This document shows positions 1 through 64,000 of a stretch of 64,000 nucleotides of DNA, piece by piece. The notes beneath the pieces were generated by a model. The model had not been told where the DNA came from, made no database searches, and saw nothing but the letters and a program-made list of their open reading frames with translations. The stretch covers positions 31,951,787 to 32,015,786 of the forward strand of contig CM067349.1 of the NCBI GenBank assembly GCA_034190875.2. Reading direction: 5' to 3'. This DNA comes from Urechis unicinctus. Its lineage: Eukaryota > Annelida > Polychaeta > Xenopneusta > Urechidae. Each line of letters starts with the position of its first letter. Positions within the stretch are counted from its first letter, which is position 1. The translations under genes were made by a program, and so were the position numbers.

Positions 1-1780
1 TGACTTTTAGGCCCGCCCCGCGGATTTTTGCCGGTTTTTTGTGGCAGGAATGCCGCTTAATAACACAGTTTCCTGTCGTATTCCATCATGCTTCCATGTA
101 GCGTTCGTTGATGGACAAGAGGTAAACCTCGTAGTTTGCTTAATGTCAGGAACCGATATTTATATTTGTTTCATTGGCACTCGGCATCTCGCACGGACGT
201 TGGTGTGACTAGGCAATATTCGTGCGATGTGACCTCTATGATGCCAGCTTTGTCTGGAAACATCTTGATGACCAATAGTATCTAATTAACGTGATGCAAA
301 TTCTTTTGAACAGGACACACTTTTGGTGGAGTCACTTGAGAGACAAAGATGTTCCAATATCCCTATCATTGTAATAAGCTGTCGTCATTTTTGATACGTA
401 TGATATTGTAGGAATCTAAAGGACTAAAGACCAAATTACTTTTATTCTCCCAAACCATCGGCTTTATATATCCCCACGCGGTTAGGTTAAACTACGTGAG
501 TTAACGCAATACAATATGTGTTATACCCGCAACGTATGCAATAAACAGAAATAGTGACTGCAGTTTAATGTGTACTCTTTGCATTGCAGTCAACATTGCA
601 CCAACCGCGCAGAATATCGAATTTCCTTTTTGTACCAGCACTAGGCGTACAGCGAGAATAAATTGTTTATGATAAGGGCCAGTCTGCAGTGTACAAAAAT
701 TGACATATGACGGATACACAAATCAAGCACAATATATCAAATTAGATATTCGCTCAATCGGGTAATCATGATGCATTGTTCTATGGATGTATTCCTAAAG
801 ATGATATTGGGAAGTAGCCTATGTTTATCACCGCTCGGTCAACCAAATTCTTTCGGTAGTCCTAGCTGTTGGTACGAAACTGCAATTGAACTTGCTATAA
901 GTAAATTACAATTGTTCTGTGGACAAAACAATCGGATCAAACTTAAAAGATGCAGCAACATGAATAATTAATTACTTAAGCATCACCTGGCGGGAACTTT
1001 CGAACTGTGTTCATCAATTAATGTAAAAGTCCTTTAATTAAGATACTGAAGTCACATAATCACAACTGTCACAGCGTAATTGAAGGCACGCGTACTTCCG
1101 CCTAACTGAATACTCCGGCAAAAATTAATATCTAAAATTGCCATCTATATAGGCCATATTACCCATATACGTAAATTGACACTATTTCATGCACATAGGG
1201 CAGACATGGCTATAAGTCGGAATATTATACGATGTCCAAAACTTTCACTGAGGCAATCGACTAAGATTGGCAAAAATGCATAAGTTAAATGCATTTGAGC
1301 TTACATCAACATATTGATTCTGTAATTTAGATATTTTGGGGTTTCGACAATAATATCATGATGCGGTCGAAAATGCCATAAAATTACCATGGTTTTCGTC
1401 GATGATTGACGCATGGCAACATAGTGGCAACGTATGCGGCTTGAGCTATTTGGAATGATTGATGAGTTTTAGATCTCCATTGCTCCCTAGGCTGGAACTT
1501 TCATTGCGGATTTATATGCAATAGTCCGGGGTATTAGTTCTGCAAAGACTGGATGCGAGATGTGAATAGGCAGTATCGATTCTCCGACCATAACGCGAGT
1601 ATGAAGACATATCATATAACCAGAGTACAAGAATCATTCAGCAAATATCTATCTAATTTGCAATATATATATAATCAATGCTGATTAACATTGCTCCACA
1701 TGAAACGCATTATATTAGCCTAGCTATTCGTATAAGAGTTGCAATGACACAACGATATGATGGCGAAATATTCATTAATC
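1..1780. other. No gene recognised
   Basis: Unique-looking AT-rich sequence. The open frames here are short (under about 75 codons), lack recognisable domains and are what chance predicts at this base composition. I see no microsatellite longer than a few units and no repeat of the other parts of the window that I could recognise. Confidence 0.5.
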
Positions 1781-1789
1781 TTCTATCAT

Positions 1790-1965
1790 ATTCATCGTGA
1801 TAAATATGTTGCACCCATATCATGAATAATAATATGTCACGAGATAAAGGCCCCCGAGGGTAGCTGATAAGCCTGATATTGCTTGTCTGACTATGATGAA
1901 TTGTCGTGTTTATGACCGCCATGTCAACCATATTACTGTCTGCATCTAAATATATCCTACAAATA
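1790..1965. repeat. Dispersed repeat family A, right-end fragment
   Basis: This stretch aligns by eye with 9,450-9,605 and 31,620-31,790. The three share an ordered series of words: a 'gataa' following a 'gtagc/gtacc/ctacc' block, then 'atgatgaattg'-like, then a 'ttatgaccgccatgtcaac'-like block, then a 'ctgcatc/ggcatc/gtcatc' block. Divergence is high, so the copies are old. It is the only part of family A that I recognise here. Confidence 0.5.
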
Positions 1966-2089
1966 ATATATATATATATATGTGACAGTCTGTTCATGCT
2001 CATTGTTTATACTCAACAGGCAAAAATCTAGTTGTCATCACTTCCTTTGATGAAAGGAACATAACGACCATCATCAAGGTAGCAACATA

Positions 2090-2460
2090 CATTCAATTTG
2101 TTGACACAAGAAATTGCTGTATGCAATGCATCTCATCGTCCATTTAGATCTTCGTAGGTCGCCCGCTTTCTCATATGCCTTCCATTGTGCCCAGCGGGAT
2201 GGTGTTTGCTAGGGTTCTCATGGCTTTCGTCACATGGTCGAATCACCTCGGCTTTCTCTTCTTAGCCGCAGTCAACTGGCTAACGTGGCGTCCGATGTGC
2301 TTGACGCCAGCTCTTTTACATCGCGTTGATGGTACTAGGCATGAAGTGAATGTTGCGCAGTCGTTGGTATCAGTTACGATCAAAAGCATTGATACGTTTC
2401 TCTTTCACGGCATTCAGTGTTCAAAGTTCCGTAGCAGACCAGGACACTAACATCACTAAA
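2090..2460 (-). pseudogene. LINE ORF2 C-terminal relic (non-LTR retrotransposon)
   Basis: Read on the minus strand, two overlapping frames give the typical end of a LINE ORF2 protein. From about 2,440 down to 2,330 the frame reads LNAVKEKRINAFDR followed by YQRLRNIHF, matching the 'ETWTL...kRi.aFd..c.RRlLrI.w' segment after the reverse transcriptase. A frame shift near 2,320 leads into AAKKRKPR-stop-FDHV (2,270-2,231), the conserved 'K+RKLr.fGHV.R' block, then LANTIPLGTMEG and a GRP-x-K tail (about 2,205-2,150). At least three stops and one shift break it. Just upstream SVLVCYG, the 'lLYGsE' motif, sits in another frame. No catalytic RT region was found beyond 2,460, so the copy appears 5'-truncated. 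The family is of the CR1/Jockey/L2-like kind; the exact clade cannot be set from this piece. Confidence 0.72.
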
Positions 2461-4400
2461 TATATTAACCGATGCCAAGGAGATGTATAGACGGCTGAGG
2501 CTAATGTCATGGTCATAAGATGATAAATATGTCTCAACACGGCTCATTTAGAGGTTTGGGTAAAATCAACAGGAATCCACAGGTACGAACCCTGACATAG
2601 TCTTTGCTGTTCGCATGTTTTGAAATATCTGGCGTATATGAAGACCAACTGGGTGATTCAAATGAGTGCAAACTTTTGTGCGCAGTTGTATCTGCAGTTT
2701 TAAGAAATTTGAACACTTTCATGACTTTGAAAGAAGAGTAACACTTTCATATCATGCTCCGTCAATACCAAAATGATGTTCACAGATTCAATTGGCAAGT
2801 ATTCGGGAGCACGCTGCAGCGAGTAAGTACTTTGTAATGTCACATATTATTTGCAGCCATCAATGTAGATCTACAGCATTCGCCGTATCATTATAATATC
2901 ATTCTCTAGTAAAAGCAAAGTGTTCCTGTGTGGAGAGTTAAGTGGTATGGATCTACACCTGGTCACAGATAACGTACAAGGAAACGACCAAGGAACCAAC
3001 AGACAAGGTAGAAATATATGTGGCCTGTTTTTGCCCTCAAAGATTGCGAGATATCAGAATGGTAAAACTTCGCCATAAAGCTCGCTAAAGCTTATGTTTG
3101 AGAGCTTATTTTAGCGCTCATATCTGATGATATGCAGTAAATGATCGTTACAGAACATTGGCATTCGACTAGCTGTATCAGCTGGTCACTAGCAAGTACA
3201 GACAGTTGATCTTATAATTAGCTGTCTTGGTTCTTTCACAACTTACTAATACCATCCTTGAAAATAGATGTGGTTATTAGCAATGTCCTTCAACAAATGA
3301 TTGTGAAACCGCCACACCGGTTTTAGTTTGCGGAGCAAGGCAATCCCGGTATGTCATGACACGTTCTTATGGGATGTTGATATCATTTATACTTTTTTTT
3401 GTAGAAATATTATGGTGATAAATTGTATGATATTCAATATAATGATGATGATGAGGCTAGTGATGGCGATGTAGATAATGCTGGAAATTAGTGCTGGATA
3501 TTAATGCTGGAAATTAATGTTGGTAATTAATGCAGCGACAAAATTAGTGCAGCGGTGATTGCTGATGCTGATATTGATGGTGATGATGATGGTAGTGATG
3601 ATGATGATGATGATGATGTTACTCAGACTCTTACATTTATCAGCATTGTAACTTTGCTTAATGTTGGTGGCCAATATTAATGCCTAAATTGTGTGGGAAA
3701 TTCGCCTGTTGCATCATGCGATAATACTGACGTCAGTTAGGGCAAAACCTGGAAGGGAAACTGTTGTGTAGCACATTCTACCCTTATCACCGTGGGGGCG
3801 TGATGATAGTGCCCAGTACTTCACCCAGATTCAGCAACTGCTTGCCATAGGTTGTATCACTTTACGGGAATTATGGCATAATAACCTTTTTCCCAGAACG
3901 TTATGAATTAAATTCGTAGATATGATTGCCCACATAGTAAGACACGATATGTGTGACTGGAACAGCTAATTAGCCGTGTAACGGAAGTGGGGATTTATGC
4001 AAGTTCATAACCTGTCTCTAATTGTCTTATCTTGACACATACCAGAAGGTATCTTCACCCTTGGTTATCAGGATGGATTACACCTGGTTCGTCACCGGCA
4101 CTGACATTATTGTCAATGGTGGAGAAGATTGTGATGCCGTACTTGATGATTCTCTCAAATGAGATTCAGTACTGGTAACTGTATGCTTTCCATGTGACAG
4201 CACACGCTCAGACAGCTCTGACATTTAAGGATATTGTGACGGTTATTGCCCACTTATGTGGACGAACGTTAGTGCTTTGGATTGGTGATCATACCGCGCG
4301 TGTGATTTTTGTTGTACAAGAAGTTGAGTTAAGTGTCAATCTTGATCGACTTCATGGTATGACTCGGACTTAAAGACTACTAATCTGCTCGTTTCCGCTA
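2461..4400. other. No gene recognised; LINE 5' flank
   Basis: No protein-like frame. It holds a GAT-rich tract (listed separately). The last few hundred bases may include the 5' UTR of the LINE that starts near 4.4 kb, but I see no boundary or target-site duplication. Confidence 0.4.
3432..3620 (+). repeat. (GAT)n / imperfect trinucleotide-rich tract
   Basis: Imperfect GAT/TGA repeats with an internal triplicated 'ggaaattaatg'-like motif (about 3,482-3,530), ending in a nearly pure (GAT) run around 3,585-3,617. Confidence 0.8.
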
Positions 4401-4419
4401 TAATACATACGACCATGAA

Positions 4420-5277
4420 TTGTCTATGGCAGTCAGCCAAGCCAAAACCGTTGTGAATGAGCTGCTGACCTACGCCTTTCACCACTTGAAAAGTGCTGCC
4501 AATGACAGTATCAAGGATGTGATCGCCGGGTTTTCCTGTCCTGAGGTCATTGCTGAGGCGAAAACGATACTCGGAGAATTACTCAGATCAGCTGCCACTG
4601 ATAGAAAAGCGCCAGAGCCGAGGGCTAAAGAAATGGCACATGAAAGAGATTGATTATATTATGAAGAGTCTGAAGGCAATCAACCTAACTTTTTGCGATG
4701 CAAAGCTGCCGGTTATGTTTGTGGCAATCAACTTAATCAAGCTGCCTCGCAGCCTTCCCGAGGAATGCACCGCTGTTGCGATAAATGAAAAACTTTGCAA
4801 ACCTGAAGCCCAAATGGCATCCACATCATGTGACGCACATTGCTTTGGAGTAATCACCATCTTCCACTCCCCTTTTGAAAATAATGACGCGTCAGAAATA
4901 CCTACTCCCTCGTCGACTACCTCTCAAAGAGGAGTTCCACCTTCAACCGCATCAACAGCGCAAACTGAAGAAGAAGGATCGGCAGATAGCGCGAGAAACG
5001 GAGACAATTCAGGAGAGGCCCAGAGCTATTTTTGGGTAGCCGCACCGATACAAAACTGGGTGCAGGACCTAGAAGATATGATCTCTTCATCTTTTGCGCG
5101 CATCGAGAAATCGACACGTCATTGCTAAAATCATTTTTGGAAGAACAGAGCGTCAAGGGGCTCGAAATTGAATGCGCATACAAACCAGAATCTTGGTCAT
5201 TTCCATACCGGATAGCTATAGAGACTGGAGATAAAAATCTGCTTTACAAGCCAGATTTCTGGCCTGAAGGTATTTGA
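4420..5277 (+). pseudogene. LINE ORF1 protein relic
   Basis: Three open segments join end to end: frame 1 from 4,420 to about 4,645, frame 2 to about 5,045, then frame 1 to 5,277. The first has a short N-terminal segment (AKTVVNELLTYAF). The second carries IDYIMKSLKAINLTFCDAKLPV and LPRSLPEE, then an acidic, Ser/Thr-rich low-complexity stretch (about 4,890-5,010). The third reads YDLFIFCAHREIDTSLLKSF and ends PESW...LLYKPDFWPEGI, which I recognise as the C-terminal RNA-binding (RRM-like) module of ORF1 proteins in some invertebrate LINEs. The 192-codon frame at 4,550-5,128 is longer than chance predicts. In an active element this protein would bind element RNA. Frame changes near 4,645 and 5,045 break it here. 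The start codon at 4,420 is simply the first ATG of the frame; the true start is uncertain. Confidence 0.68.
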
Positions 5278-5334
5278 TGCAGGCGTTATTAGAAAACAAC
5301 GCACGTTATAGGTAAATTTCTCTTAGCTGCACTT

Positions 5335-7525
5335 ATGAATATTAGTCCAAACAGCAATGATTTTAATATATGCTCTTTGAATAAGGAGGTATGCTCCCTA
5401 TGTTAGCGATTGTTGAACCACTTCAGGTGTGATATAATGTGTTTGCAAGAAACTTGGTTATTAATTATTCAAGAAATAAAGTAACGAACGAATATAATGA
5501 GATTACTAATATAATTGAGTCTGTTGTCAATTCAATTAGCTGTACCTCGGTTGTAGTTTGCGGTGATTTAAACACTTCGTTTGAACGAACCAATGCACAG
5601 TCTCGCTGTTTGAATGACTTTATTGCGAGAAATTGTTTGAGGGTTTGTTGGAACAGTAAAACATCCTCAAGAGATTGTATTTATACTAATTTTGCTCTGA
5701 ATCAGATGTCTTGTATCGACCATTTTCTAGTTAGTGATAATGTTTTCAGTAAGATGTGATGCAGTAATGTTATTCGTGACCCAACAAACCCGTCGAATCA
5801 TAGTGCTATATTCATCACAATAGATGTTAATATTGACAACGTTATGTCTTCAGACAGTAATAGATTCTTGCGAGATGATCGGCTCTCGTTGAGTCAGGCA
5901 AATGAGGTAGATGTTATACGGTACAAGAGGATATTGGATATTTTGCTTGATGTTGTGTGTGTGTCGCATGATGCGTTTCAATGCAGCGATAAGTGGTGCC
6001 GTGAAAGCAATCACAAAGCAGATATTGATGCATTTTGTAAACTGTTGCACAAAAGCTGGTAAAGAAACTAACATCAAAGAAGCCTTTTCAAGGAAAATTG
6101 CGGGATGGTTAGAGATTGTAAAACCAGACATTTGCATGTGATGTTGATCGGTGTGGCAAACCTAACAAAGGTACTGTGCATGACATAATAAAGCAGTCAA
6201 GTCATAAATATCATTATGCCGTATGCGCGGCCAAAAACAATGATTTTGATATAAAGAATGTCAATGTTACTGAAAACGCATGTAGAAATACAGACTTTTG
6301 CGTGAACTAAAAAAGATCAATCCACATTTTAAGAGTGAACCTACTGCGGTAGATAATGCAAGTGGTCTAGAGCCAACGGCAAACCTTTTTCTGGATAAAT
6401 AATCAGCGTTTTTCAAATGTGTTCCCACAAACGACAATGATATCCGTGATTTGATGAAAACCGGGATTAGTTATGACAGCACAAGATATCATGTTGTACA
6501 TCATCTGTTGTATCTGAATGTATAGGAAAGTTAAAGAGTAAACAAAGCGATGGCAATCGTCAGCTTTTTTCTGACCATTTGATTAACGGGACGCCCAAAC
6601 TTGTTGGTCTGTTACGTAAACTATTCCATGCCATGATTTCACATGGCCATACTGCTGATAATTTATTAAATTCAACGATTGTTGCCTTACCAAAAGATAT
6701 GAGATTATCATTAGGTTGTAGTGATAATTACAGGGGAATTGCATTACGTAGCGCGATTTTTACAGTTTTAGATATGATAATACTAAAACAATATGGTAAG
6801 GTTTTGTGTACGTCTGATCGCCAATTTTGCATCAAAAAGGGACATTCTGCAATCCTTTGCATGACTGTATTTAAAGAAACAACAACTTTTATACGCATAG
6901 AAATAGCGATGTTTTTAGTTGTTTATTAGATGCTAGTACAGCCTTTGACAGGGTACATTATGAAAAATTATTTTAATTGCTATCGCAGTGTAAAGTGCCT
7001 CCTCTTATATTTAGGTTTCTTGTGGATAGCTATACTAGACAGACTATATCTGTTGAATGGGAAGCATGGTTATCGAATGTATTAAACGGTGTTAAATAAG
7101 GTGGTGTTATTTCACCGATATTATTCACTGTGTACATTGATGAGTTAATACAGAGGTTAAAAAAGTCTGGACTAGGCTGTCATATAGGCAGCGAATATCA
7201 AGGTGCGCTTGGTTATGCTGATGACATTACCTTACTCAGTCTGTGTCTCCGTGCATTGAGCAATATGTTGAAAATATGTGAACGATTTGCTGATGAATAT
7301 AACGTGACTTTTAATATGGCCGGCCAGTAAATGAATTTGATAAAGTGATATTGAATGGCCCACAACACTTAGGGAACTATATTGATAACACGTTGAATGA
7401 TTATAGTGATTATACATCAAATGTTCCATGTTTAATGTGGGTTTCAAGCCATTCTTCAAAATACGATTTGACACAAGTGAATGATGACGATGTTTATCAA
7501 TCAATTTATCCATTAATGCGATGTT
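5335..7525 (+). pseudogene. LINE ORF2 relic: endonuclease and reverse transcriptase
   Basis: The ATG at 5,335 opens NICSLN, followed by CLQETWL (5,437-5,460), the N-terminal endonuclease motif with its catalytic Glu. The frame then changes and about 100 residues of the endonuclease core are missing. It resumes with VVVCGDLNTS (5,550-5,580), SCIDHFLVSDN (5,709-5,741) and SNHSAI (5,793-5,810), covering the catalytic Asp-x-Asn and His motifs. A linker (KAGKET, AGWLEIVKP, later SHKYHYAV) runs in frame 1. The RT has SDNYRGIAL (6,720-6,746), DASTAFDRVHY (6,929-6,961), a stop at 7,097 just before GGVISPILF (7,100-7,126), and GALGYADD (7,202-7,225) with the catalytic Asp pair intact. It would act as the nickase and polymerase of target-primed reverse transcription; stops and shifts make it non-functional. 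Confidence 0.85.
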
Positions 7526-7530
7526 GACAC

Positions 7531-8085
7531 CTAACCTAACGGTTAAGCCTATGAAAGCTTGATTTTATAGTTTACGCACATAATCGATGAAGTTTGCAGC
7601 GCTATTATTACGTTTATGGTTAGTTGCTGACAGAAACATTAATACTGACTATTTTTACAAACACACAATTGACATTGGGTACCATATACATTTTGGAGGC
7701 CGGAGCTGATATCGCCAGATATCATCACAAGTGAATCGTTCAGCACGTGACATATGCCAATAGGTTACGTAACCTTACTGTGGTGACACCCATCCACTGT
7801 GACACATATCTGCTACGTACGTAGGGCGTACATACCAGTGGGTCTTTGTAGGATATACGTTTGGGAATAGCAGCCACAAATTAGTCACAAATCGCGACAA
7901 AGAGCTCATCAAGTATACACGGAGGGGCCTATAGAACTCACGTTGCGTGCAGCGGTTGATTTGTACAAATAACGTAAGGCACAGGGGATAATGTGCTGCA
8001 CGCATATTCAAAATGCCCATAGATTAGCATCGATTCCCCTGTATAACCCGCTGTGCGAGTCATGATTTTACCATAAGTCAAACCA
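7531..8085. other. No gene recognised
   Basis: Sequence following the LINE relic. No protein-like frame, tandem repeat or poly-A tail was found, so the LINE 3' boundary is not defined. Confidence 0.4.
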
Positions 8086-9640
8086 TCCTAACAATTGTCT
8101 CTAACATATTGTATGGAATAATGTACATTCAAAGCATGCATCCATGGATAAACAATGCGCTTGAATGAATACGCAGTGTCTTAGTTTCTGCAGGATACGC
8201 CCTTTAATATAATAATATAATGAGCTTACCATTCTCGAGGCAGGTGAAATTCGTGATTGATCTAGAGCTTCCCCTATTCTGTTTATTATTCTTGCCACGC
8301 TGTGTTCGCTAACATGTTACTGGTCTCCTAAATTGGTCTAAAAATTTGGTTTCACAGTAAGAAGTACACGGAACATTGTGGCCTTGATTTAATCGGGCCC
8401 CTGAGGACATTTTGCAAATTGCAGTCACGCCTACTCTAGCAAGAATGCAGAGCAAACCAGTGTGAATAGTAGCCACGCTTTTCATTATTCAACAGCCTTG
8501 GTAAGATTGTGAATTTCATCCTGTGTAGCAGCTACAGTGACACACAGCACTATTGCAACCGATATGTTACGCCGCTGTATTCAAGAAGATGTGCGATCTA
8601 TCCAGGTATGTCATTGATATCTTACAATGCAAAGCCAAATTTATTGGTAAATTAGACTTTGATAATTAGCTTAGTAGTGGCTATATCAAAATTTCTAGTA
8701 GCTGATGAATATTTGAGCTGGATGATATATGTGCTTGTTCTGTCAATGAACTATCGAACACGTAGTGTCACGTCAGTAATACAATAAATCTGATAAATAT
8801 AATCAAATGCCGAAATCCATAGCTACTGGCAGCTGGAAGAGTGTAGACATTAAGGGAATATGTTGGTGGGATAGTGTTGCATCTAACAGTGTATTAAATG
8901 TGACAAGTATAATTGATAATAATAGCACTCGCACTGACAGTTACTAACTTGATGAATAGTTGATAAATGACGTTTGCTCGACAGGGTATGACCTGCCCAA
9001 TTATCTAATCTAATTCAAATTACAGTACCTAAAAAGTATATCAACCGTATGCACTGCATTGCACACACGGGTGAATACATTCCATAAGCAGTAAAAGTAG
9101 TCCAACGAATACGAATAACTCTTGAACAAGGCTATGTAAACATTGGATATTTGTAAAGGGCATGGTTATCTTATCATATTTTTTTTCGAACGCTTAGCAA
9201 TTAATATCCGATTTATTTGGTATTGCATGATGGGGTTGTTATTGAAGTATGTGTTTTTCACACATTGTCGGATCATTGTCGCCTGTATAATGTGATCTTA
9301 TAGTATTGCGATAGAATGGTGAGTTTTCGATATATTTGCCAATACGAAAGCAAAACGATAAAAAATATCAAAATACAGCTGGTTAGAGTATTTGTATATG
9401 ATGTTAAATGGCATACATCGACGTGATGACAGATTATTGAAAATCTGATAACATATTCACATCGTTTTGTCCGATTATGAATCGAATATGCCACAAGACA
9501 TCTGTCCCCAGAGTACCCGATAACCCTGTTAGTGATTGTCCGTTTATGATGAACTGCCTGTTTATGTCAACAGCATCGCTGTCGGCATCGAAATGTGTCA
9601 TACATGCTGAAAATTTAGGCAGTAGAACCATAAAGATGCT
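8086..9640 (+). repeat. Dispersed repeat family A, copy 1
   Basis: Collinear, with gaps, with 29,080-31,800. Shared blocks include 8,374-8,455 with 29,105-29,190 (a 'gatttaatc' word, 'aggacatt', then 'aaattgca' and 'cgcctactcta'); 8,590-8,860 with 30,015-30,260 (ending 'gaagagtgtagac' / 'gaaagagtgtagac'); 8,985-9,005 with 30,372-30,392 ('cagggtatgacctgccca'); 9,140-9,170 with 31,318-31,350 ('attggatat..t.taaaggg'); and 9,450-9,605 with 31,620-31,790. I see no coding potential and do not recognise the family. It may be the non-coding part of a transposon. Confidence 0.65.
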
Positions 9641-10079
9641 GTAATATTGTTAGGCCATTCACAATATTAAATGATTCAAAAGGTATCTGTCTATACTTCA
9701 AAAATTAAGACAGAATGTTGTCTAAATGTATATTCGTTGATTTAACATGTATATAAATAAATGCGATGCTTAAACAAGGCTGCTTAGAGCAATAGAGTCT
9801 TGTAGATGCAAGGCATGGCGAATGTGCTATTCAAACTACCAATGTTATTGAATCTTTCATTCAACCCACTTTTCCAGCTTCAGATTTACGCGCGAATATG
9901 AAAGCAAGGAAGCACGTGAATTATTACAATTTGTCGTAAATAAGGTTTTCCCATTGCCAATGAAAATGTGATACAGATTCAATGATAAAAGTCTTTTATA
10001 GTCCATTGACTGAGTAGCGTTGCATCTGTCCGATAAGTATATCACTAACTATCCAATACTTATTTGAGGGATAACTGAA
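9641..10079. other. No gene recognised
   Basis: AT-rich spacer between family A copy 1 and the family C repeat. Nothing recognised. Confidence 0.4.
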
Positions 10080-10262
10080 TGAAGATATGACATTGGTTTG
10101 CGAGTGTATTGCTCATGACCAATCTACGAATTCATTAATTAAGTTCTAGCAACGTTTGTTTTTGAATGGATGGACTGATCAAAATGTCGGTGCAGAGCGC
10201 AACTATTCTGGAGATTGTTATCAATGACATACAGGGTCGTCTAAGATCAATTCAGCTGTCCA
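10080..10262 (+). repeat. Dispersed repeat family C, copy 1
   Basis: Matches 24,530-24,690. Both contain 'tgaccaat', then an 'aattaag' word, then 'tttttgaatggatgg' or 'ttttagatggatgg', then 'ctgatcaaaatgtc' or 'cagattaacatgtc', and further on 'caatgacat' or 'aatgacat'. No product is inferred. Confidence 0.45.
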
Positions 10263-10913
10263 ATAGTGGAGTCAAGCAGCTCATCAAATAGCATCCTGAC
10301 GTTTGCTATAAAAAAGCATCCTGGCACAAAATTGTATGTAGTGTTAACGAAGGGTTTATTACTAATTAAAATCATGTAGATATTACATGAAAATTAGGAC
10401 ATGCCTGTTGCACCATACTTTATCTACCCTGAAATGACCACATGGTGCTTGTTCGTAGCCTCCCTTTTATGATAAATCACCTGAACTGCTAATATGTGCG
10501 CAAAGGGGGGCGATTAGAATATTATTTTGGTAAGACCCACACTACTGGAATTACGAAACGTAACTGCACTGTGTTCGTAGATGAAGCTTTCTCATACGAC
10601 ATTCATGCCATCTACTGACTTAGCTATTCAATTATTAAAAACAATATAGGTAAAATGTGTGGCATAAAAGGAACAGGACAGTTTTTGGTAATACACATAT
10701 CCATAAAATAACTCTGGTTAACACATGATGATATAGAACGCTTTCTATCCGTTATGAGTGATGTGATACTAAAACCCTCCGAGGAGGTGTTGTGTTTATC
10801 CTCGGAACCACCGTGGAAGAGTTGCTCACTGATGTAGCAAGAACGATCAGATAAGCCATTTCGAAAAGGAGCATCGGTCTGACTAGCAGTACACATCATG
10901 ATGCTTATATAAT

Positions 10914-11071
<158 letters not shown>

Positions 11072-11072
11072 C

Positions 11073-11340
11073 ATTTAGTTAATTTACATAAATATGTTCA
11101 CTTACATTGTTTACTGTAAACGTTTATGCTATTTATCAACTATGGTCGCGTTCCATAAATGCATAACAAATCACGCGATGGTTTGCAAAATTCCGTTAAC
11201 ATTCGATCGTAGGCTATCAGTGTCTTATTCGTAAACCTTCCCTCAACATATTCTACGTGTATCGTTTACATAAACCATTTATGAATGCATGGGGTTTTTA
11301 TCCACGGCCATCACAGAATAGCTACCTTGTGCGCCCGATT
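11073..11340. other. No gene recognised
   Basis: Spacer between the (TA)n tract and family A copy 2; nothing recognised. Confidence 0.4.
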
Positions 11341-11344
11341 ATGA

Positions 11345-13405
11345 CGCTAGTAGCGTTAAATCAACGCCATTTACAATAACCTGATACTACTTTAGACATC
11401 ATGCGGGTGCCAGGGCGAATCACGCTAAGTGCCTGCCAAACTGCCAAAATATTGCACCGTCAACCGTTTGGTCTAAACATTTCTGATGGTTGAATAACTG
11501 AAAACAGTGCGGCATATTATGAATGCAAAGGGGGATATTGACCTTTAGAGAATCTTACTGCTTACCTTTTGTGTGCTAATGTAATCGAGCGCGCAGAAAC
11601 CGGTTGAATGATTTGTCAACACCCACCAGTCTATTTTGGCACTTTCGGGGTATTGGCCATACGGTGGATGATTCAAGACACAACAGCAAAGAGGTTTTTT
11701 TCCTCTCCATGGGTGGGACTGCAGCATATTCGCCAGATTTATGTTTACGGAAAACATCAATGGACTCTATTTGTCATTTTCATCAAATCGGAATCTATTT
11801 TGCCTTAGAAGCATCATCGGAAAGTCAACTGGCTGTTTTGCGAAAGCTACATCTTGTTATTGTATCAGTGCCATTTTTCAATGATTAGATAAAACATATC
11901 CCCTTTGGTCAAAAATAACAGGATTGCCGCTGAACAGAGGTTGAAAGAGGTATAACTTCATTGACCTGCTTGCTATTGGTTTGCTCGATAAGTCACTGCA
12001 TCATAACGCCTTTGAAACTGTTTAGTTTAGATGTTTAGATGGCCAGTTATCCGTCTACAGAATAACAGGCGCCTGCGTCATTTCTATGAGTAAATTATTA
12101 TGAACACATTAAATAATTTTCTCACTTTGTAGCTTGGTTACTTATCTGAAATCGGACCCAGGGGTCAATTTTCAAATTTTATGTCAGTGACAAAAACTGA
12201 CATTGGTACCAATATTAAGCTGAACAAATATCGGCGTCGTTTCCGTTTTTTAATAAGCGTACATTTCATATATGTGAAGCATAAATATACACAAAGTTAA
12301 AGAAGATCATCCGAAAGTACCACAAACGAATCATTTATGAATGCGTGACATATAGCGACTTGGTCACCTTTCCGTTATATATGGATGATGCCTTTACTAA
12401 TGAAATCTTTGTACTTCATATGGTTGGTACAACTCATTAATATAATATTTGTAAATGTTCATCGATTTTGAAAGACGAAGCCCATAGAACTTCATTAACG
12501 AGCATGGTATTAGTTAATCTATTCACTTCGTGCACATTTGGTGAAATGCTGTACGCATATAACAGTTGTCCATGAATTACCATCCCACCCCTTTAATTTC
12601 GTTCGAGTTATGATACCACAATGATAACTTGGGTATAACCATTACCCATAACCCTTCATAATGTGCTATTAAGCAAAAGGATTTAATATGTGACCTTACA
12701 ATATGCGAGTACTGTTAAGTAGGCCTTTTGTAAAGGTGGAACAAAATGTGCCATTTATATCTGATCTGTAGTGTCCTCTATTCGTCGTAGGACTTGCGTA
12801 AAGTCGGGTTCCTTGACATGTGACACGTATCCCAAATTGCACGGTACTGAAGGGCATGATTTGATAAGGCCCAAGGGAACAATGTTTTGCCGACTGCATT
12901 CAGAAACATGATAGCAGTGATATAGAACAAGTCAGTTGTGATTTGATGCTAAGCTCCTAATACCTTACCACACTGGTAGAGCTCTAAAAACAAACATCTC
13001 TTATTGCTTGGCCGAGCATTAGTGAAAAACGCTGTTATTGGTTTACATGTTTAAGTCAAAGAATTATACATTTTGAAAGATATGGGCGACCTATACACAT
13101 ATGTTACTCAAATCTTGCATAATAAGGTCCAGCGCTGTGTATGATTGTAAAATAAGTAGCGGTTAGTTTTATAATGGAAAGTAGCTGATGAATATTTTCG
13201 CTTAACGTAATAGTGGGTATGCACTATAAAACAGGTAGCTTTACGTCAGTAATACAATTAATTTCATAAATAAGACCAAGTGAAGCAATAGATCAAAACC
13301 ATCACGATAACAGATGTTTAGTACAATGCAATTGATGGTCTGCGGTTAGAAAGTAAAATATCAAGAGTATGGATTTTATATATCACAAATATTGGCTCGC
13401 TAACC
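11345..13405 (+). repeat. Dispersed repeat family A, copy 2 (left and middle part)
   Basis: Collinear with 28,150-30,560. Shared blocks: 'gttaaatcaac' (11,352 and 28,153); 'ttgtcaac.cccac.ag.ctatttt' (11,614-11,638 and 28,375-28,399); 'acaaacgaatc' (12,322 and 29,341); 'ttccttgaca' then 'gacacgt' (12,809 and 29,731); 'gagcat.agt.aa' to 'catgtttaagtc.aagaat' (13,012-13,066 and 29,949-30,001). It also matches 26,478-26,535 over 13,355-13,405 ('aatatcaagag' then 'aatattgg'). Pairwise identity looks like 60-75% by eye. No coding frame is conserved between the copies, so a non-coding repeat is most likely. Confidence 0.7.
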
Positions 13406-13780
13406 AAAACCCCTGTCGATGTAAGTTTACAGGAATGGATGACCGTACGCCCTACTGTGTTCATTCTAGCAAACATTTTCACCGACATGGCTAAGGAGCG
13501 TGCATCTTTCGCCACTTTATTTAATCAGTCATTACTACTGTGGTCTTAAGATAAAGCCTTAAGGCTCCCCTGTCATGTGTATGTGGTGAATTTGGACTCC
13601 ATTTTCTCAGCACACCGGGATCGTACCTCAGATTCAACCACCATTTGTTGCAATTGTGGGACCAGGAGAAAATGTCTAAGCTAGGATTCGGACCCAGGAC
13701 CCCGTACTGACCGAGTAGACGCTCTACTGTGTTCGATTCAGCAGACATTTTCAACTATAGGGTTAAGGGACGTGCAACAC
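13406..13780 (-). mobile_element. tRNA-derived SINE-like unit, two related copies
   Basis: Read on the minus strand, 13,745-13,675 has a tRNA-like body: a D-arm/A-box-like GTAGAGCGTCTAC, and a T-arm CTGGG-TCCGAAT-CCTAG with a five-pair stem and seven-base loop close to the Pol III B box. A second, more decayed unit at 13,510-13,406 shares the flank (AAAATGT, then AACACAGTAG and GCGTA) and the outer word TGCACG. The tandem arrangement suggests a dimer or two nearby insertions. A working tRNA gene is unlikely: there is no acceptor stem and the D arm is irregular. The tail beyond 13,670 (down to about 13,520) may be the SINE body. Confidence 0.5.
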
Positions 13781-13781
13781 T

Positions 13782-13818
13782 CTGTGTGTGTGTGTGTGTG
13801 TGTGCGTGTGTGTGTGTG
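13782..13818. repeat. (TG)n microsatellite
   Basis: TG repeat with one CG interruption. It lies directly outside the left end module of the satellite-containing region; a (TG)n also lies directly outside the right one (24,147-24,166). Confidence 0.9.
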
Positions 13819-13829
13819 CTCTAAGCGCG

Positions 13830-13990
13830 GGTTACTTGTGGGGTAAATACATCGCCCATTACTGACTTGTGGGGCATCGAAATTTTGTGGGACATCCCAC
13901 AATATTTACTGTCTTAAACGGCTCTACCGGTCGTTGTGGGCGTTCTCACAAAGTTTTGGTCAGTTGGCCCACAAGTCATGTGTGTGAACG
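13830..13990 (+). repeat. Left end module of the satellite-containing element (inverted repeat of 24,072-24,099)
   Basis: A 28-base block at 13,849-13,876 (ACATCGCCC, 7 bases, ACTTGTGGGGCA) matches the reverse complement of 24,072-24,099 at 21 of 28 positions, with 9 of 9 and 11 of 12 in the two outer parts. Next to it is a near-perfect hairpin, TTGTGGGA-ca-TCCCACAA (13,885-13,902). Further in, TTGGCCCACAAGT (13,963-13,975) repeats, in direct orientation, the TTGGCCCATAAGT near the right end (24,119-24,131). Inverted plus direct sharing at both ends resembles the termini of a mobile element. Confidence 0.5.
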
Positions 13991-15310
13991 AGTGTGTGTG
14001 TGAATTTGGAGTGTGAATGATATAAAATCACACTCCACCAGCAGGTGCTGCCGCTTAGCGACTATTGAACCTTCCCTACAGCGTTGCAGTCTGATTGGCT
14101 ATTGTGTCTTCACCATGGCAACGTCGCGGTCTTCTCTGTGATTGTCGTGTGACTCACTGTTGGCGTTGCTATGAATCAACAAGACAGTACAGCTATCGTC
14201 GGTGTTAGCTTGGCCCTATTTTTTGTGAAATTATAAGTTGAGTTAGATTACCCTGTTATTGTCAGTGATGCATTTGTCGTACGTTATATAACAGGTGACC
14301 AACACCAGGTTTGGTATTATTTACCAGACAAGGCACATGGTCTTGTCCCATAAGTCTATATTGTACGCACACTGATATCATTGCATGCGTCAATAGTTCC
14401 TTGAGAGTTCTCGTGGGTCCCACATCACAGTAACGTCCAGAAATAGTTAAAATTGACCGCACAACAGCTATTAGTCAAGTTTTTTCCCAGGACATCTTTT
14501 CACTCGTGAGACGTCAGGCGCATTATAAAGTTATTTGTGTAGTTTGTATGTATGATTCGGGCAAGCCTTGCGTTGATGGATGCAGGGTTTGACCAGTAGT
14601 GTGGAGTATGTTCTAGTGGTGCAAATGGCAATGATGGTAGTGCAGCGTTCGCTTTCGATTAATGTATTCGTGTGTAGGAATGTATCTAAGTAAGAGCGGT
14701 TTGTTATGTCGATAATGTTAGTTGTCCCACATCACTTAATTGCGAACTATACGTTTTGTATTGTAATTAAACAAAGAGTACACTATTTATTAGCGGCATA
14801 TTACCAATTTATTGCAACAAAACCCTGTGTGAATAAGCGTGTACGCGCTAGAGAACTCTGACGGCTCCGGTGTACATCTTTATATACTATATTATGATAT
14901 CATAATGCATGCGTGCCTCAAATACGTCTCTTGACAATTGCGTCGAAGATAGTCTATATATCCACTGTATGTACGATGTCTGACACAATTGCCACACAAT
15001 GATCACCAAAAACGCAGTTTACCGCGTAACTACAAATGGTGTCGAATGACAAACAATCGTGGTGTTACTATGACAACGGATGGATAATTCCATCTTCAGA
15101 TCCTTGAAATTGCCATTTCAGCGTCTCGGCTGCTTTTACAGCAAAAACGCCCGTATGGTGTATGGTGGGTTTCGGGGGGGGGGCGGTTGGTGGTTGAGCA
15201 CTTATGCCCCGTAATGGTAGGTGCATGGAAACATGGTGGTGTAAGGCCCATTAAGGGATGTCGGCCTCGGGGTCAGGGTCAGGCCCCAGGGTCGGGGCCG
15301 AACTAGTATA
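13991..15310. other. No gene recognised; GC-rich patches and a G10 run
   Basis: Non-satellite sequence inside the left end of the element-like region. It includes a CCAAT-type word (GATTGGCT, 14,093-14,100), a G10 run at 15,174-15,183 and a GC-rich stretch at 15,240-15,300. None of these is enough to call a promoter. The only open frames are short and unrecognised. Confidence 0.4.
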
Positions 15311-16220
15311 GCAATGACGTCGTGCTTGTCTGAAACCATCATGCGACGAGATGGCAGTGGAATTCTAGCACGAAACACAAAACCCAATTCATGGTACTTG
15401 TGGAACATCTCACGTGTCACACTCGAACAAATAATTTTGGATAATCCCACTAGCATCTCTCCAACAGTTAGCGCAAGCGAACACAGATGGACGTATCTCG
15501 GTTGTTCTGCTTAGTTACTTTTGTTAACAGGCATTGGCGAAGTGGCAATATATGTGTTCGTTCAACTTTCTTATTGATTGAGTATGACATAATCCCCGCA
15601 TCACTGTACTAGGGAAAAACTCACAAGTATCATTATATCAGTACACACACGGGATGATTGCGAAAGCATTGCATATATCGCCATTTATTATGGCTGCGTT
15701 CTTGCTTTGGTAAACAGACATTGTCGAAGAGGCAATATTTATGTCGGTTCAACATTTAAGATTCAATGACAAAACTTACATGAAACATAAATTAATACCC
15801 ATATAACGGTACTTGTGAGATACTTCATTAGTCTCAAACACACACACACCCATCAGGATTAAGAATAACCCCATAAATATCATTCTCTGAGTATGCACAC
15901 GCGAACATGAGTTAAGTGTTGCCAACAGACATTGGCTGCTACATACAAATCGTTTAAAGTTGAGTTATTAAAAAGCAGATAATGTATGAAATATTTTTTA
16001 AAACATGATATATTACCCATATCACGGTAGATCTCTCAAGTCTCATCCTCCCTCACAAACAACTCAGGGGCTGAAATTATTGCTTTTATACTTTATTCTA
16101 ATTGCTCTCTGGTTGCTGTTGCTAACAAGTATTAAGAAGGGACAATATTTGAAAATAGAACAGACGTACTACGGTACCTGTCACGCATCCAAGTTATCAA
16201 TAACTACGTATGAAACTGGG
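15311..16220 (+). repeat. Diverged satellite monomers, left block
   Basis: About four degenerate monomers of the 18.1-24.1 kb array. Each has the order 'cggtact(tgtg)', 'tctcac', 'cacac', 'aataa.ccca', 'agtatcat' and 'gcacac..gaaca' (examples at 15,390-15,490, 15,600-15,655, 15,805-15,915 and 16,015-16,070). They are far more diverged than the right block and are separated from it by about 1.9 kb of non-satellite sequence. Confidence 0.65.
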
Positions 16221-17270
16221 TTCCACTAGGCCTCACTATGGTGGCATAACCACGGCATATATACGAGCTATCGTTAATAGTAATTAAGTTTGCACGCACA
16301 GTGACGCTGGGCAAAGACTAAAAGTGTAGGCCGCATCAGGAACAAGTCTAATGATAAATGCAAAATCATCTAGCGCCATTAAAACTGTTGCATTATTATG
16401 CAACAGTTATAGAGACGGTGATTACGCATGTTGGTGTGCTGGGAGAATGTCGTTCTCCATCTTTGATTTTTGTGTTCGTGTAAACCATTTTAGAGCGGAA
16501 CTATTGATATGATGCAACGATCGGTTATTTTTTGGCGAATATGTTGGATATATAGTGTTACCTAGATTCCGTATTTAGTTGCGGTAAAACTGTTGCGGTG
16601 CCTGGTTTACTTATATGTCACACAGCGCATTCAGATCAATCCTGATATAATCCGGTTCGAACTAGGAGAAAGTCAACATCGCTACCTCAACACTGGAACA
16701 ACAAAGGTACCGTGTACGAGGACAATGTCCACTGCAGGCTTAGCCTAACAAAGTTACGGGCAATCCTGCATCCGGAACTTCCGCACCACACCTCGCACGT
16801 TTTGATTTGGGAAGCCATGGCACACAAGGAAGCTTTACTGGCTGACCGGACTGTGGTAACGACTTGCTACAATGTCAAAGATCCACAGCTCCCTGAATTC
16901 AGATGGTTTCGGGTCGGCGAAGGAGGGAGGGGGGGGGGGGGGGGGGGTTATTAATGGGCACCTGTACTCACTTGAAATACTTTCAAGACGATTCGACGGC
17001 ACATTCAAATCATCAGTTGTATCAGGAAATAGAAAGGTTGTTTTCACACCGATTTTGACATGACGTTTACATCGCCATTGTTGCACCAGCTGAACCCAGC
17101 AAAAGTTAACTTGATGTTTATAGGGAATGCTATACATCCATATGCGTAGGATTCACGTTTATGGTCACCTGTATCCATCGCTTGAAGTCGTACGATCGGT
17201 TATAAGTTATCTTCCAGTTAGTCTTCCAACGGTAGTTGGCATTGAGTTGGCGTTAACCTGATTTTTACAA
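16221..17270. other. No gene recognised; contains a G19 homopolymer
   Basis: Non-satellite insert within the array. It has an uninterrupted run of 19 G at 16,929-16,947. An 80-codon frame (16,712-16,954) runs into that run and has no recognisable domain. Confidence 0.45.
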
Positions 17271-17274
17271 AACA

Positions 17275-17760
17275 ATGTCCCTAGGTTGACCTTTACCATA
17301 TTTTAAGGTCACTAAAAAATAGCCAATTGTTGACTCTTAATAACTTAAGAATGTCAACAGCTTTTCTGTCCATATTGACATCATTGATGGATCATTAGTT
17401 TGCGGTTTTATAGTTGACATTGACTAAATTGTCAACTTAAAAGGCTCCTACAATGATTACTTTCTGACACAATATTTCGACAAATACAGCCGCTATGGTG
17501 ACCTCATTTAATCCACTGATGGAGCTTACAAAAGAAGAAGCCAGTAAACCCATGCCATGTTTTTTTTACCTTGACCTCATTTTCAAGGTCACAAAGGTCA
17601 ACTAAGTTTAAATTTGTGCACCGAGCTTCCAATCGTTGGCTGGGCGTATGTGTTAGTTATTGCATGGTCGCGTAGTTGATATGCACTAAGTGGCTAACCG
17701 CAATGGCACCTACCTGCGATTATCTAGTGCAAGATCATACCTAGGTGTTATTTGCAGCTT
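17275..17760 (+). repeat. Tandem pair of a TGACCT/AGGTCA-bearing repeat, about 290-bp unit
   Basis: Two diverged copies. Copy 1 begins with TGACCT-ttaccatatttta-AGGTCA (17,287-17,312); copy 2 with TGACCT-cattttca-AGGTCA-caa-AGGTCA (17,573-17,601). About 115-130 bp downstream of each lies a matching block ('gttgacattgactaaat' and 'gttgatatgcactaagt', followed by 'ggc.cctac'). The palindromic core looks like sequence found in invertebrate repeats. The half-sites match nuclear-receptor elements, but no binding is implied. Confidence 0.5.
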
Positions 17761-18110
17761 ATAATAAAAGTGAATGAAAATGACACATTGTTCTCATCTA
17801 GACCCCTATGAGGATTCGCTATGTGCCTCATTAGTGCTCCAGAATCAGATGTGGTGGGTTCGCCTTCCAGGGTACTTATTCATATGTCATTACAAGCGTA
17901 TTTTGAGTAAATGTTTGTTGCCATTTCATAAATTGGGACCCGCTACATCCGAGGAAGACAAGGGCCTGATCACAACGCCACAATCCACGGACTACAAAAC
18001 TTAAGCAATCGGTCGCTTAAACTGCGAGGTAATTTGACAGCTTGGCTATGACTTTATCCATTGACTGACTATCAACATGCGGAATGGTGTGAACTACAGA
18101 AACAAAGTAT
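17761..18110. other. No gene recognised
   Basis: Short non-satellite spacer before the main array; one unrecognised 76-codon frame. Confidence 0.4.
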
Positions 18111-18114
18111 GAAA

Positions 18115-21100
18115 TAATTAACTAAAACATAACATTATACCCATATAACGGCTCCCGTGAAATATCTAACCAATTTCTCACTCACACACAACTTATTAAT
18201 AATCCCACAAGTCCCATTCTATCAGCCAGCACACACGCAGACAACTTTACGAATGACAAATATAACGTATAGGCCCAACAAATTGCTAATAAATTTAGGA
18301 ATTTATAACTGATTAAGCAGGAAATATTCATCTTACATATCAATAATTCTGGCACACGTGTGTCACACTCACTTACACATCCATCAAAAACATTTCATCA
18401 ATGCGCGAAAGCCAACACCGGTTGTGTGCAACAAACGTTGCCTTTATGTGCTCTTCTTACTCATCCGTTTATGCACATGCCAACAACCATTAATGCATAA
18501 ACACCAAATCTATCTGTTCAGGTTTTAGAATTTAAAAGAGACGAGATCAGTTATTAAATATTATTTCTAAAAACCCGCATCACGGTACTCGTGAAATATC
18601 TCACAAGTTTCACCAACACATACAACGTATAAATAGCCCAAAACGTTTAATTCTATCAGTATGCGCACACGAACACAGGTTGAGGGTTGAAAATATTGCA
18701 ACAAGGTGCCATTTCCGCTAATTCTTTGTCAACAGGCATTGGTGAAATGGCAACATAAATGCCATTTCAAAGTATGATAGTTTAAAAACAGTGTAATTTG
18801 GAAACAATGATTTTAAATATAATATAAAACCCGTATCGGGGTACTTGTAAAATATCTCACAAGTTACAATCATAAACACTGAACACAGCAATAATTCTAC
18901 AAGTATGATACGATTGCTACTCACACACAAACACAGGTGGAGTGTTGAAAACATCGGGATTATCTACTTTTCTTACATATCCTTTTATGGACTTGCCAAC
19001 AAGAACTAATGGATGTGCAACATATATGTCCGTTCAACTGTTGGAATTGAAAGAAAAGTTGGAGTATAAAATATAAAATATTTCATCAATACATAGCATA
19101 ATACCAGCAATAGGGTATTCATGAAGTAGCTCACAAGATTCACCCTTTCACACAAAACAACGAATAACCCCACGAGTATCATTCCATCAGTAGGCGTACA
19201 TGAACCCAGGTGGAGTTTTGAAAACATCGCGATTATCTGTATATTCTAAACATCATTGTATGCACTTGTCAACTAGCATTGATGAAGAGTAAACACAAAT
19301 ATCTGTTCAGCTTTCGGTATTTTAAAAATACAAGATTTAGCGATAAATATTTTGTAAGCACATGACAAAAATACCCACATCACGGTACATGTGAAACATC
19401 TCACAAGTTTCACACTCACACACCCAACTTATGAATAATCCCACAAGTATCATTAAATTAGTATGCGCACACTAACATATGTTGAGTGCTGAAAATATTG
19501 TTATTTTGTGTTATTCCCGTGAATACTTTGTTGCTCTAGGCAACAGATATTTGTGAAAAGCCCATATATATGTTGTAAAATTGTTAGAAATTCCAAAACG
19601 GTTGAAGTACCAAAGATTGATCCTTAAGATAGTATAAAACCCGTTTCAGGATACTTGTGAAATATCTCACAAGTTAAACACTCACACACCCAACTTATAA
19701 ATAACCCCACCAGTATCATTCTATAAGTATGCGCACACGAACACATGTTGAGCGTTAAAAATATTGTTTCTTTAAGTTATTCCCGTGAATGCTTTGTTGC
19801 TCTTGGCAGCGTATATTTGTGAAAATGCCACACATATGTCGTGTAAATTTAAAAAAATCAAACACGGTAGCAGTACCAAAGATTGATCATAAAATACTAT
19901 AAAACCCTGTTCAGGATACTTGTGAAATATCTCACAAGTTTAGCACTCACGCACATTTTATAAATGATCTAATTACACTTTGCCCCACAAGTGGCAAGAG
20001 GGCGATGTGCAATTTAGGTATAAAATATTAAATATTTCACCAATACATAGCATAATACTAGCATTACGGTACTCATGAAGCATCTTACAAGCTTCACACT
20101 TACACACACAACTTACGAATAACCCCAGGAGAATCATTATATCAGTAGGTGCACACAAACACAGGTGGAGTTTGGAAAACATCGCGATTATCTGTATTTC
20201 TTAACATCATTTGATGCACATGTCAACAAGCATTGATGAAGAGCAAACATCTGTTCAGCTTTCGGTATTTAAAAAATACAGGATTTAGTGATAAATATTA
20301 TCAAACACAGAAACAAATACCAACATCACGGTTCATGGGAAACATCTCACAAGTTTCACACTCACACACCTAACTTATGAATAACCCCACAAGTATCAAT
20401 CTATGAGTATGCGCACACAAACATATGTTGAGTGTTGAAAATATTGTTTTGTTCGGGTTATATCCTTACATGCTTCGTTGCTCTTGGCAACAGATATTTC
20501 GGAAAAGGCCACATATATGTTTTATAACTTTTAGAAATTAAAAAACGGTTGAAGTACCAGAGATTGATCCTAAACATAGTATAAAACCCGTATCAGGATA
20601 CTTGTGAAATATCTCACAAGTTTCACACTCACACACCCAACTTATAAATAACCCCACCAGTATCATTCTATAAGTATGCGCACACGAACACATGTTGAGC
20701 GTTAAAAATATTGTTTCTTTAAGTTATTCCCGTGAATGCTTTGTTGCTCTTGGCAGCGTATATTTGTGAAAATGCCACACATATGTCGTGTGTAAATTTA
20801 AAAAAATCAAACACGGTAGCAGTACCAAAGATTGATCATAAAATACTATAAAACCCTGTTCAGGATACTTGTGAAATATCTCACAAGTTTAGCACTCACG
20901 CACATTTATAAATGATCTAATTACACTTTGCCCCACAAGTGGCAAGAGGGCGATGTGCAATTTAGGTATAAAATATTAAATATTTCACCAATACATAGCA
21001 TAATACTAGCATTACGGTACTCATGAAGCATCTTACAAGCTTCACACTTACACACACAACTTACGAATAACCCCAGGAGAATCATTATATCAGTAGGTGC

Positions 21101-24100
21101 ACACAAACACAGGTGGAGTTTGGAAAACATCGCGATTATCTGTATTTTCTTAACATCATTTGATGCACATGTCAACAAGCATTGATGAAGAGCAAACAAA
21201 AATATCTGTTCAGCTTTCGGTATTTAAAAAATACAGGATTTAGTGATAAATATTATCAAACACAGAAACAAATACCAACATCACGGTTCATGGGAAACAT
21301 CTCACAAGTTTCACACTCACACACCTAACTTATGAATAACCCCACAAGTATCAATCTATGAGTATGCGCACACAAACATATGTTGAGTGTTGAAAATATT
21401 GTTTTGTTCGGGTTATATCCTTACATGCTTCGTTGCTCTTGGCAACAGATATTTCGGAAAAGGCCACATATATGTTTTTATAACTTTTAGAAATTAAAAA
21501 ACGGTTGAAGTACCAGAGATTGATCCTAAACATAGTATAAAACCCGTATCAGGATACTTGTGAAATATCTCACAAGTTTCACACTCACACACCCAACTTA
21601 TAAATAACCCCACCAGTATCATTCTATAAGTATGCGCACACGAACACATGTTGAGCGTTAAAAATATTGTTTCTTTAAGTTATTCCCGTGAATGCTTTGT
21701 TGCTCTTGGCAGCGTATATTTGTGAAAATGCCACACATATGTCGTGTAAATTTAAAAAAATCAAACACGGTAGCAGTACCAAAGATTGATCATAAAATAC
21801 TATAAAACCCTGTTCAGGATACTTGTGAAATATCTCACAAGTTTAGCACTCACGCACATTTTATAAATGATCTAATTACACTTTGCCCCACAAGTGGCAA
21901 GAGGGCGATGTGCAATTTAGGTATAAAATATTAAATATTTCACCAATACATAGCATAATACTAGCATTACGGTACTCATGAAGTATCTTACAAGCTTCAC
22001 ACTTACACACACAACTTACGAATAACCCCAGGAGAATCATTATATCAGTAGGTGCACACAAACACAGGTGGAGTTTGGAAAACATCGCGATTATCTGTAT
22101 TTTCTTAACATCATTTGATGCACATGTCAACAAGCATTGATGAAGAGCAAACAAAAATATCTGTTCAGCTTTCGGTATTTAAAAAATACAGGATTTAGTG
22201 ATAAATATTATCAAACACAGAAACAAATACCAACATCACGGTTCATGGGAAACATCTCACAAGTTTCACACTCACACACCTAACTTATGAATAACCCCAC
22301 AAGTATCAATCTATGAGTATGCGCACACAAACATATGTTGAGTGTTGAAAATATTGTTTTGTTCGGGTTATATCCTTACATGCTTCGTTGCTCTTGGCAA
22401 CAGATATTTCGGAAAAGGCCACATATATGTTTTATAACTTTTAGAAATTAAAAAACGGTTGAAGTACCAGAGATTGATCCTAAACATAGTATAAAACCCG
22501 TATCAGGATACTTGTGAAATATCTCACAAGTTTCACACTCACACACCCAACTTATGAATAATCCCACAAGTATCATTCTATTAGTGTGCGCACTCGAACA
22601 TATGTTGAATTTTGAAAATATTGGTTTTTAGGGTTATTTCCTTGCATGATTTGTTGCCCTTGGCAACAGATATTTGTGAAAATGCTACATATATACTGTA
22701 TAACTTTTAGAAATAAAAAAAAACGGTTGAAGAACCAAAGATTGATCCTAAACATAGTATAAAATCCGTATCAAGATACTTGTGAAATATCTCACAAGTT
22801 TAACACTCACACACCCAACTTATGAATAACCCCACAAGTATCATTCTAATAGTATGCGCACACGAACACATGTTGAGCATTGAAAATATCGTTTTTTTGT
22901 GTGTTCCCGTGAATGCTTTGTGCTCTTGACAGCATATATTTGTGAAAAGGCCACACATATGTCATGTAAATTTTAGAAAATCAAAAACGGTTGAAGTACC
23001 AAAGATTTATCGTAAACATATTACTAAACCCTGATCAGGATACTAGTGAAATATCTCACAAGTTTAACACTCACGCACATTGTATGAATGACCTTATTAC
23101 ACTTTGCCCCACAAGTGGCAAGAGGGCGATGTGCAGTTTAGGTATTTAATATCAAATATTTCACCAATGCATAGCATAATGCTAGCATTACGGTACTCAT
23201 GAAGTAGCTCACAAGTTCACACTTACACACACAACTTACGATTAACCCCACAAGTATCATGCTATCAGTAGGCACACACCAACACATTTGGAGTTTTGAA
23301 AACATCGCGATTATCTGTATAGTATAAACATAATTTCAAGCACTTGTCAACAAGCATTGATGAAGAGCATACACAAATATCTGTTCAGCTTTCTGTATTA
23401 AAAAAATACAGGATTTAGTGATAAATATTATTAAACCTATGAAAAAAATTCCCACATCACGGTACATGTGAAACATCTCACAAGTTTCACACTCACACAC
23501 CCGACTTATGAATAATCCCACAAGTATCATTATATTAGTGTGCGCACAACAAATATATGTTGAGTGTTAAAATATTGGTTTTTAGGGTTATTTCCTTGCA
23601 TGGTTTGTTTTTCTCTTGGCAACAGATATTTGTGAAAAGGTCACATATATGCTGTATAACTTTTAGAAATAAAAAAACGGTTGAAGTACCAAAGATTGAT
23701 CCTAAACATAGTATAAAACCGGTATCAGGATGCTTGTGAAATATCTCACAAGTTTAACACTCACACACCCAACTTATGAATTACCCCACAAGTATCATTC
23801 TATAAGTATGCGCACACGAACACATGTTGAGCGTTGAAAATATTGTTACTTTGTGCTATTGCCCAGAATGCTTTGTTGCACTTTGCAGCATATATTTGTG
23901 AAAAGGTCAAACATATGTAGTGCAAATTTTAGAAAATCAAAAACAGTAGCAGTACCAAAGAATGATCCTAATCATACTATAAAACCCGGTTCAGGATACT
24001 TGTAAAATATCTCACAAGTTTAACACTCACACACATTTTATGAGTGACCTCACAAGTACCTTATTATACTTTGCCCCATAAGTTGCAACAGGGCGATGTG

Positions 24101-24110
24101 CATTGTCCCA
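18115..24110 (+). repeat. Satellite array, monomer about 265 bp with hairpin core
   Basis: Roughly 23 monomers in head-to-tail order. Cores start near 18,150, 18,583, 18,837, 19,110, 19,382, 19,650, 19,915, 20,068, 20,330, 20,596, 20,860, 21,015, 21,285, 21,551, 21,815, 21,970, 22,240, 22,506, 22,775, 23,037, 23,190, 23,460, 23,725 and 23,994. The usual spacing is 262-273 bp, with short steps of 153-155 bp (19,915, 20,860, 21,815, 23,037). The core is the inverted repeat CTTGTGAAATATCTCACAAG or a variant, followed by 'cactcacacaccca', 'aataacccca(c)aagtatcat' and 'tatgcgcacac.aacatatgttgag'. Monomers left of 19 kb are more diverged. No coding function is assigned; minus-strand frames across it are discussed in the findings. 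Confidence 0.93.
19681..22537 (+). repeat. Three tandem, near-identical higher-order units of about 950 bp
   Basis: Units are 19,681-20,627 (947 bp), 20,628-21,583 (956 bp) and 21,584-22,537 (954 bp). Each holds four monomers: the rest of a full one, a short one of about 155 bp, and two full ones. Visible differences are few: for example GTGTGTAAA against GTGTAAA, a 6-base loss in a GCAAACAAAAATATC stretch in unit 1, one-base differences in T runs, and GAAGCATC against GAAGTATC in unit 3. That is well above 98% identity by eye, against about 80-90% for neighbouring units. A fourth, diverged version with one extra monomer follows (22,538 to about 23,760). Confidence 0.93.
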
Positions 24111-24170
24111 CAAATCTGTTGGCCCATAAGTGGTCGAAGAGTGGTATGTGTGTGTGTGTGTGTGTGATAT
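24062..24170 (+). repeat. Right end module of the satellite-containing element
   Basis: The last satellite core is followed by TTTGCCCCATAAGT, then GGGCGATGT (24,072-24,099, the inverted partner of 13,849-13,876), then TTGGCCCATAAGT and a (TG)10 run (24,147-24,166). The same TTTGCCCCACAAGT..GGGCGATGTGCA block ends every short monomer inside the array (about 19,978-20,010, 20,927-20,960, 21,882-21,914 and 23,103-23,135). Confidence 0.6.
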
Positions 24171-24520
24171 TTGCTATGTAAGAAAATTAAATACATACTT
24201 AAATCGCCCCATTGTAATCACTGCTGAGACGAGATGACATCGCTTATTAGTTAAGCATGATCGCTACTACTGTGTGACATTGGTATAGATAACGCAAACA
24301 TATTAGCATAATGCGGAATCTAGCTTATCACTCACTTGGTATTTTATCACGCCGAATAAATTGAAGTAATCAATGTACCACATTACAAAAAAAATATCTG
24401 TGTTGCATTGATTGACAAAAATAATTTATTATATGTTGAGTAGTAGAAAGTGCGTTAAGTTGCATCTCTTTTATTAGGATGCCACTCATTATCGTGTGCT
24501 AATGCACAATGAAGAATCGC
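24171..24520. other. No gene recognised
   Basis: Unique-looking AT-rich sequence after the array. Confidence 0.4.
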
Positions 24521-24524
24521 AGTG

Positions 24525-24800
24525 ACTTTGTGGGTATATTTCTACTGACCAATGAATAATCCATGAATTAAGTGTAGATGTTTAGTTTTTAGATGGATGG
24601 GCAGATTAACATGTCACAGCATTTGTTGCTTGTTAATAATGACATCCGGTGCGGTACGGGGGTGGTCCCAGTTGCATCCAATTATAGGACTGACAGGAGC
24701 TCTAAGCGCGGCATCGAACCGACATTAACCTTGGGAAAAAGGTCATCAGATAATGCACAGCCATTTTCATCGAAAAATATGTGGTGTGCAGAAAACTGAA
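24525..24800 (+). repeat. Dispersed repeat family C copy 2 and start of repeat D
   Basis: 24,530-24,690 matches 10,080-10,262 (see that entry). The adjoining 24,698-24,800 matches 25,655-25,790 through 'ctaagcgcgg', 'gaaccgac', 'attaacctt' and a later 'gtag/gtcag' block. Two open frames in one register (24,593-24,799 and 24,800-25,027) are separated by a single TGA. They resemble no protein I know, and the DNA is repetitive, so I do not call a gene. Confidence 0.4.
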
Positions 24801-26390
24801 TGCTATGTAGCCACGCGGCATATTACCAATGCAGACAGAAGGGCTCAATTCAGACGGATTTCCAATACAAATCGTGTTGTTTGTTTATGAGAAAACGGAC
24901 AAACAAACTGCAAGATTTTGCATCGGCTCTGAATTACGTCTCCAGAACTGGCGAGATTGGTGTGAGCAGAGAAGATTATTGGGTTATTTTGGTTGGAACA
25001 TACTTTAAACGAAAAATAGATTTCTAAGCTGGTTCGATTTCTGCAATATCTGTTAACTGCGTGTTCAGATGAAGACTTCATTGAAAACACAAACGTCATT
25101 TGGATGTATAGCTATCCCATTTCTGGGAACAATAGGATTGGAATTAGTTTCATGTCATCCATAAGACATACTAATTTATGCAATTACTGTGGTAAACGCG
25201 AGAATCCTATGTTAATGACTTTTGTTTCTCACACTGTGCCGTAAACAAGAAAGAGGCTCCGTGTTCCATTGATTACCACAAATTTGGCTATCACTTCTCT
25301 TGATTCGCTGAGAAGATTCAAAGCACGTAATACGATTCTTGATTAATATACATATTAATTGGTTACTGTCTAATTGGACTCACAATGCATGAACTATCTG
25401 TCCAGAAATGTTAAGGCATCACGACTCAATCGCTTCATGGCTTAAATCAAAATGCTATTTTTTCTTACAGCGGTAAGCCAAGCCGTTTATGGTGATTGTT
25501 TGAAATATTTTTATACGATGTCTTTTACCAATTCATTTGCAATATCAAGACAAGGCGTATTAGGGCTGTGTGAAGTTTACAACCGATCTCATATGGACAA
25601 AAAAACAAAGGAAGAGAGGGAGGAACTAATTCCATTCTAATATCAAAATTGGTGGCTGTTCCTAGCGCGGAACCTAACAAATATTAACTTTGACAGGGAG
25701 GGTAGTCAGAAATCACCTGTTCCTTGGAACCTTAGCAATATCGATTGTTTAGGAAATTGATCACTATGCAGCACCGCAAAGAAACGTGAGGCGGATGAAT
25801 GCCAGTTTGTTCCTCAAAAGCGGCTCCAGCCATACATTCTGCATCTGCAATTTAGATTAAACACAATGACTATCGAGGAATGAATATATAGGCTGATATT
25901 CTCATATATGGACCATCATTTCTCAGTTATGTGTCAGTCACATTACGGCACGTTTGTTTAAATTCTTCAGACCTTAGTAGCCTCTTGGCTCCCTGAAATT
26001 GACTTAACGATATGAGATTATGTTGGTGAGTCTATTCATGGCACAATGATGCATTTCTACTGGGTATTTTTCTGCAGACGAAAACAGATTCAGTAGATTG
26101 GTGTTTGTTTTAAATACGCAACATAGTTGTAATACGATGCCACATTATAGTGCACGTCACGTCACTGCTGACAGTTTGACTCTTTGCAATCAAACCCACT
26201 CAATTGCCTAATAATATTATCGCAGATCAGCCTTTGGCCTTCCTAATAGGATTGGTGATGGTATCTGATTCTGCTTTCTTCCCAAGTTAGTGAAAAAGAA
26301 AATCAAATGAGGAAGTATATAGAAGTGAGTAGTCAAATATATTACCAAAGAAAATCTGTGATTTAATTCCTTTACGGTCGAGTGAACTAA
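24801..26390. other. No gene recognised; contains repeat D copy at 25,655-25,790
   Basis: The block 'cctagcgcggaac' to 'tattaactttgac' and 'gtagtcag' (25,660-25,712) resembles 24,698-24,755. The rest is unrecognised AT-rich sequence with short open frames only. Confidence 0.35.
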
Positions 26391-26399
26391 GACGGAGCT

Positions 26400-27625
<1,226 letters not shown>

Positions 27626-27633
27626 CTACATTT

Positions 27634-27636
27634 GTA

Positions 27637-27676
<40 letters not shown>

Positions 27677-27843
27677 CTTAATTGTATGCATATTTTCATA
27701 TGCATAAACTTGTATATATTTATATATATATGCATATAATGTATTTTTATATATGTATATATATGCATCTATATATATATATATATATAAACGCATATAT
27801 ATTTACACGTATGTACAAATGTTAATATATATTAAGGTAGATA

Positions 27844-27883
<40 letters not shown>

Positions 27884-27965
27884 AACGTATTCATATAAAG
27901 ATATATATATATATAAACAATACCTACATATACCTATATATATTCATATAAATATATATAAATAA

Positions 27966-28002
<37 letters not shown>

Positions 28003-28053
28003 GATATATAGATGTATATATTTATATATATATATCATTATATATTTATATAA

Positions 28054-28115
<62 letters not shown>
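27634..28115. repeat. Long imperfect (TA)-rich cryptic simple sequence
   Basis: About 480 bp almost free of G and C, made of TA runs broken by 'tatgcatat', 'aaacgcatat', 'tatttat' and similar variants, ending in a purer TA run (28,057-28,110). Confidence 0.95.
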
Positions 28116-28121
<6 letters not shown>

Positions 28122-28551
28122 CATGAGAGTAAGTGTATTTTCTACTCGAGGTGTTAAATCAACACTACGTGCAAGCTTTACAGTGCTATCACTTAAATGC
28201 AAAAACACTCCGGAACCTCTAGTCCCACGCGCCTTTTGAGGCTGAATGATTGATGAAAGAGCTGTCTATTGTGAGTGCAAATGTGCAAAATGGACGTTCA
28301 ATGACTTTTGCTGCTCAACTGATATGTGAAAATGTCAGACTAGGTTGCAAGCGCTGAGAGACTGGCTGCATTGTTTGTCAACGCCCACTAGCCTATTTTC
28401 GCTCAACCGTTTTAAAGGCCAAACAGTAGGCGAATCCATGTGCATGACCATTCACTGCAGAACAGCGGCAAATTTATTTGTTCTCGCAATGGATGGAGAA
28501 ACATCAGTAGCATATTTTTCGGATTAATCTTACCAAATAGCATGCATTGAC

Positions 28552-28571
28552 TTTTATCGATATCGATAAAA
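28552..28571. repeat. Perfect 20-bp palindrome
   Basis: TTTTATCGATATCGATAAAA is its own reverse complement. It lies in family A copy 3. Confidence 0.95.
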
Positions 28572-30648
28572 TCGAAATATATATGTTCAGATTAACCTGA
28601 TCATGTAGTACCAACATCTTCGATAGATAGTTGTATTCGAAAACTGTCGTCACAACCAGTCAACAATGATGTTGTGCTGTTGTTTGCAATGAAATGCACA
28701 TAACATACACTGGCTTGATCAGTCGTGTGGAATTTGATATTAGAGGGTGTATTAAATTACATAGCTAGCAGTAATGCGTTCTATGTAAAAAAATACCGGT
28801 TATAATTACCATCGGCTTGACGCATATCTACTTGGTCACTTATCTGCTGCGTCAGTAAGACGTTTGTGCCAAGGGGTAATTAAAGCAGATATGTTCGAGA
28901 AGGCAGCTACAAATTTAAATGATGGACCCATATTACTTACGGGACATGCATTTGAGAAATTTGACATTAAACGATTTTCTGCACGTTTATTTCGAATTCC
29001 CCTGCATGATTAGCTGTGCGTGCCTTAACTCTTACATAATAACTGTCCGCGCAATAGTCTCAATCACATTGGATTCAATTATGTACATTATGAATCTAAA
29101 GCATGCATCAATTGGAAATATGAGGAACATTTCGGCCACGATTTAATCCGACTCAAGGACATTCGATAAATTGCACTCGCGCCTACTCTACCGCAAACGG
29201 AGAGAGCGTGAATGCTCGGCAACCCTAGTAAAGTTGTGATTTATATCCTGTGCAACAAATACAGATGTCGTTCATATTTGCCGCTCATATTTGCGAGGCA
29301 TAAATTTACGTCCGGTTCGCGGCGATTATTCGAGAATTCTACAAACGAATCGTGCATTAATCTCGTGACTTAGTCATCTCTCCGTAACATATGGGGAAAG
29401 TACTCATGGGAAATCATTGTACATCATGAAGTTTGGAAAGGACTGCATGTACAAATCATTCATATATTTGTATAAATATGCAACTGGTTTGGGAATAAAA
29501 CTTAATTTACGTGCAATGACTTAGTTAATGGATTTACTTCCGACGAATTGGGTGAAATCTGGAATGTATTTTACAATTGTCCCTGAACTACCATCAAACT
29601 ATAGCACAATGGCCATCATATTATGATATACTACGTGGCATAACAATAAACGAGCTTGGTTTGTAACTTATGAAATTAAATCAATGTTCGGTGGAATTCA
29701 ACTGTTCTGTGTATAATTTGGTTAAAGCTGTGTTCCTTGACACTAGACACGTCTCCCATATTGCGAAGAACAATTCAGTGACATTAAAAGAAATTAATTG
29801 CAGGTTTGTATATAAGATCCCATGGATCATTTGTTCATACTTGCGTTGACAAAAAAAAATAACAGGAAAATAGAAAAAGCCAATGACGCTTTCAATACCC
29901 GACCACACTGATACAACTGTGAAACCGAGCATATCTGACTGCTTTGTCGAGCATAAGTAAACTAGTGTTGATAGTGATTAACATGTTTAAGTCTAAGAAT
30001 AATACATATTTAAGGAGATGTGCTATCCAGATATGTAACTCACAGTTTACTTTACGAGGTCAAATGTATTTCTATATTAGACTTTGATGATCAACTGTGG
30101 TTAGGTTTATAGTGAAAGGTAGCTGCTGCATATTTGAGCTACACGGAATGCGGGCGTAATTTGTCAATGAACTATAGAAAATGTTCGATAATAAAATTCG
30201 TTAAATACATAAGACCATGTGCCACAAACTATAGCTGCTGGCATCTGAAAGAGTGTAGACAATTGTATCGCATTCAACCTTGTATTAACTACAAGTTGTT
30301 TGGATAATAAAACACCTAACTTGTACAAACAGTTAGTAAAATGCAGAATAATAAATAAATGATGTATGAGCAGCAGGGTATGACCTGCCCACCCGTTTAA
30401 AATGCAGATTACAGAGAGGCTACGCAAAAGGTGATATTTAGCACAACGTCATTAATAGTCAGTTAGGGAACGCTTTTTAAACCCGTTCGCGGTGCTGTTG
30501 GATTTTGTATCTGATAGAAAGTTTGATAGCAAGATCAAAAATTGGTTCGTTTACTTAAAGCCCAATCGAATGTAAATATGTAGGAATTGGTTATGTAAGA
30601 AGTAGCCCAATAAGCAATAAATGACATGGATTAGTCGCAGTGATTATT

Positions 30649-30822
<174 letters not shown>

Positions 30823-31810
30823 TCATGCTTTGATATCATTGTCATGACTGTGTGGTTCTACTTAGTAACCCCATGCAGTCTATTTGGTACACACCAATGA
30901 TGCAGTTTCGAATAATGTGGATGCTTGGAAAGAATATTTTGGTAGTACTTAATAAAAACGCCATACTTTGCACTGGTTGCTTTGGTATCTACAAGACAGT
31001 TGCACTTGACACACGTATGCAAAAAACATTTATTAGCAATATTATCGTCCCAAACTAACTTCATTTTAGTTTCTTCATTATTAAATATTTATACTTAGCT
31101 AGGTGGATGAAGGTTATATAATTAATTCAGTCAATCAAACAACGTAGCATCATGATACATACGTTCAGATTACCAATGATTATGCAATGATATATCGCAG
31201 CTATTGGAACTTTCACAGATCTTTATGCCAACATGTATGCAATACTTTGAATAGCCAAAAAGAAAAGCGAATAATAAAACGAACACTAATAACTCGAACG
31301 TATAAACCGACTTCATGCACATTGGATATATATAAAGGGAACGTCTGACATAATATAACCTTCAGATATCAATTACTTTCACTGTTTTCATCTCCGATAA
31401 AGAGAATAGAAATTGTTATAAGATTAGTATTTCATGACGGGGTTTAATTGTAATAACTAATGACTACCCAGATTCTTATGTCAGTCAATTAGAATTGTCA
31501 GGTCAGTGTGCCTATCCAAAAGTAACACATTTTAGGCATAAAACTAGCCAAGGTAATTATATGAGAGTTGAATTGTCAAATAACTACATGACAGGCTTTG
31601 GGATATCTGATAACGCATTTCCCGTTTTTGCTACTTTGGTCCGATATTATGAATTGAGTATACCGCGCGATGATGGTCCCATGGCTACCTGATAAGCATT
31701 GTAGTGCCGGTCCAAATATGGTGAATTGCCTTGTTAATGTCAGCACTGTCATCAACATCGCTATCGTCATCTAGACGTGTCATTCATAGCAGTGAAACGA
31801 GACCTTAGTA

Positions 31811-32605
31811 TTATTTTGATACCCATTCAAAATGTTGAGCAACGAAAATGAAAACATGCATTCATACAACCCAGTCGATGCAAATAGGTCCCAGCGAACC
31901 AACAACATTACTGAGTCCTCCATTTAACAAATTTTAACCGCACAATATATATGTGCGTGTGCAGAAGCAGAATTACATCTGAATGGGAGAATATGCAACT
32001 CTTCCTTGACCACCGCCATGAGCAAATTAATAATAAGACGATCGTGTACAGATAACAAATTTGCAATTCAAAAACCAATTCGACTATCATTTAAACCAGT
32101 TGTTCGTAAATGCATTGATCAAGTCAAATTCTAACACCAGAAGCAATATATTCTCATTGAATATGGTCGTTTGATGCTAATCTGTTTTACAACCTAACCA
32201 AGCAAATGGGGCATGTTGCATGACTTGGTCAAAGCGAAGTTGAAATCGCATTGACGCTCTGAATGTGGAGAGCCTTACAAAACACTGCAGCTTAACTAAG
32301 TATCAACGGTATAAATAATCTTTTTCATATTCATTTTGTAACCCAAACTATGCCCATTAACCAAACAAACATATAAATTATCTTATAATCCACGAAATAC
32401 GCTGTGACCAAACCAGGAGCAAAACAGTTTAAAAATTGGGAAGATCTTATCTGCTAATGATATTGTTTGCCGTTAGTTAGACCAAACGGATTCGGATCTA
32501 TCTGAATATGTCGAGATCTAGTGTGTAACGTCAGTAAAATTAAGTTGCAAAGAGCTTCTTTAAGGTGTATCACATGTAGTGCTTAGAACGTTATTATTCA
32601 TTTAC
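31811..32605. other. No gene recognised
   Basis: Unique-looking AT-rich sequence; short open frames only. Confidence 0.4.
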
Positions 32606-32606
32606 A

Positions 32607-33070
32607 TTGAATCGCAGTTTCAGTTCCCTAAATCCTTACCATTCCTCACTTATTTTGTTACTTTGTTTTGTTGATGACGGAGCATTCATGTTCCTCGTAC
32701 AAGCACTTAGAACATTAATGGTTATTTGGTTTGAGGCATCAGCGTCAAATGACACGATTGTAAGATTTCTACGCTTGTTAAAATGCAGCGGGAACGAGGA
32801 CAAAAGAGGAATATCTTTAATTAGTTCGAGCGAATGTTTACTTCTTTCTAATAAGAGGTTGTCTTCCAACAGCGCCTTAGGTGGTTGTTTAACTGGATAC
32901 AGAACAGGAAACTCGTTGATAATGAAGAGATTGTGAATGGAGAATGGATTCTTATTTGATATTTGCTGATCACATTCGGTTTAGCGGAATATATATTAGC
33001 TTTAGTTCTACCGAATTCTAAATACATCAATCTCATCAATGGCAAAGCCCATGAATGCCTTGTGCTATGT
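32607..33070 (+). pseudogene. Reverse transcriptase fragment of a second non-LTR element
   Basis: Frame 3 reads LLLCFVDDGAFMF (32,655-32,693), which fits RT catalytic motif C with two adjacent aspartates, in the [F/Y]VDDGAF form known from one group of non-LTR retrotransposon RTs. About 50 codons on comes SSSECLLL (32,821-32,850), resembling the 'SKTECvfFP' segment that follows in that group. Then VNGEWI (32,935-32,952), a frame change, and FADHIRFSG with YISFS (32,962-33,009), matching 'F..hFkYLGSyIS', and in another frame SISSMAKPMNAL (about 33,027-33,062), matching 'RI.kA...MGAL'. Order and spacing fit. Several frame changes and the lack of upstream motifs show a short dead piece. Individual matches are weak; the ordered series is the argument. 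Confidence 0.48.
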
Positions 33071-34455
33071 TTTTACACAAGTAATCACCTGTGCCTGCAG
33101 TGTTATTGTCAGTCGGTAGCACGGTGCTCAAACACAACACTATTTCCAAACCGCATTCCCATTTCCATTCTGGAAATCGTTTATCATAGCACCAAAGATC
33201 TTGTCATAATCGATGCTCGACTCGGATTTTTACCTGAAATCACAAATTTTGTAATTCTTATCATCAAATAAAATTCTCTCAATATATTATCATTACACTG
33301 CTTATTATATTTTACTCTTTCCAGCAATATAATCTGTATATCACCGCTCACAAACTATAAACTTCAATGAAACGGATTTTGTAATGCTAAAACAACATTT
33401 GTTTTCAGAGTATCAGTAGAATGAATCAATTGTATGCGATCATCACCTGTCATTATGGAAACAATCATGCCGTTAACCCATTCAAATCTGCTTTGAATGC
33501 TTTGATTGGGCCTCTATCATGCTGACTTGTTTATTCATTTATGTATTGGACGTAAGTAACTTTGTGTAAATGTCTCAATTCAAGGGTTTTTTGCCCGTCT
33601 GTTTACTTGCTATTGTGCTGTCTATCAAACAATAAGCGGTTCTTTTGGCATGATAATTCGTAGCGCCATAGTAAGGATCTCTATAGAAGTGTGCAGCGGC
33701 AACATGTGAGTTAGATTTGATTTAACGAAGGTGTGAAATTTTTTATAAGCATATCACGAGCCTGCAGTCGTTCCGAGCGATTTAGTGCCTTACCATGTAA
33801 TCACAGCGCATATGTGATAGCATATTACAATGCTCTCACTCTGACTTTCAAGGCTCATTTGCGAAGAGAAGCATCATTTGTTTGAACTTATCATCATATA
33901 GAGCTATGGGTGCTTCACGCAGTGTAAGTGAGGATACTGGACTCATTTAAAAATCCTTCTGACAATACTGTCGTGCGGGGGTCGTGTTCAACAGCATGTG
34001 TTAAATTTGTATCAAATAAACAGATCGAATAACACAAAGTTGTTAAAATGGTGCGAATCTATTGCTTAGATCTTCAAATGCATTTGTCCAGTGGTACTTC
34101 CAACTATTACACGTATTGTCCTTGTTGCGTATCATACGATGGGTAGACATGAAACAGTTCTGCTGGGCGTTATGCAGCTGACCTATTTATGTTTGCATAG
34201 AGAATGCAATGGGACAATATAACACAGGAAAATAATATTAATCCGAGCAACGATCACCCATTGTCGCGAAATAACATACGTTAAAAGGTATTGTTTGTAA
34301 AAATTGGATACATATAAACATTTATCAAAACATGTTTTACCTCTGGCAGATGATTAGACAAATATGAGATGTGGAATGCATGCATTATGCTGAGTGATTG
34401 GGTTTGCGTAATAAAGCGTATTGGCACACGCCAAGAATGGGGATTGAATTACAAA
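33071..34455. other. No gene recognised; small family A-like fragment at 33,500-33,570
   Basis: The block 'ttgggcctctatcatgctga' then 'cttgtttattcat' (33,508-33,541) resembles 27,370-27,404 of family A copy 4. Otherwise nothing recognised. Confidence 0.35.
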
Positions 34456-37400
34456 TTATGATAGAAATTCCATATGTAGAATTAGGATAGTAGCAATTGT
34501 GTTTAGCGTAAGGACGGCATACCTTTTGTCTTGATGCCACAGAGAGGGCAATATATTGTTGATTATGTTAACACTAATGCAGTCAAATAAATGGAATACA
34601 GGATGACCTTGGGAGTCACATGGAGCTGGCGCAGATACGTATGGCGAATCGCATACGTGCAGATCCCCGATGTGGTGTTGTTTACAACCGAGTGCAATAT
34701 TACTGGCTGTTTCTGGGTAGTTACATTTCATGTCACTACACAGAAGGGCCTGTAAACCTGCCTTTACACATAATCTGTGTTTATTGCTATGATTAATTGC
34801 CAATTCCATGTTACCTATGAAACGCGCTAAAAATACACAGCAAGCATACTGTTTTCCTTCAGATACAGAGTTCAATTCAATTACATAATGCAATATTCCT
34901 ACTGTTTGCATGTCGTTTGCAAACGTATCGCAGTTAATAGAAGAATTTGCAATTAGAGTTCAGGCAATAGCCTTTTAGTTGTTCTTCAAATACGCACGAC
35001 GAAAACGTTTACACTTAATTCCACCAAACCCCTTAGATACTATTTCCAACTTTTCAATTATACTTTTGGACACCCATGCTTTCCCAAGATATTGACTAAT
35101 GTCAGGTTCTCATGTCCTAGCACAGGCTAACTGCATGGGAACGGTCTCCATGTGAATATGCTAGCTTAAACAAAGAAAAGGCATGCAATTATATAATTAT
35201 ATAGTCTCCACTTTTTGGGGTTATATCACATTCGCAAAATTTTGATGACAGGTACTCAATGTACATTCGTTTTGAAAATGCTCCGTGCTAGCCTGTTATT
35301 GGGTTCGATGAACAATGAAACGTCCAAAAAGTGTCTTAATATAGCATGATCCATACATAATTAGTGTCCTACTACCGCAATACAACATGCATGCGCAGCG
35401 TCATTACCCAAATGATTTAACTGTTATTCAGAATAGTAACATTTGACTCGGCTGTTCGTCATCAAATTTCCGAACACAAAATATCCAAAGCCGTTGCAAT
35501 TAACTAGAAATATATCTCTGCTCTGGGTTAAATGCATATAAATTGAGCTATTGATTTTCTAAATTCGGCAGCTTAGTGATTGATGGCAAAGAGGATAAAT
35601 GTGAAGCTACATGGTAAAACCGTCCATGGCTGCACTCACCTTTTTTGTCCACTATATATATAGGCTCATATACGACGTAGCAGAGTTTACTAAGATCATT
35701 GAAACCTTGCCGTGCCTTTATTTGGAGGCAATATCATATCCCCGCACACTCATGAAAAAATGAAATGCACCATAGAGGGATCCACATCGTGTTTTCGTCC
35801 TGGGCAATATAGTATCTCTATATATTTATTAAATGACATTTCCTGTGTAGGGATGACCTAGCTTGTCGCTTCATGTCAATTACAGGCATTTATGCTGACT
35901 TCTACGCAAACTAATCTTCACCTTCAAAGTAATTGATAAGGTGTCGGCCACGACACCGCACAAATCTACAAATTTCCTATGTTAACCTTGATTTGTTTAC
36001 GATTGCTATCTTTCGAAAATTTATTCCACGTCAAAAGACCCTAACGTAGAAAATAGTTTGTGCCTGTTGTTCGGGGTACGCAAGTCGCTGAATACTTATT
36101 AGCCCGAGATATGTGACTTAGCGTGTTCAGTTGGTTTTCAGTTATACTGTATTTGCGCTTACTTACGTTGGCTTGCGGGGGGCTACTTAGTGTGCATTCT
36201 ATTAATGTTCACCCTTTTTGTAGGAGACTAGTCGCTGACGTGATAGCCCGGTATTTTTTTAGTGGTAATAAAAGATGGCCGCATTATTTACGTCATCGGC
36301 TCACAATAGGTCTTCAATGACACAGCTGTAGTTTGGATCTTGTTATAAATGACTAAGATTGTCTATGAAAGACGCCATCCCGTCGTTACATTATATTTCC
36401 GACATCATTTGGGGTAAATTATCGTTATATTAACCGGTACCATCTGGCGCTAACACTGCTTTGCATATCCGGACAAAAAATATTACAAAAAGGCTGAAGT
36501 CGGACACATTGTCCTTTATCCGGCGCTGGCCAACAAGGTAACTTAACTGAATTCTCACCACAATTGTCCGTTAAATGTTTATTTAGTGTCGAGTTTGTTG
36601 TCTGGATATTTCTATGAATAATAACTTACATACGTGTAACTGCAGAATATGATAACTATGCTGCCTGTATTTAATTGCTATTCCCAATAGGACCAATACG
36701 TTTACCGCTTGTTCATGTCTGTGCTGAATACGAATAATACAGTTAAAATGAGGTTTGAGAAAAAAGACCCAGTGTATTCACTGATTCAGAAAATGTCCAA
36801 CAGGACGGAGGAAAAGGAAGTTAATCTAATAAGCGCAAAGGCCGGGTTCATAGTTAAGCACATTAAGGTCGAAGATTATTTATATTAAGACAGTTAAATG
36901 TACGATACGTAATAATCATAATATTGAGAGATATTATGACAAGGCTTTTGATTTATTTGATCTTCTTTACATTTATAAAACCCGCTTCTGAAAGTTGGGT
37001 TGAATTAAGCACTTCAAATCGGGCCCGATAAGTATCATTTCAATAACGGAAGCATTTTGTTTTTACATGGCTTTTATTCGGGTGCAGAATACATTTAAAT
37101 ATCATTTGCAAATCAGTTATTTGATCTTCACATTTCCATCCAAGCTGCATAGAATTATATTTATGGGATGCATTTTGGCATTCATGGCCAAACAGCCGTA
37201 CCTGGTAGCATCTTATGTTATTCCTGAACATATATCCAGCCTTGCAATTGTTAATGGCAAGAGATGATTGATCATAATCTAACATGACCGTTTAGAACAG
37301 AATAGGATTAATCCTAAATGACATATTACCTCGATCCTTTCATTCAATATACATGTCAGGTATTACGGCACCCTGGAGTGCCATTCATGCTAATAAGGGC

Positions 37401-38600
37401 AGACTCGTACCAATATACGTCGATTTAATGACATTATATAGCTTGCCTTCAGCCTACCCGATTGAAATGTAAATTAATTCGCAGGGAAGAGAAATTGATA
37501 TGTTAAGATGCTTAACTGGATTTTAGCGCGTAATTGTTGTATTCGCGGATTTAGAAGCAAAACGCAGGTCAAAACATCCAGCTATTGGAAGACGTGTTTT
37601 TGTTTGTATTTCAGTGCTGCACCCACAAACGACCCTTCAACCTCTCTGGCAACTCTGGATACATTCTCATGCATTACGAGTGTTTAAACGATGTTATTCG
37701 AATCGCAAATATACATCTATTTATATTTGTTATAAAAAACATGCAACTGTTTATATACATAGAACTCTTTGCGCAAGGAGGAAAGTTCTCCACCAAAAAA
37801 GGTACCTGGTATGTCTAAGCCAGTTTTTACACCAGCAAATTACTAAACTTGAGTATCTGCTAAATAGTTATTATAATTGAAAGCAATCATAACCGTAACT
37901 TTCTTATTTATATCATTCCTAGAGCGTTTATATTTTCGCAGCCAGATTTGGCAGATCGTGACAATATGGGTAGAACGCGATCAATACCACTGGAGTCAAA
38001 TGTGACGGCGGCCATGCTGCATATACACTTGAAATGTTTAACGGAGAGATAGAAACAACGAAACAACGAAATGCTCGCTCAAATCACGGAAATCGCATGT
38101 TTCTGTCAATATTCTGAAATCAGACGTGCTGCTAATAAACAGTCATATGCCTAGCTACCAACGCACGGTATGAAACGGGGTCCGAGCAATATGTGATGGA
38201 CCAATGGTAGTTTAGTGATGAGTTCGTTTAACTGCAATTTGATAACCCATACAATATTGTCTTTGGAACAAAGTCGATCGTGCTTCATAACTACTGATAC
38301 CGTATAACACACTACTCCTTGATTTTTCATTCCGGAGATTTTAAAGCTCATTGACGACGTCTGATCATTCGATTGGATTCCGACGAAGACTCCTAGGTGA
38401 TAGTCCATAAATTGTGTATTAATTGAGTCCATTCATTGCAACACTATTATATCCTATAGTGCGATGGATACATAATGAAATATGGTTTCAACACATGCAT
38501 GGAGATGACTATAGTGTGATACAGAACAAAAAAGCTGGCGGGGTAGGTGGAGCTTTGAAAACATCACGTGTAATCGATTGAGATCAGCTAGTATGCTCCT
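34456..38600. other. No gene recognised
   Basis: About 4 kb without a microsatellite or recognised repeat. The longest open frame (151 codons, minus strand, 34,456-34,911) has no recognised domain and is near the length expected once by chance in a window of this size and base composition. A host gene with small exons cannot be excluded here. Confidence 0.35.
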
Positions 38601-38639
38601 AATCATTCATAGCGACGTATACTACGTTCAACAGTACCG

Positions 38640-39455
38640 CCCCCTGCAAAAACACCACTAGAAGCCCTCTAACTCCATGGCATTGGAATTTGCAACCTCC
38701 CGAACGCAAACAACTTTTGAGATATGAATAACACCTCTGTCTTCCTCCTTGACTGTGTATGCCACATATTTGGTATTATGACCGGATGAATTGCACTACC
38801 CATCCCCTAATAGCCTCACAGCCTGACCGGAAATCATGGAAAGCTAGACATGTTACTCTTATAAGCACAGTGCCTCCACGACTGGGAACAAATAGCTTTC
38901 TTGCTACTGCAGAAAGTAGATTCTAATAAAACAAAGTGTGTTCATGAGTTTGACAAAATCAGTTGATTTTGTTCAGGTATTAACCTTACAAGTGGCTGTG
39001 ACTGCCAAGTGCCTGAACAGCCGACTGCAAAGGTATTTGTCACTGACAGCAGTGTTTCCTCTGTAGTTTTCTTTCACTCAATGATCTGACTGCCACAAGT
39101 CTTCTGAAAAGAAAATAACTAAATGCTTGAGCTGTAAAAGGACCGGTAACCTTCCTCTTCCTTCACTATTTTCAAATCCGATTAACCCCTCACCGTCAGA
39201 CACACAGAAATCTCGCTCTGAGGCCTCGGTATGACCATCCACATCAGCATCAACATCCCCATAATTAACAAAACTGACCTCACAGTGTTTCCGCTTATGT
39301 GGTGTTGAACAGAATAAATGGACAGGGGGCTCAATTTGTGCAGATGTACTTCTTGCGCCATCAAGTTGGCTATGGGCAGAGCTGCTCATGCTTAACAATA
39401 AAAGCGCGACATTCGGGGTGACAATTTTCTTGGTTTCAATTTGGACCAGCGGCAA
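38640..39455 (-). pseudogene. DNA-transposon transposase relic (DGRCDSPG-type)
   Basis: On the minus strand, a 125-codon frame (39,455-39,078) has a Ser-rich N-terminus, STPHKRKHCE, an acidic stretch with DVDADVDG, and KHLVIFFSEDLW, fitting the 'KFlVFesCL..L' entry into the conserved region. After several stops, FVKLMNTLCF and YLFPVVEAL (about 38,950-38,865) match the 'F.HqrkYLfPvi..W' region. Near 38,807-38,770 comes GDG-stop-CNSSGHNTKY, matching the GDGRCDSPGHsAKY motif, followed by YTVKEEDRGVI and REVANSNAME-LEGF (38,700-38,660), the family's 'v.EV.nSnAMEkeGF'. A stop (38,796-38,798) replaces the Arg. I associate this motif set with a widespread animal cut-and-paste transposase family, possibly Kolobok; the superfamily name is from memory and uncertain. 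Multiple stops show it is dead. Confidence 0.62.
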
Positions 39456-41040
39456 CTTTTACAACCATTGGTCTTTGTCCACTGGGCATGGCCCAAATGC
39501 CAATATGACATATCCTCCATTTTTTGTCCAGTTATTTATAAATCTAACCGTGCAACAGATGCATTAACTAGTGCAATTCCGTACCTGCTGAATAAGGAAG
39601 GATGCGCCTACTTACATATGTACACTAAGCGCTCTAATTATCAGTCGGGAATTCAGGATTGATCTACAGCCTTTCCTATTCTGTTGATAGCCCCGTACAC
39701 TAAGATGTTACCCAACTTTAGAATTGAGAAGCAAAATTCGGTGGTATGGTTTATTGTTTTCTTGAATAAAATGGGTTCCGAGGAGCATAATTGCCTTAAC
39801 GCCTAGCCAAGTACGAAAAAGGGGCCCAGTTAATTGTGATTTGTAGACAAGTTTCCAAAACACGACCGCCTCGGGAGGAAATGCCATCGCCCGACTCAAT
39901 AATGGTGAGGCCAGTATCAATGACAGACACTGAAGGTGAGTAGCATGTATGAAACCTTGAATAGCACGAATACAAACGAATATGCAGACCTCATACATGC
40001 GTAACAAGTGTCTAATAGCTTGTTCAGTTCTCAATGAACAATGAAATGTTTAATCAAATGGTCGATTGGTCAGTATTACAACCGATTAAATAAATGTCCC
40101 CGAAGTATTGTTTACCTTAGCTACTGACGAATGAAATTGTTTAGACATGCGTAATATTTACATAAGTGGGCGGCACCTGTCAGCGTTTGAAAAGTAGTGT
40201 AGTAACAGGCTCACCTAGCACTTTCTCTGGCCACTAATAACATCTTGTCACCGTATTCACATATTGAGCACAGAAATTGAGCAATCACATGCAGTTGATA
40301 AAACCATACAAATGTACATGAATAGTTAGGGACGCATTATTAACATATTTACTATACCATTACTGACCATTCGTTTTCCGTAAACGATCAAACTCATTGT
40401 CGCATGTCGTAGAGGCACATAGTAGGTTATGTGAATATTCTGTAAATTGACTGCTATGCAAGCATGCCTGAAAAGTGTTACATTCCGTCTCAAAGTTGCT
40501 AGATATGGTTGTTATGGTATGATTTTCTACGGTGGTGACATGTGATTTACATACGCATCTGCAGCCGCTGATAAATCCTGTGTAGATGGGACACAATCGT
40601 ATTGATGTGGTGAACCGAAATTTAGCCAGTTTATAGTGCCCACAGTGCTGGTGGAGTACATTGATTTTACATCACTAATGCTTACTCTTTAGTGATACGA
40701 GAACCACGTTATTCTTATGGGAACGTATTAAGCATATATCCCAATTGTTTACCCAGTGAGGGTAACAGTATGGCAGATGTTCGCATAAACAGCCAGCAGG
40801 TTTTAGGCTTATACTAGTTTCATTTTTTCTTACCAACGCATTTTACTTTCTATGGGATGTTCATGGACGTATAAGACTAATTAGAAATGATTTCAAGCGA
40901 ATTTTTAAAATTGTATTCGACTTCAGAGCAAATAACCTTTGGTGAATGTACCTTTACCTCTCTGTGCGAAATTATTGGGAAGCCACATCGAGTAAGAATG
41001 CAGGGTTAGCCCTCTGGGTCATACAATGTCGATGTTTGTT
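39456..41040. other. No gene recognised; family A-like fragment at 39,655-39,730
   Basis: 39,660-39,715 ('gatctacagcctttcctattctgtt' and a later 'acta..atgttac') resembles 8,261-8,322 of family A copy 1. Otherwise nothing recognised; open frames are short. Confidence 0.4.
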
Positions 41041-41052
41041 CCTTACCTTTCA

Positions 41053-41130
41053 CGTTTACCGTAAACGCAGATGTATACACATGTTCTAGGTTACAACGGT
41101 CGAGTTGATAAAAAGATTTATCATCAACTC
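41053..41130. repeat. Two adjacent short inverted repeats
   Basis: CGTTTAC-c-GTAAACG at 41,053-41,067, then GAGTTGATAAA-aaga-TTTATC-atc-AACTC-like pairing at 41,102-41,130. The function of either hairpin is unknown; neither is followed by the U-run or gene context of a known element. Confidence 0.6.
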
Positions 41131-43735
41131 ATATTCATGCGAAAGTTATTGGACCTATATTGATGGGTGCGTAGCAAAGTAATATTACGGTATCGGCCGA
41201 TTGAATAATTTTGCATATCAATGCATGAATTTGCTCCGTGTGAGTATATTTGTTGCACATTACTGCTTTTGATCAGATGGACAATGTCACAATACAATGA
41301 ATCCATGACAACAACTTCGAATGTCACGAATCATCATTGTTCAATACGAAACTTCTTGATTTTTGAATCGAGAAATTCGAAAACACTATCTGAATTACTA
41401 CCTGACCTTTATGGACCGAACAAAATACGAAAGACATTCACGAAATAAGATAAGGGGTCGTCCATGGGAGGGTGTGATCACAATGATCAACATAATATCC
41501 CTTTCGCTTAACTGATTAGGTCATCAAATAAAGTACACATCGGTATCAAAGTTGTTCCAGTATGTCCCACCAGTGTAGTTGTATTTACATTATATAAGAC
41601 CTTCAAATATTTTGAATATCAAAGTGCCAATTGTTTATAACTAACGATCCATGTGTGATTTTTTAATTGAATATATGTAGCCTTTATATTTGTTTATTCA
41701 TCATATATTTATCTTACCTGATAAATGCATAATTGGAAACCACTGAACAGTTGTGGAAAGTACACATATAGGAAATAACTTGTTTGGTGCATTTATGTAG
41801 ACGAAAGATCCTGCTTTAACAAGATCTTGTTAGCAGTTGCCAAATGCGGAAAAGATCAAGGCTGGTCAAACAGTTCACAACGACAAAAGTGAAAATAATG
41901 GCACTTCGACTGACCTTGAAAGGCTCTTGGCTAGGGTTTACACAGATGAAGAGACTAATCTTGTTCAGTTATTGGATTCAGCCGGACACTTTATACATGT
42001 GACAAACCAATTATTCGCTAAGACGGCTGATGTACAGAGGCGTAGCGCAGCTTTCAACACAATGTTGTACCCGGGCAACAACACACTATTTCGCGTCATT
42101 AAATAGGACGTAACAAATAGTTGTGAAATCGGCCTTCATTCCCCTACGTTATGAATAAAGATGCAAGCGTTGGCGAAATATCGTCAGCCACTTGCTCACT
42201 TCTACTTAAAGAGCCGAAAAACGAGGTAAATACGAATCTATTAATCAAAATAAATCACAATACATAACTCGATATATTATGTGTAGTTAAATACAATAGG
42301 CTCATATAAACGACACATATGCGCAACAAGAAAAAAATCAAACATAATATTTAGGTTTACTGAAATTGTTTACTTGTATGCCGCACTAAGTGTGTGCTCA
42401 ATTCACATAAGTAAGATATATGGAGCGAAGGATGTGTTATACTGTCATTTGTCATGACGAAACAGAGTTGCACACGAATGCAAATACATTAGTAAATTTA
42501 TACATACTACTGTGAATGAGTATAATTCATCCTCGGGGAAATTCAAATCAAGTAGACTCTATTCATATGAAAAGGGGCTGCAACTCATGCGATATTTGAT
42601 GTCACCAGGGAATATGCTACGCGAACATTGCTCACAAATTATGAGAAGATAAACTTTTGTCTATCCCATGTCACAGGAAATATGTCGGTGGTGAACAATT
42701 TACTCATGATATTAAGATTCTCAAAATATGCCAATCACCGTATGAAACGTTGGTGCATGGTAAAATAACGTGTCATACTACATCGGAACCGGATATACTG
42801 GCACCGTGCACCGTAGCCTGAAAGGAATCAAATCATTGGCTGTAACCAATGTGCGGTATTTGCTGTTTTGGAGCAAAATATTAAATCCTAACAGTAAATG
42901 GGCACATCTAAGTGACCCCTTCGGGAGGCTTTCATGCGCCAGACAAAACGTATTCTCTTTTATTTCAGCCATATTTCGCACAGCCAGTGTCCCATGTGCC
43001 TTAAAGCACACACCTCTATTTGGCAGAGTTGCTTAATGCTCTACATAGCATTTTAACCCGGTAAATGATACCTAACAATGGTATGATGTCTACTGTTAAC
43101 GTCACACTATATAACCTGTATATGTTGTATGCCCTTTAACCGATACATGCTACCTCCCATCTAAAAACTAAATTAATAATACATCGCTTGGCGCATGCGC
43201 AGGCTTATTTCAAAACATTGCCACCTCCTTATCAACAATATCACGCGTAACAGGTACCCCGTGTACCAGGTCTATTCTATCCAAGACTGAGATAAATACT
43301 ACTGTTCCATGATATGCTGTGAACAGTAGGCGTTGCATAAGTTTTGACACAGTGAAATGCAGCTCATTTAATCTGTTTGTTATAATGTCGCGAGGCAAGT
43401 TCCCACAGCACGAGGTGGCATCTGTCACTTTGTATATAGTTTCGTCATTTTATCGACAGATAATATATACACGGCCAAATAACTCAACTGTTGAAATTTA
43501 TTTCAAGTTTGCTATACTTACATATTGAACATCGCATTATTATGTCAACCCTTAGACACCTTCGGCTATGTCCTTGTGTAATATTTTGCAAAATATATTT
43601 ATGGGAATAAAATCTCATCGGACGCTCCCAGTCTCACTTTACTATATATATAGATAAGTATATTTTCATTAGGTTTATACAGTGCGTTAAACAATTGTTC
43701 CATTGCAAGCACACAATATATAACGATAATGTACT
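41131..43735. other. No gene recognised
   Basis: Short unrecognised frames only (the longest non-repetitive one is 89 codons at 41,837-42,106). Confidence 0.35.
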
Positions 43736-43800
43736 CGTGTGTGTTTGTGTGTTCCATTGCAAGCATACATATATATAACGATATATATACTCGTGTGTAT

Positions 43801-43858
<58 letters not shown>

Positions 43859-43912
43859 TATATAGAGAGAGAGAGATAGAGATATATATATATATATATA
43901 TATATATCTCTC

Positions 43913-43968
<56 letters not shown>

Positions 43969-43990
43969 GAGAGAGAGAGAAATAGAGGGG
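43801..43990. repeat. Compound (TA)n / (GA)n microsatellite with internal inverted repeat
   Basis: (TA)n at 43,806-43,856, GAGAGAGA-type, (TA)n, TCTCTC, (TA)n, then (GA)n at 43,925-43,984. The GAGAG...CTCTC segments facing each other across TA runs can pair. Upstream (43,695-43,800) a 'ttccattgcaagca' block is duplicated about 55 bp apart. Confidence 0.95.
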
Positions 43991-45647
43991 GAGAGTAACC
44001 CAAATGGTAATAAGTGCGATTGAGAGACAACCTGTTGATGTACCAGATAACGATTTCCGAATAGTATTGTGAACATGTTGATGGTTGAAATGCAATCAAA
44101 ATATTGCCCCGTTAAAAAGATGTTTTTTCTGTCGAACTGGTTTTCGGACTGGTTTTCACACCCACTTTCATATTCGTTAAGACCATGTAATTTTGTATTA
44201 GCCCTGATGGTATATTCGTTAAGTTTAGCATTGACCTGGATATTTCAGCGGGATATATATTCTACCATTAGCGCAGACTGTGGAATAAAAGGGATTTATT
44301 AGGATCGCCACATTCCGATTGCGTCATTTAATTGCGTACTTCATTGCCAATTGTGTACTTGTCGCTTCGAAGGTCCCCCTCGGGTTAATGTTCTAGATAA
44401 GATACATATTTCCTATTTGCATCAAGCTAACGATCCACTGAACACATTATGCGTATCTTAGGCGTAGCTTATGTGCCCCCCTCCCGCACACACACGCACA
44501 CTCATCGTCATTTTCGACACTTTGTTCTTCGTTACTGCGTACCTTGAGTCGCATTACTGGGCTGACATACTACATACACGGTACTACAGGTTCATGTGGG
44601 TGTGATTTGAAGCAGTTGCTGAAATGATTGTGGACAACGTCAACAACACAGAATACATGAACTGTCCTTTTTAGACATATTGAATTGTCGCACAAAGAGT
44701 TGTTTAAGAATAGCCCAGGTACAAATTAATCTAGCATAAACTAAGAAAGATCGGTAATTTTCCAAGATATCATAACACAGACTAGCAGCGGATGCATGAT
44801 TTATGCTCTCCTCCGTGACATTTGTTATGATTAACTGTATAAGTTTCCGCATTTAACTCAACGCAATATTTACAAAAACCGACAAGTGTTATCAAGAAGA
44901 TGTATTGGTTGTTGAGTTGCTCCTAAATAATAATATAAGTGATGCTGAGAAACATTAAGTAAACAATAGATACCAAAGCACCATTTCGGAATACAATGGT
45001 ATCTTTAAATTGGACGTTAGAGATACATGCAATACAAAAAAAAATTACCTGAACAAGACAATCGTGATACTAATTGGGTTCCAGAAGAGAGAAATTCATC
45101 ACCAACACACCAGGAGCTTATTGGCAATTCCATGTCCGTGGTTCCTGAAGTCAATTTGGCTTTACATAATCCAATGTCTGAGTAATACAAATACCTCACG
45201 AGAACGATGAGTCAAATCTAGGTGCGGTGCTTAGCACCAGTGTAGATTTGCTTTCATTTTGTAACATAGTTGCATATATATATCTGCATTGTCAGTTATC
45301 CAGTGATGTTAACAATATGGCAGTGATTTAATGATATCACATGACAGCAATTTCGTCACACAAACAGATGTGTCCGGTACAAAAACTCAGGCTAAATCAG
45401 TCGTGTTTCAAAATCCGTATCAGTATATCTCATTCAATTGATATCTTCATCATTCTAGGTTAATCTCACTTACCTCTGCATCACGAGGTTATCATTAATC
45501 AAAGCTTTTAACCAGTCAGTGAAAGAGACGCTGTGCATAATGATTTACAGCCCACCTTGTTGCAAAGGTTAGCAAGAAAAACACCCTCATACCCTGCTGA
45601 CCGATCATTTGTCAATGTTATAGCAACAAAATATGGCCTATATCAGG

Positions 45648-45648
<1 letters not shown>
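43991..45648. other. No gene recognised
   Basis: AT-rich unique-looking sequence; short open frames only. Confidence 0.35.
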
Positions 45649-45649
<1 letters not shown>

Positions 45650-45745
<96 letters not shown>

Positions 45746-45835
45746 GTATATATATACATGTCTGTGTGTGTATATGTGTTTGTGTATGAACATATGTGCA
45801 TATGTGTGCCAGTGTGTGTATGTGTTTGTATGAGT

Positions 45836-45921
<86 letters not shown>
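45650..45921. repeat. Compound (TA)n-(TG)n microsatellite
   Basis: (TA)n to 45,744, a transitional TG/TA stretch with 'gtgtatgtgt' variants, then pure (TG)n at 45,842-45,921. Confidence 0.97.
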
Positions 45922-45923
<2 letters not shown>

Positions 45924-46650
45924 CGAGTGTGTAGCGAGTGTTTGCTTTTGCATCACGTTATCACTGGGTAAATTGCCGCAACAAATACCAGAGAATTGAG
46001 CCCTTTCGTTCAATGTGTCCAAGAAAGAGATATGTAATGCATTAAGAATACCAATAGCCTTTTGACACCTGGGGTTTTTATGCTGCTCTCGGGTTTACGA
46101 GCCTGTAAGCAATCAGCAGTACAGCCATTTTCCTCTCGATTTTATGTTCGGCATGTGTGGTTAAACTACGCCTTAAATCGCCTGGAATTATAACCGCAAG
46201 GCAGATATAAAGACAGAGAGGTTATTGTTTTTGCCAAAACGCGGAAGAGATTTGCGGCGCCTGGTGTTTTAGCCAAAGAGTTTATAGCTTCGCTAAGAGC
46301 GTTCGCTCAAGCATTCTGCGCGAGGAATTATGTACGCCAACTGTTAGCCGAAGCGTATTTTCTTAGCGTCTTGTCATAGCGTCTCTTAAAACTATATGGA
46401 ATTCTCGGTTTAATTTTAGAGCCTCGACCAATCAGATGATTTTATATATTTAACAGCTGCGGAGCCCCAAGTCGTTGGATCAACAGCCCCATGTGCTTTT
46501 GTTGATTTAATGGTATCGTCACCTGATGATGGGGTGTCTTTCGTGTAATTTCATAATCGTCGCGCAGCTTAGCATGTCTTTAAAGTGTCTGCTCGAGACT
46601 TTCACATGCTCCTGATGCTAATGTCGACCCCAGGCCAGTTCCCTCGCATC
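45922..46650. other. GC-richer patch, no gene recognised; promoter-like words
   Basis: 46,080-46,640 is richer in GC and CpG than its surroundings. It contains GACCAATCAG (46,427-46,436, a CCAAT-type box) closely followed by TTTTATATATTTAA (46,440-46,453, TATA-like). Their spacing is much tighter than usual and no open frame follows, so I do not call a promoter. Confidence 0.3.
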
Positions 46651-46654
46651 AGAC

Positions 46655-46820
46655 ACGTATATATATATACACGTGTGTAATTATCTTCATAAATAGATAT
46701 ATATATATATAAACACATATATATATATACACATATATCTATATATATACATGTTTATATTTGTATAAATATACATATTCACACATATATAAGCAAATAT
46801 ACATATATATCTACATTCAT

Positions 46821-46870
<50 letters not shown>
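46655..46870. repeat. Imperfect (TA)-rich simple sequence
   Basis: TA runs broken by 'acacgtgtg', 'aaacacat' and 'ttcat' words, ending in a pure run at 46,828-46,866. Confidence 0.95.
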
Positions 46871-46873
<3 letters not shown>

Positions 46874-49365
46874 TTACATTCATATGTACGTTATAGTCGT
46901 ACTTTAACGGGTAATATTCACGAAAATAAAGAATGAAAATCGCTCAAATTTCACAGTAGCATTTTAAAATTATATATTCATGTTCATAGATGACGGTTTT
47001 CCGATTTTAATAAAGAAATCTAGCAATAATATGCTTACGTTACCAGGCAATGTAAACATACCAAAACCTACGTTGACAACGCACCTTTTGAAACGTTAAC
47101 TAATGACGTCATAAGGATTTCCCCAGTCATACGGTCGCGTTATGACCGCGTGTTTTCGAAACATCTCTAATATTGTAATTTGCGCTAACGTGTAAAAAAG
47201 AACTCGTGTCCTCATAAAAATAATAAATATTGTACTTCGTGTCTAGCTCTTATTCTGTGATTGTGTTGACTATTTGAAGAATGGTACAAGGAAGGGCAAA
47301 GTAGGTTCGACCGCACAAGAGCCAGAGTGTGAAAAGCATGTTCAGCGGCGTGTAGATCAATCCCTTGAAGTTCTTGATCACACATGTAGAGCCTAACTCA
47401 GGTGCTATCAATTCTCCGTCATATGTACTGAAACTTTATGCACGGGTCGCATCCTACAGCTTTAGATATTCCTTTCGTTTATCTTCTACAGCTTTTGAGG
47501 AACATTCGTATTTTCATGCATTTTCTGTGCAAACTATAAACGTTCACTTATATGCGGAATGCATTGCAATTCCCTTTCAAACTCTCGTAATCTGTATTTT
47601 CTGCACTGACGAATCTCACTACTGATTTGCGCCCAATTTATTCCTTTAATGTTTTAGATGTCCAAACAATAAAAGACTAAGATAATTTTCGAAATGATTA
47701 GATATGAAGTCAAACTTATAGATTGAGAATTATACTTAAAATGCTTATAAAATCACACAGGACGAGTAACATGACAATTCTCCCATTTAGATAAGTGGAA
47801 AAGTTTGGATTATCGGAATGTTCCCCTCGAGTGACGAATACAATATGCGACTGATGTCCGGATTAATGATATATATTGTTGGATACGGGGTTGCCAGTCA
47901 CCTTTTTAATGGAGATCAGAGAGAAATGTAATGGCCTAGGCAAGGCTGACCACGACTGGCCTGCAGCAACAGGGATAACTACAGATGGTGAATCACAGCA
48001 CAGGACTAGAAACTGAATATCACACAGTCGTCAACATCATATATAAATTTCGCAACAATTTATCGAAATATTTCAAACAATTCTTACCTCACAGAATGGT
48101 GTGGTATGATGATATGTGCAATCAAAAAATATCTATGCTGTTGCCTTTTTAAAATGATTCAAGCTGTGGAAATATACAGTTTAATAGAAGTTTATAGCTT
48201 GAAGGTAAACATTTCACAACGTGAGCCGTTCTGGTTATTAAATGAACCCTTCAAAAATATTGTCAAGCATGATGCTGGGGGTCCCATTGTATGAAATAAC
48301 AGGCCATTTATGTGGGAAATACCCGGACATAGTGGATAACCAGGCGAATTGAGGGTATCAATACAAAATCTATATATGTTAAGCCATCGCTAAGACCACA
48401 TACCAGGTGTCTCCGACTTATATAAGACCATATGATTTATTTTTATATTGAGCAATGACGTGATTGATTACTGTCGCTTTAGCGCTTTTAGTGACGCCCC
48501 AATCAGAGGGCAGATCGATCATGATCGAATGCCATGCAATAAAGTATTTTGATACGTGTATGTGACCTTAGGTGGGGTCCCTATTATATAGCACCTCCTA
48601 TGACATAGACAAGCAACATCTCATGCCGAGACAAAACCAAAACAATAGATCATCTATATCGCACCACACCCACAGCATCGCTGTACTGTTGCGAGTTGAT
48701 CGAAATGAAATATAGGTTCCAAAGTGATTATAATAAAACGCATAATAGAAATATAGTAAATATAACCCTAATAACAATACTGTTCATGTTGAAGCTTCAA
48801 TAAATCCGCCATGTTATTGTCATAATAAGAGCCGTCGTAACAACCAACTATAAAGAAAAGTTTTAAAAAAATGTTAAATTGGAGGTTGGAAGTAATAATA
48901 ATTGAAGACAAACTATTTTCGGCTATTTTAATCCAGACACATGTTTAAGATTTGTGCTATTAGGCGGTATTATATCAGGATGTCACAACTATGCTAGCAC
49001 TGTACATGAAAGGTATGGCCACATCAATCACGAAGAGAGCAGGGGAAGTGCCCACATGAATAATGCGGGCTATTTGTTATTAATATCAAACAGCCACCTA
49101 ACTGTAAATCACACTGACATTTTGATAGTACTTCTGCAATGAGTAAATACCTTCCAAAGATTCCTGTCATAGAGTATATGAATCATACATAATTGGAAAT
49201 AGGTATTTTGTTTGGCATCATACATTCCATCACATTGTGCACTGGAAAGAAATGAAAGAGATGCGCGTCGATTTACAATCGGGCTCAATGCTAATGATTG
49301 TGCTATATGCCTACACATCACCAACAGCCATTAGGTGTGGTACCAAATCTTGTCGGCGGATTAAA
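46871..49365. other. No gene recognised
   Basis: About 2.5 kb with no repeat or protein-like frame recognised; frames up to 86 codons have no recognisable domain. Confidence 0.35.
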
Positions 49366-49368
49366 GCC

Positions 49369-52005
<2,637 letters not shown>

Positions 52006-52007
52006 TG

Positions 52008-52890
<883 letters not shown>

Positions 52891-52895
52891 ATATG

Positions 52896-52923
52896 CAAAT
52901 AAAATATATATATATATATATAT

Positions 52924-52976
<53 letters not shown>

Positions 52977-53002
52977 TTTATTTTTGTATATATATATTTC
53001 CA

Positions 53003-53039
<37 letters not shown>

Positions 53040-53635
53040 ATTTCTATATATGTACATATAAATCTATATATAAATATACATATATATATATATTTATATA
53101 TATATGTAGATATATATTAACATATATACATATATATATACTCATAAATATATTCATATGTATATTTATATATGTATATATGAATATATATGTTAACATA
53201 TATATTTATATATATATATTTATATTTATATATATATGTATGCATATTAATTGATATATACATATATATCTATCTATATAAATATGTATGCAACGATATA
53301 TTTCAATGTGTGTAATTAAATGTATATACATTTTATTATACATGAATATATATCAATATATAAAGATATATATATATGTACATAGACGTATATATATATA
53401 CATATCTTCATTTTTATGCATGTACATATAAATATATGTAAATATGTTATCATATATATAAATGTACAGATACATACATATATATTGATTAATATTTATG
53501 CATAGTTATATACATATTTAGTTATATATGTATATATATATATATAAATGTATATATATATGTGTATATATATATATGCATAGATATATAGATATATATA
53601 TATGGATATATATATTTATATCTTTATATAACGAA
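52896..53635. repeat. Long imperfect (TA)-rich cryptic simple sequence
   Basis: About 740 bp almost devoid of G and C, with TA runs mixed with TAAATA, TATGTA and TGCAT variants. It is the longest simple-sequence stretch in the window. Confidence 0.95.
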
Positions 53636-56590
53636 TGTATATGCGTACTAGAAATACTAGTAAAGTATGTTAATGTATCAAGTTCACTATTTAGCTTCGC
53701 GAGGAATATTTAAATCCATGAATCATTCATTTATTTGCTCACACCCGCTGAGCAATATCTCTTTATATCACTTCCGCTCTTTAAATATAGTTACATTGAA
53801 ATCAGGTCGTAACGTAACGTAACTTGCAAACTGCCAACATACTGCCGAGAGCAGCTGTCACAGACACTACACAGTTGATAAAAGAAATGTTCATTGGATT
53901 ATTACCCTTGACCAGCAGACGCCATTTGAAGCGTTTTAAGTGTCAATGTTAATGACACAATGTGCTTTCAGGAAAACACAATGTTGCCCAGGGTCCATTT
54001 CCTCATCAACGTAACTGGATCATCATATAAAATGATATGGTCTTCAAAGATACTAGACAGGTCATATTTTCTATGCAACACCTAAGTCGTCTATAACACG
54101 GACACCTATGACGACATGATCGACTGATGTAGTCTGTAATAATTTCGTTCATTTGTACCTATCAAAACAAATACGTATCGATGTCAGAATTGCTTGCTAA
54201 CCATAGGTCAGAGCTTTATTCATTCAAAGTGATACTCAATTGTGCGAAGTTGCAGATACATACAATCTTATACAAAGCGTATCGCCGACAGAGCCCTTTG
54301 TCTAAAATGTATGTCGAATAACCACTCTTGGCATTAATAGCATCAAGCGAAAGCGTCTAGACTAATGTGCTAGGGATGCCGTCAAATGATATATATAATG
54401 TATCTTACTTTATTGCTAGGGTCATGGTTTGTTTAACAATTACAGCTCACATTGAGAAGATGCTTATCCGAAATATTATGTTTCTTCTTTTATCATCAGT
54501 GTATGGATTGAGCTGTGAATCAATGAAACTGATATAAGTGACAAACAACGCAGACAATTCTCTAATGTTTACGGAAAGGTTCCCCGCTAGATGATGCATT
54601 AGCGGTACCTGAAGTGTCTGCAGAAACATTTGATAAATAACACCAATGTATATGCGTGCTCATAATGTATATGTTTTTAATGCATACAGCCAGTCGATGT
54701 TTTGGCTTTTGTCAAAATTGACCTCATTCTACAGCGAACAGCTGGTTGTTTTCCTATGGCATATGGGACGCTTGCTCTGCGGAAAATGGTTGACATATTT
54801 AAGTTTACCCAAATACTCAGTCAGATTTCGACAGCAGGCCTATTGGACGACTGCGTTTTGCGATCTGCTTCAACAGATAAGCTTAGTCGTTTTCCGCGAG
54901 ACTGTTATGTGTTTTTAGCTACAGAAAAATTGAGATAGCATTGACGATCCCTTATTTGATTTCGTGCGTGTCTGATCGTTATTGGCCCTGTCAATCCGGT
55001 AATAATTCAGATTGTGCATTCTCCTGTTTTGTGTTGAACAATGAAGACGCATGATATACGACATTGATTACATGGCATTATTATATCGTGACAAAGGTCG
55101 TGTTGTCAATAGCAGTGGCATCAGGCAAAGATACTCACGCGTACACACATTTATACATTGATATGCAATTTCAAGGATATCAAATGCTAATGAGGGAACA
55201 TAAGCTCGGTTGCGCATTTTAAAGCTCGAAATTAACTAATAAGTTCATACAGTAATATAACTTTATTACGCACCCAACAACATTGGTCAAATTACTTTCG
55301 CATGAATATGAGTTGATGCTAAATCTGTTTATCAACTCGACAGTTTCAACCTGGAGCGTTTGTCTATATCTGCGATTAGGGTAAGCGTAAAAGGCAAGGA
55401 ACCCTTATTCACATTGTATGACCCTGGCGACTAACGATGCATTCTTACCCCTCGGAATTATATCATATGGTGCTTTCAGTTTACTCAATGATGCTGCACA
55501 GCAATACCATAACATGATATATCTCGCAAACCTTGGGCCGGCATTTAACGCTTTCCCAGCCAGGTGTGCATGGTCGTCAATTGCCAGAACATTAACATAC
55601 CCTACTATGTGCCACTACGGCATGCGACATCTGGTAATTTCCACTTGAACACGGGTTGTCGGTACTAGTATTGATGCAAACGCACAATCGATCTGAAGTA
55701 ACTCACATACGTGAACCACGCATCCATTTCATTAATGAATTGGCACATACATATGGTTTTACAACTATATAAGATTGCTTGGATGAATATGTCGACATGG
55801 TGACTAGGTTTGATTAACTGCTAGTGAAATTGCAAGGTGAGCCTGTTACACCCCAAGCAATTTCTCAAATACTGATAGTTGCCGGCCACATACGTAACTA
55901 ATGAACATGTCTTTACAATTCCATCTGCCAGAAGTTATGTTAAACGGTACTTCGGTTGCAATTACCTAAAAAGACCAATACAAACGTGTACAATTGTTCA
56001 TCGGGAAATGCACAAGCCTTAAAAGTGAGAGGAGAGTTCGAGATTGACCAACAAAGCCGTATCTAACGACGTAAAAAAATACATGCGGGTCCAATCAGCT
56101 AAAATGACGTTCAATCGCAATTAGTTTACCTGTTGTTCTTTGGCATGGATCTGTCACTAACCAGATACTTTTCCGCAAAAACAAGACGCAGTTTTGTTAT
56201 ATGCTGGGTAGCATTTTTACCAATGCAATATCTTAAACAAAATTGCATTTACAATGACGTGCCATAGTGGAGTAGCTAAAATCAATGAGACACTATTGTC
56301 TAATGGCAAATATAATCACTTTTATACCCATCGCAGTGAACGAAGGGAGACAATTGTCTTAATTAGTTGTACGGAGTATATATGTTAGACCCAGGTTTCT
56401 TCTTTTCATTTTGCTGCAACAGAACAAACAAAGAAAGGCCCTGTTTTAGTGCTTTTCACCATAATTGTGATTACCTTGCTTATTTTATTAAACTAGGCTA
56501 TTCAGTAGCCCCATGATGTTTGGAGTTCAAAATTGTGTATAGCCCATAGTCTAAGAGCATAGTGATGGTTGTGCTGTATACATGTGTATT
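53636..56590. other. No gene recognised
   Basis: About 3 kb without microsatellites. Two overlapping frames (54,646-54,938) are unrecognised. No promoter, RNA gene or repeat found. Confidence 0.35.
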
Positions 56591-56594
56591 ATAC

Positions 56595-57485
56595 TGGCGT
56601 AAGATCGCGTTAGGGTGGCTGGCATTCCCTAGCTGCCATTTCGGGTCGCGGGCTGTGAATTTGCCTGAATAAAATCTGGCGGCATAGACCGAAACGTTAC
56701 GAGAACGCCACGCTAGCAGTTGGTGTGTTTTACTTCAACATCACGACATATCTCGTTGCACTATTACTCAAGGTATCGTTAATCTTAACACAACCGCTGC
56801 GATGCGGTCCTTATCATATTATGTATCAGAAAAATTTATACAAAGTCTACAGTGAATCTGTTTTATATTTGGTTCTGGTTCGATTATCTCCAACATTCAT
56901 CTCACTCTTGATCCAAACTCAATGGTGCTTTTCATATAATAATCTCCCCATCATGCATATCTATGTTCAATTTCCACATGTTTCTTGTATTCATTTACTG
57001 CATAAAAAACATTTTGTCATGTTGTGGCAACAAATTAGCTACTCAAACACAATGAATTATGTGAGATAATTTTGCAGTCATGGCGAATTTGTACGTTGGT
57101 ACGTCATTGTCAAACATCACGTTGGGGTGGACATCAGCATGCTACATCTAATGTATGCTAATCACGCGAGGTGGATGATAATTCATGCGGGTAATTTTAT
57201 TTTATTTCTGCATGAAACAATACGGCAGACAATGCGGGATAGTCCACTATTTATCAAAAGAGCTTTTAGCTTACGCACAGGATTGGGCAATTGAAATGCA
57301 TGTCACGTGATATTATCGGCAACAGATGGATTTAATATAACCACGAAATATGCTTACGAACGTGATACAGGATATCATGTATCTTGTCCTTGTCTGATTA
57401 CGGATATGCGTCTATCGAAGTGTCTATGAGACTTAAATACACAGCGACAACATGAAATATTGATCACCCTGATGGCAATATTAAG
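56595..57485 (+). repeat. Dispersed repeat family B, copy 1
   Basis: Collinear with 63,370-64,000. Shared blocks: 'agaacgccacgctagca' (56,701 and 63,473); 'ttgcacta' then 'ctcaaggt' or 'ttcaaggc' and 'cacaaccgctgcgatgc' (56,755-56,806 and 63,533-63,582); 'cgattatctc' to 'tcactcttg.tccaaactc' (56,881-56,921 and 63,640-63,680); 'attggg.ca.tg' to 'gcatgtca.gtg' (57,283-57,310 and 63,804-63,831); and 'tgtccttgtctgattacg' (57,386 and 63,916). A 114-codon frame inside it (56,725-57,069) is not preserved in the other copy. Confidence 0.75.
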
Positions 57486-60400
57486 TGAATTTGGGCAGCA
57501 ATCGTATTTTGGATGATTATCTATTTCTGGAATTAAAATACGGGATATGTTTTTCGGGCACTTTGTTTTACTTTAATACCGGGTCTCGTTTTCTGTTACA
57601 ACGGAAACGTCCAAATCGCAACGAAATCAATCCACTTTAATCAAACGATGTAAATCATTTATATAATTAACAGCAGAAGCGTAAACATAATTCGATTAGG
57701 ACCAGAGTAAATGCAGTGCAAAGGACGAATTATGGTTTGTGTGACAACAATACCCCCTTTTCAACTCGTTTTGGTTTGCGTATGGAATGTCCCGCATCAT
57801 TTTTAAATATATTTTTACAATCCTAGAGCAACAAACATTTACAATTTCAAAAGTTGTTGCACGACAGATTCCAATGCTGGTAAATATGCATGTAAAACCC
57901 ATGCACTTGTGTCTGTTACCACCGTGATGGTTAATCTAGTTAGTTTAACTAAGCGTCGGATTTCATAATCAATGTGCGTCACGAGCGCTTCTATCGAATA
58001 TATCAAGATCACGGAAAGCTTTCATTGTTTTCTTACTGCAAGACTATCACGGTTTGCAATGCGCCATAGTGTAATTTAGAAACATGTGGCAGATCTGCAG
58101 CCACCGATCTAATCTTAGCCATCGAGCAGCTACCCAGCACTTGTGCTACATATGTTAATTTTTTCAGCCCTTAGTAATGAATGGTCGCTAAATAACACCA
58201 TGGATATGCGGTGCATGAAGCCATCTTAATCAATTATCAATGAGATTTCCAATACACATGTAGGGATTAGAAACTGTTACTGAGGACAGCGAATATACAT
58301 TATTTAGTTAACTAATCGAATCACATGACATTAATTCACGACCTTTTGGATTGTTTTCAGTTTGTAGCACGTTCACTTTTACAACGCCTCCCTATGAATC
58401 TTTAACCCGCGACGATATTTATCGAAAATATGGGCAGCTTACAACCCTTTTACAATCTTGATCATGATAACAGCAGCATCCATTGCATGTACACAATATT
58501 TTGGTACCCAGAGATACATAAGTGACCACAAACATTGATTGATCTGCGCTACCGAAAAATTGCTTGTTAATTGGCGCATTTTAATTCAGCAATCATCAGT
58601 CGGACAAGACTTTCACATGATTTGCGTGCTACTTAAGCCCTGTTTTGGGGATCATGTATCGAGTCAAATACGTGCGAAAAGCTTCTAGCTAAGCCCGGAG
58701 AGTGAATATAGTGCTTAATTTGAACAGGTTCTACATAAGGCAACTAACCACACATGACCCAGAACTACTGAACGAAACACGCTTACTGCACCATACTCGC
58801 TTCAAAGTGCAACATGAGTTCAACATGAGTGCACCACGCAAACAATCTGAGTGGCAATTATTTTGGCCATGGCTGTGGCACACAGCAAACGATCCATTTA
58901 TTTTTACCGACCAGGCTATCGAGTGCTTGTCTTGCCCTATATGTAGAAAAATAATTATTGCTTTGTTGCGTGCTGTTCTCTAGCAATTGTCGAAGATTTG
59001 ATCTCGTCTGAAAATTGGCATTGTTCTAAAGCGAGCATCGCAATGCCAAGGTTTTTAATGCGTCAAGTATGCTCATTATGTTCAACTACTGCGACTAGCT
59101 AAAGGTAAATTTTTTTCTGCAGCATTGCACGTTGCCTTATTCGTTTTTCACGCGTATGTTGCACAAACAGGACATCATATATAATCTTAAAGATTATTTT
59201 TCACGTATGTAACGAAACGTCAACAATAAAGAGAATTGAAGTGACATATATTTAACAATGCAAAAGTCCCAGGTACGATCACAACCACGGTTATTAACCA
59301 TGCGTTTTAAATAATGACGATTTCAGGAAAATTGTTTGCTGACGTAACGAAATGCGACCTGATAATATTGGCTGGAAAATGTCGGTGGTTTGTAGCTTCC
59401 CACAAGAGAAACTGATATCGTTTAGGCATTTTGATGAGGTGCACCTTTCAGTTGCCGCTCTGAAAAGTAGCGAATCATATTTGCTCGGTTACGATACAAG
59501 TACATATATTATGCCTAATAATTGTCATGCGTTATTTGGTATGAGATGTGGGTGTTCTGGGTTCTTTCGTCATTCGTATATCACTTGCATTAGTTGCAAA
59601 GATGAGGTTGCCTAACAAATTAAACAGCGGATATATTTAAGGTAAAGCTCATAAATACCGGTCGAGTCTTATAATGCACTAACACTGAAAAAAAACCCCG
59701 CACACTAGTTACTTCTGTGTTAATTGAAGTATGGTGATCATAAATAGGTATTCAGAATAATATGTTGTTAAGATTGATCTTAAGACGTTAACACTTATAT
59801 GAAAGCATGGAGATCTATCGTCAAATATACAATTAAATGGAAAGTTTTATATTAAAGAAACTGTGGCTGCTATTTTGAAACACAATTCTGTTTACTTAGC
59901 TTTATCAAGTTATTGTAAATCAACCTGAGGTCCTATGGTAATTGGACTAGTATGTTTTTGATAGCACTATCAGCTGAATCAGCAGACACTGGAGCAATTG
60001 GCTAGAGGGGATGCGTAGGGATATGGCGCAATCAAAAGCATTGTGGATCAACGCGCATCTCCATCTTGATTTATCCAACGCAAAATGTGATGGAACATAT
60101 GATGCCAAGCATAAGACCTGCTTCTAATTTTGTATGAATCAGAACTTCAATGACATGATCATTTGTAAGGAATTAACTCATTGCAGAGGTTCTATAATAA
60201 TGTCAGCGTGATTTACAGTTAGGTGGCCTTTTTATATCAATAACAAATAGCAGTCATCAATCATGTGGGTTAGTAATCTGCTCTTGACGAGACCGGTTTG
60301 GCAAAATCTGTCATATGCCCTTCCAGCGTACTTTGGATATCCTTATTAAACACCGCCTAATGTATTATTATTATGAGAATAATCGCCTGTGTTTACGTTG

Positions 60401-63360
60401 ATAGAGTTAATTCGCATAAAATCGCTTAGTTCCTTAGTATTCATTACGATAGAAAATATGCGTTAATCACATGCTTTAGCATGAATAATGTTGAGAGTAG
60501 TGGAAATGCAATCAAACCCGTTGTGTGATGCGATCTACATGGATGTTTGATGATCTGTATTAGATGTAGCTGGTTTAGATCTTTTACCCGTCCCAGGTTC
60601 ATGTATGTAGACTTTTTTACATGAAATTCACAAATCTCTTTAACGGCCTGCTGGCGTGTTAAAACTCGATGGACAAGCGCAAATATGCTTAATAGATTTG
60701 AACGAAGCATAATCGACTTTGTTAAGATAGAGCAAATCAATATTGGTAATTATAGGTGTAAAACCCAGGACAACATAAATAATTAAATCGTTCATGTTTT
60801 TAGTGTGTGTGAGAATTCAATTCAACCTTTCTTGAATATTGACATAAAGCGACTGCTTGGTTAACTAGTTAGATGGAGTGGTCAGCTTTTGGAAGGCTAC
60901 CTCATTCGCAAGCTTAAAAAAAATACATTTGTGGTGAACGGCCGATCGGCTCGCTACATATTTTGCTTGGTATACGGAAACTGACACAAGACAGGATAAA
61001 CAAACATAATCGAAAATAAAACGTTTCTACCTCGAAATGGAAGAACTCTTTTCATTTTTCTCCAATCGTATGGTTTATTAGCATTGCAAAAGAAATCTCT
61101 ACATTTTCAATCCAGAAACTTGAATCCATACAAAACTATTAAGACCATTTGTTTATTTGCACATCTAAATATTATCGGAATGAATTCGGCTCATATTAAT
61201 TGTGGGCTTAATGAGTAAATAAAAAAATAATCTGATACACGAGGGCAGATAAACAACATCGAAATGAAATAGAACGCCATTGCGCGCAAGAATGATCCTC
61301 CATAGAAAGAAGCACTCTGCACAGAAGATGCATAATTATAAAATGTTCATCACAAGCTATATGATGATCGGTATAGAATGATCAAATGTTGTATGATGAG
61401 ACACGTGGGGAGAGTTTAAATGTGCTTTGTGAGAGAATGAGTTAGGGCTCTACGCGTCATCAGGTATTGTAGGGTGGGGGTGGGGATAAGATTGGTATAC
61501 ATAAAGGTGAACCAGCTCTTCACACCATAACTATTGTGCGGTTTGCCGAACTCCGACCTGACTTCCCGCAAGGTATTCAACGAGTACCTCGTTTGAAGCA
61601 GCCATCACAATTACAGAGTGGGACCCAGACACAAATTTTGAACGATCTGCTGTAGTCCCACTTCATCATCAGCGATAGGGGGATAAGCTTAGATATCTAA
61701 TTGATCCTATGGAGAAACTCTTAGTTCAAGTATTTTGACACAGCTTTGTCAGCATATTTGTCAGACAGAGAATGTGCTTTTGCATTAAAATGCGCTTGTC
61801 AACAACTATTCTTGCATACGCAGATATCAGATACATTGTCACTGTGCAGTAAACTCTCTTTGCCGGTGAGACAATGGAATCGTAACGTATGTGCCGAACT
61901 AAGCACACTTAAAGTATGTTCGGCGTTATCTTACAGAAAATCATGTGGCAATACGGAGTGTTCAACCAGTGCGCATCGAATTAATAAAGTGCCGGTTTTC
62001 ATGCACGATTTCTGAGGATCAATGAGCCGGTTCGCCCGTCGTTGATTACTGTGTGATTGGGAACGCACGACGAGAAGCAGTGGCGGACGGCGCAACCACC
62101 AAGCCACGCAGATCTCGACCCCGTTTGAGCAGAAACGTATATATCTTGACCACATATCTCTCCTGAGTTTACCAATCCAGAGAGGCAGACATAACAACAC
62201 CCATCGAAGGTGTTAGGTGTGTTTCTACTACGGCGAGCTGTCCTGGACAGTTTTGTGAGCTTGTAGTTTCAGCGATTCAGTAAACCAACAGCGATTAACA
62301 CTCGCCATGGCAAGGATCAACGATTGGTTCTCTTAATCCATAACATCTCTCGTCCGAAGAAATAAAAAAGAAATTGAGCTGATAAAGGCAAATATGTGCA
62401 TCTAGTACGATGGCACAGCTAATGTACAATTGTCTAACATAATGCGTAACGGCTTATTTCGGGACTGTGGAAAATCGCTTATGAACGATAGCCTAATGAC
62501 ACAGACTCAAGTGATATTTGCTTAAACAGATGTGAACTATTGTCACAGAAAAAAAAAATATTTTGGGGTTGTTTTATTCTTGCCTGACATGGTCTCATCA
62601 AATGGCTGTTTTGTGGTACCATGGAATCATCTGCCTGAATTGTTATGCGGCTGAATAACCGACAACATAGTGGAAATGTGTTTGAAAATCCAATCCAATT
62701 CACTTCGCTGCTAAGCAATGTACTTAGCTTTGTCTAATCACTGTCTTGTTATCGTTCTTTTGGTAACATGTGCTGGTGTTTTTGAACGTATCAGTGTATA
62801 TAGCAGAAATTGACATCCATGTTGCTATGCTTAAGTGATTAACCAGCGCCGTTTGACCGATACATAACCGAAAATCTAATATAACATGTGTGACAGTCAA
62901 ATTATACCAAGCAGCTTTCATAAAATCATAGAGCATATCCGTAATTATACTGATGAAACATCGTCAGGGCTTCCTAGCTACTGCTGGTGCATTAATTGAT
63001 CACGCACAACGTCATTTGAAACAACAGGAAGTAATTATATAAGTCGTACAGTGCAGATCGGCGCGACACATGAGGTAAGAAAAATGGTGTCATGGACAAC
63101 CAATCCATTGCCAACAAAGTATACCGCAACTATCCAACAATCATATAGACATGATTGATAAAGAAACAAACACCTAGTGGGGGCTATTAATACGCTACGC
63201 AGCAAAAACAAATTATGTGTGCAACGACCAACAAAGCAGAATAAACAATGTTACCAGACAAAAATGTTCTATCCAAACAAAATGAATACTTGATCGATTA
63301 CTTCAGCTACCGGCGCTGTGATTGCGACCTGTTTTCCTTAGCGTAAGTTTGTGTTAATGC
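57486..63360. other. No gene recognised
   Basis: About 5.9 kb without microsatellites or recognised relics. Open frames are at most 98 codons and resemble nothing I know. A GC-richer patch lies at 61,480-62,230. Exons of a large gene cannot be excluded. Confidence 0.35.
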
Positions 63361-63369
63361 ATCGTTTGC

Positions 63370-64000
63370 ACAAGTGTATTCTTCCCTAAGGCAGGAATTT
63401 CTTAGCTGCCAAACGTGTGTTGGTTGGTAAATGTGCCTGAAATTGTCTGACGGCCGAGCCTAAGTCGTAGCAAGAACGCCACGCTAGCATTTGCTGATAG
63501 AGTGTTTTACTTAAATCTTGGGAAATATTTCTTTGCACTATAATTCAAGGCGCCATTAATCTAAGCACAACCGCTGCGATGCTCATGCATGCAGACACGC
63601 AAGAGTCTGCGAGGGTTCTATTATTTATTCGTTTCTTGGTCGATTATCTCAACACTCGTCTCACTCTTGGTCCAAACTCTACGGTGCTTTACATTTACTA
63701 ATACCCGAATCGTGCATCCAAGAGCACATACATTATCAATCTGTACAATGCTTCATGTATAACGTGACAACATACGAAGCTGTTTTTTTCAGGCTGTGAG
63801 GATTGGGTCATTGATGTGCATGTCATGTGGTATTATTGACGACCGATACAGTTTGTGTTACCACGAACGACTTTGAAACATGCCTAATAACATGAAACAG
63901 CATATCATATATATTGTCCTTGTCTGATTACGATCATGCGTCTAACAAATTATCATGCGATAGAAGTGAACAATTACATTCTGAAATATTGGTCAATTTG
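63370..64000 (+). repeat. Dispersed repeat family B, copy 2 (runs off the window)
   Basis: See copy 1 at 56,595-57,485. This copy is in the same orientation, lacks about 250 bp of the middle present in copy 1, and continues past the end of the window. Confidence 0.75.

Follow-up and report, generated by a model that had tools for sequence, protein, structure and literature searches.

Alpha satellite is a higher-order array, in which divergent monomers are amplified as multi-monomer units. Satellite growth inside mobile-element-like DNA is also an already known kind of phenomenon. Tetris, a non-autonomous foldback element of Drosophila virilis, carries tandem repeats of ~220 bp (TIR-220) which grow into satellite arrays, and a 37-bp stretch is common to its outer domain and to these repeats (PMC4079207). 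In Galileo, according to the same paper, extra binding sites for the transposase are found in the internal tandem repeats, and the authors propose that Tetris may have followed a comparable course (PMC4079207). The HINE elements, which are non-autonomous Helentrons, have subterminal inverted repeats (subTIRs), of 11–12 bp in Cg_HINE of the Pacific oyster (PMC7492417) and of 12–15 bp in HINE-Mo, whose 5′ terminus lies 2–4 nt outside the left subTIR (PMC4067079). Cg_HINE and DINE-1 have a complementary repeat of 7–12 bp located 1–12 bp from the left subTIR (PMC7492417, PMC4067079), HINE-Mo is presented without a second complementary repeat (PMC4067079), and the left flank of Cg_HINE contains a microsatellite, 10–500 bp before the array (PMC7492417). 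Other marks of HINE elements are a palindrome past the right subTIR, integration into T-rich sites with no target duplication, and an autonomous partner that encodes Rep/helicase.

Here, we analysed a window of 64,000 nucleotides of Urechis unicinctus DNA, in which a satellite array seems to have grown inside old mobile-element-like DNA, with part of the right end copied into larger units. In our leading reading, which is tentative and which we place a little short of probable, 13.83–24.13 kb would be what is left of a single transposon-like element, non-coding and non-autonomous, whose internal repeats expanded in place into the satellite. The layout resembles most closely the HINE elements with satellite-like arrays, a resemblance that we do not extend to membership of the class. 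The features on which the analysis is based are given below in order of position.

13,834–13,976, plus strand: left block, with six TTGTGGG/CCCACAA motifs in 143 bp; it contains the inverted module and folds strongly
13,849–13,876, minus strand: inverted copy, on the left, of the D/right-end module, 22/28 to internal D and 21/28 to the end copy
13,863–13,978, no strand: MITE-like short inverted-repeat unit of ~116 bp, with 14-bp arms complementary at 13/14 positions
13,884–13,894, plus strand: candidate 5′ subTIR TTTGTGGGACA, an exact match with a complementary repeat immediately to its right
15,403–16,146, plus strand: old, decayed monomers, with 57–72% identity to the main array over the BLAST-aligned pieces
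16,216–18,089, no strand: monomer-free interruption of the array (profile search, motif count and repeat search)
18,158–24,060, plus strand: main satellite array of ~266-bp monomers (profile search)
19,125–24,155, plus strand: higher-order array A-B-C-D of ~953 bp per unit (unit comparison), with three near-identical recent rounds at ~19,658–22,512
19,924–20,077, plus strand: chimeric internal D unit, in which right-end sequence is followed by an upstream monomer's tail; the others start at 20,873, 21,827 and 23,047
24,061–24,131, plus strand: right terminal block of the array, ending in ...TTGGCCCATAAGT ahead of a (TG)n run (sequence reading and alignment)
24,072–24,099, plus strand: end copy of the module (module match)
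24,104–24,114, minus strand: candidate 3′ subTIR, reading TGTCCCACAAA on the plus strand and matching the left copy exactly

The satellite is organised in higher-order units. A profile was built from 18 monomers, nine of which come from the recent triplication and so bias it towards young copies; it located the satellite at 15,403–16,146 and 18,158–24,060, with weak matches elsewhere in the window (best E 0.079). From 19,125 onwards the monomers are of types A, B and C (259–270 bp each) and a truncated D (153–154 bp), in the order ABCD, ABCD, ABCD, AB-B′-C-D, ABCD, with a B-like monomer (85–92% to B) at 22,513. Identity is 86–100% among A monomers and 69–77% between A and B or C; with 22,513 taken as B, it is 85–100% among B and 88–100% among C, the two types being barely distinct since B and C already agree at 82–87%. 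Monomers of the same type are more alike across units than those of different types within a unit, which marks the array as a higher-order one. As in alpha satellite, divergent monomers were amplified as multi-monomer units, whereas the present array is short and local and its unit has a truncated monomer fused to array-edge sequence. Units 20,078–21,025 and 21,026–21,979 are identical except for indels (945 aligned bases), and the remaining in-phase pairs differ by 7–16%, one out-of-phase pair (72.7%) being excluded. From this pattern it follows that amplification took place at least twice and the latest round was very recent, or that the assembly duplicated a unit; such a repetition may be the alternative to recent amplification.

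The significant monomers all have one orientation, and no minus-strand match was better than E 0.34 in the profile search, so a Tetris-like foldback was rejected. The Tetris repeats lie in long inverted arms (PMC4079207), in contrast to the single orientation of the significant monomers here. The likeness to Tetris lies in tandem repeats that expand to satellite within a non-autonomous element, and in the outer sequence shared with the repeats (PMC4079207). As regards the interruption, no direct repeat of at least 14 bp was found in 16,100–18,200 and the sole structure is one short hairpin (16,380–16,411, 14-bp arms, 93% complementary, 4-nt loop); it is thus an interruption without insertion marks.

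The D units contain a copy of part of the right end. As far as GATGTGCA, the D unit at 19,924 agrees with the terminal D (from 24,002) at 77/87 positions, with one gap of 11 bases; past this junction, 60/68 positions match the tail of a monomer of the 18,851 type. The corresponding values for the D unit at 23,047 are 80/87 and 54/67. The alignments cover these two copies out of four; by reading, the remaining internal D units, at 20,873 and 21,827, are like the one at 19,924. Judging from these alignments, the chimera probably arose through a tandem duplication with a breakpoint in the terminal module. In the simplest history, a single tandem duplication would have taken in everything from the interior of an upstream monomer up to a point within the right terminal module, and the units would then have multiplied, with the latest round very recent. 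This model predicts a unit of about 70 + 3 × 266 + 85 = 953 bp, and the observed size agrees. The decayed left monomers, the D chimera and the near-identical rounds together suggest this order, tandem duplication followed by multiplication of the units, and growth may have proceeded by unequal exchange. Since the duplication would have broken inside the terminal module, the right terminal block would already have marked the edge of the array when the higher-order units arose, and the end module would recur inside the array because part of the right end was captured. The initial annotation had proposed that repeats of an element expanded into a satellite, and the D chimera, which makes the right edge of the array an older terminal sequence, speaks in its favour.

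The two sides of the interval carry related sequence in inverted orientation. The same annotation had claimed an inverted match of 21/28, in two strong parts, between 13,849–13,876 and 24,072–24,099. We recomputed the ungapped comparison with the reverse complement of the latter and again obtained 21/28, borne by ACATCGCCC and ACTTRTGGGGCA. The value lies above all shuffles: the maximum was 20/28 when the 55 kb outside 15,379–24,131 were dinucleotide-shuffled 200 times (20 for the internal-D query and 20 for the end-copy query), and 20/28 in 2,000 local shuffles of 13,001–15,400 in the inverted orientation only. The (TG)n runs said to lie outside each module are there, at 13,783–13,818 and 24,147–24,166 (the latter by reading), and the monomers found with the profile lie between the modules, where almost all of them had been placed. 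When the internal D module was used as the query, 13,849 was the top site on both strands outside the array and right end (22/28). The right module is also present four times inside the array (19,981, 20,929, 21,884 and 23,105), and these copies agree with the left block at 22/28, above the 21/28 of the end copy. The module is not end-specific. Of the proposal that the modules bound an element, the inverted relationship beyond the level of shuffles was retained and the exclusive position at the ends was given up.

In a gapped local alignment, the left block and the right end scored 16.0, a value reached by none of 1,000 shuffles. An unrelated place near 60,000 scored 17.5 (2/1,772 overlapping control windows), so that this measure alone is weak. 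Within 13,000–15,400, the top alignments to the right end fall in the left block, and the next, among the best 12 listed, scores 14.0 near 13,241–13,301. The left block also matches the right end in direct orientation, with 15/19 at 13,958 and likewise a gapped score of 16.0; the direct 19-mer match is weak because it stands just one above other sites, 14/19 being reached at 14,337 and 24,065.

An exact 11-bp inverted repeat, TTTGTGGGACA, is common to the left side (13,884) and the right side (24,104–24,114). Two bases separate part of the left copy from a complementary repeat, and the resulting hairpin at 13,877–13,912 has a z of −3.71, with 2/200 shuffles equally stable. An 11-bp match was found in 23 of 2,295 control pairs and a match with an adjacent complement in 0/2,295, a figure that serves as a guide and not as a probability, because the control pairs (random positions in the same window) overlap one another and TTTGTGGGACA includes the common TTGTGGG motif. 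The internal D units do not have the right-end sequence that bears this repeat.

Six features of HINE elements were listed, of which two were found here and one was absent. Those found are the subTIRs at both ends (exact, 11 bp) and the complementary repeat beside the left one (hairpin z −3.71), the latter as in Cg_HINE and DINE-1 (PMC7492417, PMC4067079). The one absent is the left-flank spacing of Cg_HINE: the first monomer lies at 15,403, so that 1.4 kb separates the left flank from it here, in contrast to the 10–500 bp of Cg_HINE (PMC7492417). The interval shares with HINE/Helentron elements that no coding was found, the 11-bp subterminal inverted repeat and the tandem repeats (PMC7492417, PMC4067079). 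It also shares microsatellite-like DNA after the left subTIR, here a TG-rich stretch at about 13,979–14,010, and a right flank past the last repeat which bears the second subTIR. Unlike in the HINE elements, extra inverted modules lie outside the left subTIR, and the array is a higher-order one with a captured right end. Past the right subTIR, where a palindrome would be expected, a candidate 3′ palindrome is not significant, its folding being like that of shuffles (z 0.18 and 0.00). The terminus rule of HINE-Mo would set the edge near 13,880, and the inverted module at 13,849–13,876 lies farther out. A canonical Helitron, which ends at 3′ in CTRRT with a hairpin, was rejected, as no CTRRT was found in 24,061–24,200 on the plus strand or in 13,781–13,990 on the minus strand.

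The motifs of the left block are concentrated in the satellite. ACTTGTG/CACAAGT occurs three times in the left block (143 bp), 42 times in the main array (5,903 bp) and seven times in the 53.7 kb outside 13,834–24,131, and it is absent from 13,977–15,378 and 16,216–18,089. TTGTGGG was found 28 times on both strands of the window, with six copies in the left block, 15 in the array plus right end and seven elsewhere. The best-kept 12-bp stretch of the divergent monomers is ATCTCACAAGTT (0.93 vs a mean of 0.79 over 20 aligned rows), and CACAAGT falls within the best-kept part, in an alignment anchored at that same motif, which may inflate its figure. The ACTTGTG motifs may once have been protein-binding sites, and by analogy with Galileo and Tetris a multiplication of binding sites would be fitting. 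GTTGC and GGCAAC in some monomers, which we take to be an RFX-like X-box, were kept at 0.81 and 0.82 vs the mean of 0.79, and this candidate was rejected for showing no extra conservation. At 14,090–14,140, between the left block and the first detected monomer, CCAAT-like and X-box-like motifs stand close together by eye, in what is presumably a promoter-like arrangement.

A coding origin of the interval found no support in the ORFs scanned. Pfam detected no family at cut-off in 15 of the 23 ORFs of at least 65 aa, and two weak matches (E 0.013 and 0.027) were taken as chance. The window gave no hits to Rfam at gathering scores and none in a tRNA scan. The 22-base satellite core had no exact match in viral contigs and 19,000–24,200 had no match among plasmids, both sets being ones that may exclude the window's own genome. 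The window has long (AT)n and (TG)n runs and a eukaryotic look. Elsewhere in it, a broken LINE-like retrotransposon lies at 4,500–6,930, with an endonuclease match (PF14529) at 5,433–5,756 (E 1.6e-5, below the Pfam cut-off) and a reverse-transcriptase-like ORF at 6,477–6,929, identified by reading, in which Pfam found no family. Diverged dispersed repeat pairs (64–72%) occur at 48,959–49,330 and 59,999–60,361, at 40,992–41,466 and 54,939–55,448, and at 56,617–57,026 and 63,390–63,798; a further pair (63%) joins 24,358–24,615, just right of the interval, with 9,928–10,188.

Under the one-element reading, the two sides, each with ACTTRTGGG motifs and the 11-bp TTTGTGGGACA in inverted orientation, would be the ends of a single element that was once mobile, a rolling-circle, Helentron-like element being our first guess and a cut-and-paste TIR element the second. 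The module similarity, TTTGTGGGACA with its complement, the D chimera, the higher-order map, the confinement of the monomers and the motif density support this reading. Against it count the left block's own two arms, which could belong to a separate short element, the cues to the left boundary, which disagree (13,834 vs 13,863 vs about 13,880), the 1.4 kb without monomers between the left block and the first detected one, the non-unique gapped score, the result for the 15 of 23 ORFs and the difference in folding described below. No target duplication was seen either: the inverted modules expected of a whole-10-kb TIR/MITE are present, and no direct repeat of at least 8 bp abuts both approximate ends, 13,834 and 24,131, nor was a shorter one seen by eye. 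When the flanks were joined with three bases dropped, they agreed at 18/20 with 24,699–24,718; this match was chosen after looking and is a weak, post hoc hint of an empty site. An element, possibly Helitron-like or with TIRs, had been suggested before our analysis; the inverted sides, motif density, subterminal repeat and older right edge speak for an element, and the canonical Helitron found no support.

Some properties of the left block by itself point to a rival explanation. As single-stranded DNA it folds with a z of −4.41 (0/200 shuffles equally stable), whereas the right-end folds are no better than shuffles (24,002–24,131, z −0.51; 24,050–24,145 on the minus strand, z 0.71). Neither the internal D at 19,924–20,010 (z −0.83) nor 13,834–13,900 alone (z −0.08) is notable against shuffles, and the monomer palindrome at 19,640–19,720 has a z of −2.26. 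The arms of the short unit are 13,863–13,876 and 13,965–13,978, the first of which is contained in the left module. A search that allowed 60–199 nt between arms and excluded low-complexity arms gave a single further pair of this kind in the window. Since the left block has its own fold and arms and also aligns in direct orientation, a short stand-alone element is a serious rival. We thus consider it quite possible, though we doubt it, that the locus consists of two separate things, a MITE-like copy of ~116–143 bp at 13,834–13,978 and an unconnected array edged by the end of a repeat copy of the same family. The 13/14 arms, the strong fold and the alignment to the right end in both orientations (16.0 each, the direct 19-mer being weak) are in its favour. 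However, of all sites in the 55 kb outside the array, the one most similar to the D module sits just 1.5 kb left of the first monomer, the subterminal repeat with its adjacent complement pairs the left block with the right end, and inspection found no duplication flanking the short unit.

It is rather unlikely that the locus is an ordinary local higher-order satellite, with the left block as an old, inverted and rearranged scrap of the array edge and with no mobile unit ever present. The module copies are located in the D units, and higher-order growth by tandem duplication would suffice for the array; yet the left block has no detectable monomer, has a fold and arms of its own, and shares TTTGTGGGACA with right-end sequence that is absent from the internal D units. 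We regard it as improbable that a non-autonomous element of rolling-circle type extends its higher-order satellite from its right end, so that the satellite would record failed or repeated termination; late termination or an upstream restart of replication would then re-copy terminal sequence into new units. That the inverted similarity arose by chance is very hard to accept: one unrelated place does outscore it in gapped alignment, but the motif density and the ungapped match, reached in 0/200 and 0/2,000 shuffles, speak against this. Least credible of all is a longer insert at 13,831–24,698 flanked by a 13-bp duplication, for although the exact 13-mer GCTCTAAGCGCGG occurs at 13,818 and 24,699 and nowhere else on either strand of the window, the window holds 61 merged exact repeat pairs of at least 13 bp (low-complexity words and wholly intra-array pairs excluded), one of which may lie near the ends by chance, and on reading nothing like the left block is present at 24,698.

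How satellites originate is a long-standing question; the sources that have been reported include mobile elements. At this locus the order of events can be read because it keeps old monomers, a founding junction in terminal sequence and a very recent amplification. If copies occur elsewhere in the host, the locus would test whether satellite growth starts at the ends of elements.
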